Both the position numbers and the translations under genes were made by a program. Below the pieces are notes generated by a model. It was not told the DNA's origin and did not search any database. It saw only the letters and a list, made by a program, of their open reading frames with translations. A stretch of DNA of 64,000 bases from Leucobacter triazinivorans (GTDB lineage Bacteria; Actinomycetota; Actinomycetes; Actinomycetales; Microbacteriaceae): NCBI RefSeq assembly GCF_004208635.1, contig NZ_CP035806.1, forward strand, positions 372,001 to 436,000, read 5' to 3'. The first letter of the stretch is position 1. Each line of letters starts with the position of its first letter. This document shows positions 1 to 64,000 of this stretch, piece by piece.

Positions 1-291
1 CACAAACTCACCGATCTGGAAAACGTCGGTGACCAAGGCTCAGCCATGCGCGCCCTCGCAAACAGTCTGCTTGCGAACGCAGAAACGAGAATCATCTACC
101 GGCAAGAATCAGACCAGCTCGGCGTCACCGCAGCATCGCTCGGACTCACCGGCACCGAGCAGAAACTCCTGCCTGGCCTCGGCGTGGGTCAGGGGCTTTG
201 GCGAATCAAAGATCGATCATTCGTGTGTCAGCACCAGCTTCATCCCGCTGAGCTGGAACTCTTCGACACGACCGGCCGAATGGTTAGTTGA
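1..291 (+). CDS. VirB4-like conjugation ATPase, C-terminal fragment
   Basis: The frame is open from base 1, so only the last 96 residues of a larger protein are present. The segment resembles the C-terminus of actinobacterial VirB4/TraC-type ATPases that energise the type IV secretion channel at the membrane. It includes the stretches SAMRALANSLLANAETR, YRQESDQLG and GQGLWRIKDRSF, typical of the region after the RecA-like ATPase core. The Walker motifs lie outside the window. The gene is followed by an oppositely oriented cargo-like gene rather than directly by the coupling protein. The family call is recognition by eye. Confidence 0.75.
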   Translation, partial: HKLTDLENVGDQGSAMRALANSLLANAETRIIYRQESDQLGVTAASLGLTGTEQKLLPGLGVGQGLWRIKDRSFVCQHQLHPAELELFDTTGRMVS

Positions 292-322
292 TGCAGATCA
301 TGGCTCGTGCTGCATCGAGCAC

Positions 323-967
323 TCAACGAGCGTCTGAACAGGTGTTTTTCCAGGCACTACGGCACCGATCGACAAGATTGGTCGCTGTTAGATGGAGCTC
401 CGAGGAAGTGAACTCCCCGTCTTGCTTGGTATTAACTTGCAACAGAATACCCGGGCCTGTGTCATCTACTGCATGGAGGACGCGTGCAAGCTTACCCATA
501 AATGTGTTCCGTTTCCGAAAAGCCTCAGCGCGGCGCTCGAGCTCAAGAAACTCTTCAAACCTCTGGTCTCCCCATGTCCGCTTCATGGCTCTGTGAGACT
601 CTTGCTCGTACTGCTGTAGAACATCTCGCCTCAGAACCTTCGCGGACCAAGTTTTGCTCTCCCCAGGAGCCAAAGCAATTGGGAACTTGGGAAACCCGGC
701 GTATGGCGAACGTGAGAACTTGACAAATTCTGGGTCACCGCAGCTTTGGTCATGAATGCGAATTCGTGGAGTTATTGAACTCACTTCGACTGAGTCAAGA
801 TTCCCTCGCGGGTTTTCTAACGTCACTTCAAACACCGTTTCGGCACCAACGTCAGTCGTCGTTGCTGACAGCTTCAATGATGCTTTGCGCTTCCAGTTGT
901 TACGACGCAATATAACGGCAAGAGTTCGACCCCCAGCACCGATCGCTGGCCCGACGATTCCATCCAT
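323..967 (-). CDS. Hypothetical protein, possible ICE cargo
   Basis: I do not recognise this 214-residue protein. It begins with a short glycine-rich hydrophobic stretch followed by basic residues (RRNNWKRK). A beta-rich segment follows (residues about 30-115), reading like an immunoglobulin-type sandwich, and then a charged helical part around residues 115-170. It is encoded against the direction of all surrounding conjugation genes, and its DNA is the most AT-rich in the window. It also separates the VirB4-like gene from the coupling-protein cluster. These points suggest cargo inserted into the element backbone. No catalytic motif or clear signal peptide is visible, and no strong ribosome binding site precedes the ATG. 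Confidence 0.5.
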   Translation of the reverse strand: MDGIVGPAIGAGGRTLAVILRRNNWKRKASLKLSATTTDVGAETVFEVTLENPRGNLDSVEVSSITPRIRIHDQSCGDPEFVKFSRSPYAGFPKFPIALAPGESKTWSAKVLRRDVLQQYEQESHRAMKRTWGDQRFEEFLELERRAEAFRKRNTFMGKLARVLHAVDDTGPGILLQVNTKQDGEFTSSELHLTATNLVDRCRSAWKNTCSDAR

Positions 968-1059
968 ACGTTTGATTGTACTTTCCCATTTGGTTCAACA
1001 AACGGATCTGATTAGACCCATCACCGGTCGTCCCAGACGTCTGTGTGCACCTCCAGTAC

Positions 1060-1596
1060 ATGAGCAACCATGGAGACGAGACAAAACTGCCACTGGTCGA
1101 TCTGCCGCTGGCGGTTGTCACCGTCAGGGAGATGGGTGCGGTCAGCGTCAGGTTCGACGGTATCGAGGTTCCACCTCCGATCCATGCCGAGCACTGGAGT
1201 CGAGCACAGTTCGGCGAACTGCTCGACTCCCTCACTCAACAACGCAGTCGCACGATACGTCTTGAGGTGCGGGAAAGCGACGGGAGCGTTTTCACTGAGA
1301 TCATTCACGCGAGGCGCGGCAACTCCGAGACAGCCGACATGGCGACACCATCTGCACCGGAACCAGATTCTCGTCGGGCCCGACGAGGCCACCCTCCACG
1401 ACTCATCGAAATCACCGGTGGCGGATTCATTCAGGGAGAGGACGTTCTTGTCGCGATCCCCGTGAGCACAGCAGAGGGTGACGATTCTGGAGTCGCACGA
1501 GCCGTGATCGACCTCGACCAGCTCACAAGCCAAGTGCGCGAAGTGGCGCTCATTGGGTATGTGTCCGGGCGTATCGTGACTGAGCGGCTTCCATGA
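1060..1596 (+). CDS. Conserved-type ICE protein upstream of the coupling protein
   Basis: This protein of about 178 residues has unknown function. It overlaps the start of the TraG-like gene by 4 nt (ATGA), so the two are probably translationally coupled and work in the same conjugation operon. The N-terminal half contains a beta/alpha-like segment with VRFDGIEVPPP and a helix (AEHWSRAQFGELLDSLTQQ). A basic, proline-rich linker follows, and then a C-terminal beta-rich part. No transmembrane segment or nucleotide-binding motif is visible, so a soluble accessory role is likely. Neither the ATG at 1060 nor the in-frame GTG at 1045 has a good ribosome binding site, so the start is uncertain. Confidence 0.65.
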   Translation: MSNHGDETKLPLVDLPLAVVTVREMGAVSVRFDGIEVPPPIHAEHWSRAQFGELLDSLTQQRSRTIRLEVRESDGSVFTEIIHARRGNSETADMATPSAPEPDSRRARRGHPPRLIEITGGGFIQGEDVLVAIPVSTAEGDDSGVARAVIDLDQLTSQVREVALIGYVSGRIVTERLP

Positions 1597-3377
1597 GCGT
1601 CCAAGGGCGGCAGTCCGGCTCATTCGGAGACGAGATGACCAACATCCTGATCGCGGCGCTCATTGGGACCTTCGGACTCACTCTCGTGCTCCGCGCCGCC
1701 GGTTCGGTCGCGGCGTTTCTCACAGGAGTGAGTCAACCTGATGAGGGTATTACGGGAGGCGTCGGGGTCCTGTTTGACCCAACTCACCCGGGCCTGGCGC
1801 TCGGCAGCGACGGATTAAATCCGTTCGTGTACTGGATGGTTGTGGGCGTGATGCTCGCGATTCTCGTCGTGGTACTCATGTGGGCCTGGACCCGGTGGAG
1901 ACGGCACTCACGCAAGGTCGATACGGATCCACGCAGGCTCCCTGGGACAGCCACCGCATACGAGGTGCAGGCCACCGCATCGTCCCGCGCGCTCCTACGC
2001 CGAGCAGCTACTCTCCGGCCATCGCTTGAGCGGCCAGAACATTCTGACATTGGATACCGACTCGGGCAGTCCCGCGGGAAGGGCGTCTGGGCGAGCGTCG
2101 AAGATTCGATTCTGCTCATCGGCCCACCCCGCTCAGGCAAAGGCCTGCACATCGTGATTCCGGCGATCCTCGACGCACCAGGCGCGGTCGTGACAACCTC
2201 CACCCGTCCCGACAATCTGACTGCGACGCTTCGGGCACGAATGCGAGTCGGCCCCGTGATGGTGTTCGACCCGCAACACCTGGCGGAAGGCGTGCCTGCG
2301 GGGTTGCGCTGGTCTCCAATTCGTGGGTGCGAGGACCCACTCACTGCAATGATTCGCGCAGCCGGGCTCGCTGCTGCCACCGGGCTTGCCGACGGCGGGG
2401 TCGACGGTGGTGGATTCTGGGAAGGCAAGACACGCGTCGCACTGCAAGCGATGTTGCATGCCGCGGCACTTGACAACCGCACACCCGCCGAACTGTTCCG
2501 GTGGACACTCGACCCATCAGCCGCTGCTGACGCTGTCGCGATCTTGAATGCTTCACCGCGGGCGGCAACTGGTTGGTCCGAGGGCCTTGAAGCAATGATC
2601 GAGACCGATCCACGCACCAGAGATTCGATCTGGCAGGGCGTCTCACTGGCTCTCGCCGCTCTCGCCGACCCTCGCGTGCTCGATGCGGTGAGCCCAGGCC
2701 CAGATGAAGCCTTCGACCCTGAAACTTTCATCCGCGAGAAGGGCACCCTCTATTTGCTCGCAACCGGTGCAGGCGCAGGGAACAGTGCTGCGCTCGTTGC
2801 CGCGTTCGTTGAGGACCTCGTTGAAACCGCCCGCCGAATGGCAGCACGATCACCCGGGGCGCGACTTGACCCACCGTTGCTGCTCGCGCTCGATGAGATC
2901 GGAAACCTTGCGCCTCTGCCATCGCTTCCCACGCTCATGGCGGAGGGAGGCGGTACTGGAATCACGACGATGCCGGTACTGCAATCACTCGCTCAGGCCC
3001 GAGACAAATGGAGTGAGGATCAGGCCGCAGCAATCTGGGATTCGAGCATCGCGAAAATCATTCTTGGTGGCGCATCGAACTCACACGACTTGCAAGACCT
3101 CTCGACCTTGATCGGTGAACGCGACGAGTTCACCGACTCCGTCACGCTCGGTGACTACGGCTCACGAAGCAGTCAGCGCTCAGTGCGCCGGGTGCCGATC
3201 ATGCCCCCCGACCGCATCCGCACCATGCCATTCGGCACAGGAGTCCTGCTGCTTCGTTCAGCTCCACCGATCATCGTCGACCTGCTGCCCTGGCCGAAGC
3301 GCTCTGACGCAGCCTCTCTCAAACGCGAACGCAGTGAGATCGAAACACTGCTCGAAAACCGACCTACCAGCGAGTGA
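1593..3377 (+). CDS. TraG/VirD4-type IV coupling protein (TraM-recognition ATPase)
   Basis: This 594-residue membrane ATPase should bring the relaxase-DNA complex to the secretion channel during conjugation. Two N-terminal membrane segments (about residues 15-40 and 80-98) are followed by a basic cytoplasmic stretch. A Walker A motif GPPRSGKG lies at 177-184. A Walker B-like LLLALDEIGNLAPLPSL is near residue 430, followed by the family-typical GGGTGITTMPVLQSLAQA and WDSSIAKIILGG. This matches coupling proteins with a TraM-recognition (TraG_C-type) domain. The start at 1593 overlaps the upstream stop. An internal ATG at 1635 has a better Shine-Dalgarno (GGAG) and would remove 14 residues. Confidence 0.9.
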   Translation: MSVQGRQSGSFGDEMTNILIAALIGTFGLTLVLRAAGSVAAFLTGVSQPDEGITGGVGVLFDPTHPGLALGSDGLNPFVYWMVVGVMLAILVVVLMWAWTRWRRHSRKVDTDPRRLPGTATAYEVQATASSRALLRRAATLRPSLERPEHSDIGYRLGQSRGKGVWASVEDSILLIGPPRSGKGLHIVIPAILDAPGAVVTTSTRPDNLTATLRARMRVGPVMVFDPQHLAEGVPAGLRWSPIRGCEDPLTAMIRAAGLAAATGLADGGVDGGGFWEGKTRVALQAMLHAAALDNRTPAELFRWTLDPSAAADAVAILNASPRAATGWSEGLEAMIETDPRTRDSIWQGVSLALAALADPRVLDAVSPGPDEAFDPETFIREKGTLYLLATGAGAGNSAALVAAFVEDLVETARRMAARSPGARLDPPLLLALDEIGNLAPLPSLPTLMAEGGGTGITTMPVLQSLAQARDKWSEDQAAAIWDSSIAKIILGGASNSHDLQDLSTLIGERDEFTDSVTLGDYGSRSSQRSVRRVPIMPPDRIRTMPFGTGVLLLRSAPPIIVDLLPWPKRSDAASLKRERSEIETLLENRPTSE

Positions 3378-3410
3378 CGAGCTACCGAGCTGGTTGCGCC
3401 TACGCACCTT

Positions 3411-3448
3411 CCTGATACGAGCGGCTGACGTGGCCGCTCCCAATCAGG
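3411..3448 (+). promoter_or_regulatory. Stem-loop just upstream of the SSB gene
   Basis: CCTGAT (3411-3416) pairs with ATCAGG (3443-3448), and GAGCGGC (3419-3425) pairs with GCCGCTC (3433-3439). This gives a two-part stem with a small internal loop in the 86-nt gap after the coupling protein. It ends just before the AGGAGG ribosome binding site of the SSB gene. No T-run follows, so it is more likely an mRNA processing or translation-control element than a terminator. Function is inferred. Confidence 0.35.
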
Positions 3449-3463
3449 CAGGAGGACGGTCCC

Positions 3464-3919
3464 ATGACCATCCGCACACAGCAGTCGATCTCAGGTTTCA
3501 TCGCCAGCGACCCTCAACTCACTCAGACAGACCGCGGCGACGCACGGTTCTACGCCCGCTTCGGCCAAGAGAACTTCCGCCGCGAAGACGATGGCACGTT
3601 TACGAAACTCGAAACAACTTTCCACAACCTAGTGATGTATCGCGCCACCGCAGAACGCGCGTACGAGCGCTTCTCGAAGGGCGACAGCTTCGTCGCCGAA
3701 GGCTACTTGCACGAGTACAGCTACGAGCGCGACGGCCAAGCCACAGACGGCGTGGAGTTTGTCGCCAAAAAGATCGGTCACGACACCGCTCGCACCCAAT
3801 ACAGCGTGGAACGAAGCCAGCGCGCCACAGATCACGAAGCACCGGCACGCGGTCAAAGCCGTGCGTTCGAATCCCCTCAGAAGCGACCGAGCCCTGACGC
3901 TCCGACACTCGGTCGCTGA
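3464..3919 (+). CDS. Plasmid-type single-stranded DNA-binding protein
   Basis: This 151-residue protein has an SSB-like OB-fold in residues 1-110. The segments ARFYARFGQENF, TTFHNLVMYRATAERA and GDSFVAEGYLHEYSYERDG correspond to the strand pattern of actinobacterial SSB-like proteins. A short charged, proline-containing tail lacks the acidic PF tip of chromosomal SSB. It probably protects transferred single strands after conjugation. A strong AGGAGG site precedes the ATG. It sits between the coupling protein and the small proteins of the same strand, so it is part of the transfer/maintenance module. Confidence 0.85.
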   Translation: MTIRTQQSISGFIASDPQLTQTDRGDARFYARFGQENFRREDDGTFTKLETTFHNLVMYRATAERAYERFSKGDSFVAEGYLHEYSYERDGQATDGVEFVAKKIGHDTARTQYSVERSQRATDHEAPARGQSRAFESPQKRPSPDAPTLGR

Positions 3920-3925
3920 AACGGC

Positions 3926-4504
3926 ATGAGCGCAACGATGACTAACAACAATCGCACTGACGAAGTATTCGACGATATGCCCGAACCAAGCTTCAGGCCT
4001 GAAGACGAGACAGCGCCGCCGCACCCGATCAACTGGAATCTGCTCACCTCCCACGACCTTGAGCAAGAGCTGCTCGCACTCAACCGGTGGGTGAACTGGC
4101 TCAGGTTGGAATATGGGCTTCCGGCGTCAGAAGTGCCGCCGCTCTGGCACCGCCACCCAGAGCTTCTCTGGGAGCTGTCGGCGCTACACCTACACTGGCT
4201 CAGCGCTTACGATGCGGAACAAGACGGCTCAGCCCCGTTCGGCTGGCATCGAGACTTCGCAGATGCTCGCAACCGACTTCGTGACTGGGTTGCCGCCAGC
4301 GGCACTCGACGAGACCGCGATCGACCCACCAGACAGACACCCTGGCCAGGCGAAGAACATTCCCAAGAGGTCGTGGAACAAGTCATTCACGATCGCGAAG
4401 CCGACTTTATCGAGTTCGTGCTCGAACAGGTACAGGCCCGCGAAGCAGCTGAAGACGCGTTCTACGCCAACATCGACTTCGAAACTGGGGAGGTTCGAGA
4501 ATAA
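3926..4504 (+). CDS. DUF4913-like ICE protein
   Basis: This 192-residue soluble protein has a conserved-looking core at residues 45-130. The core contains LNRWVNWLRLEYGLP, PPLWHRHPELLWELSALH and DARNRLRDWVA. Tryptophan-rich helices of this kind occur in DUF4913-type proteins found on actinobacterial conjugative elements. The C-terminus is acidic. Biochemical function is unknown, and no enzymatic motif is visible. It starts 6 nt after the SSB stop and overlaps the next small gene by 1 nt, so the three are one transcription unit. Confidence 0.72.
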   Translation: MSATMTNNNRTDEVFDDMPEPSFRPEDETAPPHPINWNLLTSHDLEQELLALNRWVNWLRLEYGLPASEVPPLWHRHPELLWELSALHLHWLSAYDAEQDGSAPFGWHRDFADARNRLRDWVAASGTRRDRDRPTRQTPWPGEEHSQEVVEQVIHDREADFIEFVLEQVQAREAAEDAFYANIDFETGEVRE

Positions 4505-4710
4505 TGTCTCGTCCGTATGAGAGGAAAACCGACCGCCGTAGCCGTGAGGAGCGCAAATATTCGGTGCGAGCCGAGCACCGAGCGCAACCGGATGTCGACC
4601 TGCTGGCAGAACTGTTGATTCGCTTTGCGCTGCAGGAGACGGGAGCAGGCCGTGCTTCTGTCTCAGAGCCGGGGAAGGCAGCCCTGGCGGGCATCAGGGC
4701 TCAGACGTAG
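4504..4710 (+). CDS. Small basic hypothetical ICE protein
   Basis: This 68-residue protein is not recognised. Its N-terminus is strongly basic (RPYERKTDRRSREERK), followed by a helical segment (DVDLLAELLIRFALQ). The ATG overlaps the stop of the upstream gene (TAATG), which is typical of translational coupling. An RNA- or DNA-binding accessory role is possible but unproven. It is the last short gene before the structured region and the recombinase. Confidence 0.6.
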   Translation: MSRPYERKTDRRSREERKYSVRAEHRAQPDVDLLAELLIRFALQETGAGRASVSEPGKAALAGIRAQT

Positions 4711-4739
4711 AATGAAGTTATCCGCCGCGGTGGTGGATG

Positions 4740-4875
4740 TTGTGGTTCTTAAACCCTCGCGCTTCGGCGCTTGGCAAAATTACGTGGCTTTTCAGCCTAG
4801 TCCTACAGCCTTTCGGCTCTTCTCACGATCAACATTCACAGTTGAACCTCCCGCGGTGGGCGCTCAGAACCACAA
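4740..4875 (+). ncRNA. Candidate structured RNA or leader upstream of the serine recombinase
   Basis: A perfect 10-bp helix closes the region (TTGTGGTTCT at 4740-4749 with AGAACCACAA at 4866-4875). Inside are four hairpins: GCGC-TTCG-GCGC (4759-4770), GGCT-TTTC-AGCC (4786-4797), AGCC-TTTC-GGCT (4807-4818) and TCAAC-(7 nt)-GTTGA (4829-4845). The layout is a compact multibranch RNA of about 136 nt ending 16 nt before the recombinase ATG. The recombinase ribosome binding site (GGAGA, 4881-4885) lies just outside the closing helix. No coding frame is convincing here. A recombinase leader, a free-standing small RNA or a recombination-site structure are all possible. I cannot match it to a named RNA family. 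Confidence 0.45.
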
Positions 4876-4891
4876 ATTGCGGAGAACTGTC

Positions 4892-6631
4892 ATGAAGAGC
4901 CCAACCCCGAACCGCACCGCGGTCGATGACCTTGCGCGACCCTCAGTGCCGTCTGGTGGCGCAATTGCGGTCACCTATCTACGCGTGTCGACGAAAGAGC
5001 AGGCAGAGAAGGGCGGCACGGACGAGGGGTACTCGATCCCGGCCCAGCGTGAAGCGAACCGTCGCAAAGCTGAACAGATCGGTGCAACAGTCATCGAAGA
5101 GTTCGTTGATGCTGGCGAGTCTGCCCGCAAGGCAGACCGGCCCGAGCTAATGCGAATGATCAAGTATGTGGCCGAACACCAGGTCAACTACTGCATCGTG
5201 CACAAAGTGGATCGGCTTGCACGTAACAGGGCTGACGATGTCGCCATCCACCTCGCACTGCGTGACGCGGGGGTCATGCTCGTCTCCGCCAGCGAGAACA
5301 TTGACGAGACCCCGTCGGGCATGCTGCTCCACGGCATCATGTCATCGATCGCAGAGTTCTATTCACGAAACCTCGCCACCGAGACCGTGAAGGGGCTCAC
5401 ACAAAAGGCAGCGCAAGGTGGCACCATCAATCGTGCGCCGATCGGGTACGTCAACATTGGCGTGCGTGATGAACGCGGCCGCGAGAGCCGCACCGTGAAA
5501 GTCGACGAAGAACGAGCCCACCACATCACCTGGGCGTTTCAGGTATACGCCTCAGGCCGTTGGACGCTCTCGCAAATCCATCGCGAACTCATCGCCCGCG
5601 GGCTCACCACCCTGCCAACTCCGAAGCGCCCCTCGAAACCGATCGCGATCTCAACCTTGCACCGGTTACTGTCGAACCCGTACTACAAGGGAGATGTGAC
5701 GTTCAAAGGAGCAACCTACAAGGGCAACCACGACGCGATTGTGCCCAAAGAAGTCTGGTACCAGGTACAGGCCGTGCTCGACGCACACAAATCCGCAGCT
5801 GATGCCACGCAGGTGCATGACCACTACCTGAAAGGCACCGTCTACTGCGGTCAGTGCGGCGAACGACTGATCATCACAAACGCGAAGAACCGCCACGGCA
5901 ACGTCTACCCATATTTCGTGTGCTCAGGCAGGCACTCCGGCAAGACCGAGTGCACAAGGCAAGCCATGCTCATCGAAGATGTCGAGCGGCTCATCGAGAA
6001 GTACTACGAGATGATCGAAGTGTCACCCGGCATGCGGCAAGACCTCGCTGGAAAGATCCACGCTGACTTCGACCTGCTCATGGCGAACGAGACAAAAGAG
6101 CTTTCGCGGCTTACGAGTGAGCGCGACCGGCTCGACGACGAGCGCATGAAACTGTTGCAAGCCCACTACGCGGGGGCGGTGCCGATCGACCTGTTGAAGC
6201 AGGAGCAGGATCGCATCGCGAATCAGATCGGAGACATTCAGCACCGAATCGAAGCGCACCACGATGAATATGCGTCAGCAAGGGCAAACCTCGATGACTC
6301 GCTCGGGCTGCTTGCCAACATCGTCAGCGTGTACGAGCGTGCTGATGACGCAAACCGGCGACTGTGCAATCAGGCGTTCTTCCACCGGATCTTCATCGAG
6401 GAAGACGGGGATGTCCGTGTCGAATACGAACGACCTTTCGGGTCGCTCTGCGATACCGAGGAGCAGATGAACGCTCTGAACTGGGCCGCTGAAGCGAAGA
6501 AGAAGGGAGAGGTTCAGACCGGACAAAGAGTGGTTACTCTTGTCGAGGGTTTGAACCTCTCCCATTTGGGGTGGCTAACGGGACTTGAACCCGCGACCAC
6601 CGGCACCACAAGCCGGTGCTCTACCAACTGA
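4892..6631 (+). CDS. Large serine recombinase (ICE integrase)
   Basis: This 579-residue large serine recombinase should integrate and excise the element. The catalytic resolvase domain (about residues 27-175) has YLRVSTKEQ with the nucleophilic serine and VDRLARNRAD. A recombinase domain follows, then a zinc ribbon with CGQCGERL and a later Cys pair (FVCSGRHSGKTEC). A coiled coil (about 405-480) and a C-terminal tail complete it. The ATG at 4892 is preceded by GGAGA at 7-nt spacing, and the longer open frame upstream is the structured region. The last 21 codons lie inside the tRNA-His gene, so the native C-terminus may differ in the excised form. Confidence 0.93.
   Translation: MKSPTPNRTAVDDLARPSVPSGGAIAVTYLRVSTKEQAEKGGTDEGYSIPAQREANRRKAEQIGATVIEEFVDAGESARKADRPELMRMIKYVAEHQVNYCIVHKVDRLARNRADDVAIHLALRDAGVMLVSASENIDETPSGMLLHGIMSSIAEFYSRNLATETVKGLTQKAAQGGTINRAPIGYVNIGVRDERGRESRTVKVDEERAHHITWAFQVYASGRWTLSQIHRELIARGLTTLPTPKRPSKPIAISTLHRLLSNPYYKGDVTFKGATYKGNHDAIVPKEVWYQVQAVLDAHKSAADATQVHDHYLKGTVYCGQCGERLIITNAKNRHGNVYPYFVCSGRHSGKTECTRQAMLIEDVERLIEKYYEMIEVSPGMRQDLAGKIHADFDLLMANETKELSRLTSERDRLDDERMKLLQAHYAGAVPIDLLKQEQDRIANQIGDIQHRIEAHHDEYASARANLDDSLGLLANIVSVYERADDANRRLCNQAFFHRIFIEEDGDVRVEYERPFGSLCDTEEQMNALNWAAEAKKKGEVQTGQRVVTLVEGLNLSHLGWLTGLEPATTGTTSRCSTN
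6505..6563. terminator. Extended imperfect palindrome at the ICE-tRNA junction
   Basis: GGGAGAGGTTCAGACC (6505-6520) pairs with GGTTTGAACCTCTCCC (6548-6563) with one G-U pair. The interior continues with GACAAAGAGT against ACTCTTGTC around a short loop. The nearly complete 59-nt hairpin overlaps the 3' coding region of the recombinase and lies just past the 3' end of tRNA-His. It could terminate tRNA transcription, recombinase transcription or both. It could also bind recombination proteins next to the att core. There is only a weak T-rich tract, so termination is not certain. Confidence 0.4.
6567..6631. other. Inferred attachment-site region at the tRNA-His 3' end
   Basis: The element abuts the 3' end of tRNA-His, and the recombinase frame extends into the tRNA as far as 6631. 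Elements using tRNA genes recreate the 3' part on integration, so the crossover core should lie here. The matching direct repeat at the far end is outside the window, so core length and exact position cannot be read. Confidence 0.4.
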
Positions 6632-6643
6632 GCTATAGCCACC
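6567..6643 (-). tRNA. tRNA-His (anticodon GTG)
   Basis: Read on the minus strand, the acceptor stem GTGGCTA pairs with TAGCCAC. The D arm GCTC/GAGC, anticodon stem CCGGC/GCCGG around TTGTGGT (anticodon GTG) and T arm GCGGG-TTCAAGT-CCCGT all form. The extra G at position -1 (6643) faces discriminator C73 (6570), which is diagnostic for tRNA-His. The CCA end is encoded (6569-6567). A -10-like TATGAT lies at 6690-6685 upstream. Confidence 0.97.
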
Positions 6644-6684
6644 ATGCTGACCGCGCCCGCCAGGGCGAACGAGGCAACCCCACG

Positions 6685-6690
6685 ATCATA
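6685..6690 (-). promoter_or_regulatory. Putative -10 box for tRNA-His
   Basis: TATGAT on the minus strand lies 42 nt upstream of the mature tRNA 5' end. This would give a precursor leader of about 35 nt. No good -35 hexamer is seen at the right spacing. Nearby at 6716-6729 is a perfect 14-bp GC palindrome of unknown role in the gap before the next gene. Confidence 0.35.
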
Positions 6691-6784
6691 GCCCATCGGG
6701 CGCCCGCTTCGCCAACCGGCGCGCGCCGGGCGTGTGCGCTCCCCGTTCCTCGTTTCTTCCCCTCGTTCCCAGCCGCTTTCTGTG

Positions 6785-6790
6785 TAGGGT
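6785..6790 (+). promoter_or_regulatory. Putative -10 box, leaderless metallopeptidase mRNA
   Basis: TAGGGT is followed by exactly 6 nt and then the ATG at 6797. There is no Shine-Dalgarno, so transcription probably begins at or next to the start codon. The same layout recurs before several genes in this window. Confidence 0.45.
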
Positions 6791-6796
6791 GAAACC

Positions 6797-7144
6797 ATGC
6801 TCGAGATGTCGCACGAGGAATTCGAATCGATGGTCGCGGACGGCCTCGATTCGCTGCACGACGACATGCTCGATCAGCTCGACAACGTGATCTTCCTCGT
6901 CGAGGACCGCCCGCAGGACGGCAGCGGCATCCTGGGCGTGTACGAGGGCTACTCCCTCGCTGAGCGCAACGTGTACGGCTACGGCGAGGAGCCTGACCGG
7001 ATCATCCTCTTCCGCGAGAACCTCCTGGAGCACTGCGCCGACCACGACGAGCTCGTCCACGAGATCCGCGTCACCCTCGTGCACGAGATCGCCCACTTCT
7101 ACGGCATCACCGAATCGCGCATCCATGAGCTCGGGTGGGGCTGA
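6797..7144 (+). CDS. Small zincin-like metallopeptidase (PF06262 type)
   Basis: This 115-residue protein matches the minimal metallopeptidase family common in actinobacteria. It has the zinc-binding HEIAH motif at residues 96-100 followed by FYGI, and acidic helices before it. The two histidines and the glutamate provide zinc binding and catalysis in the gluzincin/metzincin fold. The substrate is unknown. It has no signal peptide, so it is cytoplasmic. It overlaps clpS by 20 nt, and the metallopeptidase, clpS and DUF2017 genes form a compact operon that suggests a link to regulated proteolysis. It is probably translated from a leaderless mRNA. Confidence 0.9.
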
Positions 7145-7451
7145 ACCGGTGATCACCTTGCGTGCGACGGGCACCCGGGCCGAGCTCGGCGAACAGGAGC
7201 GCGCCGCGCCGGAGCGCGTGTGGCAGACCGTGGTGTGGGACGACCCGGTGAACCTCATGTCGTACGTGGCGTACGTCTTCCAGACGCACTTCGGCTTCGA
7301 CCGCGCGCACGCGGAGGAGCTGATGCTGCTGGTGCATCATCGAGGCAGCGCAGTCGTGGCAGAAGGAGCCCGCGAGTCCATGGAGATGCACGTCGAGGCG
7401 ATGCACGGCTACGGTCTCTGGGCCACCGTGCGGCAGGCGGGCGACTCATGA
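7125..7451 (+). CDS. clpS: ATP-dependent Clp protease adaptor ClpS
   Basis: This protein of about 108 residues has the ClpS core [31 protein letters not shown] and VHHRGSAVV. The asparagine-aspartate binding pocket and hydrophobic helix that recognise N-degron residues are present. It delivers N-end-rule substrates to ClpAP/ClpCP. The ATG at 7125 lies inside the upstream gene. A GTG at 7149, just after the upstream stop, would give a protein 8 residues shorter and is a real alternative. The stop overlaps the next start (ATGA). Confidence 0.93.
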
Positions 7452-8026
7452 AGCTGCTGCCGCTGCCGGCCGGGCAGCTCCGGCTGCTGCTCGACCCCGA
7501 CGAGGCCGCGATGCTCGATCAACTGGTCTCGCAGCTCACCGAGCTGCTCCAGAGCCACAGCAGCACCGCACTGGATCCCGACCCGCTCTTCGCGAGCCTC
7601 GAGGTCGGCGGCTCGGACGAGATGCCCGAGGATCCGGCGCTGGCGCGCCTCTTCCCCGACGCGTACTCGGGCGACGACGACGCCGCGCAGTTCCGGCGCG
7701 TCACCGAGCAGGGCCTGCTGAACCGGAAGCTGCAGGACGCGATGCAGGTCACATCGGCGCTCGGCCTCGGCGGCGGCGTGCCCGGCGAGACCGAGTACGT
7801 CGAGGTCGAGATCTCCACCGAAACGCTGCCGGCCTGGGTGCGCACGGTTACGGCGCTGCGCCTGGCGATCGCTGCGCGGATCGGACTCGACACCGCCGAG
7901 GACCACGCGCGACTGGTCTCCGAGGACGAGACCCGTGGCACTGTGCTCGTGTTCGACTGGCTCGCGGCGATCCTGGAGTCCGTCCTGACGATCATGGCGC
8001 CGGGGCAGGATCCCGATCAGGGGTGA
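7448..8026 (+). CDS. DUF2017 family protein
   Basis: This 192-residue protein belongs to DUF2017, which is almost always encoded next to clpS in actinobacteria. The N-terminal [32 protein letters not shown] stretch (about residues 5-32) and a central [14 protein letters not shown] segment are typical. The C-terminal helices are rich in Leu and Ile. No membrane segment or catalytic motif is seen, and function is unknown. Conserved clustering suggests a role with Clp proteolysis. The ATG overlaps the clpS stop by 4 nt, and the 3' end overlaps the convergent dinB by 10 nt. Confidence 0.88.
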
Positions 8027-9279
8027 TGGCCGCCCCGGGCATCGTGCCGCTCCGGCGGCTGCAACGATCGCGGATCAACGACCTCATCGCGGCCGGTGAG
8101 CAGGCTCGCCGACGTCACGCCCGCGGCGCCGAAGCGGCCGCGCACGTCATCCACCGCCTGGTCGACGGCCCGCCATCCGTCGTCCTCGCTCCAGAGGCCC
8201 GCCGGCTCGCTGCCCGCATCGACCAGCTGCTCCGCCCGCACACCGATCAGGCGCACGGGCCGACCGGCAGCCCCCAGACCGGCGAAGAGCTCCGTCGCGG
8301 TGCGATAGATGCGCTGCGTCGCGTGCGTCGCCTCGGGAAGCGTGCGCGAGCGGGTGACGGTTTCGAAGCTCTCCCAGCGCACCTTGATCGAGATCGTACG
8401 CGCCTCGATCCCCGCCGCGCGCAGCCGCTCCCCCGTGCGCGTCGAGAGGCGCAGCAGCTCCCGATGCAGCGTGGCCGGATCGACCACGTCGTGCGCGAAG
8501 GTCTCCTCGTGGCCGATGCTCTTCTCGACCCGGGCGGTCTGCACCCGTCGCTCGTCGCGTCCGTTCGCGAGATCGTGGAGGCGTCGAGCGCTCGCGACGC
8601 CGACGATGCGCTCGAGCGACGGCAGCGGCTCGCGGGCGAGATCCGCCACGGTGCGAATGGCGCGGGCACCGAGTGCACGCGCGGTCGCCTGCCCGACGCC
8701 CCACATCGCCTCGACCGGCAGCGGATGCAGGAACTCCAGCGTGCGCTGCGGCGGCACCTCGAGCACCCCGTCCGGCTTGGCCCGCTGGGAGGCGAGCTTC
8801 GCCACGAACTTCGTGCCCGCGAGCCCCACCGATGCCGGCAGCCCGGTGCGATCCCGAACGCGCTCGCGCAGCTGCCGTGCGATCTCCGCCGGAGTGCCGA
8901 ACAGCCGCACGGACCCCGCCACGTCGAGAAAGGCCTCGTCGATGCTCAGTGGCTCGACGAGGGGCGTGAACTCCTGGAAGATCGCCATCACCGCTCGCGA
9001 CGCGCGCCGGTACTTCTCGAAGGTGGGGGGAACCAGCACGAGCTGGGGGCAGAGCTGCTTGGCCCGCACGACGGGCATCGCCGAACGCACACCGAAGCGC
9101 CGGGCCTCGTAGCTCGCGCTCGACACCACGGAGCGCGCCGTGTCGTGCGCCGCGGCTACGGGAAGGCCGCGCAGCTCCGGCCGGTCGAGCAGCTCGACCG
9201 AGACGAAGAACGAGTCCATGTCGACGTGCAGGATGGACGCGGAGCGTCGACCGCCGGGCTCCGTTTCCTCAGGACTCAT
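8017..9279 (-). CDS. dinB: DNA polymerase IV, Y family
   Basis: This 420-residue translesion polymerase has both catalytic motifs intact: HVDMDSFFVSVE (about residues 18-29) and SIDEAFLD (about 113-120). Helix-hairpin-helix and little-finger regions follow. It copies past damaged bases with low fidelity. Unlike the imuA-imuB-dnaE2 cassette at 51156, no LexA-type palindrome is visible upstream. A weak -10-like TGCAAT lies 6 nt before the ATG. It is downstream of the Gfo/Idh/MocA gene on the same strand, with a 58-nt gap, and its 3' end overlaps DUF2017. No clear C-terminal clamp-binding motif was recognised. Confidence 0.95.
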   Translation of the reverse strand: MSPEETEPGGRRSASILHVDMDSFFVSVELLDRPELRGLPVAAAHDTARSVVSSASYEARRFGVRSAMPVVRAKQLCPQLVLVPPTFEKYRRASRAVMAIFQEFTPLVEPLSIDEAFLDVAGSVRLFGTPAEIARQLRERVRDRTGLPASVGLAGTKFVAKLASQRAKPDGVLEVPPQRTLEFLHPLPVEAMWGVGQATARALGARAIRTVADLAREPLPSLERIVGVASARRLHDLANGRDERRVQTARVEKSIGHEETFAHDVVDPATLHRELLRLSTRTGERLRAAGIEARTISIKVRWESFETVTRSRTLPEATHATQRIYRTATELFAGLGAAGRPVRLIGVRAEQLVDAGSEPAGLWSEDDGWRAVDQAVDDVRGRFGAAGVTSASLLTGRDEVVDPRSLQPPERHDARGGHHP

Positions 9280-9337
9280 GCCCCCATTGCATCACACGCC
9301 GCTGACACGAGTACCGGTACCGGCTCTTGACCTCAGC

Positions 9338-10426
9338 CTATTCTCGGGCACCACACGCATCAGAGCGACCCTCAATACACGGTAGGGTGATCTCACGCTG
9401 CTGCTGCGCCGACCGCTGCGCGGCGAGCGCGAAGGCCAGCACCTCGCGCCCCTGCTCGGCCGTGAGCTTGGGGTCGCGGCCGGTCTCCAGCGCCTCCACG
9501 AAGTCGCGGCCCGAGCGGATGAAGCTCTCCTCCCAGCCGATCGGGACGTTGTCGTAGCTGGTGAGCACCCCGTCGGCGTAGACCTGCACGGCGGGCTGGT
9601 CGAAGAGGCGGCCGTGACCCTGCGCCACCCAGATCACCCCCTTCGTGCCGGTGATCTCGACCCGGTCGTCCTGCGCATAGTGATTGGTCTTGAGCAGCAG
9701 CTCGGGCGAATAGACGACCTCGAGCGACCCGATCGCGCCGTTCTCATGGGTCCAGCTGACGATCGACGGAGCGTCGAGCATGCCGTCCGGCGTCGTCCCG
9801 ATGAACGCGTGGATGCGCGTGGGCAGGCCGAGGAAGTGCCAAGCGACCGCGAACTTGTGGTGCCCGTCGTCGAATACCAGGGGCCCGCCGCCGCACATCT
9901 CGGGGTTCACGCGCCAGGCCTGGGCCGCAGCAGGCACATGCCACTGCGTGGGGCTCATCCCGGGGTTCGACTTCAGGCGGATGCCCACGATCTCGCCGAT
10001 CGTGCCCGCGTCGACGATCTCCTTCGCCTTCATCAGCGGCGGGTAGAAGACGAAGTTCTCGAACACCTTGAAGCGCACGCCGCATTCGCGGGCCAGCTCG
10101 ATCAGGGCATCGGCGTCGGCGACCGACAGCGTCATAGGCTTCTGCAGCGAGACGTGCTTGCCGGCGCGCATCGCGTCGGAGGCGATCGAGAGGTGCAGAT
10201 GGTGAGGCACCAGGATCTCGACCATGTCGATGTCCGGCCGGGCCAGCAGCTCGCGATGATCCGTGTGCACACCGCGCTCCGGCACGCCCCAGGCGGCGGC
10301 GCGGTCGCGCGCCAGCGCCTCATTCGAATCGCAGACCGCGGCGATCGTCGCATTCTCCAGGCCGTCGTAGGCGGCGGCGTGCAGATCGGAGATTCGGCCG
10401 CATCCGATGATTCCAACGTTGAGCAT
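9338..10426 (-). CDS. Gfo/Idh/MocA-family dehydrogenase (inositol dehydrogenase-like)
   Basis: This 362-residue NAD(P)-dependent dehydrogenase has the Rossmann motif GIIGCGRIS (residues 5-13). The catalytic lysine K96 lies in QKP, where the family usually has EKP. FDDGHHKF (185-192) provides the D-x3-H pair corresponding to the Asp/His of inositol dehydrogenase IolG. It should oxidise a hydroxyl of a sugar or cyclitol to a ketone. It is the last gene of the leftward operon with the ABC importer, consistent with acting on the imported substrate. The exact substrate cannot be told from sequence. Confidence 0.9.
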   Translation of the reverse strand: MLNVGIIGCGRISDLHAAAYDGLENATIAAVCDSNEALARDRAAAWGVPERGVHTDHRELLARPDIDMVEILVPHHLHLSIASDAMRAGKHVSLQKPMTLSVADADALIELARECGVRFKVFENFVFYPPLMKAKEIVDAGTIGEIVGIRLKSNPGMSPTQWHVPAAAQAWRVNPEMCGGGPLVFDDGHHKFAVAWHFLGLPTRIHAFIGTTPDGMLDAPSIVSWTHENGAIGSLEVVYSPELLLKTNHYAQDDRVEITGTKGVIWVAQGHGRLFDQPAVQVYADGVLTSYDNVPIGWEESFIRSGRDFVEALETGRDPKLTAEQGREVLAFALAAQRSAQQQREITLPCIEGRSDACGARE

Positions 10427-10459
10427 CTGTGGTTCCTTTCCGCGCGATGCGGGGTCGTG

Positions 10460-11335
10460 TCAGCCTTTCACAGCGCCCGCGGTGAGGCCCGCGGTGAACT
10501 GCTTCTGGAAGAAGATGAAGATGATGATCGTGGGCAGACTGGCGCATACGGCGACCGCGGCCTGGATGCCGTAGGCGGTCGTGTAGGGGCCCTGCAGTGC
10601 CAGCAGGCCCACCATCGCCGACTTCATCTCGTCGCTCCGAGTGAAGACGAGGGGGTAGAGGAAGTCGTTCCAGATGAAGGTGAACTGCAGCGTCGCCAAC
10701 GCGGCGAGCGCGGGGCGAGCGACCGGCAGCACGAGCGAGACCAGCACGCGCAGTTCGCCGGCGCCGTCGATGATACCGGCCTCGCGCAACTCATCGGGGA
10801 TGCTCTCGAAAAAGTTCTTCATCATGAGCGTGCACAGCGCGACGCCGTATCCCGCATGCACGATGATCATCGGCCAGAGGGTGTCGTAGAGGTTCAGCGC
10901 CGTGAACGAGCGGAACAGTGGCAGCAGCAGGATCTGCGGGGGGATGAACAGCCCGGAGACGAGGAAGAGGGTGATGAACTTCTCGCCGCGGGGCTTGAAC
11001 TTCGCCAGCGAATAGCCGGAGAGCACCCCGAGCGCCACCGAGATCAGCGTGGCGGGCACGGTGATGAGGAACGAGTTGACGATGTAGCGCCACATGCCCG
11101 TCTCGGCCCACAGCCGCACGTAGTTGTCGGCGGTGAGCTGCGCGCTCCAAGTCCAGAGGCCATCGTTCGCGATGCTGGCCTCGGTGCGCATCGAGGTGAA
11201 GAGGATGCCGAGGATGGGCGCGACGAAGGTGAGGCCGGCCACGATCATGAGCGCGAGCAGCAGGACCCGGGACGCGTCCATCCGGCGCTTCGGCTTCTTG
11301 CCCTGCGGCAGCAGGAGGAGGCTGGTGGTCGTCAT
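10460..11335 (-). CDS. Sugar-type ABC transporter permease (MalG-like)
   Basis: This 291-residue inner-membrane protein has six predicted membrane segments. It has the EAA loop typical of carbohydrate-importer permeases: ELREAGIIDGAGELRVLVSLV near residue 190. It pairs with the upstream MalF-like permease, with start and stop overlapping by 4 nt, to form the translocation pore. No ATPase gene is present in the locus, so a shared MsiK-type ATPase encoded elsewhere is likely, as is common in actinobacteria. The Gfo/Idh/MocA gene follows after 33 nt. Confidence 0.93.
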   Translation of the reverse strand: MTTTSLLLLPQGKKPKRRMDASRVLLLALMIVAGLTFVAPILGILFTSMRTEASIANDGLWTWSAQLTADNYVRLWAETGMWRYIVNSFLITVPATLISVALGVLSGYSLAKFKPRGEKFITLFLVSGLFIPPQILLLPLFRSFTALNLYDTLWPMIIVHAGYGVALCTLMMKNFFESIPDELREAGIIDGAGELRVLVSLVLPVARPALAALATLQFTFIWNDFLYPLVFTRSDEMKSAMVGLLALQGPYTTAYGIQAAVAVCASLPTIIIFIFFQKQFTAGLTAGAVKG

Positions 11336-12207
11336 TGCTGGGCTCCCTTGCGGCCGGTCCACCAGAAGAAGGTGCCGATGATGGCGGTGGTGAGGAGGAA
11401 GAGGATCACGACCGCCGCGCTCGAGTAGCCGGCGTCGTAGTTGGTGAACGCGATCCGGTAGCTGAAGAGGGCCAGGGTCTCGGTCGTGCGGAAGGGGCCG
11501 CCGGAGGTCATGACGTAGACGATGTCGAAGCTCTTGAGCGCGTTGATCAGCGCGAGCGACATGACCACGATAAGCGCGGGGTTGAGCGCGGGCCACGTGA
11601 CGTGCCTGAAGTGCTGCCAGTGGCTCGCGCCGTCGAGCTTCGCCGCCTCCGAAAGGTCTGCGGAGACGCCCGTGAGGCCGGCGAGGAAGATGATGACGCC
11701 GAGCGCGATCTGCTGCCAGCTCCAGGCGACGAGGACCGCGGCGAGCGCGGTGCCCGAGTCTGCGAGCCACGGGCGGGCGAGGTCGCCGAGGCCGATCGCC
11801 TGCAGCACGATGTTGATGAGTCCGTTGTCGGGCCGCATCAGCCACATCCAGACCTGCCCGACGACGACGAGCGAGAGGGCGAGGGGCAGGAAGAACATGG
11901 TCTTCACGAACTTGCCGAGAACGGTCAGCTTGCCCAGCATGACCGCGATGAGCAGCGAGAGCGCGACGGGGGCGGTGACGGCGACCACCGTCCAGACGAC
12001 CGTGACTCGCAGCGAGCTCCAGAACGCCTCGTCGCCAAATAGTCGCTGGTAGTTCGCGAAGCCGACGAAGTCGGAATCGCCTCCGAGCGTGGAGGCGTTC
12101 GTCATGCTGTCGCTGAACGAGATGACGGCCGGCACGAACACGATGATCGTATAGGCCGCGAGGGGCAGGGACAGGAAGATCCATGCCCATAGGGTCTTGT
12201 GCTTCAT
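11332..12207 (-). CDS. Sugar-type ABC transporter permease (MalF-like)
   Basis: This 291-residue membrane protein has an N-terminal hydrophobic anchor (WAWIFLSLPLAAYTIIVF) and further spans. Its EAA-type loop is DLSEAAKLDGASHWQHFRHV. It is the first permease of a CUT1-family importer together with the overlapping downstream gene. A stem-loop lies between it and the substrate-binding protein gene, which commonly lowers permease expression relative to the abundant binding lipoprotein. Confidence 0.93.
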   Translation of the reverse strand: MKHKTLWAWIFLSLPLAAYTIIVFVPAVISFSDSMTNASTLGGDSDFVGFANYQRLFGDEAFWSSLRVTVVWTVVAVTAPVALSLLIAVMLGKLTVLGKFVKTMFFLPLALSLVVVGQVWMWLMRPDNGLINIVLQAIGLGDLARPWLADSGTALAAVLVAWSWQQIALGVIIFLAGLTGVSADLSEAAKLDGASHWQHFRHVTWPALNPALIVVMSLALINALKSFDIVYVMTSGGPFRTTETLALFSYRIAFTNYDAGYSSAAVVILFLLTTAIIGTFFWWTGRKGAQQ

Positions 12208-12238
12208 CGCTCCTTCTCCAGGCGGAAGTGGCAGACGA

Positions 12239-12271
12239 CTCCCGCCGCGGGCGCACAGCCCACGACGGGAG
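12239..12271 (-). promoter_or_regulatory. Stem-loop between binding-protein and permease genes
   Basis: CTCCCG (12239-12244) pairs with CGGGAG (12266-12271), with an inner GGGC/GCCC pair around a short loop. It sits just after the binding-protein stop. Such hairpins stabilise the upstream message or attenuate transcription in sugar ABC operons. No T-run is present, so partial attenuation or RNase protection is more likely than full termination. Confidence 0.4.
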
Positions 12272-12279
12272 CCGTTCGA

Positions 12280-13590
12280 TCAGTACAGCGACTCGACCTG
12301 GGCCTGCAGCTGGGCCAGGAAGTCCTCGTACGAGGCCGGGCTGTCGACGAACATGGCGAGCATGTTCAGGCCCTCGGACGAGACCTCGGGCGGAGTGGCG
12401 AGGTCGTAGTTGAAGTTGAAGCTCGGCGTCTCGGCGACGATCTTCGCGGCGTTCTGCATTACCTGGTTCTGCTCGCTCATGTCGGCGTCGACGTTCGGGG
12501 CGAGGCCGCCGGCCGCGAGCGCCATGGTGCGCTGCGCGTCGGCCGAGGCGAGGCAGGCGAGCACCTGGTCGGTCGACTCGCTGTTGGCGCCCTTGGCGGG
12601 CACGATCCAGCCGTCCACGGGGCCGAGGGCGGAGGGCTCGACGCCGGGATCGATCTCGGGGAACGGGAACATGTCGTAGCCGGTAACCGGTTCGACGCCG
12701 TTCGAGTCCCAGGCGCCCGTCACCCAGGTGCCCATGAGCGTCATGGCCGCGGTGCCGCCCGAGACCTGGTTCGCGGCGTCGTTCGCGTCGATGCCGTTCG
12801 GGCTGTCGTTGAAGTAGCCCTTGTCGAAGAGCTCCTTCCACATCTCGAACGCGCGAGCGACCTCAGGATCGGTGTACGAGGCCTCACCGCTCATGAGCTG
12901 GGCACGGTAGTCGGGGCCCGCCGTGCGCAGCAGGATGTAGTCGAACCAGAACTGCGCGGGCCAGCGATCCTTCGAGCCGAGCGCGAACGGGGTCACGCCG
13001 TTGGCCTTGAGCTTGTCCGCGGCGTCCATCAGCTCGTCCCAGGTCGCGGGCATCTCGGTGATGCCGGCGTCGGCCATGACCGTCGGATTGTAGAAGAGCC
13101 CGACATAGTGGTAGACGAACGGCAGCAGGTACTTCTCGCCGTCGTAGACGGATGCGGATTCGGTCATGCCGCTCGGGATCACGGCGTCGAGGTCGTTCGC
13201 CTCCCAAAGGCCGTCGATCGGGCGCAGCAGATCCTTCTCGACCAGCGACGCGGTCTTTGCGCCCGCCCAGTAGGAGGCGAGGCTCGGCGGGTTGCCGCCG
13301 GCGAGCTGCACGAGAATCGAGTCCTTGAACGCCTCCTGGCCCATGGGGCCATTGCTGATGGTGGCGCCGGTCTCGGTCCCGCACATCGGGATGATCTCTT
13401 TGAAGGCGGCTTCGCCGAACGCATCGCTGAAGTAGTGCGTCAGGCTGACGTCGCCGCTGCCGGTGCCTTCCCCATCCCCCGAGCCGGAGGGCCCTGAGCA
13501 CGCCGAGAGCAGCAGGCTCGACGTGGCGACCAGCGCGGTCAGTGCGACGACGCGCTTCGCCGCACGATTCTTCATTGAGGTGGGGTGCAT
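12280..13590 (-). CDS. Extracellular sugar-binding lipoprotein of ABC importer
   Basis: This 436-residue lipoprotein has a basic N-terminus, a hydrophobic signal and the lipobox LLSAC, with the lipidated Cys near residue 31. A Gly/Ser-rich linker then leads into a family 1 solute-binding fold (MalE/UgpB-like). It captures the substrate outside the membrane for the two adjacent permeases. The ATG at 13590 has a clear AAGGAG ribosome binding site. An ATG 15 nt downstream lacks one. It follows the regulator gene by 25 nt on the same strand. Confidence 0.93.
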   Translation of the reverse strand: MHPTSMKNRAAKRVVALTALVATSSLLLSACSGPSGSGDGEGTGSGDVSLTHYFSDAFGEAAFKEIIPMCGTETGATISNGPMGQEAFKDSILVQLAGGNPPSLASYWAGAKTASLVEKDLLRPIDGLWEANDLDAVIPSGMTESASVYDGEKYLLPFVYHYVGLFYNPTVMADAGITEMPATWDELMDAADKLKANGVTPFALGSKDRWPAQFWFDYILLRTAGPDYRAQLMSGEASYTDPEVARAFEMWKELFDKGYFNDSPNGIDANDAANQVSGGTAAMTLMGTWVTGAWDSNGVEPVTGYDMFPFPEIDPGVEPSALGPVDGWIVPAKGANSESTDQVLACLASADAQRTMALAAGGLAPNVDADMSEQNQVMQNAAKIVAETPSFNFNYDLATPPEVSSEGLNMLAMFVDSPASYEDFLAQLQAQVESLY

Positions 13591-13615
13591 CCTTGCTCCT
13601 TGTTCGATGGTTGTA

Positions 13616-14407
13616 TCAGGTACCGCGAAGGGGTTTGCCGCCGAGCCGCTCGGTGATGAGCGCGGCGACCTCCGAGACGCGCCGACCGCGATGGTCGAGC
13701 GCCCCGTCCGCGAGAACCACGGCCAGACCGGAGATGCCGATCGAGCCCACGACGGCTCCCGAGTAGTCGAGGATCGGCGCCGCGACGCAGCTGACGCCGA
13801 TGTTCAGTTCTTCCCGGTCGGAGGTGTAGCCGATCCGGCGGGCCGAGCTGATCTCGTCCCAGAGCCCGTCGAGCGTGCTGATCGTGCGGTCGGTGAACCG
13901 CTCGAGGTCTCCGGGCAGGAGATCGTTCAGCTCTTCGGGTGTGGCGAGGAGGAAGAGGGCCTTCCCCGTCGCGGAGGCGTGGATCGGGGGCTGGACGCCG
14001 ATCTCGGTCTCGACGCTGGCTCCGCTCTTCGACGACCCCTCGCGCGCGATGTAGACCCCGCCGCGGCTCAGCCGCCTGGCCAGGTGGACCGGAGCGTCGA
14101 GCTCTTCGCTGAGCGCGCGCATGAACGGGATGGCCACGACTGCCAGGTTCTGCTGTCGCAGCAACGTGCCCGCCATGCGGAAGAGGGAGCCTGATGGGAA
14201 GAAGAGCTTGGTGTGCTCGTCCTGCTCGACGTAGCCGCGATCCGCGAGCGACCGGAGCACTCTGTGGATGTTGCCCTTGTCCGCTCCCAGCTCTGCCGCG
14301 ATGTTGGTTACGCCGATACCGCTGGAGTTCGCCGAGACGACCTCCAGTACGTCGAGGCCCGTATGCAGGGCTCCCGATTGCTTCACTGCCGTTGTTGTTG
14401 TATTCAT
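13616..14407 (-). CDS. IclR-family transcriptional regulator
   Basis: This 263-residue regulator has an N-terminal winged helix-turn-helix (about residues 12-65, with GVTNIAAELGADKGNIHRVL). A C-terminal GAF-like effector domain contains SATGKALF and GYTSDREELNIGVSCVAAPI. Proteins of this family control sugar-acid and aromatic catabolism genes in response to a pathway metabolite. It is the first gene of the leftward transport operon and faces the enzyme operon across a 215-nt region with palindromes. I start it at 14407, where AGGAAG precedes the ATG. The frame is open farther upstream but lacks support. Confidence 0.9.
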   Translation of the reverse strand: MNTTTTAVKQSGALHTGLDVLEVVSANSSGIGVTNIAAELGADKGNIHRVLRSLADRGYVEQDEHTKLFFPSGSLFRMAGTLLRQQNLAVVAIPFMRALSEELDAPVHLARRLSRGGVYIAREGSSKSGASVETEIGVQPPIHASATGKALFLLATPEELNDLLPGDLERFTDRTISTLDGLWDEISSARRIGYTSDREELNIGVSCVAAPILDYSGAVVGSIGISGLAVVLADGALDHRGRRVSEVAALITERLGGKPLRGT

Positions 14408-14547
14408 GCCCTCAATCTTCCTGCACCCGCTCCGCGCGCCGAGTTCGGCGCTCCCGCGGATCCCGAGAGCCGTCGCGCTGGGCGCGGCGGCGACCGGGAT
14501 GCGGTCGAGGGGCGGGGTGAGGGACATGAAACGAGATCCTTTTCGAG

Positions 14548-14615
14548 ACAACAGTTTTGTTTGGGATGATCTATTTTTACAACACTGTTGCGCTTTTGGC
14601 AACATGCGGTAATCT
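14548..14615. promoter_or_regulatory. Divergent promoter region with candidate IclR operators
   Basis: Overlapping dyads occur here: ACAACAGTTTTGTT (14548-14561), CAACACTGTTG (14580-14590) and GTTGC-(7 nt)-GCAAC (14587-14603). A -35-like TTGCGC (14588-14593) and a -10-like TAATCT (14610-14615) are spaced by 16 nt. They end 7 nt before the ATG at 14623, which suggests a leaderless message. The dyads cover the -35 element, so the IclR regulator could block or recruit polymerase here. The AT-rich stretch is unusual for this genome. Confidence 0.5.
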
Positions 14616-14622
14616 GAACGTT

Positions 14623-16527
14623 ATGGAAGACGACCTCACCCCCTCCCGCGCGGAGCGCGCGGCGCGCGCGGACGCCATCGCCCGTCACGGCGGAGTCATC
14701 GCCGCGCTCGACGCCGGCGCGCTGCCCCAGCACCTCGAGATCACCGTCGCAGAGGCCGTGATCCTCGGCCTGCTCGTGCAGGACGTGCGCACGTTCATCG
14801 GCATCTTCGGCCACGGCAGCACGGATCTCGGCGAGGCCATGAGGGTGTACGAGGCGGCCGGGCTGCTCCGCACGCACGCGGTGCGCAACGAGGTCGAGGC
14901 CGCCCACGCGGCCACGGCACTCCGCTGGAGCACCGGGCAGAAGTCGGCCGTCTTCACCTCGATCGGCCCCGGTGCCCTGCAGGCCATGGCCGGCAGCCTC
15001 GCAGCGGCCAGCGACGGCATCGGAGTCTGGCACGTCTACGCGGACGAGACGACCGAAGCCGAGGGCGAGAACATGCAGCAGCTGCCCCGCGGCGAGCAGG
15101 AGCAGTTCTTGCGCCTCACCTCGACGATGGGCCCCTCGTACTCGCTGCACACCCCGTGGGCGCTGCCCGAGGCCCTCCGGCGCGGGCTCAACGCCGTCGA
15201 CGATCCCCACCGCGGGCAGCCCTTCTTCCTGCTGCTGCCCATCAACGTGCAGCCTCAGACCTTCACGCTCAATCTCCGCGCCCTGCCCACCGCCGCCCCG
15301 CCGCGGCTCGGCGCCGCCGCGGGATCCTACGAGGAGGTCGCCCGCCTGCTGATCGAGAGCCCCCGGATCGTCGTCAAAGCGGGTGCCGGCGCGCTCGACT
15401 CCGGCGCCGAGATCGCCGAGCTGCTCGACCTCATCGACGGCTTCCTCGTCACCACCCCCCGGGCATCGGGCCTCCTGCCCCACGACCACCCCCGCAACTG
15501 CGGCGTCGGCGGCTCGAAGGGATCCATCAGCGGCAACCACGCCATGGAGCACGCCGAGATCCTCGTCAACGTCGGCGCCCGCCCCGTCTGCCAATCCGAC
15601 ATGTCGCGCACCGGCTACCCTCGCGTGCGCCGCGTCGTGAACATCAACACCGACGTCTCCGCCGTCACGCACTACAACCTCACCACCGCACTCCGCGGCG
15701 ACGCCGCGGCGACGCTACGGGAGCTCATCGGCGCCGCGCGCCGGCTCGGCGCCGGGACGCAGCGAGAGGGGGCGCCGCAGCCGCTCGAGAGCGAATGGGC
15801 GCGCGAATGCGCCGCCGCGCGCCGGGCCTGGCGCGATCATGCGCACGTGCGCTACGAGAACGAGACGCTCTTCGACCCCGTGTGGGGCAGAGAAGTGCTC
15901 ACCCAGCCCGCCGCGATCCACCTCGTCACCCGCTGGGCGCGCGAGCACGACGCCGTCTCGTTCTTCGACGCGGGCGACGTGCAGGCCAACGGGTTCCAGA
16001 TCGTCGAGGACGAGCGGCCCGGCCAGTCGATCACCGAGACCGGGGCCAGCTACATGGGCTTCGCATCCAGCGCGCTGCTCGCCACGGGCATCGCCGACCG
16101 GCCCTTCTACGGCGTGGCCCTCACCGGAGACGGATCATTCTCGATGAACCCCCAGATCCTCATCGACGGCGTCGAGCACCGCTCGCGCGGCACCATCGTG
16201 CTCTTCGACAACCGGCGCCAGGGTGCCATCTCGTCGCTGCAGCGCGACCAGTACGGCGCCGACTACGCGACCAGCGATCGGGTGGAGGTCGACTACGTCG
16301 GATGGGCCGAAGCCGTCGTCGGCGTCCGCGGCATCTTCGGCGGCACGAGCCTCGCCGAGCTCGAGGCCGCCCTCGACGAGGCCCACGAGCACGACGGCCT
16401 CAGCCTGATCCACGTCCCCGTCTACTTCGGCGACGACCCGCTGGGAGGCATGGGAGCCTTCGGCCGCTGGAACGTCGGCAACAACGTCGCCGAGACCCAG
16501 GCACTTCGACACGGAACGGACCTCTGA
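14623..16527 (+). CDS. ThDP-dependent IolD-like hydrolase
   Basis: This 634-residue protein follows the layout of IolD, the ThDP enzyme that opens the ring of trihydroxycyclohexane-1,2-dione in inositol breakdown. FGHGS (62-66) and the cofactor-activating glutamate E90 (RNEVEAAHAA) come first. SIGPGALQAM, the ThDP-binding GDGSFSMNPQ with FDNRRQ 27 residues later, and a C-terminal GRWNVGNNVAE matching the IolD tail follow. Length equals that of IolD. It probably cleaves a C-C bond in a cyclic or 1,2-diketone substrate. It leads an operon with an aldehyde dehydrogenase 2 nt downstream and an Fe-S dehydratase. No ribosome binding site is seen. Orthology to true IolD is not assured. Confidence 0.85.
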   Translation: MEDDLTPSRAERAARADAIARHGGVIAALDAGALPQHLEITVAEAVILGLLVQDVRTFIGIFGHGSTDLGEAMRVYEAAGLLRTHAVRNEVEAAHAATALRWSTGQKSAVFTSIGPGALQAMAGSLAAASDGIGVWHVYADETTEAEGENMQQLPRGEQEQFLRLTSTMGPSYSLHTPWALPEALRRGLNAVDDPHRGQPFFLLLPINVQPQTFTLNLRALPTAAPPRLGAAAGSYEEVARLLIESPRIVVKAGAGALDSGAEIAELLDLIDGFLVTTPRASGLLPHDHPRNCGVGGSKGSISGNHAMEHAEILVNVGARPVCQSDMSRTGYPRVRRVVNINTDVSAVTHYNLTTALRGDAAATLRELIGAARRLGAGTQREGAPQPLESEWARECAAARRAWRDHAHVRYENETLFDPVWGREVLTQPAAIHLVTRWAREHDAVSFFDAGDVQANGFQIVEDERPGQSITETGASYMGFASSALLATGIADRPFYGVALTGDGSFSMNPQILIDGVEHRSRGTIVLFDNRRQGAISSLQRDQYGADYATSDRVEVDYVGWAEAVVGVRGIFGGTSLAELEAALDEAHEHDGLSLIHVPVYFGDDPLGGMGAFGRWNVGNNVAETQALRHGTDL

Positions 16528-16529
16528 CC

Positions 16530-17978
16530 ATGGCATTCCCCGACCAGCACCCCGACCGCCTCTTCGTCAACGGAGCCTGGCGCGACGCCTCCGACGGACG
16601 CACCATCGACGTGCTGAACCCCGCCACCGAACAGGTGCTCGGCACCATCCAGGCCGCGACGGAGCAGGACGTGGACGAGGCCCTCGCCTCGGCCCAGGCC
16701 GGCTTCGGCGCCTGGCGCTCCACGGACGCCTGGACCCGCAGCGCGCGACTGCGCGAGGTCGCGCGACTGCTGCGCGAATGGGTGCCCGACGCCGCCCGCC
16801 TCATGACGGGCGAGCAGGGCAAGCCGCTCGCCGAGTCGGTCTCCGAATGGAACGCCGCCGCAGACCAGTTCGACTGGTACGCCGACGAGGCGAGACGCAT
16901 CTACGGGCGCACGGTCGACGGGCACAGCACCGCGAACAGGATCACGGTCCGCCGCGAACCCGTCGGCGTCGCCGCCGCGTTCTCCTCGTGGAACTTCCCA
17001 GCCCTGCTGCCATCGCGCAAGATCGCGCCCGCGCTGGCGGCCGGCTGTTCGATCATCGTGAAGCCGGCGCAGGAGGCGCCGTTCTCCACCCTGCTCATCG
17101 CCGAGGCCTGCCGGCAGGCGGACATCCCCGCAGGCGTCGTCACCATGCTCACCGGATCCTCCCGGATGATCAGCGAGCGGCTCATCTCGTCACCCGTGAT
17201 CCGCAAGATCTCGCTCACCGGGTCCGTGCCCGTCGGCCGTCAGCTGCTCCACGCGGCTGCCGACCGCATCATCCCGGCATCGATGGAGCTGGGCGGCCAC
17301 GCCCCCGTGCTCGTCTTCGAGGACTGCGACGTCGAGGCCGCGGGGGGTGCCTGCGCGGCCTTCAAGTTCCGCAACGCTGGTCAGGTCTGCGCCTCGCCGA
17401 GCCGCTTCATCGTGCAGCGGTCGATCGCCGAGCGCTTCACCGAGGCCTTCGTGCGCGCGACCGCCGGCATGAGAGTCGGCGACGGCCTCGACGCGGGCAC
17501 CGACGTCGGCCCGCTCAACAACGCCCGCCGGGTCGAGGCGGCCGCGGCGCTCGTCTCGGACGCCGTCGAGCTGGGCGCGCGGGTCGCTCACGGCGGCGGC
17601 CGCGACGAGCGCTTCGAGCGCGGCTACTTCTTCCATCCGACCGTGCTCACCGGCGTGCCCGCCCACGCCGCCATCATGAGCGACGAGCCCTTCGCTCCGG
17701 TCGCCCCGATCACCGAGTTCGACACCCTCGACGAGGCCATCGCGCTGGCGAACAGCACCGCCTATGGGCTCGCCAGCTACGTCTTCACGAGAGACCTCAG
17801 AACCGCGATCCTCGCCAGCGAGCGGATCGAGGCGGGCATGGTCGGTGTCAACACGCTGGCGATCGCCACGGCCGAGGCGCCCTTCGGCGGCACCAAGGAC
17901 TCGGGCTTCGGGCGCGAGGGCGGGGCCGAGGGCGTGCTGGACTACACGACCACCAAGTACGTGAACATCCAGATCTGA
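16530..17978 (+). CDS. NAD(P)-dependent aldehyde dehydrogenase (semialdehyde type)
   Basis: This 482-residue enzyme of the succinate-semialdehyde/ketoglutarate-semialdehyde branch has the expected residues. N155 lies in SSWNFP, E253 in MELGGHAP and the catalytic C287 in RNAGQVCASP. GEQGKPLAES near residue 95 is typical of the branch. It oxidises an aldehyde to an acid. It is not an IolA-type CoA-acylating enzyme by these motifs. It begins 2 nt after the IolD-like stop and likely handles an aldehyde made by its neighbours. Confidence 0.92.
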   Translation: MAFPDQHPDRLFVNGAWRDASDGRTIDVLNPATEQVLGTIQAATEQDVDEALASAQAGFGAWRSTDAWTRSARLREVARLLREWVPDAARLMTGEQGKPLAESVSEWNAAADQFDWYADEARRIYGRTVDGHSTANRITVRREPVGVAAAFSSWNFPALLPSRKIAPALAAGCSIIVKPAQEAPFSTLLIAEACRQADIPAGVVTMLTGSSRMISERLISSPVIRKISLTGSVPVGRQLLHAAADRIIPASMELGGHAPVLVFEDCDVEAAGGACAAFKFRNAGQVCASPSRFIVQRSIAERFTEAFVRATAGMRVGDGLDAGTDVGPLNNARRVEAAAALVSDAVELGARVAHGGGRDERFERGYFFHPTVLTGVPAHAAIMSDEPFAPVAPITEFDTLDEAIALANSTAYGLASYVFTRDLRTAILASERIEAGMVGVNTLAIATAEAPFGGTKDSGFGREGGAEGVLDYTTTKYVNIQI

Positions 17979-17985
17979 GGCGGGC

Positions 17986-19719
17986 ATGAGCGGAACCGAC
18001 GACATCACACCCACCGATACCGCCGCTGCAGGCGCCGGTGAGCTCACCGGAGTGGATCGGAGCCTCACCAACTACGGCGACACCGGCTTCAGCCGATTCA
18101 TCCGCCGAGCCTTCCTCTCGTCAGCCGGCCTCGACGCCGATGACGTGGCCCGGCCCGTCGTCGGCATCGTCAACACCACCTCCGACTACACCACCTGCCA
18201 CCGCGACATGCCCCAGCTCATCGAGAACGTTAAGCGCGGCGTGCTCGAGGCCGGCGGCATCCCCTTCGTGTTCCCGGTGATGTCGCTCGGCGAGATCCTC
18301 ACCAACCCCACCACCATGCTCTTCCGCAACCTCATGGCGATGGAGCTCGAGGAGCAGCTGAAATCCCAGCCGATGGACGCCGTCGTGCTGCTCGGCGGAT
18401 GCGACAAGACCGTGCCGGCCGAGCTCATGGCGGCGGCATCGGCGGACATCCCGGCGATCCAGCTGGTCGTGGGCCCCATGATGGTGGGCAGCTTCCGCGG
18501 CGAGCGCCTCGGCGCGTGCACCGACTGCCGCAGGCTCTGGAGCGACTTCCGCGGCGGGCGCATGGACGAGGCGAGCATCGCCGAGGCCAACGCCGAGCTC
18601 GCCCCCACGGCCGGCACCTGCATGGTCATGGGCACCGCCTCGACCATGGGCTGCCTCATCGAGGCGCTCGGCATCGCGCTGCCCTTCGCAGGCACGGCCC
18701 CTTCGGTCTCCTCGCAGCGGCTGCGGCTCGGCACCGCCACGGGCAGGCGGGCGGTCGAGCTCGCCAGGGAGGGTCTCAGGCCATCGCAGATCCTCACCGA
18801 GCGGGCGTTCAAGAACGCGCTCGTGGTGCTCTCGGCGATCGCCGGCTCGACCAATGCGGTGATCCACCTCACCGCGATCGCCAAGCGCCTCGGCATTGAG
18901 TTGACGCTCGACGATTTCCACGAGGCCGCGGCCCGGACGCCGCTGCTCGTCGATTGCAAGCCGGCCGGCAGCAACTACCTGCCCGACATGCACCGCGACG
19001 GCGGCATGCCCGCGCTCCTCAAGACCCTCGCACCGCTGCTCGACCTCGATGCGCTCACCGTCACCGGCAAGACGCTCGGGCAGCTGATCGCCGACGAGCC
19101 GGGGCCGCAGCCCTGGCAGCGGGTGATCCGCAAGCTCGAGGATCCCCTGGGCGGCGAGGGCGCGCTCGTCTCGCTCACCGGCAGCCTGGCGCCGCAGGGC
19201 GCCCTCATCAAGGCCGCCGCCGCCACGCCCGAGCTCATGATCCACGAGGGCTCCGCCGTCGTGTTCGACTCGCTCGACGACCTCGAAGCGCGCCTCGACG
19301 ACGAATCGCTCGGCATCGCTCCCGACGACGTGCTCGTCATGCGCAACATCGGGCCCGTCGGAGCCGGCATGCCCGAGGCCGGCTCGATCCCCATCCCCCG
19401 CTACCTCGCCCAGCAGGGCGTGCGCGACATGGTGCGCATCTCGGACGGCCGCATGAGCGGCACCGCCTACGGCACCATCGTGCTGCACTGCAGCCCCGAG
19501 GCCGCGATCGGCGGGCCACTCGGGCTCGTCCGCGACGGGGACCGGATCCGCCTCGACGTGCCGGCTCGCACGCTCGACCTGCTGGTCGACGAGACCGAGC
19601 TCGCGCGGCGGCGCAATGAGCTGCAGCTGCCCGAGCCGCCTCCACGCGGCTGGCGGCGCCTCTACGCCGAGAGGGTGACCCAGGCTACACAGGGAGCGGA
19701 TCTTGACTTCCTGCAATAG
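17986..19719 (+). CDS. IlvD/EDD-family Fe-S sugar-acid dehydratase
   Basis: This 577-residue dehydratase belongs to the dihydroxy-acid/6-phosphogluconate dehydratase superfamily. It has three candidate Fe-S ligands: C71 (TTCHRDMP), C139 (GGCDKT) and C212 (AGTCMVMG). Their spacing of 68 and 73 residues is like that of pentonate dehydratases rather than an amino-acid pathway IlvD. MSGTAYGT near the C-terminus matches the catalytic region. It should remove water from a sugar acid or polyol-like substrate to give a 2-keto-3-deoxy compound. It is 7 nt after the aldehyde dehydrogenase. In this locus it may take the place IolE holds in the inositol pathway. Confidence 0.9.
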   Translation: MSGTDDITPTDTAAAGAGELTGVDRSLTNYGDTGFSRFIRRAFLSSAGLDADDVARPVVGIVNTTSDYTTCHRDMPQLIENVKRGVLEAGGIPFVFPVMSLGEILTNPTTMLFRNLMAMELEEQLKSQPMDAVVLLGGCDKTVPAELMAAASADIPAIQLVVGPMMVGSFRGERLGACTDCRRLWSDFRGGRMDEASIAEANAELAPTAGTCMVMGTASTMGCLIEALGIALPFAGTAPSVSSQRLRLGTATGRRAVELAREGLRPSQILTERAFKNALVVLSAIAGSTNAVIHLTAIAKRLGIELTLDDFHEAAARTPLLVDCKPAGSNYLPDMHRDGGMPALLKTLAPLLDLDALTVTGKTLGQLIADEPGPQPWQRVIRKLEDPLGGEGALVSLTGSLAPQGALIKAAAATPELMIHEGSAVVFDSLDDLEARLDDESLGIAPDDVLVMRNIGPVGAGMPEAGSIPIPRYLAQQGVRDMVRISDGRMSGTAYGTIVLHCSPEAAIGGPLGLVRDGDRIRLDVPARTLDLLVDETELARRRNELQLPEPPPRGWRRLYAERVTQATQGADLDFLQ

Positions 19720-19855
19720 TCGGCAACCTCTGATTCGTGATTTCGATCGACAAGTGACGTATGTGGACGCGAGCGGTTCGGCCGTTCAGGCCGGATGCGG
19801 CATGCTGGACGGAGACGATGCCGAATCCTCGCAGACGGATGGAAGGACGGGACGG

Positions 19856-21577
19856 GTGAACGAGTGCACATCGACGGAGCGAGCGGATGTCGCGGCGCTG
19901 CGGGAGCGGCCGGGCGCCGACGTCCTCGTGATCGGCGGAGGGATCAACGGCATCGCGGTGTTCCGCGAGCTCGCACTGCAGGGGGTCGACGTCGCCCTCG
20001 TCGAGCGCGGCGACTTCGTCTCCGGGGCGTCCTCGGCCTCCAGCCACATGGTGCACGGCGGCATTCGCTATCTCGAGAACGGCGAGTTGCGCCTCGTGCG
20101 CGAGGCCGTGCAGGAGCGGAACCGACTGACCCGCAATGCACCGCACTACGTCAAGCCGTTGCTGACCACGATCCCGATCTTCTCGACCTTCTCAGGCGTG
20201 CTGACCGCCCCGTTCCGGCTGCTCGTCACGCACGGACGGGGCAAGCCCCGCGAGCGCGGCGCCCTGCTCATCAAGATCGGGTTGATGCTCTACGACACGT
20301 TCTCGCGTGGCGGCGGACGCATTCCGCGCCACCGGTTCCACGGACGCACTCGTTCCCTGCGAGACCTGCCTCGACTCACGCCGTCGATCAAGTACACCGC
20401 GAGCTACTTCGACGCGTCCATGCACAGCCCGGAGCGGCTCGCGCTCGACGTGCTCTCGGACGGCGTCGCGGCCGGCGGCGATCGTGCACGCGCGGCGAAC
20501 TACGTCTCAGCGGTCGGTGCGGTGCCGGACGGGATTCGGCTGCGGGACGAGGTCACCGGCGCCGAGTTCGACTTCGCCGCGCGCCTGGTGATCAACGCCA
20601 CCGGGCCCTGGACGGATCTGACGAACGAGGCTCTGGGTGCGCCCACCTCCTTCCTCGGCGGCACCAAGGGCTCGCACATCGTGCTCGACCATCCGGAGCT
20701 GCTCGATGCGACCGGAGGTCGCGAGATCTTCTTCGAGCACTCCGACGGGCGCATCGTGCTCATCTACCCCGTCAAGGGCCGGGTGCTCGTGGGCACGACC
20801 GACATCGATGCCGACCCTCGCGAGCCGAGCCGCTGCACGGATGAGGAGGTCGACTACTTCTTCGACCTCATCGGGCACGTGTTTCCCGCGATCCGCGTCG
20901 ACCGCTCGCAGATCGTGTACACCTTCTCGGGGATCCGACCGCTGCCGCGGCACGACGACACCGCGCCCGGCTTCGTGTCGCGCGACTACCGCATCGAGCG
21001 CGGTCGTATCGGACGCGCTCCGCTGCTGAGCCTCGTCGGCGGGAAGTGGACGACGTTCCGCGCGCTCGGCGAGCACCTGGCGGACGAAGCGCTCGCCCTG
21101 CTCGGGGCCGAGCGGATCGCGAGCACGCGCGCGACGCCCATCGGCGGAGGGGCCGGGTTCCCCTCGGGGCGGGCCTCGCGCCGCATCTGGATCGCGCGGC
21201 ACGGTCGCGGCCACGATCCCGAGCTCGTCTCCGCACTGCTCGACCGCTACGGCACCTCGGCCGCCGAGGTGCTGCGCGCGCTGCCGTCGGTGCCCACGGA
21301 CTCCCGCGACCTCCCGGGCTATTCCGACGAGGAGCTCGCCTGGCTCGCCGCGCAGGAGCGCGTCGTGCATCTCGACGACCTGCTGCTGCGGCGCACCTCG
21401 CTCGCCTTCACCGGCGGGCTGACCCGTGCCGGGCTCGAGGGCGCGGCGGCAGCGATCGCGCCGGTGCTCGGCTGGAGCGCCGAGCGGTGCGGGCACGAGG
21501 TGTCGCGCACGGCCGAGCTGCTGCGCCGGGAGCACCGCGTGATCCTCGGCGAGTCCGGGATCGCCCCGCTCACCTGA
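19856..21577 (+). CDS. glpD: Glycerol-3-phosphate dehydrogenase, FAD-dependent
   Basis: This 573-residue flavoprotein has the FAD-binding VIGGGINGIAVFREL, the DAO-fold stretch SSASSHMVHGGIRYLE and ATGPWTD. The substrate/FAD region is FSGIRPLP and GGKWTTFR, and a C-terminal helical domain follows. It oxidises glycerol-3-phosphate to DHAP and passes electrons to the quinone pool at the membrane. I choose the GTG at 19856 because GGAAGG lies about 9 nt before it and the FAD motif then starts near residue 18. An open frame extends upstream into the dehydratase gene. The 136-nt gap may hold its own promoter, but no convincing one is visible. Confidence 0.95.
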   Translation: MNECTSTERADVAALRERPGADVLVIGGGINGIAVFRELALQGVDVALVERGDFVSGASSASSHMVHGGIRYLENGELRLVREAVQERNRLTRNAPHYVKPLLTTIPIFSTFSGVLTAPFRLLVTHGRGKPRERGALLIKIGLMLYDTFSRGGGRIPRHRFHGRTRSLRDLPRLTPSIKYTASYFDASMHSPERLALDVLSDGVAAGGDRARAANYVSAVGAVPDGIRLRDEVTGAEFDFAARLVINATGPWTDLTNEALGAPTSFLGGTKGSHIVLDHPELLDATGGREIFFEHSDGRIVLIYPVKGRVLVGTTDIDADPREPSRCTDEEVDYFFDLIGHVFPAIRVDRSQIVYTFSGIRPLPRHDDTAPGFVSRDYRIERGRIGRAPLLSLVGGKWTTFRALGEHLADEALALLGAERIASTRATPIGGGAGFPSGRASRRIWIARHGRGHDPELVSALLDRYGTSAAEVLRALPSVPTDSRDLPGYSDEELAWLAAQERVVHLDDLLLRRTSLAFTGGLTRAGLEGAAAAIAPVLGWSAERCGHEVSRTAELLRREHRVILGESGIAPLT

Positions 21578-21634
21578 CCCCGCACCCGATCGACACCCCT
21601 GCAGCGCACGCATATCCAACGAAGGAGCACACGC

Positions 21635-23164
21635 ATGGCCGACCACGTCATCGCGATCGACCAGGGCACGACATCGACGCGCGCCATCGTCTTCGATCGC
21701 ACCGGCACACCCGTCGCGATCGGGCAGCGCGAGCACGAGCAGATCATGCCGCAGGCCGGCTGGGTCGAGCACGACGCGCTCGAGATCTGGCGCAATGTGC
21801 AGGAGGTGATCGGCATCGCCCTCGGCCGTGCCGATCTCACCCGGCACGACATCGCGGCGATCGGCATCACCAATCAGCGCGAGACGACGGTGGTCTGGAA
21901 CCGACGCACCGGGCAGCCCGTCTGCCGTGCGATCGTGTGGCAGGACACCCGCACGCAGGCGATCGTCGATCGCCTGGCGGCCGACGGCGGGATCGACCGC
22001 TTCGCGGGCGTGGTGGGCCTGCCGCTCGCCACCTACTTCTCGGGCACCAAGCTGGCGTGGATCCTCGAGAACGTCGATGGCGCGCGAGACGCTGCCGAGG
22101 CCGGGGACCTCCTCTTCGGCACCACCGACTGCTGGGTGCTGTGGAACCTGACCGGCGGCGTCGACGGCGGTGTGCACGTCACCGACGTCACCAACGCCTC
22201 GCGCACCCTCTTCATGGATCTGCGCACGCTCGAATGGCGCGACGACATCCTCGAGGTCTTCGGTGTGCCCCGTTCGATGCTGCCGGAGATCCGATCGTCA
22301 TCCGAGGTCTACGGCTTCGCGGAGAGCTCCTCCCTGCTCCGGGAGACCCCGATCGCGGGGATCCTGGGCGATCAGCAGGCGGCGACCTTCGGTCAAGCGG
22401 CCTTCCATGCCGGCGAGAGCAAGAACACCTACGGCACCGGCTGCTTCCTGATCTGCAATACCGGTCGCGAGATCGTGCACTCGGGGAACGGGCTGCTGAC
22501 GACCGTCGGCTACCAGCTCGGCAGCGGCCCCGTGCACTACGCCCTGGAGGGCTCGATCGCGGTGACCGGATCGCTCGTGCAGTGGCTGCGGGATCAGCTC
22601 GGGATCATCGACTCCGCCGCGGAGATCGAGCCGCTCGCGACGAGCGTGCCCGATTCCGGAGGCGTGCACATCGTCCCCGCCTTCTCCGGGCTCTTCGCGC
22701 CGTACTGGCGCCCGGACGCGCGGGGCGCGATCGTCGGGCTCACCCGCTATGCCAACCGGGCGCACCTCGCCCGTGCGGTGCTCGAGGCGGTCGCGTTTCA
22801 GACCCGCGACGTGCTCGACGCCGTGAACGCCGACATCGCCGCCTCGGGCGGCGTGCCGCTCTCTGAGCTGCGCGTCGACGGCGGCATGGTCGGGAATGAG
22901 ACCCTCATGCAGTTCCAGGCCGACGTGCTGGGCGTCCCCGTAGTGCGCCCCGAGGTGGCCGAGACCACCGCGCTCGGCGCCGCGTACGCTGCGGGCCTCG
23001 CGGTCGGGTTCTGGGACGGGCTCGAGGCCCTCACGGCCAACTGGCGCGAGGGCAGACGCTGGGAGCCGCGTCTCGACGTCTCCGAGCGCGAGCGGCGCCT
23101 GCGCGTGTGGAGAAAGGCCGTCGAGAAGTCGATGGATTGGATCGACGACGACGTGCGGGAGTAG
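21635..23164 (+). CDS. glpK: Glycerol kinase
   Basis: This 509-residue FGGY kinase has the phosphate-binding [13 protein letters not shown] at the N-terminus, GITNQRETT and [18 protein letters not shown] and [12 protein letters not shown] occur in the second domain. It phosphorylates glycerol, and the upstream glpD then oxidises the product. A good AAGGAG site precedes the ATG. It is 57 nt after glpD, so they form an operon without a visible glpF. A strong palindrome follows the stop. Confidence 0.97.
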
Positions 23165-23188
23165 CGCGCCGCCGGTTCAGCGAGCAGC

Positions 23189-23234
23189 GCCGGGCGAGCG
23201 CGCTCGCCCGGCAGGGCGCGCTCGCCCGGCAGGG
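23189..23234. terminator. 24-bp perfect palindrome plus 18-bp direct repeat between glpK and gatB
   Basis: A perfect GC palindrome with arms GCCGGGCGAG/CTCGCCCGGC and CGCG centre spans 23189-23212. It overlaps two exact copies of an 18-nt unit, CGCGCTCGCCCGGCAGGG (23199-23216 and 23217-23234). It lies between convergent genes and probably forms a bidirectional transcript end. There is no U-run. The repeat may be a slippage product of the palindrome arm. Confidence 0.5.
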
Positions 23235-23244
23235 CGCGGTGTGC

Positions 23245-24759
23245 CTACTGGCCCGCGCGCTCCAGCACGATCTCGCGCACCTTCGCCGCGTCGGCCTGGC
23301 CCCGCATCGCCTTCATCACCGCGCCGATGATGGCACCGGCGGCCTGCACCTTGCCGTCTCGGATCTTCGCGAGTACATCGGGCTGCTCGGCAAGCGCTGC
23401 GTCGACGGCCTCGATGAGGGCTCCGTCGTCCGACACGATGGCGAGGCCCCGCGACTCCACGATCTCGGAGGCGGTCCCCTCCCCGGCGATGATGCCGGCG
23501 AGCACCTGGCGAGCGAGCTTGTCGTTGAGGGTTCCGGCGTCGACGAGCTCGACCACCGAGGCCACCTGGGCCGGAGTGATGAGATCCGCCGGCGCTGCCG
23601 ACCGCTCGTTCGCGATGCGGGCGATCTCCCCGGTCCACCACTTGCGCGCGGTCTGCGGGGGCACGCCCTCGTCCACCGTCGCCTCGATCAGCCCGGTGAG
23701 CCCGGCGTTGACCACGTCCTGGAACTCGAGCGCCGAGAAACCCCACTCCGTGCGCAGCCGGCGGCGCCGCAGCGTGGGGTGCTCCGGGAGCGCGGCGCGC
23801 AACTCCTCGACCAGTTCGCGCGACGGGGTGAGCGGTGCGAGATCGGGCTCCGGGAAGTAGCGGTAGTCATCCGCATCGCTCTTCGGTCGCCCGGGCGAGG
23901 TCTCGCCGGTGTCCTCGTGCCAGTGGCGCGTCTCCTGGGTGATCGTGCCGCCGCCGTCGAGGATGGCGGCCTGGCGCTGGATCTCGAAGCGCACCGCCCG
24001 CTCCACCGAGCGCAGCGAGTTGACGTTCTTGGTTTCGGTGCGGGTGCCGAGCACCGACATGCCGGCGTCCTCGTTGCCGCGCGGTCGCAGCGACACGTTC
24101 GCGTCGCAGCGCAGATTGCCGCGCTCCATGCGCGCGTCCGAGATGCCGAGGGCGATCACCATCTCCCGAATGGTCGCGACGTAGGCGGCGGCGATCTCGG
24201 GCGTGTCGGCCTCGCCGCCGAAGATCGGGCGGGTCACGATCTCGACGAGCGGCACCCCTGCGCGGTTGTAGTCGACGAGCGAGTACTCGGCGCCCTGGAT
24301 GCGCCCGGTCGAGCCGCCGACGTGATTGAGCTTGCCGGCGTCCTCCTCCATGTGCGCGCGCTCGATCGGCACGTGCACGACGCGCCCCGACGCGAGCTCG
24401 ATCTCGACCGACCCGTCGAAGGCGATGGGATCGTCGTACTGCGAGATCTGGTAGTTCTTCGCCATGTCCGGGTAGAAGTAGTTCTTGCGCGCGAACCCGG
24501 AGACCTCGGCGATCTCGCAGCCGAGCGCCAGGCCCAGGCGCAGCGAGTAGCGTACCGCCTGCTCGTTCACCACCGGCAGCGCGCCCGGCAGGCCGAGGCA
24601 CACCGGCGTGAGATTGGTGTTCGGGTCCGACCCGAAGGCATTGGGCGCCGAGGAGAACATCTTCGTCTGCGTGTTCAACTCGACGTGCACCTCGAGGCCG
24701 ATCACGGGCTCGAAGAGCTCGAGCGCCCGATCGAAATCCATCAGCTTGGTCTTCGCCAT
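23245..24759 (-). CDS. gatB: Asp/Glu-tRNA amidotransferase subunit B
   Basis: This 504-residue protein has the GatB signature region [19 protein letters not shown] near the start. [23 protein letters not shown] and a C-terminal YqeY-like helical domain for tRNA contact (about 355-504) follow. With GatA and GatC it converts misacylated Glu-tRNA(Gln) or Asp-tRNA(Asn) to the correct amide form. It overlaps gatA by 1 nt and is the last gene of gatCAB. Confidence 0.97.
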
Positions 24760-26279
24760 CAGCGGGCTCCCCCTTCGTATCCCGGCACCTGTTCCCAGAA
24801 CGCCCGCCCGTCGCGTGCGGTGATGAGGCTCTCGACCGCGGCACCCGCGCGGTAGAGGCGCGCGTCCTCGAACGCCGGCGCCATGAGCTGCAGGCCGACC
24901 GGCAGGCCGTCCTCGCTCGCGGTGCCGATGGGCAGGCTGAGCCCGGGGATCCCGGCGAGGTTGGCCGGGATGGTGGTCGCGTCGTTGAGGTAGTCCTGCA
25001 GCGGATCGCCGCCGTGCGCGCCGAGGCGCCACGCAGTCGTGGGCGTCGTCGGCGACGCGATCACGTCGACCTGGGCGAACGCCGCGGCGAAGTCGCGCTG
25101 GATCAGGGTGCGCACCTTCTGCGCGCTTCCGTAGTAGGCGTCGTAGTAGCCGGCCGACAGTGCATAGGTGCCGAGGATGATGCGGCGCTTCGCCTCCACC
25201 CCGAACCCGGCGGCGCGGGTCTCGCTCATCACGCTCTCGACGGTACCGCCGCCCTCGGGGGCGACGCGCAGACCGAACCGCACCGAGTCGTACTTCGCGA
25301 GGTTGCTCGATGCCTCTGCGGGCAGGATCAGGTAGTAGGCCGCCACCGCGTACTCGAAGTGCGGGGCGTCGATCTCGACGATCTCGGCGCCCTGCGCCGT
25401 GAGCAGGGCGAGCGACTCCTCGAATCGTGCCTTGACACCCGGCTGCACGCCGTCGAGCATGAGCTGCTTCACGACGCCCACGCGCAGGCCCCGGAGCGAT
25501 CCCGGATCGGCGCCGTCGCGCGCTGCTGCGGCCATCGAGGGCCAGTCGAAATCGAGCGAGGTCGAGTCGTGGCGGTCGTGGCCCGCGACGACGTCGTGGA
25601 GCAGCGCGGTGTCGAGCACCGTGCGGGCGCACGGGCCGATCTGATCCAGCGACGAGGCGAGTGCGATGGCGCCGTAGCGGCTGACTCCCCCGTAGGTGGG
25701 CTTCGCGCCCACGGTGCCGGTGAGCGCCGCGGGCTGGCGGATCGAACCGCCCGTGTCGGAGCCGAGCGCCAGCGGGGCTTCGAAGGCGCCGACCGCTACG
25801 GCCGACCCGCCGCCGGAACCGCCCGGCACGCGGTCGGCGGCCCACTGGTTGCGGGTGGGACCGTACGCGGAATTCTCCGTGGAGGATCCCATCGCGAACT
25901 CGTCCATGTTCGTCTTTCCGAGGCACACGAGACCGGCGGCGCGCGCCTTCGCCACCGCCGTCGCATCGTAGGGCGAGCGGTAGCCCTCGAGAATCCGCGA
26001 TCCCGCGGTCGACGGCATGTCGGTGGTGACGAGCACGTCCTTCACCGCGAGCGGCACGCCCGCGAGTTCGCCGAGGGCATCGCCCGCGCTGCGACGCGCA
26101 TCGATCCCGCGCGCCGCGGCGAGCGATGCCTCAGCGTCCGTCGCGAGGAACGCGTTCAGCTCGCCGTCCACGGCCGCGATGCGGTCGAGATGAGCACGCG
26201 TCGCCTCCTCTGACGAGACCTCGCGGGAGGCGAGCTTCGCGGCGAGCTCCGCCGCGGTGAGATGGATCACATCAGTCAT
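24759..26279 (-). CDS. gatA: Asp/Glu-tRNA amidotransferase subunit A
   Basis: This 506-residue amidase-signature protein has the Lys-Ser-Ser catalytic residues visible in [23 protein letters not shown] and [12 protein letters not shown]. It releases ammonia from glutamine and channels it to GatB. It lies between gatC (14-nt gap) and gatB (1-nt overlap). Confidence 0.97.
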
Positions 26280-26293
26280 CTGCGCGTCCGCCC

Positions 26294-26629
26294 TTACTGC
26301 TCTTCGCCGAGGATCGAGGACACCTTGAACATGCCGTCGGCCGCCTCGGGCGCGTTCGCGAGCGCCTGTTCTCCCGTCAGCACGTCGGCGACCTCATCGG
26401 GCCGCATCACGTTGTTCAGCGGAATCGGGTGGCTCGTGGCGGGCACGTCGTCGCGCGCCACCTCGCTGACCTTGGCGATGTTCGCGAGGATCGAGTCGAG
26501 CTCTGTCGTGAGCGAGGCGATCTCGGCATCGGTGAGGGCGATCCGGGCGAGGCCGGCGAGATGCTGCACGGTCTCGGCCGTGATCTCTCCGGTCGCCGCG
26601 GCGCGTTCTGCCGCAGGGGTTTCAGACAT
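26294..26629 (-). CDS. gatC: Asp/Glu-tRNA amidotransferase subunit C
   Basis: This 111-residue protein matches GatC, with [17 protein letters not shown] and the C-terminal LRPDEV-like stretch (here MRPDEVADV). GatC is the small stabilising subunit that wraps GatA and GatB. GGAG lies just before the ATG at 26629. It is the first gene of gatCAB, with an 80-nt gap to tag upstream. Confidence 0.95.
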
Positions 26630-26709
26630 GCTGCTCCATCGTGACGTCGGGAGTGGGAGGTTCGGTGCCGGGGGTCTCGCAGCTGGCGGCCCCGGCGAAC
26701 CCCACCATC

Positions 26710-27378
26710 CTATCGATGCGGGAACGGAGGATTCTGCGCGGTGCGCGATCCGTCGGCGTTCCAGAGACCGGAGCATCCGCGGCGGTGGCTCGTGACCAGG
26801 TGCGCGTCCACGATACCGGTGGCGGTCATCAGCGCGAAGACGGTCGTCGGTCCCACGAACGAGAACCCGAGGCGCTTCAGCTGCTTCGCGAGCGCGTGCG
26901 ACTCTGGTGAGGCGGCGGGGACCTGCTCGTCGCGCTCGGGCGCCGGCGAACGCTCGGGCATGTACGACCACAGGAGCTCGGCCAGGCCGGGCCCGGAGCC
27001 GTCGCGCAGGCGCATCACGGCACGCGCGTTGCGCACGGTCGCGGCGATCTTCATCCGGTTGCGGACGATGCCGGGGTCGGCGAGCAGGCGCTCGATCTCG
27101 GTGTCCCCGTACTCCGCGACGCGTTCGGGGTCGAAGCCGTCGAAGCCCGCGCGGAATGCCTCGCGCTTGCGCAGGATCGTGAGCCAGGAGAGACCGGACT
27201 GGAACGCCTCCAGGCTCAGGCGTTCGAACAGCTCCTGCTCTCCGAAGACCGGCATGCCCCACTCCGTGTCGTAGTACTCGGTCAGCAGCGGGTCGCTCGT
27301 CGCCCACGCCGCGCGCGTCGGCGCGCCCGTGGGGCTCTGAGGTCTGGGGCCTCCCGGCTCGACTGGGTGCTGAGGCAT
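26710..27378 (-). CDS. tag: DNA-3-methyladenine glycosylase I family, zinc ligands altered
   Basis: This 222-residue base-excision enzyme of the Tag family has YYDTEWGMPVFGEQELFERL, GLSWLTILRKREAFR and GFSFVGPTTVFALMTATG. It removes 3-methyladenine from DNA. Three of the four zinc-snap ligands of E. coli Tag appear replaced: RAAW in place of RCGW, YYD in place of YHD, and HLVTS in place of HVVGC. The His in DAHLV is retained. The fold may close without zinc. The C-terminus adds a short proline-containing tail, and the N-terminal 20 residues are proline-rich and may not be translated if a later start is used. Confidence 0.9.
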   Translation of the reverse strand: MPQHPVEPGGPRPQSPTGAPTRAAWATSDPLLTEYYDTEWGMPVFGEQELFERLSLEAFQSGLSWLTILRKREAFRAGFDGFDPERVAEYGDTEIERLLADPGIVRNRMKIAATVRNARAVMRLRDGSGPGLAELLWSYMPERSPAPERDEQVPAASPESHALAKQLKRLGFSFVGPTTVFALMTATGIVDAHLVTSHRRGCSGLWNADGSRTAQNPPFPHR

Positions 27379-27520
27379 CTCCGATCCTTCCCGCGCTGAC
27401 GACCGCGCTTCCGGGTCCGGATGCGCGTGCCCCTCAGGTTAGTGACGCCCGGAGCGCAGCGCAGACCGGAACCGCGACTTGTGGATAACTCGCGCGCACG
27501 GTCGCCTGTGCGCAGTCGGA

Positions 27521-30133
<2,613 letters not shown>

Positions 30134-30298
30134 ACTCGACGCCTCAGACAGGCGATCGACGCTCAGGAGGTCGCTCTCCCTCGGCGAATTCCGACCTCCG
30201 GAGCTTCGACCGCCGCCTGCGGCGTGAGGGGCCCGGGTGGGGCGGGGCCGGGCCGGGCAGGCCTGGGCGGAGCCGGCTCCCAGAGGTGAGCCGAGCGG

Positions 30299-31462
30299 CT
30301 ACTCAGCGGCTGCCGGCTCGGCGGCCAGCGCGCGATCGATGGTGAATTGGCCGAGCACCCGGGTGCCGATGTAGAGCACCGCCGTCTGCCCCGGGGCGAC
30401 CCCCGACAGCGGCTCGGCTCGATCCCGATCGATGTCGACCACGACTTCGTGAGTCGCGTCGGCACGGTGCTGCTCGGTGCGGTCCTCGTCGAGGATCGGG
30501 GCGAGTCGGGCCGTCGCCGGTACGGGATCGGCGTGGGCGCGGATCTGCACCTCGCAGTCGAACGCCTCACCGGTGTCGAAGCCGGGTTCGCCCGCCCAGC
30601 TGAAGCGGCCCCCCGCGATGCGCGAGATCGCGAGGCTCTCGCGCGGCCCGACGACCACCTGGTTCGAGACCGGCCGGATCGAGAGCACGTAGCGGGGCTT
30701 GCCGTCGGGTGCCGGTCGCCCGAGCTGCAGACCGCGGCGCTGGCCCACGGTGTAGCCGTGGGCGCCGTCGTGGCGGCCCACCACTTCTCCGCTCTCGTCG
30801 AGGATCTCGCCCGGCTCCCGCTCGACGTGCCCGGAGAGCCACCCGCGCGTGTCGCCGTCCGGGATGAAGCAGATGTCGTGACTGTCGGGCTTCTGCGCGA
30901 CCTGCAGTCCGCGCTCGGCCGCCTCCGCGCGAATCAGCTCCTTCGACGGGGTGTCGCCGAGCGGGAAGTAGCAGTGAGCGAGCTGGCGTTCGGTGAGCAC
31001 GCCCAGCACGTACGACTGGTCCTTCGCCCACGCGCTCGCGCGATGCAGTTCACGGCCGCGCGCACCGTCCACGAGCGACGCGTAGTGCCCGGTGGCCACG
31101 GCGTCGAAGCCGAGCGCGACGGCCTTGTCGAGCAGCGCCGCGAACTTGATCTTCTCGTTGCAGCGCATGCACGGGTTGGGGGTGCGGCCCGCGGCATACT
31201 CGGCGATGAAGTCGTCGACCACGTCCTCCTTGAAGCGCTCGCTGAGATCCCACACGTAGAAGGGAATGCCGAGCAGGTTGGCGGCGCGTCGGGCGTCCAT
31301 CGCGTCCTCGATCGTGCAGCAGCCGCGGGATCCGGTGCGCAGCGTGCCCGGCATGCGGCTCAGCGCGAGGTGCACGCCGACCACGTCGTGTCCGGCCTCG
31401 ACGGCGCGCGCGGCCGCGACCGCGGAGTCGACACCGCCGCTCATCGCCGCCAGAACCTTCAT
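30299..31462 (-). CDS. mnmA: tRNA-specific 2-thiouridylase MnmA
   Basis: This 387-residue enzyme thiolates U34 of tRNA Lys, Glu and Gln. The PP-loop is [13 protein letters not shown], near residue 5. The two catalytic cysteines lie in TPNPCMRCN (about residue 100) and in [10 protein letters not shown] (about 200). [10 protein letters not shown] occurs in the C-terminal part. It is 20 nt downstream of the cysteine desulfurase gene, the likely sulfur donor. The last residues form an Ala/Glu-rich tail. Confidence 0.96.
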
Positions 31463-31482
31463 CCGGACCAGTGTACGCGCCG

Positions 31483-32772
31483 TCACGAGAGCCCCGCCGC
31501 GTGGGCCCGTTCTAGCGCCTGCGGGAGCGCGTCGAGCAGCGCGTCGACCTCGCTCTCCCGCGTTTCCGGCCCGAGGGTGAAGCGGAGCGCCCCGGCGGCC
31601 TCGCGGTCCGGCACCCCCATGGCCTGCAGCACGTGCGAGAGCTCGGCCACGCCCGCCCGGCACGCGGAGCCCACCGACGCCGAGACCCCGGCGGCGTCGA
31701 GCAGGAAGACGAGCGAGTCGCCCTGGCACCCGGGGAACGTGAAGTGCGCATTGCCGGGCAGCCGCGCGCCGGGGGCCATCGGATCGGCCCCGCGGAGCAC
31801 GGCCGTCGGATCGATGGTGCGCACACCGACGATCAGGCGGTCTCGCATCGCCGCGACCCGAGCGATCTGCTCCGGGCGCGGATCGGCACCCGCGAGCGCC
31901 GCATCCAGCGCCGCGGCGAAGGCAGCCGCGCCCGCGACGTCCTGCGTGCCCGAGCGAGCGCGCTGCTGGCTCCCGCCGTGCAGGAGCGCATCGGCGGGAG
32001 TGCTGCGTCCGAGTGCGAGCGCTCCCACACCGACCGGTCCGCCGATCTTGTGCGCCGAGACCGAGATCGCCGCCGCGCCCGACTCCACGAGACTCACCGG
32101 GACCTGCCCCAGAGCCGAAACTGCGTCCACGTGGACGGGGACGCCGGCCGCGTTCGCGATCCCGCAGAGCTCGGCCACCGGCTGCACCGTGCCGACCTCG
32201 TTGTTCGCCCACAGCACGGAGACGAGGGCGATCCGCTCGGCTCCGACCTCCGCGACCGCGGCGGCGAGCGTCGCCGGGGCCAGACGCCCGTCGCCGTCGA
32301 GCGGCAACCAGCGCAGCTCGAACCCCTGGTCGTCGCGCAACCACTCGGCCGCCTCGAGCGTCGCGTGGTGCTCGCCCTCGGCGACGAGGATCACGTTTCG
32401 CGCTCCCGGCCCACCGGCTCCCCCGTCCGCGGTGCGTCGTCTGGCCCAGCAGATGCCCTTGATCGCGAGGTTGATGGACTCCGTGCCGCCGCCGGTCAGA
32501 ATCAGCTCGGCGCGATCGCAGCCCAGCGCCGACGCGATGCGCTCGCGCGAGCGCTCGAGCAGCTCGCCGGCGCGCTGCCCGTGGCCGTGCGTCGAGGCGG
32601 GGTTGCCGACGACTCGGAGCGCGCCGGTGTAGGCCTCGAGCACCGCGGCCGGCATCGGCGAGGTCGCCGCGTGATCGAGATAGGCGCGATCGGCGACTGC
32701 CGGAGAACCGGCGGTCCGCGCACGCGCGGGATCCGAAGACGCAGGACCCGCCGTCTCTGCCGGCCCGATCAT
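31483..32772 (-). CDS. Cysteine desulfurase (NifS/IscS family)
   Basis: This 429-residue PLP enzyme has YLDHAATSP near residue 31, GGTESINLA, the PLP lysine in [12 protein letters not shown] and the catalytic Cys loop [10 protein letters not shown]. It strips sulfur from cysteine and should feed MnmA, its immediate downstream neighbour. The first 28 residues are low-complexity and may be an extension or a mis-chosen start. It is 8 nt downstream of the thioredoxin/TPR gene. Confidence 0.94.
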
Positions 32773-32780
32773 CGCGTCGC

Positions 32781-33779
32781 TCAGTACAGCAGGTTGGCGA
32801 GGCGACCGCGCGCTGCGATCACCCGCGGGTCGGCTGCTCCGACGACCTCGAACAGTTCGAGCAGACGCTCGCGCACGGCGGTGCGCTGCTCGGCGTCCGT
32901 CGCTGCGAAGAGTTCGAGCAGGCGCAGGAACGCGTCCTCGACGTGCCCACCGGCGACGTCCAGGTCGGCCACGCCGAGCTGCGCCTCGATATCACCGGGA
33001 TCGGCCGCGGCAGCGCTGCGGATGGCGTCGGCCGTGCGGCCCTCCAAGCGGTGGAGGAGTTTCACCTGCACCAGGGCCGCGCGCGCCTCGGCATCGGCAG
33101 GGGCCTTCGCGAGCACGGACTCCCACTCAGCGACCGCGGCTGCGTAGTCGCCGCGCTCGGCGGCCTCGACGGCCGCCAGGTGCGCCGGAGGAATCGCGGG
33201 CTCGGCCGGAGCATCGCCCTCGTCGTCCCCCGCGTCGACGCTCGGCGCCTCGACGCGGCCCACGACGCCCTGCTGCTCAGCGAGCTGCACGAGCTGGCCG
33301 AAGACCTCGCGCACCTGCGCCTCGGGCACGGCGCCCTGGAACAGCGGCACGGGACGACCACCGACGAGGGCGACCACCGTCGGGATCGACTGCGCCTGGA
33401 ACGCCTGCGCGAGTCCCGGGTTCGCGTCCACATCGACCTTCGCCAGCAGCACCCGACCCGAGAACTCGCGCGTCACGCGCTCGATCACGGGGCTCAGTGT
33501 CTTGCACGGCTCGCACCACTCGGCCCAGAGATCGAAGACCACGGGGACCACCGCCGACAGCTGCGCGATCTGCTCGAACGTCGCATCGGTGACGTCGAGC
33601 ACGAGATCGGGCACGTCGACGATCTGTCCGGCGCCGGACCGATCATCGGCACCGCCTGCGGGGGCGCTCGGACGAGTGCCGTCAGGAGCCCCGGATGCGG
33701 CGGACCCCCGCGCCGCCAGATGGCTCAGATCGATTCCACCGCCGGGGATCCGCTCGGGCATCTGCTGACTCATGCTCAA
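32781..33779 (-). CDS. CnoX-like thioredoxin/TPR protein
   Basis: This 332-residue protein has a thioredoxin domain (about 58-165) with active site WCEPCK (C89, C92) and the cis-proline in SIPTVV. TPR-like helices fill residues 200-332. The layout matches YbbN/CnoX co-chaperones that hold oxidised or unfolded proteins and pass them to chaperones. The N-terminal 50 residues are disordered and Gly/Ala-rich. It is coupled to the upstream membrane-protein gene by a 4-nt overlap. Confidence 0.9.
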
Positions 33780-35680
33780 TTCCTCACTCCCACCAGCTCG
33801 CTCGTCACTCCGAGCAGCTGGATCTTCGATCCGTCTGTCTTGCTGGGCACGAAGAACAGCAGTTGGTGGGCGACCTCCTGCACCAGCCGATCCTGTTCCC
33901 CCTCGAGGCCGGAGAGTGCCGTCACCGCGTCCTGGGCCTGCGGCTTGTAACGCCCGCCCTCGACGATCTGCTCTTCGATGACCGTGGTCGCCACCAGCGC
34001 GCCCCCGACCCCGGTCGAGAGCGCCACCGGCGCTTCGTCGCCCTGGCGCGCCGCGACCGAGAACTCGAGGTCCTGATCCTCGTCGTCGGACTGCTGCTGC
34101 GACGCATCGGCGCGCGCCTTGCCGTAGTTCTCCAGCAGCGACTCGCCCTCGAGGTCGAATGCCTCGGCCTCGGGCGCATCTGCCCCGTTCTGCAGCACCG
34201 CCGCGAATGCCGTCCCCACCTCTCCCGGCGGCAGGACGAGCGTCTCGAGCTCGTTGCTGAGGAGCGCGGTGCCCTCTTCCGCGGGTGCGGCCGGCGGCAT
34301 CGAGATCCCGCCGCGCAGGGCGATGACGCGCGACACCATGTAGTTCTGCTGCGGCGTCTCCTGCGTCAGGATCAGCGCGAGCGACGGCGAGGCCGCCGCG
34401 GGCTCCTCCTCCCCGGTGTCCTCCCCCTCGGTGGGCTCCGGGTCCCCCGCCGCGTCGACCATGCCCGGCTCCGACGCGATCGTGACGAACAGGGTGCGCG
34501 GCCAGGACTCCGTGCTCTGGACGAGCTCGTAGTCGAGCTCCTCCTCGGTGAGTCGAGGCGGCACCACGCCGTAGTCGGGCATCGCGGCGCGAATGGTGTA
34601 GTTGGCAGCGCGTTGATCGAGCGCATCGCCGGTGAAGCGCTCGGAGAGCATCGCGGAGTCGAGCGCGTCGTCCGATGCGTTCGCGACAGCTGCCACCCGC
34701 TCGACGATCCGGTGCAGCTGCTCATCCTTCACCGGGACCGGAGCGACCGAGGTCTGGGGGGCCGGCGCCTCCTCTTCGACGGGTTCGGCGCCGAACTGGG
34801 GCCAGTAGCTCGCGGAGCACCCGCTCAGGCCGAGAGTCACCGCCAGACCGAGAGCGGGGAGCGCGAACGCGCGTCCGCGACGGTGCGCCGGCCGGGCCGC
34901 GCGCATCGGGACCGCGTCGCCCGCGCGCTCTGCGGCCGCGTCGTCGGCGCCGCGCCGCGCGCGGCGCGCCCCCAGCGTGTTGCGGATGCCCTGCAGCGGG
35001 CCGCGGCGCCCGCGACGGGGCCCGAGACCGCGGCGATCGTGATCGATCGCGAGGAGGTAGAGCACCCCTCCCACGAGAGCGAGCAGGCCTCCCGCGGCGA
35101 GCAGCGGGCCGGCCCACGGGGTATCCGGGTTCTGCACCCAGATCAGCGAGACGTCTTTGGGCACCGGGTTCCCCCCGTCCGAGGCGATGAGCACCGACTG
35201 ATCGGCCGATAGCGCCACGGGCACGCGCAGGGTTCCCGTGTCGGTTCCGCTGCCCGCGTCGTCGATCGCGCGCTCCTCGAGCCATAGATCGCTGCCGCGC
35301 GGGTCGAGCGGCTCGGGCGCCTCCGCTTCGCCGCCGTCCGCTGGCGCGTCGACCACTGCGGGCGCGACGAGGGCGCTCAGCAGCCGATGGTTCGCGGTGT
35401 CGACCGTGAGATCGGCGTGCTGGAACGGCTCGACCCATCCGCGCACATCGCGTGTGGCGCCGGTCGCGACGAATGCGCGCTCGCCCTTCACCACCACGTT
35501 CGCCTGACCGGGCACCTTGCCGAACTCAGCGCCGTCGACGACCGCGTACCCCGCCTCCGACTTCGTATCCACCGGAAAGCTGATCTCGGACGGGCCTGCG
35601 AGGAAAGTGCGTTGGCCGATGCCGAGCAGCAGCAGGACTCCGGAGAGCACCAGCGCCGCAATCGCGAGCACGTATCGCAC
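33776..35680 (-). CDS. Three-span membrane protein with internal lipobox, DUF8094-like
   Basis: This 634-residue envelope protein of unknown function has an N-terminal span at residues 3-22 and an external beta-rich region. A second span lies at 189-212, then a very basic cytoplasmic stretch, and a third hydrophobic segment at 271-287 ends in LGLSGC (Cys288). Residues 259-288, starting with Met259 and a basic run, look exactly like a lipoprotein signal peptide. The C-terminal 345 residues are external and rich in Glu, Ala and Pro. Either two genes fused or there is an internal start. AAGGAG precedes the ATG at 35680. The DUF name is by recollection. Confidence 0.8.
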   Translation of the reverse strand: MRYVLAIAALVLSGVLLLLGIGQRTFLAGPSEISFPVDTKSEAGYAVVDGAEFGKVPGQANVVVKGERAFVATGATRDVRGWVEPFQHADLTVDTANHRLLSALVAPAVVDAPADGGEAEAPEPLDPRGSDLWLEERAIDDAGSGTDTGTLRVPVALSADQSVLIASDGGNPVPKDVSLIWVQNPDTPWAGPLLAAGGLLALVGGVLYLLAIDHDRRGLGPRRGRRGPLQGIRNTLGARRARRGADDAAAERAGDAVPMRAARPAHRRGRAFALPALGLAVTLGLSGCSASYWPQFGAEPVEEEAPAPQTSVAPVPVKDEQLHRIVERVAAVANASDDALDSAMLSERFTGDALDQRAANYTIRAAMPDYGVVPPRLTEEELDYELVQSTESWPRTLFVTIASEPGMVDAAGDPEPTEGEDTGEEEPAAASPSLALILTQETPQQNYMVSRVIALRGGISMPPAAPAEEGTALLSNELETLVLPPGEVGTAFAAVLQNGADAPEAEAFDLEGESLLENYGKARADASQQQSDDEDQDLEFSVAARQGDEAPVALSTGVGGALVATTVIEEQIVEGGRYKPQAQDAVTALSGLEGEQDRLVQEVAHQLLFFVPSKTDGSKIQLLGVTSELVGVRN

Positions 35681-35864
35681 AGAGGCTCCTTCGATGTCGG
35701 GAAATGGGTCGGGGCAGCTTCAACGCTACCGGAGCTTTCCGGATGCGACATGAAGAGCGCCCCGATTCGGGGCTTCCGAGCCGTCGGCGGCAGGCCCCGA
35801 AGCGGTCGGAGCATTCCCGGTCCGGGTGCGGGGAAGTACGCTATCGTGGTGCTCACCTTTCTTC

Positions 35865-35892
35865 GGGCGCGCGCGACGAGCACCGCGCGCCC
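35865..35892 (+). promoter_or_regulatory. 5' leader hairpin of the DivIVA-type coiled-coil gene
   Basis: GGGCGCGCG (35865-35873) pairs with CGCGCGCCC (35884-35892) around a 10-nt loop. It lies between a -10-like TACGCT near 35837 and the ribosome binding site GGAGG (35915-35919). It could mask or stabilise the leader. The 243-nt gap 35681-35923 is a divergent promoter region. Nothing else clear is visible in it. Confidence 0.4.
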
Positions 35893-35923
35893 GTGGTGAC
35901 CTCGTCCAGATTCCGGAGGCACA

Positions 35924-38881
35924 GTGTCCGAATCCCCTCAGCCGTTCTCACCTGCCTTCCGCGGCTACAACCGCGACGAGGTCGACGAGCGGGTCGCCGC
36001 TCTCACCGGGCACATCTCGACGCTCCAGTCCCATCTGCAATCCTTGCAGACGGCGCACCAGCAGGCCAGCCAGCAGGGCGAGGAGCAGCGTCGACTCATC
36101 GGCGAGCTGCAGGAGCAGGTGGCCGAATTGGGCGCAAGCGGGTACTCGGGACTCGGGCTGCGCGTCGAGAAGAGCCTGCAGATCGCCGAGGATCACGCGC
36201 AGCGACTCATGGCCCAGGCCGACCTCGATGCCGAGAAGCTGCGGCGCTCGTCGGAGGACGAGGCGAAGCGCGTGCTCACCCAGGCGCAGCTCCGCGCCGA
36301 CGAGATGCTCACTGCGGCGGCCGAACAGGCTGAGGTGATGGTCACGGGGGCGCGCAATGATCTCGCCGAGCAGACCGCCGCCGCGAACGCCGAGCGCGAG
36401 CGACTCGTCGACGAGGCCCGACGTACGGCCAACCTCGAGCGCAGCTCCGCAGAGCGCGAGTCGATCGCCGAGCGCGAGACCGCGCACCGCGATGCGCAGG
36501 CCGAACTCGCCGAGGCGCGGGCCGAGGCGGAGCGCGTCCTCGCAGACGCGCGAGCCCAGGCGGGCGAGTTGCGGGCCGAGACCGAGATGCACGCGGAGAC
36601 CTTCGCCCGGCAACGGGCCGAGACGGAGCGGGAGGCGGAGCTCGAGCGCGTGCGCCTGGTGCGCGAGGGCGAGCGCGCCCGGGCCGAGTTCGAGGCGAAG
36701 CGACAGCGGGAGGAGGCCGAGCTCGAAGAACGCTACACGGAGCGCACTCGCGAACTGGAAGCCGAGATCGATGCGCTTCGCCGAGAGCTCACGACCGAGA
36801 TGGACACGCTGCGGGGCAGGATCACCCAGGAGCGCGAGGTGCACGACGCGGCGATCGCGAGTGAGCGCGAGCAGCACGATCGACGGCTGGCCGTCGAGCA
36901 GCGCACGCACGCCGATCGAATCGCGCAGGAGCGGGAGGAGCACGACGCGACGATCGCCCGCGCGCTCGCCGCGCAGCAGGCCGAGCTCAGCACGCTCGCC
37001 GAACAAGCGGCCCGCGAACGGGATCGAGCCGATGCACAGGCCGAGCAGGAGCGCAGCGCGCTGAGCGAGCGCGAGACCGCCGAGTTGCGCCGGGCCCGTG
37101 AGCGCCAGGAGCAGCAGATGCGCGCGGAGCGCGACGCGCACGACACGCGTCTCGCCGACGAGCAGGCGCAGCACGACTACGCGATCTCCGAAGAGCGGCG
37201 CGTGCACGACGAAACCCTCCGTGCCGAGATCGTCTCGCACGAGGCGCGCCTGCGCGACGAACAGGAAGCGCAGGGGAACCGCCTCTCGGCCGAGCTCGAG
37301 GCCCATGTGGCGCGGCTGGCCCGGGAGCGCGAAGCTCACGAGCGCGGTGTCGCCGAAGAACGCATGAGCCACGAGGCGGCGCTCCACGCCGAGCGCGAAG
37401 AGCACGATTCGGAGCTGTCCTCCGAGCGCGAGCAGCACGACGCGGCACTCGCCACCGAGCGCGCGCAGCACGACGCGGCACTCGCAGGCGAGCGCGAGAC
37501 GCACGAGCAGCGCCTCGCCGCCGAACGCGAGCAGCACGACGCGGCACTCGCCACCGAGCGCGCGCAGCACGACGCGGCACTCGCAGGCGAGCGCGAGACG
37601 CACGAGCAGCGCCTCGCCGCCGAACAGCAGGAGCACGCCGAACGCATCTCGCAGGAACGTGCTGCGCACGAGACTCGGATCGCGGGCGAACTCGAGGAGC
37701 ACCGAGCCCGCATCGAACGGGAACGAACCGGCCACGAGGATCGGATCGGCGCCGAGCTCGTCTCGCATCAGGACCGACTGATCGAGGAATGGGACGACCA
37801 CAGGGCCCGGCTCGACGCCGAACGACTCGCCCAGGAGGAAGAGCTCGCGGCGGCGCAACAGGATCACGAGGAGCGGATCGCGCGCGCGCTCGCCGAGCAC
37901 CAGGGGCGCATCTCCGACGAGACCACGATGCACGATGAGCGGATCGCCGCGCAGCTGCTCGAGCATCAGCAGCGCATGGACGACGAGCGAGCGGCCGAGG
38001 AGCAGCGCTTGCGCATCCAGCGCGAAGAGGCCGCGGAGTCTCTGGGCCTCGAGCGCGAAGAACTCGAACTGCGGATCGAACGCGAACGTGCCGGGTTGGA
38101 AGCCGACATCGCCCGAGAGCGGGAGGAGCACGAGCGCACCATCGCCGCCGCGCTCGCCCAGCACGAGGACGACCTGCGCCGGGAACGCGAGACGCAGGCA
38201 GCCGCGATCGCTCGCGAGATCGCCGCCCAGCGCGCGTCCGCAACCGAGGAGACCGACCTGCTCCGTGCCGACACAGTGGCCGAACTGGCCGAGTACCGGG
38301 CCGCAGAAGAGGCCGAACTCGCACAGCTGCGTGCCGACGCCGAGGATGCGGCTCGCGAGGCGTATCAGCGGATCGAGGCCGACACGAACGCATTCGCCAC
38401 CTCTTCCGCGCAGCAGCGCGAGGCGCTCGAGCAAGAGCTCGCCGCTCGTCAGCGCGAAGCCGCCGAGGCCGGGATCCGAGAGGTCGAGGCGACGCGCGCG
38501 GAGCTCGAGGAGCTGCGTGCGCAGCTCGAGCTCGCGCGCACGGAATACGATCGGATCACATCCGAAGCGGTGCAGGACGCCCGCAGCACGCGGGCCGCAG
38601 CCGAACAGCAGGCCGCGGAGACCGTCCTCGAGGCCGAACGGCGCGCCCAGGCCACCTTCGCCGCGGCCGAGGAGCGAGCGACGAAGGTGCTCGCCGCCGC
38701 GGAGGACCGCATGACGCAGCTGAAGGTGGAGCGGGGTGCCGTCGCGCGCTACTTCGAGAGCCTGGGCGAGGTCATCACCAATGCGCAGAAGATGAGCACC
38801 GTTGCCGGCCGTCTCGTCGATCAGCCGGTGGCAGAGGCGCTGGACGCCGAATCAGAGCGGGCCGAAGAGGCGCAACGGTGA
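35924..38881 (+). CDS. Giant DivIVA-domain coiled-coil protein
   Basis: This 985-residue protein opens with a DivIVA-type pole-targeting motif (FSPAFRGYNRDEVDERV, residues 8-24). Nearly uninterrupted coiled coil follows to about residue 950. The middle (about 300-650) is built of 11-residue units such as EREQHDAALAT and ERETHEQRLAA, a hendecad periodicity. Proteins of this build, for example Scy and FilP in Streptomyces, act as cytoskeletal scaffolds at cell poles. I infer a polarity or division scaffold here, without orthology. A good GGAGG precedes the GTG start. It overlaps rnhA by 4 nt and includes a perfect 99-bp duplication. Confidence 0.85.
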   Translation: MSESPQPFSPAFRGYNRDEVDERVAALTGHISTLQSHLQSLQTAHQQASQQGEEQRRLIGELQEQVAELGASGYSGLGLRVEKSLQIAEDHAQRLMAQADLDAEKLRRSSEDEAKRVLTQAQLRADEMLTAAAEQAEVMVTGARNDLAEQTAAANAERERLVDEARRTANLERSSAERESIAERETAHRDAQAELAEARAEAERVLADARAQAGELRAETEMHAETFARQRAETEREAELERVRLVREGERARAEFEAKRQREEAELEERYTERTRELEAEIDALRRELTTEMDTLRGRITQEREVHDAAIASEREQHDRRLAVEQRTHADRIAQEREEHDATIARALAAQQAELSTLAEQAARERDRADAQAEQERSALSERETAELRRARERQEQQMRAERDAHDTRLADEQAQHDYAISEERRVHDETLRAEIVSHEARLRDEQEAQGNRLSAELEAHVARLAREREAHERGVAEERMSHEAALHAEREEHDSELSSEREQHDAALATERAQHDAALAGERETHEQRLAAEREQHDAALATERAQHDAALAGERETHEQRLAAEQQEHAERISQERAAHETRIAGELEEHRARIERERTGHEDRIGAELVSHQDRLIEEWDDHRARLDAERLAQEEELAAAQQDHEERIARALAEHQGRISDETTMHDERIAAQLLEHQQRMDDERAAEEQRLRIQREEAAESLGLEREELELRIERERAGLEADIAREREEHERTIAAALAQHEDDLRRERETQAAAIAREIAAQRASATEETDLLRADTVAELAEYRAAEEAELAQLRADAEDAAREAYQRIEADTNAFATSSAQQREALEQELAARQREAAEAGIREVEATRAELEELRAQLELARTEYDRITSEAVQDARSTRAAAEQQAAETVLEAERRAQATFAAAEERATKVLAAAEDRMTQLKVERGAVARYFESLGEVITNAQKMSTVAGRLVDQPVAEALDAESERAEEAQR
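37427..37624 (+). repeat. Perfect 99-bp in-frame tandem duplication in the coiled-coil gene
   Basis: Bases 37427-37525 and 37526-37624 are identical. Each encodes 33 residues, which is three 11-residue hendecads, so the coil phase is kept. Complete identity at synonymous positions points to a very recent duplication. It is a likely site of slippage length variation between strains. Confidence 0.9.
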
Positions 38882-39408
38882 CGCTCACGGCGGCTGCGGA
38901 CGGCTCGGCTCTCGGCAACCCCGGCCCCGCGGGGTGGGCCTGGGTGGTCGACGATCAGCAGTGGCGCGCAGGTGGATGGCCGCGTGCCACCAACAATCAG
39001 GGTGAGTTGATGGCGGTGCTCGATCTGCTCCACGCGACCGCCGCGCGTGCCGACGAGCCGCTGCACGTGCTCTGCGACAGCCAGTACGTGATCAATTCGG
39101 TGACGAAGTGGATGCCGGGATGGAAGCGGCGGGGCTGGCGCAAGGCCGATGGCAAGCCCGTGCTCAATCGGGAGCTGCTCGAGCAGCTCGACGCGGCACT
39201 CGCCGGACGGGACGTGAAGTTCGAGTGGGTGAAGGGTCACGCCGGCCACCCGCTCAACGAGGCGGCTGATCTGCGCGCCCGATCCGCGGCTACGGCTTTC
39301 CAGGCCGGTCGCTCCCCCGATCACGGTCCCGGTCTCGCCGATGTCGCCTCCGCACCATCCGTCGAGGTCTCGCTCGAGCAACCCGCCGCCCCTCCGACGC
39401 TGTTCTAA
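38878..39408 (+). CDS. rnhA: Ribonuclease HI
   Basis: This 176-residue enzyme cuts RNA in RNA-DNA hybrids. All four catalytic acids are visible: D8 (AAADGSALGNPGP), E43 (NNQGELMAVL), D67 (LCDSQYVIN) and D131 (NEAADLRA). H124 is in the expected loop. A basic protrusion-like helix (PGWKRRGWRKADGKP) is present. A tail of about 35 residues follows the catalytic domain. The GTG overlaps the end of the coiled-coil gene by 4 nt, so translation is coupled. Confidence 0.94.
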   Translation: MTLTAAADGSALGNPGPAGWAWVVDDQQWRAGGWPRATNNQGELMAVLDLLHATAARADEPLHVLCDSQYVINSVTKWMPGWKRRGWRKADGKPVLNRELLEQLDAALAGRDVKFEWVKGHAGHPLNEAADLRARSAATAFQAGRSPDHGPGLADVASAPSVEVSLEQPAAPPTLF

Positions 39409-39464
39409 CCCTCGAACGCCCAGTCGACGCACTCCCGGTCAGCGTCACGAGCCTCGAGACGAGA

Positions 39465-39575
39465 GCGCGCGACGATGATCTCGGGAAGCGAGCGCATCAG
39501 GGTTGGGGCGGCGTCGCGGAGCGACGACGCGCCGGGGTCCCCTGCCTAGCGAGCGTCGAGATCATCGTCGCGCGC
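39465..39575. repeat. 19-bp perfect inverted repeat in convergent intergenic region
   Basis: GCGCGCGACGATGATCTCG (39465-39483) is exactly inverted at 39557-39575. Outside these arms GCCTCG and CGAGGC pair again, and inside is a GTCGC-GGA-GCGAC hairpin, so about 125 bp form a nested imperfect palindrome. It fills most of the 176-nt gap between rnhA and the convergent zinc-ribbon gene. It may be a bidirectional terminator or a small non-coding mobile palindrome. No frame is coding. Confidence 0.6.
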
Positions 39576-39584
39576 GAGGCATTC

Positions 39585-39881
39585 TCAGGCGAGCCTCCAG
39601 CAGTGCGCGTGGTAGTGGCGGCGATCCCGCACCGCGGCCTCGTCGCCGAAGAGGTGCTCGGCGCTCCAGGCCACGACGTGCGCCTGTCCCGGGAGCACGT
39701 CGGTGCCGCAGGCAGGGCAGCGGTAGCTCTTCTCCGCGCGATGGGCCGGAATGTCGCGTACGAACCAATCGGCCCCGCGCCAACGCTCCCTGCGGGCACC
39801 GCCGTAGGCGAGGCGCTCGACGTCTCGCGGGGGCTGCTCCGCCGCGCGCCGATACTTGTTCACCCGTCGCGGGCGAGCCAT
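39585..39881 (-). CDS. Small zinc-ribbon-like protein
   Basis: This 98-residue basic protein has CPACG (about residues 59-63) and a later HAHC (near the C-terminus). Together these make a plausible zinc site. The N-terminus is Arg-rich (ARPRRVNKYRRA). Similar short proteins in actinobacteria are often labelled ATP/GTP-binding, but no nucleotide-binding loop is present here. Function is unknown; nucleic-acid binding is possible. An upstream in-frame ATG lies within the neighbouring transglycosylase gene and is less likely. It is 7 nt downstream of that gene. Confidence 0.75.
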   Translation of the reverse strand: MARPRRVNKYRRAAEQPPRDVERLAYGGARRERWRGADWFVRDIPAHRAEKSYRCPACGTDVLPGQAHVVAWSAEHLFGDEAAVRDRRHYHAHCWRLA

Positions 39882-39888
39882 CAGCGGT

Positions 39889-40539
39889 CTACCACCAGTG
39901 GTTCGCGGTCCAGAAGGCGTAGGCCGACGCCCAGCTGCCGTAACGGCCCACGGCGTAGCCATTGGCCCAGCGGAGGTTGTCGACGGGATCGTATCCGTTA
40001 CCCGGAACCTTGCTGCAGGGGTATGCCTGGATCAAGCCGCAGGCGCCCGAGCTCGCATTCGTGGCGTTCGGGTTCCACCCGCTCTCCTTCGAAGCGATGA
40101 AGTCGACATATCCCCAGTCGCTCTCGGCGATGCCAGCCGCCGCCATCCACTCGGCCGGCGAACCGCCGCCCGAGTACTTGGGCGGCGCGAACGGCGTCGC
40201 CGCCGACTCCGCTCCTGCCGCCTCCGCGGCTGCTTCGGCCTTCTCGGCCTTCTCGGCAGCCTCCGCGGCGGCCTTCTCGGCCTCGAGGCGCTGTCGCTCC
40301 TCAGACGAGATGTCGACCGGCACCTCCGCGAAGACCAGGTCGGCATCATCGGTCTCATTCGGAGTGAACACCTGATGGATGCGCTGCTGGAAGGCGAGCG
40401 CTTCGGCATCGGCCTCCGCCGTGGGCATGGCGAACGGGGCGACCACCGCGACGCCGAGGAACCCGGCGACCGTAAGGGCCGCGATCGGGGCCCTCAGCCG
40501 GGACCAGCGCGAAACGGAGTTTGGTTTCAATGCAGACAC
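39889..40539 (-). CDS. Secreted transglycosylase-like (aggregation-promoting-factor type) protein
   Basis: This 216-residue exported protein has a signal or anchor segment (about residues 18-42). A charged Ala/Glu/Lys-rich helix (78-112) follows. The C-terminal lysozyme-like domain has FIASKESGWNPNATN, SSGACGLIQAYPCSK and YGSWASAYAFW. The glutamate in KESGW is the likely catalytic acid for cutting the peptidoglycan glycan strand. Such proteins act in cell-wall remodelling or resuscitation. The final residues NHWW end the domain directly, so there is no anchor at the C-terminus. Confidence 0.88.
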   Translation of the reverse strand: MSALKPNSVSRWSRLRAPIAALTVAGFLGVAVVAPFAMPTAEADAEALAFQQRIHQVFTPNETDDADLVFAEVPVDISSEERQRLEAEKAAAEAAEKAEKAEAAAEAAGAESAATPFAPPKYSGGGSPAEWMAAAGIAESDWGYVDFIASKESGWNPNATNASSGACGLIQAYPCSKVPGNGYDPVDNLRWANGYAVGRYGSWASAYAFWTANHWW

Positions 40540-40605
40540 AATGTAACGATTCTATCTCAGAGCGGCGGTCCACTCAATGGGCATCTCGATTTCGCAGCGG
40601 CACGC

Positions 40606-41208
40606 TCACCGGCGGGTCGCAAGAATCAGCTCGACCACCGCGTCCAGCAGCGCGTCGACCTGGTCCTCGTCGTATCCCCGCCACTCCGAGTGGAACACGA
40701 CATCGCGCACCTCGGCGGGCTGGAGGGCCAGCTCCCGACGCTCGAACATCTCGGAGATCCGGTCCAGGAAGGCATCGACCTGCGAGCGCCGGTAGCCGGT
40801 GGCGAACATTCCGCGCCGCCGGAAGCGCCTACCGCGGGCGCGCTGAATGCGACCGCGCACCTCGGAGAGCAGCTGCCGGGTCTCGGCCCACCACGCATCC
40901 TCGCCCTGCTCACGGAGAAGAGCTCGCCGCCGTCGCTCGAAGAACACCTCTTCGAGCCGGTCCAGCGCCGCATCGACGTAACGCGGAGCATAGCCGCCCC
41001 GCTTCACCGCGAATGCCGTACGGCGCACCTCTTCGGCGGTCATCGTCTCCGGCTCGCCCGTCGCACCTTCATAGGCGGCGCGAGCCCGGGCCAGGAAGTC
41101 ATCGACCTGCTCGGGCGCGTAGCCCCGCTGGGATCCGGAGGCGAGCGGAAATGAAGTGTGCACCGAACCATTCTGCTGCGTCCGCGGCGCGTCTGCCTGA
41201 GAAGTCAT
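40606..41208 (-). CDS. Protein with four DivIVA-like GYxxxxVDxxL motifs
   Basis: This 200-residue protein repeats a short DivIVA-type motif four times: RGYAPEQVDDFLARA (28-42), GGYAPRYVDAALDRL (71-85), TGYRRSQVDAFLDRI (137-151) and RGYDEDQVDALLDAV (177-191). Basic helices lie between. Short motifs of this kind mediate coiled-coil polar or septal proteins in actinobacteria. It overlaps the cdsA stop by 1 nt, so it is co-transcribed with the phospholipid and translation genes. Function is unknown; a membrane-curvature or division adaptor is plausible. Confidence 0.8.
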   Translation of the reverse strand: MTSQADAPRTQQNGSVHTSFPLASGSQRGYAPEQVDDFLARARAAYEGATGEPETMTAEEVRRTAFAVKRGGYAPRYVDAALDRLEEVFFERRRRALLREQGEDAWWAETRQLLSEVRGRIQRARGRRFRRRGMFATGYRRSQVDAFLDRISEMFERRELALQPAEVRDVVFHSEWRGYDEDQVDALLDAVVELILATRR

Positions 41209-42125
41209 CAGACGACTCCCAGCACCAGCGCGACGCCGTAGACGCCGACGGCGGACGGCAGCAGGGAGTCGAGCCGGTCCAGGAACCCGCCGTGGCCCGG
41301 AATCCATGAGCTCATGTCCTTCACACCCAGATTGCGTTTGATCAGCGATTCCGTGAGGTCGCCCCCCGTCGCGGTGAGGAGGACCACGATTCCGATGATG
41401 ATCCCGACCCACCAGGGCTGCTGCAGCGCGAGCACGGCGACGGCGACACCCGCCCCCATGGCGGCCACGGCCGCCCCGGCGAATCCCTCCCAGGTCTTGT
41501 TGGGACTGATCCGCGGAGTCATCTTGTGCTTACCCAGGGTGACGCCGGCCGCGTAGGCCCCGACGTCGACGGAGACGACGGTCAGCACCAGGGCGAACAC
41601 CCACCACTCGCCCCGCTCCCCCGCGACGAGCAGCACCGAGAAGGACGCGAGGAACGCCACGTAGACCAGCGTGAAGAGCCCCGAGAACACGTCGCGCACG
41701 AGCGTGCGCCGAGGCGTCTCCCAGGCGGGGACCAGCCCCTCGACAAGACGCCACACGGTCAGGAGCGCAGATGCAGCGAACAGTCCCAGCAGCATGCCCT
41801 CGGCGCCCCAGAAGAAGGCGCCGCCCACCACGACCAGACCGCCCAGCGCGACCCCGACCCGGGGGACGCGGCGACCGGACACGCGGAAGGCCGCAGCCAG
41901 TTCGATCAACGCGACGGCCACGAGCGCCGCGACGAGCAGCACGAAGACCTGCTTCACGAGCAGGAGACTCGCGAGGAACACCCCCGCGAACACCAGCCCG
42001 GAGAGCACGGCGAAGAAGAGGTTGCGACCCGCCCGAGCCTCGATCTTCGCGTTCGTGGCCTCAAGCTGCGCGCGCGTCGATTCTATGGCGCTCCGGATCT
42101 CGTCGCGTCGCTCCGGGCCCGACAT
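41208..42125 (-). CDS. cdsA: Phosphatidate cytidylyltransferase
   Basis: This 305-residue polytopic membrane enzyme makes CDP-diacylglycerol from phosphatidate and CTP. The family signature is SNKTWEGFAG and then GDLTESLIKRNLGVKDM with PGHGGFLDRLDS. About eight membrane segments are visible. The N-terminal 45 residues are a charged cytoplasmic helix. It lies 3 nt after frr. Confidence 0.95.
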   Translation of the reverse strand: MSGPERRDEIRSAIESTRAQLEATNAKIEARAGRNLFFAVLSGLVFAGVFLASLLLVKQVFVLLVAALVAVALIELAAAFRVSGRRVPRVGVALGGLVVVGGAFFWGAEGMLLGLFAASALLTVWRLVEGLVPAWETPRRTLVRDVFSGLFTLVYVAFLASFSVLLVAGERGEWWVFALVLTVVSVDVGAYAAGVTLGKHKMTPRISPNKTWEGFAGAAVAAMGAGVAVAVLALQQPWWVGIIIGIVVLLTATGGDLTESLIKRNLGVKDMSSWIPGHGGFLDRLDSLLPSAVGVYGVALVLGVV

Positions 42126-42128
42126 GGG

Positions 42129-42683
42129 CTAGACCTCCAGCAGTTCGGCTTCTTTGCGCTTCAACGCATCGTCGACCTGGTCGATGAACTGCTTGGTCAC
42201 GGCCTCAAGCTCCTTCTCGGCTCGAACCACCTCGTCCTCACCGATCTCGCTCTTGAGCGAGTCGAGGTCGTCCTTGCCGGCGCGACGCACATTGCGGATC
42301 GCCACGCGCGCATCCTCGGCGCGACCCTTGACGATCTTCACGAACTCCTTGCGGCGCTCCTCCGTCAGCTCGGGCAGCGAGACACGGATCACGTTGCCGT
42401 CGTTGCTGGGGTTCGCGCCGAGATTCGGCATGTCCCGAATCGCCTGCTCGATGTCCCGCATCGCGCCCTTGTCGTAGGGAGTGACGATGAGGCTGCGCGC
42501 ATCCTGGTTCTGCACCGAAGCGAGCTGCGCGAGCGGTGTCGGGGTGCCGTAGTAGTCAACCTGCAGATTCTGCAGCAGAGACGGATTGGCGCGCCCCGTG
42601 CGCACCGTGGCGAACCCCTCCTTCGCGGCTTCGACCGCCTTGGTCATACGGTCCTTGACGTCGACGAAGACCTCTTCGATCAC
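42129..42683 (-). CDS. frr: Ribosome recycling factor
   Basis: This 184-residue factor has the typical three-helix bundle sequence: [26 protein letters not shown] and [17 protein letters not shown]. With EF-G it splits post-termination ribosomes. I use the GTG at 42683, preceded by AAGGAG. The frame upstream is not conserved-looking. It sits between pyrH and cdsA as usual. Confidence 0.97.
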
Positions 42684-42755
42684 GGTGCACTCCTTCTGAA
42701 ACCTGCTGGTGTCGCTCGTATCCCACAAGCTTAGCGGTCGGCGGTCGTGCGACGC

Positions 42756-43475
42756 TCAGCTGTGGACCAGCGTGCCGAGACCGTCGCCGCGGATCGCCGC
42801 CGTCACGTTGCCGGCCGGCTCCATGCCGAAGACGCGCATGGGCATACCGTTGTCCATGCACAGGCTGAAGGAGGTTGAGTCGACCACCTTCAGCCCGCGC
42901 ACGAGCGCGTCGCCGTAGGTGATCCGATCGATGAGCGTCGCCTCGGGATCCTTGTGCGGATCGGCCGTGTAGACGCCGTCGACCCCGTTCTTGGCGACGA
43001 GCACCTCGTCGGCGTGGATCTCGAGCGCGCGCTGCGCGGCCACGGTGTCCGTGGAGAAGTACGGCAGCCCCGCACCCGCGCCGAAGATCACCACGCGGCC
43101 CTTCTCCAGGTGCCGGATGGCGCGCAGCGGGATGTAGGTCTCTGCGACCTGTGTCATCGTGATCGCGGACTGCACACGGCTGCCGACGCCTGCCTGCTCG
43201 AGGAAGTCCTGCAGGGCGAGCGCGTTCATGACCGTGCCGAGCATGCCCATGTAGTCGGCCCTGGCGCGATCCATGCCGCGCTGCGAGAGCTCCGCGCCCC
43301 GGAAGAAGTTGCCCCCGCCGACCACGACCGCGACCTCCGCGTGCTCCATGGCCGCCGCGATCTCGCGCGCGATCTGGCTCACAACATCGGGGTTGACCCC
43401 GAGCGTGCCGCCTCCGAACGCCTCCCCCGAGAGCTTCAGCAGGACTCGGCGCTTCCGATCGGCGGTCTCGGTCAT
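42756..43475 (-). CDS. pyrH: UMP kinase
   Basis: This 239-residue amino-acid-kinase-fold enzyme phosphorylates UMP to [36 protein letters not shown] and [11 protein letters not shown] are typical. AAGGAG precedes the ATG. It lies downstream of the tsf terminator, so it probably has its own promoter in the 104-nt gap. Confidence 0.97.
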
Positions 43476-43540
43476 GGGGTCTCCTTCGTGAGGTGTGCGG
43501 TCTCGGGTCTCGGTTGAGGCAATGATAGTGGGCAGCAGAA

Positions 43541-43569
43541 GGGCCCGGATCGCATCACGATCCGGGCCC
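43541..43569 (-). terminator. Rho-independent-like terminator after tsf
   Basis: GGGCCCGGATCG (43541-43552) pairs perfectly with CGATCCGGGCCC (43558-43569) around a 5-nt loop. It begins 11 nt past the tsf stop on the minus strand. Only a short T-rich tract follows (TTCT), as is common for actinobacterial terminators. Confidence 0.7.
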
Positions 43570-43579
43570 GAAACGGCGT

Positions 43580-44410
43580 TTAGGCGCCGACCTTGCTGCG
43601 TGCGAAGCCGGTGACGGCGATGCCGGCCGCCTCGGCGACCTTCTTGACCTCGCGCTTATCGGCGTCGAGAGCGTGCACCTGCTCGTTGAGCGCGACCTGC
43701 TTGAAGAACGCGGTGAGGCGCCCCTCGACGATCTTCGGCAGAGCGGCCTCGGGCTTGCCCTCGTTCTTCGAGATCTCCGTGACGAGCGCGCGCTCCTTCT
43801 CGACGTCGGCCTCGGGGACGTCTTCGCGGCTGAGGTAGAGCGGGTCCGCGAACGAGATGTGGCGGGCGATGCTGAGTGCGGCCTCGGCATCGTCGCCCTC
43901 GTACCCCACGACCACGCCGATCTGCGGGGGCAGATCCTTCGAGGTCTGGTGCAGGTAGACGGCGGTACCGGGAGCCTCCACCCGCGAGACCTTGCGCAGC
44001 TCGATGCGCTCGCCGATGATGGCGGCCTCATCGGTGATCACGTCGGCGACGGTCTTGCCCTCGGCGGGGGCGGCGAGGGCCTCCTCGAGCGTCGTCGCGT
44101 TGGCGGCGACGATCGCATCGAGCACGCGATCCGCCAGCGCGATGAACTTCTCGTTCTTCGCGACGAAGTCGGTCTCGCAGACGAGTTCGATCATCGTTGC
44201 GGCGCCCTCGCTCTGCCGGACCGCGACGAGCCCTTCGCTCGCCTCGCGGTCGCCGCGCTTCGCGACACCCTTCAGGCCCTTAAGACGCAGGATCTCGATC
44301 GCCTTCTCGATGTCGCCCTCGGCTTCGACCAGGGCGTTCTTGCTGTCGACCATGCCGGCGCCCAGGCGCTCGCGCAGTTCCTTCACGGCGGCCATGCTGA
44401 CTGCAGCCAT
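43580..44410 (-). CDS. tsf: Elongation factor Ts
   Basis: This 276-residue nucleotide-exchange factor for EF-Tu has the N-terminal [19 protein letters not shown] and the EF-Tu-contacting [12 protein letters not shown]. The ATG at 44410 is preceded by AAGGAG. It is downstream of rpsB, separated by a 17-bp hairpin. Confidence 0.97.
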
Positions 44411-44429
44411 GTGTGACTCCTTCTGTGTC

Positions 44430-44468
44430 ATCCGGTGCGGGCCGCGGAGTGCGCGGCCCGCACCGGAT
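44430..44468 (-). promoter_or_regulatory. 17-bp perfect hairpin between rpsB and tsf
   Basis: Arms at 44430-44446 and 44452-44468 are exact inverted repeats (ATCCGGTGCGGGCCGCG and its complement) around a 5-nt loop. The hairpin lies 66 nt after rpsB and 19 nt before tsf. No U-run follows, so a processing signal or partial attenuator that sets the rpsB/tsf ratio is most likely. The rest of the 124-nt gap is featureless. Confidence 0.55.
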
Positions 44469-44534
44469 CCATGATTTCGGTCTGTGTCTTGCGAGTGACG
44501 GTGCCGAGGCTACCGCCTGCGGATGAACCGCGGG

Positions 44535-45404
44535 TTACTCGGCGGCGGGCGCGGCCTCGGCGGGCGCGGCCTCGGCGGGCGCGGCCTCGGCGCTCTCCGC
44601 GGCGGCGGGGGCCTCGGCGGCGGGGGCCTCCGCGGCGTCCGCGTCCGCGTTCAGCAGCTCGACCTCCCACTCGGCGAGCGGCTCGGCGGCGGCCTCAGCG
44701 CCCTCGGCGGGCTTCTGGTGGCGCTCCATGAGTCCCTCGGCGGCCGCATCGGCGATCACGCGGGTGAGCAGCGCGACCGAGCGGATCGCGTCGTCGTTGC
44801 CCGGAATCGGGTACGTGACCTCGTCGGGGTCGCAGTTGGTGTCGAGGATCGCGATCACGGGGATCCCGAGCTTCTTCGCCTCGTCGATCGCGAGGTGCTC
44901 CTTCTTGGTATCCACCACCCAGAGCGCCGACGGGGTCTTGGTCATGTGACGGATGCCGCCGAGCGACTTCTGCAGCTTCTCGAGCTCGCGCTTCTTGAGC
45001 AGCAGCTCCTTCTTGGTGAAGCCGCTCGTGGTGCCCTCGAAATCGAGCTGCTCGAGCTCCTTCATACGCTCGAGACGGCCGGTGACCGTCTGGAAATTGG
45101 TGAGCAGGCCGCCCAGCCAGCGCTGGTTCACGAAGGGCTGGTTGACGCGCGTCGCCTGCTCGGCGATGGCTTCCTGGGCCTGCTTCTTGGTGCCGACGAA
45201 GAGGATGTTGCCGCCGCGGGCGACGGTCTGCTTCACGAACTCGTACGCGGCATCGATGTAGCCGAGCGACTGCTGCAGATCGATGATGTAGATACCGGAG
45301 CGCTCGGTGAAGATGAAGCGCTTCATCTTGGGGTTCCAACGACGGGTCTGGTGTCCGAAGTGGACGCCGCTGTCGAGCAGCTGGCGCATGGTGACGACGG
45401 CCAT
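44535..45404 (-). CDS. rpsB: 30S ribosomal protein S2
   Basis: This 289-residue protein has the S2 core [34 protein letters not shown] and [12 protein letters not shown]. An unusually Ala/Glu-rich acidic tail (about residues 232-289) is built of EAAPA-type repeats, typical of high-GC actinobacteria but absent from E. coli S2. I use the ATG at 45404, preceded by AGGAG. The open frame upstream is the mRNA leader. Confidence 0.97.
44544..44588 (-). repeat. 15-bp tandem repeat in the rpsB tail
   Basis: Three exact copies of GGCGGGCGCGGCCTC (44544-44558, 44559-44573, 44574-44588) encode the repeated EAAPA of the S2 tail. The reading frame is kept. It is a likely site of length variation. Confidence 0.8.
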
Positions 45405-45623
45405 TGCCGTTCTCCTGTTCTGCGCGCCCGTGCGGACGCGCGTCTTGCGGTTGATATCGGTCGCGGTCGCGACCAGATCCTGGTGCCCTCGGATTCCGCC
45501 GCTCCGCGCCGCGCCGACCCACGACCAGAGACGATCGAGGGCCCGTGCGAACGGAGACCGGTGGCGGTGCGCCGATGAGCGGGCACGCGAAGTCACCTCT
45601 TGCGAGGTGCGGGATACATCTTA
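45405..45623 (-). promoter_or_regulatory. rpsB promoter and long structured leader
   Basis: A -10-like TAAGAT (45623-45618, minus strand) predicts a start near 45611 and a leader of roughly 205 nt. At the very 5' end of that RNA is a perfect hairpin, CACCTC-GCAA-GAGGTG (45609-45594), with a GNRA tetraloop. S2 leaders are used for autogenous control in other bacteria, so this is a candidate S2-responsive leader. The other part of the 373-nt gap to yraN (45624-45777) holds only the yraN upstream region with AGGAGG at 45767. Confidence 0.5.
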
Positions 45624-45777
45624 GCACCGTCTGACGCCGCGCACGCACAAGCGGCCGCTGCCGCTTCGCCCACATTCTTCGGGATCCATCGTCCCGCGCA
45701 CGACCTTTCCACAAGCGCTCGAATCGGCTGTCGCACGCAAGACCTCGCAGCCGAGGATGAGCGTCCAGGAGGTGCCC

Positions 45778-46146
45778 ATGTCCACACCAGCAGCACACAA
45801 CCAGGCGCTCGGATCGCGGGGCGAATCGATCGCCGCGGCCTACCTCGAGGAGCGCGGCTTCCGCATCGTCCAGCGCAACTGGCGCACCCGTCGCGGCGAG
45901 CTCGATCTGATCGCCGTGGACTCCGGCGTCCTCGTGGCGGTCGAGGTGAAGACGCGCAGCGGAGCGGGCTACGGACACCCGTTCGAGGCAATCACCGCAC
46001 GAAAGGCGCTCCGCCTGAGGCAGCTGCTGCTCGAGTGGGCCCGCGCGCACGGCTCCCGGGCCCGCGGGCTGCGCGTCGACGCCGTCGGTGTGGTGCTGCG
46101 CACCGATCTCGAACCGTGCATCGAGCACCTGCGAGGCATCTCATGA
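45778..46146 (+). CDS. YraN-family endonuclease-fold protein
   Basis: This 122-residue protein of the UPF0102/YraN family has the restriction-endonuclease-like pattern RNWRTRRGELDLIA and VAVEVKTRSG, with Asp and the Glu-x-Lys in place. A role in processing DNA during recombination or transformation is inferred from its constant pairing with comM and dprA. AGGAGG precedes the ATG at 45778. An ATG at 45757 lacks such a site. The stop overlaps comM by 4 nt. Confidence 0.92.
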   Translation: MSTPAAHNQALGSRGESIAAAYLEERGFRIVQRNWRTRRGELDLIAVDSGVLVAVEVKTRSGAGYGHPFEAITARKALRLRQLLLEWARAHGSRARGLRVDAVGVVLRTDLEPCIEHLRGIS

Positions 46147-47684
46147 CCACGACGGTCTGCCGCGCCGCCTCGGTGGCCCTGACCGGACTCGAGGGTACGG
46201 CGATCATGGTCGAGACCGCCGTCTCGCAGCAGCTTCCCGGCATGGCCATCATCGGCCTCCCCGACACGGCCCTCGCGGAGGCCAAGCTCCGGGTGCGCAC
46301 GGCCACCGCGCAGGTCGGGCTGCCGCTCTCGGACCGGTTCCTCACCATCAACCTCAGCCCGGCGTCCCTGCCCAAGCACGGCTCGGGGTTCGACCTCGCC
46401 ATCGCGCTCTCCGCGCTGGCGGCTTCGAAGCACCTCCCGCCGCACCAGCTCCCCGGTGTCGCGCACCTCGGCGAGCTCGGCCTCGACGGCGGGTTGCGAC
46501 GACCCGCCGGCCTGCTCCCCGCGGTGGTCGCCGCCCGCTCGCTCGGCTTCGACCGGGTCATGGTGCCCGCCTCCTCCGGCGCCGAGGCCGCTCTGGTCCC
46601 CGGAATCGAGGTCATCGCGGTGCCCGACCTCGTCAGCGCGGTTGCCTGGTACCGGGGAGAGCTCGACGCAGCAGCGCTCCCGGGAGCCGCGGAGACCGCG
46701 CTCCCACCAGACGAGGCGCCGCTCGACATGTCCGACATCGTGGGCCAGCCCGAGGCCGTGGAGGCGCTCGTCGTCGCGGCCGCCGGGCGGCACCACCTCT
46801 CGCTGCTCGGCCCGCCCGGCGCCGGCAAGACCCTGCTCGCCTCGCGGCTGCCCACCATTCTCCCCGACCTCACGTCGGACGAGTCGCTCACCGCGAGCAG
46901 CATCTCGGCCCTCGGCGGCGTGCCGCTCACCCGCCTCGTGCGGCGTCCCCCGTTCGAGGCCCCGCACCACACGGCATCGGCCGTATCCATCATCGGCGGG
47001 GGCGACAGCGGCGGCGTGCGGCCCGGCGCCATCACCCGGGCCTGCCACGGGGTGCTGTTCCTCGACGAAGCGCCGGAGTTTCCGCGAACCGTGCTCGATG
47101 CGCTGCGGCAACCGCTCGAGTCCGGTCGGATCGAGATCCACCGCGCCCGCCTGCGCACCGTGCTCCCCGCGCGGGTCCAGCTCGTGCTCGCGTCCAATCC
47201 GTGCCCCTGCGGCAACGCCGGCTCGCCCGACACCGCGCAGGACTGCCGCTGCTCCCCCAGCACGCGCGTGAAATACCTGCAGCGCATTTCCGGTCCGCTC
47301 AACGACCGTATCGACCTGCGTCTCACCGTGCGCCGCGTGGCGAGCGTGCTGCAGCACGAATCGGGGACTTCCGGCCCGTCGAGCATCGAACTGCGCCGAC
47401 GCATCGCCGAAGCCCGCGCTCGTGCGGCGGAGCGTCTCCGCAACACGCCGTGGACGGTGAACTCCGAAGTGCCCGGGACCTGGTTGCGCGGTCGCGATGC
47501 GCGCCTGACACGCGCGGATACCTCGGTGCTCGACCGCGCGCTGGCACGCGGGTCGCTGACGCTTCGCGGCTACGATCGTGTGCTGCGCGTGGCCTGGACG
47601 ATCGCCGACCTCGCGGGGAACCGGCGGCCGGGCCGGAGCGAGGTCGCTCGAGCACTCGTGCTGCGGGGAGGAGATGCCCGGTGA
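46143..47684 (+). CDS. comM: ComM/YifB AAA+ Mg-chelatase-like ATPase
   Basis: This 513-residue protein has an N-terminal Lon-like domain, then an AAA+ domain. Walker A is GPPGAGKT near residue 221 and Walker B is GVLFLDEAPEF, followed by a Cys-rich loop (NPCPCGN and CRCSP). A C-terminal Mg_chelatase helical domain completes it. In transformable bacteria ComM is a helicase that extends branch migration of incoming DNA. It is translationally coupled to yraN and dprA by 4-nt overlaps. Confidence 0.95.
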   Translation: MTTTVCRAASVALTGLEGTAIMVETAVSQQLPGMAIIGLPDTALAEAKLRVRTATAQVGLPLSDRFLTINLSPASLPKHGSGFDLAIALSALAASKHLPPHQLPGVAHLGELGLDGGLRRPAGLLPAVVAARSLGFDRVMVPASSGAEAALVPGIEVIAVPDLVSAVAWYRGELDAAALPGAAETALPPDEAPLDMSDIVGQPEAVEALVVAAAGRHHLSLLGPPGAGKTLLASRLPTILPDLTSDESLTASSISALGGVPLTRLVRRPPFEAPHHTASAVSIIGGGDSGGVRPGAITRACHGVLFLDEAPEFPRTVLDALRQPLESGRIEIHRARLRTVLPARVQLVLASNPCPCGNAGSPDTAQDCRCSPSTRVKYLQRISGPLNDRIDLRLTVRRVASVLQHESGTSGPSSIELRRRIAEARARAAERLRNTPWTVNSEVPGTWLRGRDARLTRADTSVLDRALARGSLTLRGYDRVLRVAWTIADLAGNRRPGRSEVARALVLRGGDAR

Positions 47685-49039
47685 ACCCCGCCGGCTCCCA
47701 GAACGATGCCGACTCGCGGAGCGGCGCCTCGGAACCGCGACCGACCGAGATGCGGCGCAGCACCGAGGGCATGATCCGCGCCGACTCCGAATTCCGCACA
47801 CGGCTCGAACATCTGACCGCCGATGCCGCGCCGACAATTGCCGCGAACGCTGCGGACCCAGGCGGTCCGACGCCGGCCGACACGCTTCTGGCCCGGATCG
47901 TGTGGGCCAGGCTCGTCGAGCCCGGCGATGCGATCGCGGGCGGACTCGTCGGAGCACTCGGGCCGGTGCGGGCCCTCGACCTGGTGGCGTCGAACACTCC
48001 GATCGGGCGTGTTCGGGACCTCGTGCACGCCGCATCGGGAGCAGAGCCCGATCCGGCCGAGCTCGCCCGCGCCTTCGCGCGCTGGAGGCTGCGACTCGAC
48101 CGTTCGGCGACCATCGCAGATCTCGAACGGGGGCTCGAGGCGCAGATGCGCATCATCACCCCCGAATCGGAGCACTGGCCGTCTGCCCTCGCCGATCTGG
48201 GCGATCACGCCCCGCTCGCCCTCTGGGTGCGGGGCGACCACACCTTGCTGGCGCGCTTCTCCCTGGCGGTCGTCGGAGCCCGCGCCTGCACAGGGTACGG
48301 TTCCCACATCACCGCCGAGCTCACCGAGAGCGTCTGCGAGACGGGAACGACGATCATCTCCGGAGCGGCCTACGGTGTCGACGCGGTCGCCCATCGCACC
48401 GCGCTCGCGCTCGGCGCGCCCACCGTGGCCGTGCTGGCCGGAGGGGCCGACCGCCCCTATCCGAGCTCGCACGGCCCGCTGCTGGAGCGCATCTCCGAAT
48501 CCGGCGCGGTCTGCTCCGAGATGGTGCCGGGATCCGCGCCGACGCGGTGGAGATTTCTGCAGCGCAACCGCTCGATCGCCGCGCTCGCGCGCGCCACGCT
48601 CGTCACCGAGGCCGGCGTGCGCTCCGGATCACTTAACACCGCGGGGCACGCGGCAGAGCTGGGTCGAGCGCTCGGAGCGGTTCCCGGCCCGGTCACGAGT
48701 GCGGCTTCGGCGGGGTGCCACCGGCTGCTCCGCGAGTACGGCGCGACTCTCGTGACGAACGGCGCGGAGGTCCGTGAGTTCCTCGGGCTCTCCAACGATC
48801 CGGCGCTCTTCGAGGCCGAGACGCCCGAAACCGCACGGCAGCCGGCACGGCATCGCCGGGTGCTCGACGCCCTGCCTCTGCGGGGAGGCCGTACCGCAAT
48901 GGAGGCGGCACGCCGTGCCGGGCTCGATGTCGCGGACACGCGGTTCGCGCTGGCCGAGCTCGAGCTGCTCGGGGCCGTAGCTCGTCGCGAAACGCCGGGG
49001 GCCGCCGAGTGCCACTGGGTCCTGCTGCGACGACAATGA
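47681..49039 (+). CDS. dprA: DNA-processing protein DprA
   Basis: This 452-residue protein has the Rossmann-type DprA core with VGARACTGYG, ISGAAYGVDAVAHRTAL, LAGGADRPYP and PTRWRFLQRNRSIA. A C-terminal winged helix follows. It loads RecA on incoming single strands. The first 110 residues are a longer, helix-rich extension containing a SAM-like fold. The GTG overlaps the comM stop (GTGA). Confidence 0.94.
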   Translation: MNPAGSQNDADSRSGASEPRPTEMRRSTEGMIRADSEFRTRLEHLTADAAPTIAANAADPGGPTPADTLLARIVWARLVEPGDAIAGGLVGALGPVRALDLVASNTPIGRVRDLVHAASGAEPDPAELARAFARWRLRLDRSATIADLERGLEAQMRIITPESEHWPSALADLGDHAPLALWVRGDHTLLARFSLAVVGARACTGYGSHITAELTESVCETGTTIISGAAYGVDAVAHRTALALGAPTVAVLAGGADRPYPSSHGPLLERISESGAVCSEMVPGSAPTRWRFLQRNRSIAALARATLVTEAGVRSGSLNTAGHAAELGRALGAVPGPVTSAASAGCHRLLREYGATLVTNGAEVREFLGLSNDPALFEAETPETARQPARHRRVLDALPLRGGRTAMEAARRAGLDVADTRFALAELELLGAVARRETPGAAECHWVLLRRQ

Positions 49040-49043
49040 GAGC

Positions 49044-49964
49044 ATGCAGATGACCTCGGCGATCGATTCCTTTCTCGATGCCGTCCATTTCGAATACGGC
49101 TACTCCGAGCACACGGTACGAGCCTATCGACGCGATCTGCACGATTTCGCCCGATTCGCCGGGCGCGGAGACCCAGACACCGCGACGATCGCCGACTGCG
49201 ACCTCGAGCTCATGCGCAACTGGCTCTGGGACCGACAGCAGCGCGGCCTCGCCCCCAGCACGCTCGCACGCAACGTCGCCACGCTGAAGTCGTTCGGCGG
49301 CTGGCTCGAGGCGCGCCGCCTGGTTCCGGGAAACCCCGCCTCGAGACTGCGTTCGCCGAAGGCTCCGCGCGAGCTCCCCCGAGTGCTGGCCGACGAGCAC
49401 GTGGAGCGCATCCTCGACCGCGCAGCGCGACGTGCCGAGGACGGGGACCCGGCTCGGATACGCGATCTCGCAGTGCTGGAGTTGTTGTACGCGACAGCGC
49501 TGCGGGTGTCCGAGCTCTGCACGCTCCCCCTCACCGGCCTCGACCGCAGGGAACGCACCGTGCGCGTGCTGGGCAAGGGGAGCAAGGAGCGCATCGTCCC
49601 GCTGGGCGCTCCGGCCGCACGAGCCGTCGAGCACTATCTCCACGCGGCGCGACCCTCGCTTGCCGCGCGGGCCGAGGGCGCTGAGCGGGCCGAGCTCTTC
49701 CTCGGCAACCGCGGCGGACCGCTCCGAGCGAACGCGGTGTACCGACTGGTCTCGCACGAGCTCGAGTCGGAGCCCGGAGGCGGCCCCCGCGGCCCGCACA
49801 CCCTCCGGCACACTGCGGCGACGCATCTGTTGAACGGAGGCGCGGATCTGCGCGTGGTGCAGGAGATGCTCGGCCACTCGAGCCTCTCCAGCACGCAGGT
49901 CTACACCCACGTCTCCGCCGAGCGCTTGGCCGAGAGCTACCGCCAGGCGCACCCCCGGGCGTGA
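49044..49964 (+). CDS. xerC: Tyrosine recombinase XerC
   Basis: This 306-residue recombinase has an N-terminal SAM-like core-binding domain and a catalytic domain. The latter carries Arg (ALRVSEL), Lys (GKGSKERIVPLG), HTLRHTAATH, the His of LGHSSLSSTQVYTH and the final Tyr. It resolves chromosome dimers at dif with a partner, or is the sole housekeeping Xer. GACAAT lies 6 nt before the ATG at 49044, suggesting leaderless transcription. An ATG 6 nt later is possible. The 3' end overlaps the convergent M23 gene by 28 nt. Confidence 0.93.
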   Translation: MQMTSAIDSFLDAVHFEYGYSEHTVRAYRRDLHDFARFAGRGDPDTATIADCDLELMRNWLWDRQQRGLAPSTLARNVATLKSFGGWLEARRLVPGNPASRLRSPKAPRELPRVLADEHVERILDRAARRAEDGDPARIRDLAVLELLYATALRVSELCTLPLTGLDRRERTVRVLGKGSKERIVPLGAPAARAVEHYLHAARPSLAARAEGAERAELFLGNRGGPLRANAVYRLVSHELESEPGGGPRGPHTLRHTAATHLLNGGADLRVVQEMLGHSSLSSTQVYTHVSAERLAESYRQAHPRA

Positions 49965-50623
49965 CATCGCAACCGGCTCGCGCAGGTGGGCGCCGCCGAG
50001 CATGATGCGGATCGATTCGGGCTCGACCCCGATCGATACGCCCGACCGCGATTCCGCTCGTCCGGCTCGCCTGCGGGCAGCAGCACGGGGCGAGGCAGGA
50101 GATACCGCAACGGATTCACATACTCGTCGTCCACGCGCACGCCGAGATGGACGCATTCGGCGAGGCAGTGCCCGCCGCTCGCTGCTTCGCCGATCACGGC
50201 CCCGCTTGTCACGGCGGCACCGACCGGGAGCGTGCTGCGCACAGGCTCGAGCGTGTACACGGTGCGCTCGTCCACCCGGATCGAGAGGACGTCCCGATCG
50301 ACGACCCGGCCCGAGAACGATACCGTGCCCGTCGCGGGCGCGATGAGCGCCGTCCCCGGAGCCGCCGCGAAGTCGATGCCCCGATGCCCGGCCCCGTACC
50401 GATGCGGTGGAGCGCGATACGGGCCGGTGATCTCGAATGGACCGCCGACCGGCGGCACCCACAGGATGCCGCCGGTCGTGGGAGAACCGTTCGAGCGCAG
50501 GAGCGCAGAAGCCCGAGGATCTCCATGCGCCCCGTAGCCGGGGCTCGATGATCCCTGACCGTGCGCCAGCAGCGGGAGCACCGCCAGCAGCGGGGCGATG
50601 AGCAGTGTGTGCGGTGCGATCAT
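49937..50623 (-). CDS. Secreted M23-family peptidase
   Basis: This 228-residue exported protein has a signal peptide (residues 1-22). Its LytM-type domain contains GHRGIDF (H-x3-D), SGGHCLAECVHLGVRV and the zinc HLG motif. It should cut peptidoglycan cross-bridges. The last 30 residues are Arg/Ser/Cys-rich and are encoded where the gene overlaps xerC, so they may be non-functional. It is part of the usual block beside rpsB. Confidence 0.88.
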   Translation of the reverse strand: MIAPHTLLIAPLLAVLPLLAHGQGSSSPGYGAHGDPRASALLRSNGSPTTGGILWVPPVGGPFEITGPYRAPPHRYGAGHRGIDFAAAPGTALIAPATGTVSFSGRVVDRDVLSIRVDERTVYTLEPVRSTLPVGAAVTSGAVIGEAASGGHCLAECVHLGVRVDDEYVNPLRYLLPRPVLLPAGEPDERNRGRAYRSGSSPNRSASCSAAPTCASRLRCHARGCAWR

Positions 50624-50733
50624 GCACCGACTCTCGCAGGGTCTCCGTCGGGCGGGGAGGTTGCGATCGAATCTGTGGAGAACTCCGCGGGCTCGGGCTC
50701 GATCGATGCGTGTGGGCGAGACCCTGAGCAGGA

Positions 50734-51057
50734 CTACTCGTCGAGCGCGAGTTCTTGCGGCAGCGAGAACTCGCGGGCCGACAACTCCTCGACGTTCACG
50801 TCCTTGAAGGTGAGTACGCGCACCGACTTCACGAAGCGGTCGGCACGATACACGTCCCACACCCAGACGTCGGTCATCGAGAGCTCGAAGTAGAAATCGC
50901 TCCCGGCATCCTGGCGCTTGAGATCCACCTCATTGGCCAGATAGAAGCGGCGCTCGGTCTCGACGACGTACCGGAACTGGCTGGCGATGTCGCGGTATTC
51001 GCGGAACAGCGACAGCTCTGCCTCGCGCTCGTAATCGTCTAGCTCGTCCTCGTTCAT
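50734..51057 (-). CDS. DUF2469 family protein
   Basis: This 107-residue acidic protein is very conserved in actinobacteria: DELDDYEREAELSLFREYRD, ETERRFYLANEVDL and FYFELSMTDVWVWD. Function is unknown. The ATG at 51057 is preceded by TAGGAT (51070-51065) and 7 nt, so a leaderless message starting here is likely. A longer start at 51066 would overlap that box. It is the last conserved gene before the SOS cassette, and the 110-nt gap below it (50624-50733) holds no gene. Confidence 0.9.
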   Translation of the reverse strand: MNEDELDDYEREAELSLFREYRDIASQFRYVVETERRFYLANEVDLKRQDAGSDFYFELSMTDVWVWDVYRADRFVKSVRVLTFKDVNVEELSAREFSLPQELALDE

Positions 51058-51120
51058 CTCCCCCATCCTACGCCGTCTTCGCGGCTCCGTTCGGGCTCGA
51101 CGCGCCCCGACTCGCCGAGG

Positions 51121-51149
51121 TTGACTTATTCGAACATATGTTCGAATAT
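51121..51149 (+). promoter_or_regulatory. LexA (SOS) box overlapping the imuA promoter
   Basis: ATTCGAACATATGTTCGAAT (51128-51147) is a perfect 20-bp palindrome containing the mycobacterial-type SOS consensus TCGAAC-N4-GTTCGA. A -35-like TTGACT (51121-51126) is followed after 17 nt by GAATAT (51144-51149), then 6 nt and the ATG at 51156. LexA would cover the spacer and block transcription until DNA damage. An ATG at 51138 lies inside the operator and is unlikely to be the real start. Confidence 0.9.
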
Positions 51150-51155
51150 TGCTGC

Positions 51156-51806
51156 ATGAATTCCGTCGCGACCGTCCGCTCGCTGCAGCAGCGCATCACC
51201 GAGATGCAGCCGCTGCGGATCGACGATCGCCTGCTGCCCACGGCCCCCGGGCTGCGACAGCTGCTCCCGGAGGGGGCGCTGCGCCGCGGCGCGAGCTACG
51301 CGGTGCTGGGCTCGCAGCAACTGGCACTGGCTCTGCTGGCCGAGGCCTCCTCCGCCGGGTCCTGGTGCGGGGTGATCGGCTGTCCCGCGTTCGGTGCGGA
51401 GGCCGCCGCCGCACTCGGAATCGCGCTCGACCGCTGCGTCCTCGTACCGCACCCCGGACCGGGCGCACTGGGACTCGCGGCCGCGCTGAGCGAAGTGCTC
51501 ACGGTGGTCCTGCTGCGCCCGGACGCCCCGCCCCGCCTCGGCGAGGTCGAGCGCTTCTCGGCCCGGCTCCGCGAGCACGGATCCGCACTCGTGGCGTTGG
51601 GCGACTGGCCTCGCGCGGAGTGCACGCTGCGCGTCTCGGCGTCCCGGTGGCGGGGTCTCGGCCGAGGGCACGGGCTGCTCGAGGAACGCGAGCTCGCCGT
51701 GCAGACGCTGGACCGCCGCGGCGCGAAACAGCACATCGTGCGCTTCACCGGCGGCACGGTCGCGGATCCCGAGACGTCCACCGTACGCAGACTGGCGCAC
51801 CGGTGA
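51156..51806 (+). CDS. imuA: ImuA-like SOS mutasome protein
   Basis: This 216-residue RecA-like accessory protein of translesion synthesis has LPEGALRRGASYAVLG, GSWCGVIGCPAFG and VLLRPDAPPRLGEVE. It lacks an obvious functional Walker A, as expected for ImuA-type proteins. It is the first gene of imuA-imuB-dnaE2 under a LexA box and overlaps imuB by 4 nt. It may connect RecA or other partners to ImuB and DnaE2. Confidence 0.85.
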   Translation: MNSVATVRSLQQRITEMQPLRIDDRLLPTAPGLRQLLPEGALRRGASYAVLGSQQLALALLAEASSAGSWCGVIGCPAFGAEAAAALGIALDRCVLVPHPGPGALGLAAALSEVLTVVLLRPDAPPRLGEVERFSARLREHGSALVALGDWPRAECTLRVSASRWRGLGRGHGLLEERELAVQTLDRRGAKQHIVRFTGGTVADPETSTVRRLAHR

Positions 51807-53446
51807 ACTCCGTCGAGCCCTCACCCCCCGAGCGCATCATCGTGTTCTGGGTGCCCGACTGGCCCGTGCACGCGCACCTGCGCGACAGGGAAGAGACGAA
51901 AGCCCCCGCTCCCACCCCCGCTCCTGCCATGGCGTTGATCTCCCAGCACCGCGTACGCGCGTGCTCCGCCGCGGCCAGGGCCGAAGGGGTGCGCATCGGT
52001 CTGCGCGAGAACGAGGCTCAGGCCCGTTGCCCGGCGTTGGAGATCCACCCTCACTTCGCAGAGGTCGACGAGCGCCGCTTCGCGGCGGTGCTGGCCTCGC
52101 TCGAGAACCTCGTCCCGGGCGTCGAGCCGCTCCGTCCAGGGCTCTGCGCACTCCGCGCACGCGGACCGGCGCGGTACTACGGAGACGAGGAGCGGGCCGC
52201 CGCCGCGATCCTCGAGCTCGCAGCGGACCTCGACCTCCCCGATGCGAGGGTCGGGATCGCCGACGGGCGCTTCGCGGCCGAACAGGCCGCCCGTGCGTCC
52301 TCCACCGACCCGGGCGTCGAAGCGCCGCGCCGTGGCGTGCGCATCGTGCCGCTCGGCACGTCCCGGGCTTTCCTCAGCGCCCTCCCCGTGGGGCGGGCCG
52401 CTGAACCCGGCTTCGCCGATCTTCTGCAGGGCCTCGGCATCCGGACCTTGGGTGCCCTGGCCGCGCTGCCCGAAGACGCGGTCCGACAGCGCTTCGGCGC
52501 ACCGGGCGTATCGGCGCACCGGCGCGCATCGGCCGTCGGCCCGCGTCACGGCTCCGAGGTGCTCCCCCGCAGCGCCGTACGGGACCACACGGTCGAATGC
52601 GCGCTGGAGCCGCCGCTCGAAAGCGCCGAGCAGCTCGCCTTCGCGTGCATGGCGCTCGCCGAGCGCCTCATCTCCGGGCTCGTCGACGACGGCCTGGTCT
52701 GCACCGCCCTGCGCGTCGAACTCACCGACGATGCCGACGTGCGGCACGAACGGGTGTGGGCCCACCCCCACCGCTTCACGGCCGCCGATGCCGTCAATCG
52801 CGTCCGCTGGCAGGCCGCCGCGATATCGAGCGCCTCGGCCGCGAACGGCTCCGGGAGATCCGGGCAGGAGGCGGCGGGAATCGCGCATGTACGCCTGGTG
52901 CCGGCTCACACCGACCGAGCAGCGGCCCACGAACCCGGCCTGTGGAACACGGAGCCCGATGAGCGCGTGCATCACCATCTCAGCCGCGTGCAGAGCCGCC
53001 TCGGGCACACCGGCGTGGGCACTGCGGAACTGCTCGGCGGACGACTGCTCGCGCAGCGACAGCGTCTGACCCCCTGGGGTACGGGGCGGGCCGCGGAGCG
53101 GGGATCCCACGCCTCCGCCGCCGGCCCCTGGCCCGGCGCGGTGCCCGGCCCTGCGCCCAGCCTGGTATTCCCCGAGCCGCTCCGGGCTGAGCTCGTCGAC
53201 ACGGAGGGCCGCCCCGTCGGCATCGACGACGAGGATCTGCTCACCGCGGCTCCCGCTCGCCTTCGCGTGGCGCACACGGCGTTCGACGCGCGGGTGAGCG
53301 ATTGGTCGCTCCCCTGGGCCATCCGCGAGCACTGGTGGCGCGGCGAGCAGCCCCGGTTCCGCCTGCAACTGCAACTCGCCGACGGCGATGCCTGGCTCCT
53401 GCTGCACGAGGACCGCCGCTGGCTCGCCGAGGGGCGCTACGACTGA
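51803..53446 (+). CDS. imuB: ImuB, catalytically degenerate Y-family polymerase
   Basis: This 547-residue Y-family relative has the palm acids lost. VPDWPVHAHL stands where active enzymes have DMDSFF, and ARGPARYYGDEE replaces the SIDEAFLD catalytic motif. The little-finger and C-terminal domains remain. QRLTPWG near residue 422 is a plausible beta-clamp-binding motif. ImuB acts as the hub that links DnaE2 to the clamp. GTG start, overlapping the imuA stop. Confidence 0.92.
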   Translation: MNSVEPSPPERIIVFWVPDWPVHAHLRDREETKAPAPTPAPAMALISQHRVRACSAAARAEGVRIGLRENEAQARCPALEIHPHFAEVDERRFAAVLASLENLVPGVEPLRPGLCALRARGPARYYGDEERAAAAILELAADLDLPDARVGIADGRFAAEQAARASSTDPGVEAPRRGVRIVPLGTSRAFLSALPVGRAAEPGFADLLQGLGIRTLGALAALPEDAVRQRFGAPGVSAHRRASAVGPRHGSEVLPRSAVRDHTVECALEPPLESAEQLAFACMALAERLISGLVDDGLVCTALRVELTDDADVRHERVWAHPHRFTAADAVNRVRWQAAAISSASAANGSGRSGQEAAGIAHVRLVPAHTDRAAAHEPGLWNTEPDERVHHHLSRVQSRLGHTGVGTAELLGGRLLAQRQRLTPWGTGRAAERGSHASAAGPWPGAVPGPAPSLVFPEPLRAELVDTEGRPVGIDDEDLLTAAPARLRVAHTAFDARVSDWSLPWAIREHWWRGEQPRFRLQLQLADGDAWLLLHEDRRWLAEGRYD

Positions 53447-53455
53447 GGAGGAGCG

Positions 53456-56400
53456 ATGGGTTGGAACAACTCTCCCCTGCCGTGGGAGGAGTTCGAGCGA
53501 CGGCTCTCCCTGCGCCCGCCGGCTGCGGGATCGCCGCCGCGCGTTCCCGCGGGCTGGCAGCTCGCGGCGCGGCGCGCGGAGACCGCTGAGAGCGCCGATG
53601 CCGCCAGCCCCGCCGTCCGCGCCGAGACCGCCGGCCGCGCCGACCCCGCTGAGGACGCATCCGACAGCACTCTCACGCCCTATGCGGAGCTGCACGCGCA
53701 CTCCCACTACAGCTTCCTCGACGGCTCATCATCGCCCGAACAGCTCATCGCCGAGGCGACGCGCCTGGGGCTCACCGGGCTCGCCCTCACCGACCACGAC
53801 GGCCTCTACGGAGCCGCGCTCTTCGCCGAGGCCGCCGAACAGCGATCCCGGCAGGATCGGGAGCGCACGCGCCCCCCGCTCCTCACCGTCTACGGGGCCG
53901 AGCTCTCCCTCGGGCTCGACGCCCCGCAACTCGGCGCCGCCGATCCCGCGGGAAGCCACCTGCTCGTGCTCGCCCGCGGAGCTCAGGGGTATCACCGACT
54001 CGCCGGGGCGATCACGGAGGCGCAACTGGCCGGTGGCGAGAAGGGGCGCCCGATGTACGATCTCGAGGCGCTCGCCGCGGCGGGGGCAGGCGAGTGGGCG
54101 ATCCTCACGGGGTGTCGCAAAGGAGCCGTGCAGCGCGCCATGGATGCGGCCGACAGTCTCGCACCGGGCTCGGGGCCGGGCCCGGCCTCGACCCGCGGGG
54201 AGGCCGACGCGGGGGCACTGGCCGAGCTCGACCGCCTCACCGCTCTCTTCGGCGCCGACAGCGTCTACGTCGAGCTCACCCACCACGGCCACCCCGGCGA
54301 CGATCCCCGCAACGCCCGCCTCGCCGGGCTCGCCGCCGCCCGGGGGCTCCCCACGATCGTCACGGGCAACGTGCACTACGCCTCGCGCGCCCAGGCGCCC
54401 CTGTCCGAGGCCATGGCCGCGGTTCGCGCGCGGCGCAGCCTCGACGAGCTCGACCCGCATCTGCCGGCTTCCGGGGCAGCGCACCTGCGCAGCGGCGCGG
54501 CGATGCTCCGCCGCTTCGCACGATATCGCGACGCGGTGGCCCGCACCGTCCCCCTCGCGCGCGAACTCGCCTTCCCGCTCAAGGCGGCGCGGCCGAACCT
54601 TCCGAAGCTCGATCTCCCCGAGGGGCACAGTCAGATGAGCTGGTTGCGCCGGCTCGTCCGGGAGGGCGCCGAGCGCCGCTACGGGTCACCGCTCCCGGAA
54701 CGGCATCGGGCCCGTCTCGAGCAGGAGCTCGACGTCATCGAGCGCAAGGACTTCCCCGGCTACTTCCTCATCGTGCACGATCTCGTGCACGAGGCCCGGA
54801 GGCGTGGAATCCTGTGCCAGGGCCGCGGATCGGCCGCGAACTCGGCCGTGTGCTACGTGCTCGGGATCACCGCCGTCGACGCGATCTTCTACGCGCTTCC
54901 CTTCGAGCGCTTCCTGTCGAGCCTGCGCGACGAGGAGCCCGACATCGATGTCGACTTCGACTCCGAGCGGCGCGAGGAGATCATCCAGTACGTCTACGAG
55001 AAGTACGGCCGTCGCAACGCCGCGCAGGTCGCGAACGTCATCAGCTACCGTCCCAAGGCCGCGATCCGGGATGCGGCCAAGGCGCTCGGCTACGGACCCG
55101 GCCAGCAACGCGCCTGGACCGCAGGGCTGGAGCGCTGGAGCGCGGTGGAGGACGATCCGAGCAGCCCGATTCCTGCGCCCGTGCAGCAGCTGGCCAGACA
55201 GTTCCTGCAGGCCCCCCGGCACCTCGGGATCCACTCGGGCGGCATGGTGCTGACCGAGCGCCCCGTCGGCGAGGTCTGCCCGATCGAGCACGCTCGCATG
55301 GAAGGCCGCACCGTACTGCAGTGGGACAAGGAGAGCTGCGAGACAATGGGGCTCGTCAAGTTCGACCTGCTCGGTCTCGGCATGCTCAGCGCGCTGCAGA
55401 AGACGATGGACATCGTCGCGGCCGGCACGGGAGAGCGCTGGACGCTCGACACGATCCCGAAAGAGGAGCCCGGCGTCTACGACATGCTGTGCCGAGCCGA
55501 CGCCGTCGGGGTGTTCCAGGTCGAGAGCCGCGCGCAGCTGAACACCCTGCCGCGCTTGAAACCCCGAAAATTCTACGACCTCGTCATCGAGATCGCGCTC
55601 ATCCGCCCCGGCCCCATCCAGGGCGGTGCCGTGCACCCGTACCTGCGCCGCAGGGACGGGAACGAGGCGGTGAGCTATGCGCATCCTCTGCTCGAGCCGG
55701 TCCTCGAGCGCACGCTGGGCATCCCCGTCTTCCAGGAGCAGCTCATGCAGATGGCGACAGCGGTGGGCGGCTGCAGCCCCGAGGACGCCGATCTGCTGCG
55801 ACGCTCGATGGGCTCCAAGCGCGGCGAGGAGCGCATCGAGGCCCTCGAGGCGAAGCTGTTCGCGGGGATGGCGGCGAACGGGATCGTAGGTGAAGAGGCC
55901 GGGCGCCTCTATACGCAGATCAAGTCGTTCGCCGATTTCGGCTTCGCCGAGAGCCACTCGCTCAGCTTCGCGCTGCTCGTCTACGTCAGCTCCTGGTTCA
56001 AGCTGCACTACCCGGCTGCGTTCCTGGCCGGGCTGCTCCGCTCGCAGCCCATGGGGTTCTACTCCTCGCGCGAGCTCGTGCAGGATGCGCGGCGCCACGG
56101 CGTCGAGGTGCGGGCCCCCGATGTGCAGCGCTCGTGCGCGGAGGCCGCTCTCGAGCGAACGGACGCCGCTGAAGCACCGGACAGCGCCGAGCGACCGGAC
56201 GCCCCGCGCATCACCGGTTCGGCCGCCTGCCTCGCGAACCCGCAGCCCGTCGTCGAGCCCTTCGACACGGATGCTCCGGACACGAGCGCCGCCCACCGCC
56301 GCGACGGCGCATTCGCAGTGCGGCTCGGACTCACCGGAGTCCGCGGGATCGAGTTCGAGACGGCCGAGCGCATCGCCCGCGCACGCGCGCAGGCCCCCTT

Positions 56401-57013
56401 CGCGGATCTTGCGGATCTCGCCCGGCGCGCGGACCTCGATCGCGGCAGGATCGAGGCTCTGGCAGCGGCCGGGGCCTGCGAGAGCCTCGGGATCGGACGG
56501 CGCGAGGCGCTCTGGGCTGCCGCACCGGCGGCAGACAACCGAGAGCGGTTCCTGCCGGGCATCGCCGTGCATGTGCAGCCGCCGCTCCTTCCTGTGCTGA
56601 ACACCGCGGAGCAGACCGCGCTCGATCTGTGGACCACCGGGATCCCGCTCACTGCGCACCCCCTCGCACTGCTGCGGGAGTCGCTCGACGCGCGGGGCGC
56701 GGTGCGATCGGATCGGATGCGGCGGGTCCGCCCCGGCGCCGTGGTGGAAGTCGCGGGCCTCGTCACGCACCGCCAGCGCCCCGGCACCGCCGGAGGCATC
56801 GTCTTCATCACGCTGGAGGACGAGTCCGGCAGCGTCAACGTCGTCGCGTGGCGGGACGTCTGGCTGCGCAACCGGCTCGTGGCCCGCACCTCCCCCGCAC
56901 TGCTGATCCGCGGCGCGGTCGAACGCTCACCCGAGGGTGTGGTCAACGTGATCGCCGAGGCCTTCGAACCCCTCGCCGCCCCGGTCGGCATCACCTCCCG
57001 CGACTTCCGCTGA
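53456..57013 (+). CDS. dnaE2: Error-prone DNA polymerase DnaE2
   Basis: This 1185-residue C-family polymerase has a PHP domain (YAELHAHSHYSFLDG, about residues 79-93). The palm has EPDIDVDFDSERR near residue 495, with the catalytic aspartates present. HhH and OB-type domains follow. It performs damage-induced mutagenesis with ImuA and ImuB. The first 70 residues are Ala/Pro-rich. It lies 9 nt after imuB, with GAGGAG before the ATG, so the cassette is one SOS operon. Confidence 0.96.
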   Translation: MGWNNSPLPWEEFERRLSLRPPAAGSPPRVPAGWQLAARRAETAESADAASPAVRAETAGRADPAEDASDSTLTPYAELHAHSHYSFLDGSSSPEQLIAEATRLGLTGLALTDHDGLYGAALFAEAAEQRSRQDRERTRPPLLTVYGAELSLGLDAPQLGAADPAGSHLLVLARGAQGYHRLAGAITEAQLAGGEKGRPMYDLEALAAAGAGEWAILTGCRKGAVQRAMDAADSLAPGSGPGPASTRGEADAGALAELDRLTALFGADSVYVELTHHGHPGDDPRNARLAGLAAARGLPTIVTGNVHYASRAQAPLSEAMAAVRARRSLDELDPHLPASGAAHLRSGAAMLRRFARYRDAVARTVPLARELAFPLKAARPNLPKLDLPEGHSQMSWLRRLVREGAERRYGSPLPERHRARLEQELDVIERKDFPGYFLIVHDLVHEARRRGILCQGRGSAANSAVCYVLGITAVDAIFYALPFERFLSSLRDEEPDIDVDFDSERREEIIQYVYEKYGRRNAAQVANVISYRPKAAIRDAAKALGYGPGQQRAWTAGLERWSAVEDDPSSPIPAPVQQLARQFLQAPRHLGIHSGGMVLTERPVGEVCPIEHARMEGRTVLQWDKESCETMGLVKFDLLGLGMLSALQKTMDIVAAGTGERWTLDTIPKEEPGVYDMLCRADAVGVFQVESRAQLNTLPRLKPRKFYDLVIEIALIRPGPIQGGAVHPYLRRRDGNEAVSYAHPLLEPVLERTLGIPVFQEQLMQMATAVGGCSPEDADLLRRSMGSKRGEERIEALEAKLFAGMAANGIVGEEAGRLYTQIKSFADFGFAESHSLSFALLVYVSSWFKLHYPAAFLAGLLRSQPMGFYSSRELVQDARRHGVEVRAPDVQRSCAEAALERTDAAEAPDSAERPDAPRITGSAACLANPQPVVEPFDTDAPDTSAAHRRDGAFAVRLGLTGVRGIEFETAERIARARAQAPFADLADLARRADLDRGRIEALAAAGACESLGIGRREALWAAAPAADNRERFLPGIAVHVQPPLLPVLNTAEQTALDLWTTGIPLTAHPLALLRESLDARGAVRSDRMRRVRPGAVVEVAGLVTHRQRPGTAGGIVFITLEDESGSVNVVAWRDVWLRNRLVARTSPALLIRGAVERSPEGVVNVIAEAFEPLAAPVGITSRDFR

Positions 57014-57031
57014 CCCGATGCCCCGACCGGA

Positions 57032-57037
57032 TATGCT
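57032..57037 (+). promoter_or_regulatory. Putative -10 box, leaderless pncB mRNA
   Basis: TATGCT is followed by 6 nt and then the GTG at 57044. No Shine-Dalgarno is visible. It separates pncB transcription from the dnaE2 operon, whose stop is 19 nt upstream. Confidence 0.45.
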
Positions 57038-57043
57038 GGCGGC

Positions 57044-58369
57044 GTGCACACCTCGACGGCTCTCCTCACCGATCACTACGAGCTGACCATGGTCGACGCA
57101 GCGCTCCAGGCCGGCACCGCCCACCGCCGCAGCGTCTTCGAGCTCTTCGCCCGGCGCCTCTCGGGCGCGAGACGTTACGGGGTGGTCGCCGGTACCGGTC
57201 GCCTGCTCGAGGCGCTCGCGCACTTCCGCTTCGCCGAGGCCGAGATCGACTTCCTGCGCGAGCAGCGCGTCGTCAGCGATGCGACCCTCGACTGGCTCGC
57301 CGACTTCCGCTTCAGCGGGGACATCTGGGGCTACCCCGAGGGAGAGGTCTTCTTCCCGGGTTCCCCGCTCATCACGGTCGAATCGAGCTTCGCGGAGGGC
57401 GTGCTGCTCGAAACCCTCGCGCTCAGCATCCTCAACTCGGACTCCGCCGTCGCCACCGCGGCGTCGCGCATGAGTCACGCGGCCTCGGGAAAGCCCCTCG
57501 CCGAGATGGGCTCACGGCGAACCGGCGAGCGCAGCGCGGTCGCGGCGGCACGCGCCGCGTACATCGCCGGATTCAGCGCGACCTCGAATCTGGAGGCGGG
57601 TCGCAGCTACGGAATCCCGACCATGGGCACCGCGGCGCACAGCTTCACGCTGCTGCACGACAGCGAGCGTCAGGCGTTCGAGGCACAGGTCGCGGCGCTC
57701 GGCACCGACACCACGCTGCTCGTCGACACCTACGACATCGAGCAGGGGGTGCGCACCGCCGTGGAGGTCGCCGGAACGGGACTCGGCGCGGTGCGCATCG
57801 ACTCGGGCGACCTGCCCGTCGTGGTCGCACGCGTGCGCCGACTGCTCGACGAGCTCGGCGCCACGCGCACGCGGATCACGGTGACCAACGACCTCGACGA
57901 GCACACGGTGGCGGTGCTCGCAGCTGCTCCGGTCGACAGCTTCGGCGTGGGCACCTCCGTGGTGGTCGGCTCGGGATCGCCCACCATGGGCATGGTGTAC
58001 AAGCTCGTCGCACACGAGGACGCCACCGGGGCGTGGGTCTCGGTCGCCAAGAAGTCGGCCGACAAGGCATCCGTCGGTGGCCGCAAGAGCGTGCGGCGCG
58101 CATACGACGCTCGCGGCATCGCGACGACGGAGCTCATCTTCCTGGGCGACGGCCCCGGAGGTGAGCCGGAGGCCACCGGTCCCGCTGGAGCAACCGAGCG
58201 TGATGTGCTCGAGCCGCTCGTCATCGACGGTGCCGTGAAGTCCGGGCACACGGGAGCCGAGGGGATCGCCGCTGCACGAGACCGACACGCACGTCGTGTC
58301 AGCGAGCTCCCCCACGTCGCGATGAGCCTCACGCGCGGCGACCCCGCGATCCCCACCGAGTACCGGTGA
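57044..58369 (+). CDS. pncB: Nicotinate phosphoribosyltransferase
   Basis: This 441-residue NAD-salvage enzyme has LLTDHYELTMVDAALQAG, VFELFARRL, MGTAAHSFTLLH and RIDSGDLPVVVARVR, with the catalytic His in the TAAHSF segment. It makes nicotinate mononucleotide. The DUF3039 gene follows convergently after 25 nt. GTG start. Confidence 0.95.
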   Translation: MHTSTALLTDHYELTMVDAALQAGTAHRRSVFELFARRLSGARRYGVVAGTGRLLEALAHFRFAEAEIDFLREQRVVSDATLDWLADFRFSGDIWGYPEGEVFFPGSPLITVESSFAEGVLLETLALSILNSDSAVATAASRMSHAASGKPLAEMGSRRTGERSAVAAARAAYIAGFSATSNLEAGRSYGIPTMGTAAHSFTLLHDSERQAFEAQVAALGTDTTLLVDTYDIEQGVRTAVEVAGTGLGAVRIDSGDLPVVVARVRRLLDELGATRTRITVTNDLDEHTVAVLAAAPVDSFGVGTSVVVGSGSPTMGMVYKLVAHEDATGAWVSVAKKSADKASVGGRKSVRRAYDARGIATTELIFLGDGPGGEPEATGPAGATERDVLEPLVIDGAVKSGHTGAEGIAAARDRHARRVSELPHVAMSLTRGDPAIPTEYR

Positions 58370-58394
58370 GCGACGGATCCGCCGCCCCTGCCCG

Positions 58395-58667
58395 TCAGCG
58401 CTTCATGCGCTCGTAGACCCGCTTGCAGTCGGGGCAGACCGGGAACTTCTCCGGGTCGCGGGAGGGGGTCCACTTCTTCCCGCAGAGCGCGCGCACCGGC
58501 TTGCCGGTGACCGCCGACTCGAGGATCTTGTCCTTCGGCACGTAGTGGGAGAACCGCTCGTGGTCGCCGTCCTCGATCTGCGAGTCCTCCAGCAGCTGCT
58601 CGAGCTCGCGGTCGAGCACGTCGGTGCCGCCGGCGGGTTCGGAGTCGCGTCGCGTGAAGATGCCCAT
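58395..58667 (-). CDS. DUF3039 family protein
   Basis: This 90-residue actinobacterial protein has a zinc-binding look: one Cys in VRALCGKKW and a CPDC pair in FPVCPDCKRVYERM. Function is unknown. A perfect -10-like TACAAT (58679-58674) lies 6 nt before the ATG, so the mRNA is probably leaderless. The N-terminus is acidic. Confidence 0.9.
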   Translation of the reverse strand: MGIFTRRDSEPAGGTDVLDRELEQLLEDSQIEDGDHERFSHYVPKDKILESAVTGKPVRALCGKKWTPSRDPEKFPVCPDCKRVYERMKR

Positions 58668-58703
58668 GCGGCCATTGTACCCCGCTGCGCGGGGCCGCGG
58701 CCG

Positions 58704-60275
58704 TCAGTCGAAGACCTGGGTCACGGCGATCAGCTCGGGCCCGCTGCGGTCGAAGATCCACCCGCCGATGAGCACCCCGAGCAGCAGCGCGAGCGCGCCG
58801 TATCCGACGCCGAACGCCAGCGCCCACATGTTCTGCACGAAGCCCACATCGATGAACGCGATCACCGAGAACCACACGGGCGGCACGGCGAGCACGAGGG
58901 CGATGAGGATCGACAGCGTCTGTGCGAGACCCGATCCCGAGCCGGACCACTGCGGTTGCACGAAGGGGCTGTCGCCCGGCCGGGTGGCCGGATACGGCAT
59001 GAGCACCGAGAAGACGCTCGACACGGCGCTCGCGACGAACAGCACGGACAGGTTCATGCCCACCACCGCCGGCAGCACCCGCCAGTCGCCCAGCACCGTC
59101 ACGGTGAGGCTCGATCCGATAAGTGCGATCGGCACGCCGAGCATCAGCACCGGGGCGAGGCGGCCCGCCCGATCGGCGCGGCCGCGAATGCCGCTGGCCA
59201 CGTGCTCCCAGATGGCGGTCGAGTCCATGGAGACGTCGTTGTGCTGCGACCACCCGAGCAGCAGCAGGATCACCGGCAGCGGAACGAGAGACAGGACGCG
59301 CAGGTCGGCTCCGGCTACCCAGAAGGCGAGCAGCATGACGAGCGGGGCGATGGGAATCGCGAACAGCGCGACGCGGTAGCGCGGATCCCGCGCCCAGTAG
59401 GTGAGCTGGCGGGCCGCGATCACCTGGGAGGGACGAGCCGGAAAACGCTCGAACCAGCCGAGCCCGGTGCGCGCCGCGCCGGGATCCAGCGGCCGCTCGA
59501 TGCGCTGGTTCGACACCATGACGAGCGGAAACCAGAGCGCGGTGAGCAGCACGATCCCTCCGCCGCAGATGGCGAGTCGCGCCACCGCGCCGTCGACATC
59601 GCCCGAGGCCGCGAGTGCGAGGGCGGCGAACGAGGCTCCGAACGGCGTCCACCCCAACCCATCCGCCGCATCGACCGCCGCGGCGCGGCCATCCGGACCG
59701 AACACGGTGGCAGCTGCGAAGACCGCGAGGGGCAGGAAGGCGACGAACAGCACCGCGCCGATCGTTCGCACCACACCGGCGTACCGCCGCCCCACCACGA
59801 GCTTGGCGAGCGCCGACACCACCCGCACGCTGCAGAGGGCCAGCAGCGCCGAGAGCGCAAGCGCGACGGGCGCGATCCAGCCCGGCTCATGCCACTCGGG
59901 ACGCAGCACCGCCAGTGCGCCGAGCCAGACGGCGAGCAGCAGGAAGGGCCAGCTGACGACCGAGGTCATCAGCAGCCCGAGCGCGATCGCCCCGGGCCGC
60001 GCGGGGAGGTGCCCGAACTGCCGGGGTTCGAGGTGACGCCGGTTCTCGAAGAAGGGCACGATGCAGATCGCCGCGAGCACGAGGGAGCCGATGACGGTGT
60101 CGACGAGCGAGCGATCCTCGCCGGCCGGCAGCAGGCGCGCGGGAAGGTACGCGAGCAGCACCGCGACCGCGACGAGCGCGAGGTACGCCAGCGAGGTGCG
60201 CAGGCCCGTGACGAACGACCCCCGGAAGCCACCACCGAGCAGGGCTAGACGGAGTCGGAAGAGCCGTGCAACCAC
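58704..60275 (-). CDS. ABC exporter membrane protein
   Basis: This 523-residue polytopic membrane protein has about 12 hydrophobic segments and no catalytic motif. It follows an ABC ATPase with a 31-nt overlap, so the two form a transporter. The build resembles ABC-2-type permeases of unknown substrate. A long loop near residues 250-275 carries charged residues. Confidence 0.8.
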   Translation of the reverse strand: MVARLFRLRLALLGGGFRGSFVTGLRTSLAYLALVAVAVLLAYLPARLLPAGEDRSLVDTVIGSLVLAAICIVPFFENRRHLEPRQFGHLPARPGAIALGLLMTSVVSWPFLLLAVWLGALAVLRPEWHEPGWIAPVALALSALLALCSVRVVSALAKLVVGRRYAGVVRTIGAVLFVAFLPLAVFAAATVFGPDGRAAAVDAADGLGWTPFGASFAALALAASGDVDGAVARLAICGGGIVLLTALWFPLVMVSNQRIERPLDPGAARTGLGWFERFPARPSQVIAARQLTYWARDPRYRVALFAIPIAPLVMLLAFWVAGADLRVLSLVPLPVILLLLGWSQHNDVSMDSTAIWEHVASGIRGRADRAGRLAPVLMLGVPIALIGSSLTVTVLGDWRVLPAVVGMNLSVLFVASAVSSVFSVLMPYPATRPGDSPFVQPQWSGSGSGLAQTLSILIALVLAVPPVWFSVIAFIDVGFVQNMWALAFGVGYGALALLLGVLIGGWIFDRSGPELIAVTQVFD

Positions 60276-61147
60276 TCGAGCCCCTTCCTCGCGTCGCTCA
60301 TCCCGGTCAGCTTCGCGAACCGCTCCTCCAGGCTGAGACCGTCGCGCACCGCGTCCACGGTGCCCTGCGCGATCACACTGCCGTCGACGATGATCGAGAC
60401 GTGGTCGCAGACCCGCTGGATGAGGTCGAGGCTGTGGCTCGACATGACCACGCTGCCGCCGCCGCCCACGTACTTCTCCAGGATCTCGGTGACGTTCGAG
60501 GCCGAGACCGGGTCGATCGTCTCGAACGGCTCGTCGAGCACGAGCACCTCGGGAGCGTGGATCATCGAGCAGGCGAGGGCGATCTTCTTCTGCATGCCGG
60601 CGGAGTAGTCGGAGACGAGGCGGCCGAGCGCCGACTCGAGGCCGAAGGCGGCCGCCAGCTCGCTCGACCGCTGGGCCACCGACGCCTCGGCGACGCCGTG
60701 CAGCACCCCCGAGTAGTAGAGGAGCTGCGCACCCGTCAGCCGGTCGAAGAGCCGGAGGCGATCGGGCAGCGTGCCGATGAGCCGCTTCGCAGCCGGGCCA
60801 TCGGACCAGACGTCGACGCCGCCCACGGTCACCCGTCCGGAGGTCGGCCGCAGCAGGCCGCTGATCATGGACAGCGTGGTGGTCTTGCCCGCGCCGTTCG
60901 GGCCGACGATGCCGGTGAACGAGCCGGCGTGCACGTCGATCGACACGTCTCCGGCTGCGATCAGGCTCCCGTAGGTCTTGGTGAGCATCTCGGTGCGCAG
61001 TACCACGGGGTTCTGCTCGGCGAGGCGGCCGCGCTCCCGGGCGCGCACGACGGACGGGACCGGCACCTGAATGCGTCCCGTGCGCGGCGACCGCACCTCC
61101 GAGTCCGTTTCGGGAACGGGCATGGCGGAGGCGGTTTCGGGCGGCAC
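60245..61147 (-). CDS. ABC transporter ATPase with atypical signature motif
   Basis: This 300-residue ATPase has Walker A GPNGAGKTT, Walker B VLVLDEPFETIDP and H-loop SSHSLD. The ABC signature is YSAGMQKK instead of LSGGQ. An N-terminal extension of about 50 residues precedes the domain. The GTG at 61147 is preceded by TAAATT and 7 nt, so it is probably leaderless. It pairs with the overlapping permease gene. Confidence 0.92.
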   Translation of the reverse strand: MPPETASAMPVPETDSEVRSPRTGRIQVPVPSVVRARERGRLAEQNPVVLRTEMLTKTYGSLIAAGDVSIDVHAGSFTGIVGPNGAGKTTTLSMISGLLRPTSGRVTVGGVDVWSDGPAAKRLIGTLPDRLRLFDRLTGAQLLYYSGVLHGVAEASVAQRSSELAAAFGLESALGRLVSDYSAGMQKKIALACSMIHAPEVLVLDEPFETIDPVSASNVTEILEKYVGGGGSVVMSSHSLDLIQRVCDHVSIIVDGSVIAQGTVDAVRDGLSLEERFAKLTGMSDARKGLEWLHGSSDSV

Positions 61148-61283
61148 GCGTTCTAATTTAGCAAATCATCCGGGCTGCAAGGTGCGCACCAGATGTGCGT
61201 TCGACGCCGCGATCGACGCCGCGTCCGGCGATCCCGCGCGCCCGATGCGAGCGGTGAGCCCTCGAACCGGCAGAATAGCTGTT

Positions 61284-62072
61284 GTGACTTCCGCTTCCGA
61301 GTTCCGCCCGCGGCGCGCGACCGCGTGGTCTTCTCTGTGGCTGCTGAGCCGCAGAGACCTGAAGGTGCGGTATTCCACCTCGCTCCTGGGGTACCTCTGG
61401 TCGATCCTCGATCCCCTGCTGATGAGCCTCATCTACTGGTTCATCTTCACCCAGGTCTTCTCGCGCTCTGTCGGCGAGGAGCCCTACATCGTGTTCCTGC
61501 TCACCGCGATGCTGCCCTGGGTGTGGTTCAACGGCGCGATCTCCGACTCGACGCGGGCCTTCCTGCGCGACGTCAAACTGGTGCGATCCGTGTCGCTGCC
61601 GCACTGGATCTGGGTGGGCCGCATCGTCTGCTCGAAGGGCATCGAGTTCCTGCTCAGCCTCCCGGTGCTCATCGCGTTCGCGATCGGCACCGGCGCGAGG
61701 CCCGGCTGGGGGCTGCTGCTGTTCCCCGTGGCGGTGATCCTCTTCACCGCGCTCACGCTCGGCATCGGCCTCATCATCGCACCACTCACCGTGTTCTTCC
61801 GCGATCTCGAGCGAGCGGCGAAGCTGATCCTGCGCGTGTTCTTCTACGCCTCGCCCGTCATCTACGGCGCTGCCGACCTCCCCGCGTTCGCGCAGCCGCT
61901 GGCGTGGCTCAACCCGCTCTCGGGCATCTTCGCGCTGTTCCGCGCGGGCTTCTTCCCCGACCAGCTCGATTGGCCGCTCATCGGGGTCTCCGCCGCGCTC
62001 TCGCTCGCGCTCCTCGCCATCGGCGTGATCGTCTTCCGCCGAACCATCGGCGGCGTCCTGAAGGAGCTGTGA
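61284..62072 (+). CDS. Polysaccharide/teichoic acid ABC exporter permease (TagG/RfbA-like)
   Basis: This 262-residue permease of the ABC-2 type has LSRRDLKVRYSTSLLGYLW and YWFIFTQVFSR at the N-terminus and six spans. It should export a lipid-linked polymer made in the cytoplasm. I use the GTG at 61284, which follows a -10-like CAGAAT by 7 nt; an ATG 39 nt upstream is possible. The stop overlaps the ATPase start by 1 nt. Confidence 0.9.
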   Translation: MTSASEFRPRRATAWSSLWLLSRRDLKVRYSTSLLGYLWSILDPLLMSLIYWFIFTQVFSRSVGEEPYIVFLLTAMLPWVWFNGAISDSTRAFLRDVKLVRSVSLPHWIWVGRIVCSKGIEFLLSLPVLIAFAIGTGARPGWGLLLFPVAVILFTALTLGIGLIIAPLTVFFRDLERAAKLILRVFFYASPVIYGAADLPAFAQPLAWLNPLSGIFALFRAGFFPDQLDWPLIGVSAALSLALLAIGVIVFRRTIGGVLKEL

Positions 62073-62830
62073 TGGGCACCGCATCGTCCGCCACCGGGCA
62101 GACCATCATCTCGGCGCAGGGCCTCGGCGTGCGCTTCCGGCGCAATCGGGGATCCCGACGCAGTTTCAAGGACCTGTTCGCCGGCCGATCCCGCCGCAGC
62201 CGCCCCGGGGAGTTCTGGGCGCTCCGGGACGTCACCTTCGAGGTGCGCCCCGGCGAGGCGATCGGCGTGGTCGGTCGCAACGGGCAGGGCAAGTCGACGC
62301 TGCTCAAGCTCGTCGCCGGAGTGCTCTTCCCCGACGAGGGGAGCGTGCGGGTGGACGGGGGCGTCGCACCGCTCATCGAGATCACCGGCGGGTTCGTCGG
62401 CGACCTGACCGTGCGCGACAACGTGCACCTGGCGGCCGGCTTGCACGGCCTCGGAAAGCGGGAGATCGCCGACCGCTTCGACGCGATCATCGGTTTCGCC
62501 GGCGCCGAGGAAGTCATCGACACCCCGTTCAAGCATCTCTCGAGCGGCATGAAGGTGCGGGTCGCGTTCTCGCTGATCTCCCAGCTCGACGAGCCGGTGC
62601 TGCTGGTCGACGAGGTGCTGGCGGTGGGCGACAAGGCCTTCCGCGCCAAGTGCTATCGCCGCATCGAGGAGCTGCTCACCGAGGGCAGGACGCTGTTCCT
62701 CGTCTCGCACAACGAGCGGGATCTGCGCCGCTTCTGCAGCCGCGGTCTCTATCTCGACGGCGGCCGGCTCGCGCTCGATGGCCCGATCGATGAGGTGCTG
62801 GAGCGCTACGCCCAGGATCATCCCGCGTAG
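62072..62830 (+). CDS. Polysaccharide/teichoic acid ABC exporter ATPase (TagH/RfbB-like)
   Basis: This 252-residue ATPase has Walker A GRNGQGKST, signature LSSGMKVRVA and Walker B VLLVDEVLAVGD, followed by KAFRAKC. These features are typical of the O-antigen/teichoic acid exporter branch. It powers the overlapping permease. It lacks the long C-terminal carbohydrate-binding domain found in some relatives. Confidence 0.93.
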   Translation: MGTASSATGQTIISAQGLGVRFRRNRGSRRSFKDLFAGRSRRSRPGEFWALRDVTFEVRPGEAIGVVGRNGQGKSTLLKLVAGVLFPDEGSVRVDGGVAPLIEITGGFVGDLTVRDNVHLAAGLHGLGKREIADRFDAIIGFAGAEEVIDTPFKHLSSGMKVRVAFSLISQLDEPVLLVDEVLAVGDKAFRAKCYRRIEELLTEGRTLFLVSHNERDLRRFCSRGLYLDGGRLALDGPIDEVLERYAQDHPA

Positions 62831-62842
62831 GGGTCGGTCTGC

Positions 62843-64000
62843 TCAGTCGCGCTGCCGCCAGTCGTCCGCCCGTTCGAGCAGCGCGTCGATCGCCGCGTGG
62901 AAGCGCGCAGTCGGCGCTCCGGGCGAGGTATCCCCGAAGTAGTGCTGCGACCAGGTGCCGAGACGTGCGCGGGCCTCGTCGTCCCCGATCACGCGGTCGA
63001 GCACCTCGACGATGCCGCCGGTCTCGGCCGCGTCGAGCCACTCGCAGACGCTCAGGTAGCCGCCCTCGTCGACCGAGGCCTCGGGCGCCGTCGGCCGCGT
63101 CACCATGAGCGGCTTGCCAGTGGCGAGGCGATCGTAGACCATCGCCGAGATATCGCAGATCGCCACGTCGGGCAGGCTCAGCTGCCACCCGAGCGCCGGC
63201 GAGTCGTCGTAGACGTGCTGCGCCTCGGGGTCCTGTGCGTTCGCCTCCCCCAGCATCGCGATGATGCGCTGGTTCGCCGCCCCGAACTCGGGATCGACCA
63301 CCCCGCTACGCGGATGCGGCCGATACACCACGCGGTGGCGGCCGGTGGCGAGCAGCCCGCGCACGAGCGCCACTCCGTGCGTCGCCACCGATCCGTAGCA
63401 CGCGGCCGGGCGATCGCCCTCCCAGGTCGGAGCGTAGAACACGACGGTGCGCTCGTCGGGATCGAACGGCGGCCGGCCTCCCAGGTGATCGGTCTGCGGG
63501 CGGCCGATCGGGATCGTGCGACGCTCCACGTCGTAGTCCCAGAGCGCCTTCGACAGACGCGCGCGTGCCGCGTCACCGGCCACCAGCGCGACGTCGTACG
63601 TCTTGTGCTGGTTGCTCGTCATGTACATCTTGTCGCTCTCCCCGTGATTGACGAACACGTGCCAGCGGTGCCCGTACCGCATCATCTGGAAGTTGCGCGT
63701 GTTCTGATTCACGTAGAGGATCACGTCGAGCCGCTGCTGCTCGATCGTGCGCTCGATGTCGGTGACCTTCGGCACGAAGGCGATATCGAGCCCGCTCTCG
63801 CGCGTGAGCTGCAGTGCGCCGGCCGCGTTGCGGGCCAGCACGAGCACCGGAAGCCGCTTCGAGAGCTCTTGCAGCGGCGCGTACCACTGCCGCATCTGGT
63901 AGATGTTCACGTCGCTGTCGGCGAAATAGACGCCCACCCGGTAGTGCTGCTCGGCCAGCGGCTCGCGATCGGCGAGCAGGGCCCGCAGCTCGAAGTACGA
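62843..64000 (-). CDS. CDP-glycerol glycerophosphotransferase-like protein, 5' end outside
   Basis: This gene runs off the window; 385 residues of the C-terminal part are present. VFYAPTWEGD, YRPHPRSGVVDPEF and AICDISAMVYDRLATGKP match the TagB/TagF-type glycerophosphotransferase fold, which adds glycerol-phosphate units to wall polymers. It converges on the exporter genes with a 12-nt gap, so the locus likely makes and exports a teichoic-acid-like or glycerol-phosphate-decorated polymer. The donor is not certain from sequence. Sequence similarity is seen in the C-terminal half only. Confidence 0.85.
   Translation of the reverse strand, partial: SYFELRALLADREPLAEQHYRVGVYFADSDVNIYQMRQWYAPLQELSKRLPVLVLARNAAGALQLTRESGLDIAFVPKVTDIERTIEQQRLDVILYVNQNTRNFQMMRYGHRWHVFVNHGESDKMYMTSNQHKTYDVALVAGDAARARLSKALWDYDVERRTIPIGRPQTDHLGGRPPFDPDERTVVFYAPTWEGDRPAACYGSVATHGVALVRGLLATGRHRVVYRPHPRSGVVDPEFGAANQRIIAMLGEANAQDPEAQHVYDDSPALGWQLSLPDVAICDISAMVYDRLATGKPLMVTRPTAPEASVDEGGYLSVCEWLDAAETGGIVEVLDRVIGDDEARARLGTWSQHYFGDTSPGAPTARFHAAIDALLERADDWRQRD

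Follow-up and report, generated by a model that had tools for sequence, protein, structure and literature searches.

In the canonical myo-inositol pathway (IolG, IolE, IolD, IolB, IolC, IolJ, and IolA) a Gfo/Idh oxidation is followed by ThDP-dependent cleavage, and the locus described here shares the oxidation type and an IolD-related cleavage enzyme. The catalytic motif of IolG consists of a Lys and Asp-x3-His. The ThDP enzyme cyclohexane-1,2-dione hydrolase cleaves a cyclic dione to an aldehydo-acid, which is then oxidized. The inositol route of Thermotoga maritima, which employs a Zn-dependent dehydrogenase together with a metal hydrolase and is not known to involve a ThDP enzyme, differs in this respect from the present locus. 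The Azospirillum-type oxidative pentose pathway (Weimberg type) has three enzyme families in common with the locus, namely Gfo/Idh, IlvD/EDD, and KGSADH-like ALDH. An inositol gene cluster has been defined as the presence of at least three of the genes iolB, iolC, iolD, and iolE in one cluster (PMC9430895, in excerpt). In those parts of the literature that were covered by our search, no description of the present gene cluster was found.

Results

The window, i.e., the whole stretch of 64,000 nucleotides of Leucobacter triazinivorans DNA that was analyzed, contains a divergent locus of eight genes. The minus strand encodes a Gfo/Idh/MocA dehydrogenase of 362 aa (9338..10426; PF01408), which would catalyze the first oxidation, the two permeases of a CUT1 importer (permease 2, 10460..11335, and permease 1, 11332..12207; both PF00528), its solute-binding protein (12280..13590; PF01547), for which AcbH (3oo6) was the top-scoring solved chain with 154.4 bits, and the divergent IclR-family regulator (13616..14407; PF01614, PF09339). 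The plus strand encodes a ThDP enzyme of 634 aa (14623..16527; PF02775, PF00205, PF02776), the proposed hub of the pathway, the gene of which starts slightly inside the listed ORF, an SSADH/KGSADH-like ALDH of 482 aa (16530..17978; PF00171), and an IlvD/EDD dehydratase of 577 aa (17986..19719; PF00920, PF24877), to which we assign the putative last step. The divergent promoter region harbors an interrupted palindrome (14549..14590; arms of 12 nt, 92% complementary, gap of 18 nt), which is possibly an operator. Pfam and residue checks placed the eight genes at the positions given in the initial annotation and recovered the residues cited there. The downstream genes glpD-glpK were considered as pathway members and rejected, as tblastn against the 80 loci described below found no counterpart of GlpD and two of GlpK, at 29-30% identity.

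Profile searches located the true iol genes of the genome near 2.0 Mb, i.e., IolB, IolC, and IolD in two copies, all over their cut-offs, together with IolE-family matches under the cut-off (best 154.2 bits, cut-off 290). Within the window, no IolE- or IolB-family match was found at E values up to 0.001, and neither IolD nor IolE nor IolB scored over its cut-off, so that the definition of an inositol gene cluster given above does not apply to the window. The reported absence of IolE, IolB, IolC, and IolJ thus holds in the window for IolE and IolB, but elsewhere the genome has IolB, IolC, two IolD, and the weak IolE matches. The idea that the window harbors the inositol pathway of the genome was set aside because of the iol genes near 2.0 Mb. 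As IolB, IolC, and two true IolD are encoded there, the locus represents a second system, in agreement with the earlier view of a coherent catabolic locus, and separate from the canonical inositol genes.

The ThDP enzyme scored 137.5 bits with the IolD model TIGR04377 (137.1 bits in the whole-genome search), far under the cut-off of 715 and lower than the acetolactate synthase of the same genome (232.9 bits). In a phylogenetic tree of 23 rows, 15 family members formed one clade (support 100/100) and three IolD proteins another (100/98). The two clades were sisters with a support of 95/95, with long branches flagged by the program, and the locus protein grouped with IolD, apart from five other paralogues sampled. 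Judged from these data the enzyme is not an IolD, but belongs to a separate clade that is the sister of IolD among the families sampled. Therefore, the designation "IolD-like" is justified as far as kinship is concerned, but not by the IolD model. The initial annotation had itself named a position outside the IolD clade as an argument against its proposal, and this position was found, although next to IolD. Among the ThDP-family matches listed, 20 of 120 have automatically been named as inositol ring-opener.

The Gfo/Idh dehydrogenase also stayed below the cut-off of its inositol counterpart (IolG model TIGR04380, 118.2 bits, cut-off 355). It does contain the IolG-type triad that had been noted before, with Lys96 in a QKP motif and Asp186 and His190 in a DxxxH motif. 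The ALDH scored under two curated cut-offs (TIGR01780, 476.7 versus 646.35; NF042993, 341.7 versus 770), and alpha-ketoglutaric semialdehyde dehydrogenase (5x5t) is among its closest solved relatives. Arg163, Glu253, Arg281, and Cys287 are identical in residue and number in AbKGSADH. Because Glu253 and Cys287 occupy the catalytic positions of the Azospirillum KGSADH and the protein falls outside the CoA-acylating MMSDH type, a CoA-free oxidation of the aldehyde is predicted, which speaks for the earlier suggestion that the cleavage product is oxidized directly. In the Azospirillum enzyme Arg281 has been described as crucial for the binding of both semialdehydes, one being contacted at its keto group and the other at its carboxyl group (PMC5385487, in excerpt). 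Among the 33 related loci that also contain the ThDP and IlvD genes (see below), motif comparison revealed the equivalent of Arg281 in all 33 ALDHs and that of Arg163 in 32. The two arginines, which contact keto- and carboxyl-bearing semialdehydes in the solved relative, suggest that the ThDP cleavage would yield an aldehydo-acid, but they could instead bind hydroxyl or keto groups and not a carboxylate. The IlvD/EDD protein exceeded the cut-off of PRK06131 (788.4 bits versus 539) and remained under that of the L-arabinonate dehydratase model (654.4 versus 882). Its Cys71, Cys139, and Cys212 lie at [2Fe-2S] spacing, and the distances of 68 and 73 residues equal those of Cys59, Cys127, and Cys200 of L-arabinonate dehydratase (PMC9795676, in excerpt), which confirms the pentonate-dehydratase spacing noted before.

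For a comparative census the best 80 of 172 confirmed loci were counted, many of which end at contig ends. Gene clusters were used, with identity thresholds of our choice (48% for IlvD, 45% for the ALDH, 35% for Gfo and transport genes, at least 100 bits). The names transketolase, RpiB-like isomerase, and molybdenum hydroxylase stem from model searches in which each cluster was represented by one or two of its members, and those of the tricarboxylate-type (TTT) importer from an annotated Phaeobacter locus. The trio of ThDP, ALDH, and IlvD genes was found in 33 of the 80 loci, in 30 of them in the same order and on the same strand. In one genome that belongs to the same taxonomic order as L. 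triazinivorans (L110), all eight genes are closely matched within 19.9 kb, in another arrangement. The grouping therefore exceeds chance. As the loci share kinship, the Fisher p-values overstate the evidence.

A close IlvD was present in 39 loci and a transketolase in 11, 10 of the latter with an RpiB-like isomerase; the two never occurred together, and 30 loci had neither. Likewise, a Gfo of the kind found in the window (22 loci) and the molybdenum-hydroxylase set (31 loci) did not overlap, with 27 loci having neither. This exclusion is limited to the window's kind of Gfo, as other Gfo/Idh-like clusters were present in seven of the 31 molybdenum loci. IlvD accompanied the ALDH in 33 of 34 loci, but Gfo in only six of 22, so that 16 of the 22 Gfo loci lack a close IlvD in the stretches examined, some of which are incomplete. 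Of 14 genomes picked for having no close IlvD beside the ThDP gene, four contained no IlvD-family match at all, and the best match in the other 10 was at most 41% identical. Two metagenome-assembled genomes of uncertain completeness (L024 and L053), with Gfo, ThDP, transketolase, and RpiB genes, contained no IlvD- or IolE-family match. In two further Gfo and ThDP loci (L016 and L026) a divergent IlvD/EDD (38-39%) directly follows the ThDP gene and could act before cleavage, and some relatives carry a TIM-barrel protein that scores weakly as IolE or as an epimerase. Tricarboxylate-type importer genes were found in 24 of the 80 loci, and L088 has a TRAP importer. Along the tree of the ThDP proteins, the downstream label switches at least five times and the upstream label at least twice. 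The ThDP gene thus appears to be a hub around which enzyme modules are exchangeable.

Discussion

Direct observation extends to the conserved gene set, the residues, and the exchange of modules that surround the ThDP gene. On this basis we tentatively propose, as close to an even call, that the locus is a self-contained operon for the breakdown of a sugar or cyclitol imported by the CUT1 system, with the order Gfo, ThDP, ALDH, IlvD. According to family and motifs, Gfo/Idh would oxidize one hydroxyl to a ketone, and the IolD-sister enzyme would cut the C-C bond beside it, yielding an aldehyde that bears a carboxylate. CoA-free oxidation of this aldehyde by the ALDH would give a polyhydroxy diacid, and IlvD/EDD would dehydrate this 2,3-dihydroxy acid to a 2-oxo-3-deoxy acid destined for central metabolism. 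Rather than substituting for IolE, the Fe-S dehydratase more likely follows the ALDH as the last enzyme, because of the gene order of the trio, the mutual exclusion of a close IlvD and transketolase, and the two Gfo and ThDP genomes without IlvD and IolE families. A cyclitol-type substrate is favored because of the sister relation between the cleavage enzyme and IolD and because of the sugar-type uptake system. With a six-carbon substrate, a further aldolase step would be required for the product of IlvD, and the operon encodes no aldolase.

The likeliest alternative, though itself improbable, is a Weimberg-type route through linear sugar acids, in which Gfo/Idh would convert an aldose to an aldonate, IlvD/EDD would produce the 2-keto-3-deoxy-aldonate, the ThDP enzyme would decarboxylate it, and the ALDH would oxidize the shortened aldehyde. 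Gfo/Idh, IlvD/EDD, and KGSADH-like ALDHs are families found in oxidative pentose pathways (PMC9795676, in excerpt), and the shared Cys spacing as well as the proximity of 5x5t fit this route, but the Gfo and ThDP loci without a close IlvD, the clustering of the ThDP protein with IolD rather than with five other sampled paralogues, and the lack of a lactonase and a second dehydratase among the eight genes argue against it.

Rather improbable is the splitting of a 5-keto-aldonate-type compound at C4-C5 to tartrate semialdehyde, from which the ALDH would form tartrate and IlvD oxaloacetate. A transketolase and a succinate semialdehyde dehydrogenase have been proposed for the conversion of 5-ketogluconate to tartrate (PMC7970118, PMC12016104, both in excerpt), no aldolase would be required, matching an operon that ends at IlvD, and the tricarboxylate-type and TRAP importers suit an acid; for the relatives that carry them, an anionic keto-sugar acid is the likelier substrate. 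However, the importer in the window is a sugar-type CUT1 system, the sister relation to IolD points to cleavage of a ring or dione, and tartrate is only a putative IlvD substrate.

We see a small chance that the ThDP enzyme alone performs the work of IolE and IolD in a phosphoketolase-like manner. An inosose would be opened beside the ketone, the ThDP-bound fragment would lose the neighboring hydroxyl as water, and the acyl-ThDP would be hydrolyzed, a net isomerization to 5-deoxyglucuronate (both C6H10O6) that would account for the absence of a need for a dehydratase between Gfo and ThDP. If so, ALDH-IlvD in one branch and RpiB-like isomerase-transketolase in the other would be two non-phosphorylating replacements of IolB-IolC-IolJ.

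Least probable is the order of the initial annotation, in which Gfo/Idh would form an inosose and IlvD/EDD would dehydrate it in the place of IolE before the ThDP enzyme cleaves the dione and the ALDH oxidizes the product: the enzyme types match inositol breakdown, the ThDP protein is the sister of IolD, and in L016 and L026 a divergent IlvD/EDD comes after the ThDP gene next to Gfo, but IlvD tracks the ALDH more than Gfo, a close IlvD is absent from most Gfo loci in the stretches examined and never accompanies transketolase, L024 and L053 lack both dehydratase families, and the substrate's C1 carboxylate most likely serves as a ligand of Mg in IlvD/EDD enzymes (PMC9795676, in excerpt), a group that an inosose does not possess.

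This ThDP family apparently forms the hub of a modular pathway with exchangeable enzyme sets in many phyla. Knowledge of its substrate would allow annotations to be corrected and would put to the test the idea that a single ThDP enzyme takes over from a dehydratase and a hydrolase.

In comparison with the canonical myo-inositol pathway, the locus lacks IolE and IolB, and an ALDH and an Fe-S dehydratase adjoin the cleavage enzyme. In contrast to the Azospirillum-type pathway, the conserved hub of the present loci is an IolD-sister ThDP enzyme. The locus ThDP enzyme matched cyclohexane-1,2-dione hydrolase (PDB 2pgn) weakly (48 bits); unlike that system, the locus encodes a separate ALDH, and the likeness lies in the proposed chemistry. 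The inositol operon of T. maritima (TM0411-TM0416) likewise proceeds via intermediates outside the IolE/IolD scheme (PMC5931981, in excerpt).

Anatomy of the locus and its relation to the inositol genes of the host

The locus at 9338..19719 is a genuine, conserved catabolic system, and literature searches aimed at the gene cluster found no published description of it. Its minus strand encodes a Gfo/Idh dehydrogenase, two CUT1 permeases, a solute-binding protein, and an IclR regulator, while a ThDP enzyme (14623-16527, plus strand), an aldehyde dehydrogenase (ALDH), and an IlvD/EDD dehydratase are encoded divergently from the IclR side. The family membership of every gene is borne out by Pfam, and the residues named in the initial annotation, Lys96/Asp186/His190 of Gfo and Cys71/139/212 of IlvD, are all present. 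The cysteine spacing equals that reported for an L-arabinonate dehydratase (PMC9795676). An interrupted palindrome of 12 nt in the divergent region is a possible operator.

One scan yielded 172 loci encoding a relative of the ThDP enzyme, and the best 80 of these were retained for all counts. GlpD had no match in these 80 loci, and therefore the GlpD-like and GlpK genes directly 3' of the IlvD gene (19856-23164, plus strand) are probably a separate glycerol unit. A tRNA-His gene (6567-6642, minus strand) is located about 2.7 kb off the Gfo end.

An inositol route is already present in the host genome, apart from this locus. Near 2.0 Mb it encodes IolD twice (810.5 and 754.8 bits), IolB (234.3 bits, cut-off 205), IolC (370.2 bits, cut-off 300), and a CoA-acylating MMSDH, together with IolE- and IolG-family proteins that score below the cut-offs. 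The region at 2.013-2.047 Mb (stretches L107 and L108) comprises the canonical cluster of IolC, MMSDH, IolB, and IolD and, following it after about 16 kb, the second IolD.

The ThDP enzyme and its putative product

The ThDP enzyme does not belong to IolD itself; with the IolD model it reaches 137.5 bits versus a cut-off of 715. The acetolactate synthase of the same genome scores 232.9 bits with this model, and thus the 137.5 bits tell little on their own. In a tree of 23 rows, for which the program flagged several long branches, the 15 family members (100/100) and the three IolD proteins (100/98) fall into a clade each, and the two clades are sisters (95/95) separated by a long branch. Among 12 aligned rows, GHG and S(I/V)GPG motifs are common to four family rows and the three IolD rows, whereas five other paralogs have a different residue at the His of GHG. 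Based on the sister clades and the shared motifs, the enzyme is best called a member of an IolD sister family.

The ALDH contains Arg163, Arg281, Glu253, and Cys287, numbered identically in the Azospirillum alpha-ketoglutaric semialdehyde dehydrogenase. In the study of that enzyme, docking placed Arg281 at the keto group of alpha-ketoglutarate semialdehyde and, for succinate semialdehyde, at the carboxyl group, and this residue was called crucial for both (PMC5385487). By motif, all 33 ALDHs of loci with ThDP, ALDH, and IlvD have the Arg281 equivalent, and 32 have that of Arg163 (the L017 ALDH fails the pattern; that of L013 has Cys in place of Phe ahead of the first Arg). Both arginines are absent from all five ALDHs of transketolase loci, and the one of these that was examined, from locus L008, belongs to the MMSDH family. 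The product of IolD is an aldehydo-acid. The conservation of both arginines is consistent with an aldehydo-acid from the ThDP step also, but the ALDH may instead act on hydroxyl- or keto-bearing aldehydes.

Partner genes and the order of steps

A close IlvD is encoded in 39 of the 80 loci, ALDH in 34, and both in 33, with a collinear order ThDP-ALDH-IlvD in 30 of the latter. The type of Gfo found in the window is encoded in 22 loci (five of them with ALDH and IlvD) and a molybdenum-hydroxylase set in 31, without any overlap; seven of these 31 contain other Gfo/Idh-like clusters. Transketolase is found in 11 loci, never with IlvD, and ten of them encode an RpiB-like isomerase. Neither this Gfo nor the molybdenum set is present in 27 loci, neither close IlvD nor transketolase in 30, and none of the scored partners in ten. 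Gfo, solute-binding protein, and permease 1 are together in 8 of the 80. Mapped onto the ThDP tree, the downstream label requires at least five changes and the upstream label at least two.

An RpiB/LacAB-like isomerase cluster is near the ThDP gene in 12 of the 80 loci (L008, L010, L012, L018, L021, L022, L023, L024, L027, L028, L051, L053), ten of which also have transketolase; the tested member fits PRK09273, a model titled 'hypothetical protein'. Rhizobiales loci such as L080, L082, and L064 combine ThDP and the molybdenum-hydroxylase set, but neither a close ALDH nor a close IlvD is seen in the stretch covered; nearby is another Gfo/Idh protein, an alpha/beta hydrolase, an amidohydrolase, or a cyclase-family gene.

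Fourteen genomes were chosen that have no close IlvD beside ThDP. The IlvD family had no match anywhere in four of them (L022, L023, L024, L053), and in the other ten the best match was at most 41% identical. An IolE search of 24 genomes gave no match in ten and exceeded the cut-off in two. L024 and L053, with Gfo, ThDP, transketolase, and RpiB together, contain neither family, and L023 lacks an IlvD match but has an IolE-family protein below the cut-off (187 bits); these are MAGs, which may be incomplete. As counter-evidence, L016 and L026, which have Gfo, encode a divergent IlvD/EDD protein (38-39%) directly 3' of ThDP, and in some relatives a TIM-barrel protein is encoded that scores weakly as IolE or as an epimerase. 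On balance a dehydratase between the Gfo and ThDP steps does not seem to be needed, and IlvD tracks ALDH (33 of 34 ALDH loci) rather than Gfo (6 of 22 Gfo loci). The proposal of a route distinct from the known inositol pathway holds, as the true iol genes are elsewhere, but the placement of the Fe-S dehydratase in the position of IolE is probably wrong.

In the proposed mechanism, Gfo would form a ketone, the ThDP enzyme would split the bond beside it, ALDH would yield a diacid, and IlvD would convert this to a 2-oxo-3-deoxy acid. A C4 diacid (tartrate) or a C5 2,3-dihydroxy diacid would give oxaloacetate or 2-oxoglutarate with no extra enzyme, which suits an operon ending at IlvD, while a six-carbon diacid would require an aldolase. 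One reading of the transketolase/RpiB branch is isomerization and C2 removal on the same aldehydo-acid. The boldest candidate is that a lone ThDP enzyme may convert inosose to 5-deoxyglucuronate via internal dehydration, and this conversion balances arithmetically (C6H10O6 on each side).

Distribution and comparison with other ThDP loci

The 80 loci span Chloroflexota, Pseudomonadota, Planctomycetota, Myxococcota, Actinomycetota, Hydrogenedentota, Spirochaetota, Armatimonadota, and Thermodesulfobacteriota, among others. Within the order of the host the locus is sporadic, as only 2 of 297 genomes, including its own, have a ThDP gene copy at E 1e-100 or better. In the other genome, L110, one strand carries consecutively ThDP, ALDH, IlvD, IclR, the solute-binding protein, the two permeases, and Gfo, the stretch ending within the Gfo gene; tricarboxylate-type genes occupy the opposite side. 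In Pseudooceanicola (L084:3337-20448) the ThDP gene and its neighbors follow an IolD gene, which falls into the IolD clade, and genes resembling iolC, iolB, and iolE (by reading only) also precede it; this arrangement hints at a cyclitol link. In Phaeobacter piscinae (L090:16974-19992), NAD(P) transhydrogenase genes are directly 3' of IlvD in the molybdenum/tricarboxylate form.

A Labrenzia plasmid has the gene set of the window, with Gfo adjoining ThDP and with a UgpC ATPase, while a Phaeobacter plasmid carries the molybdenum/tricarboxylate form and a Salipiger plasmid a TRAP form.
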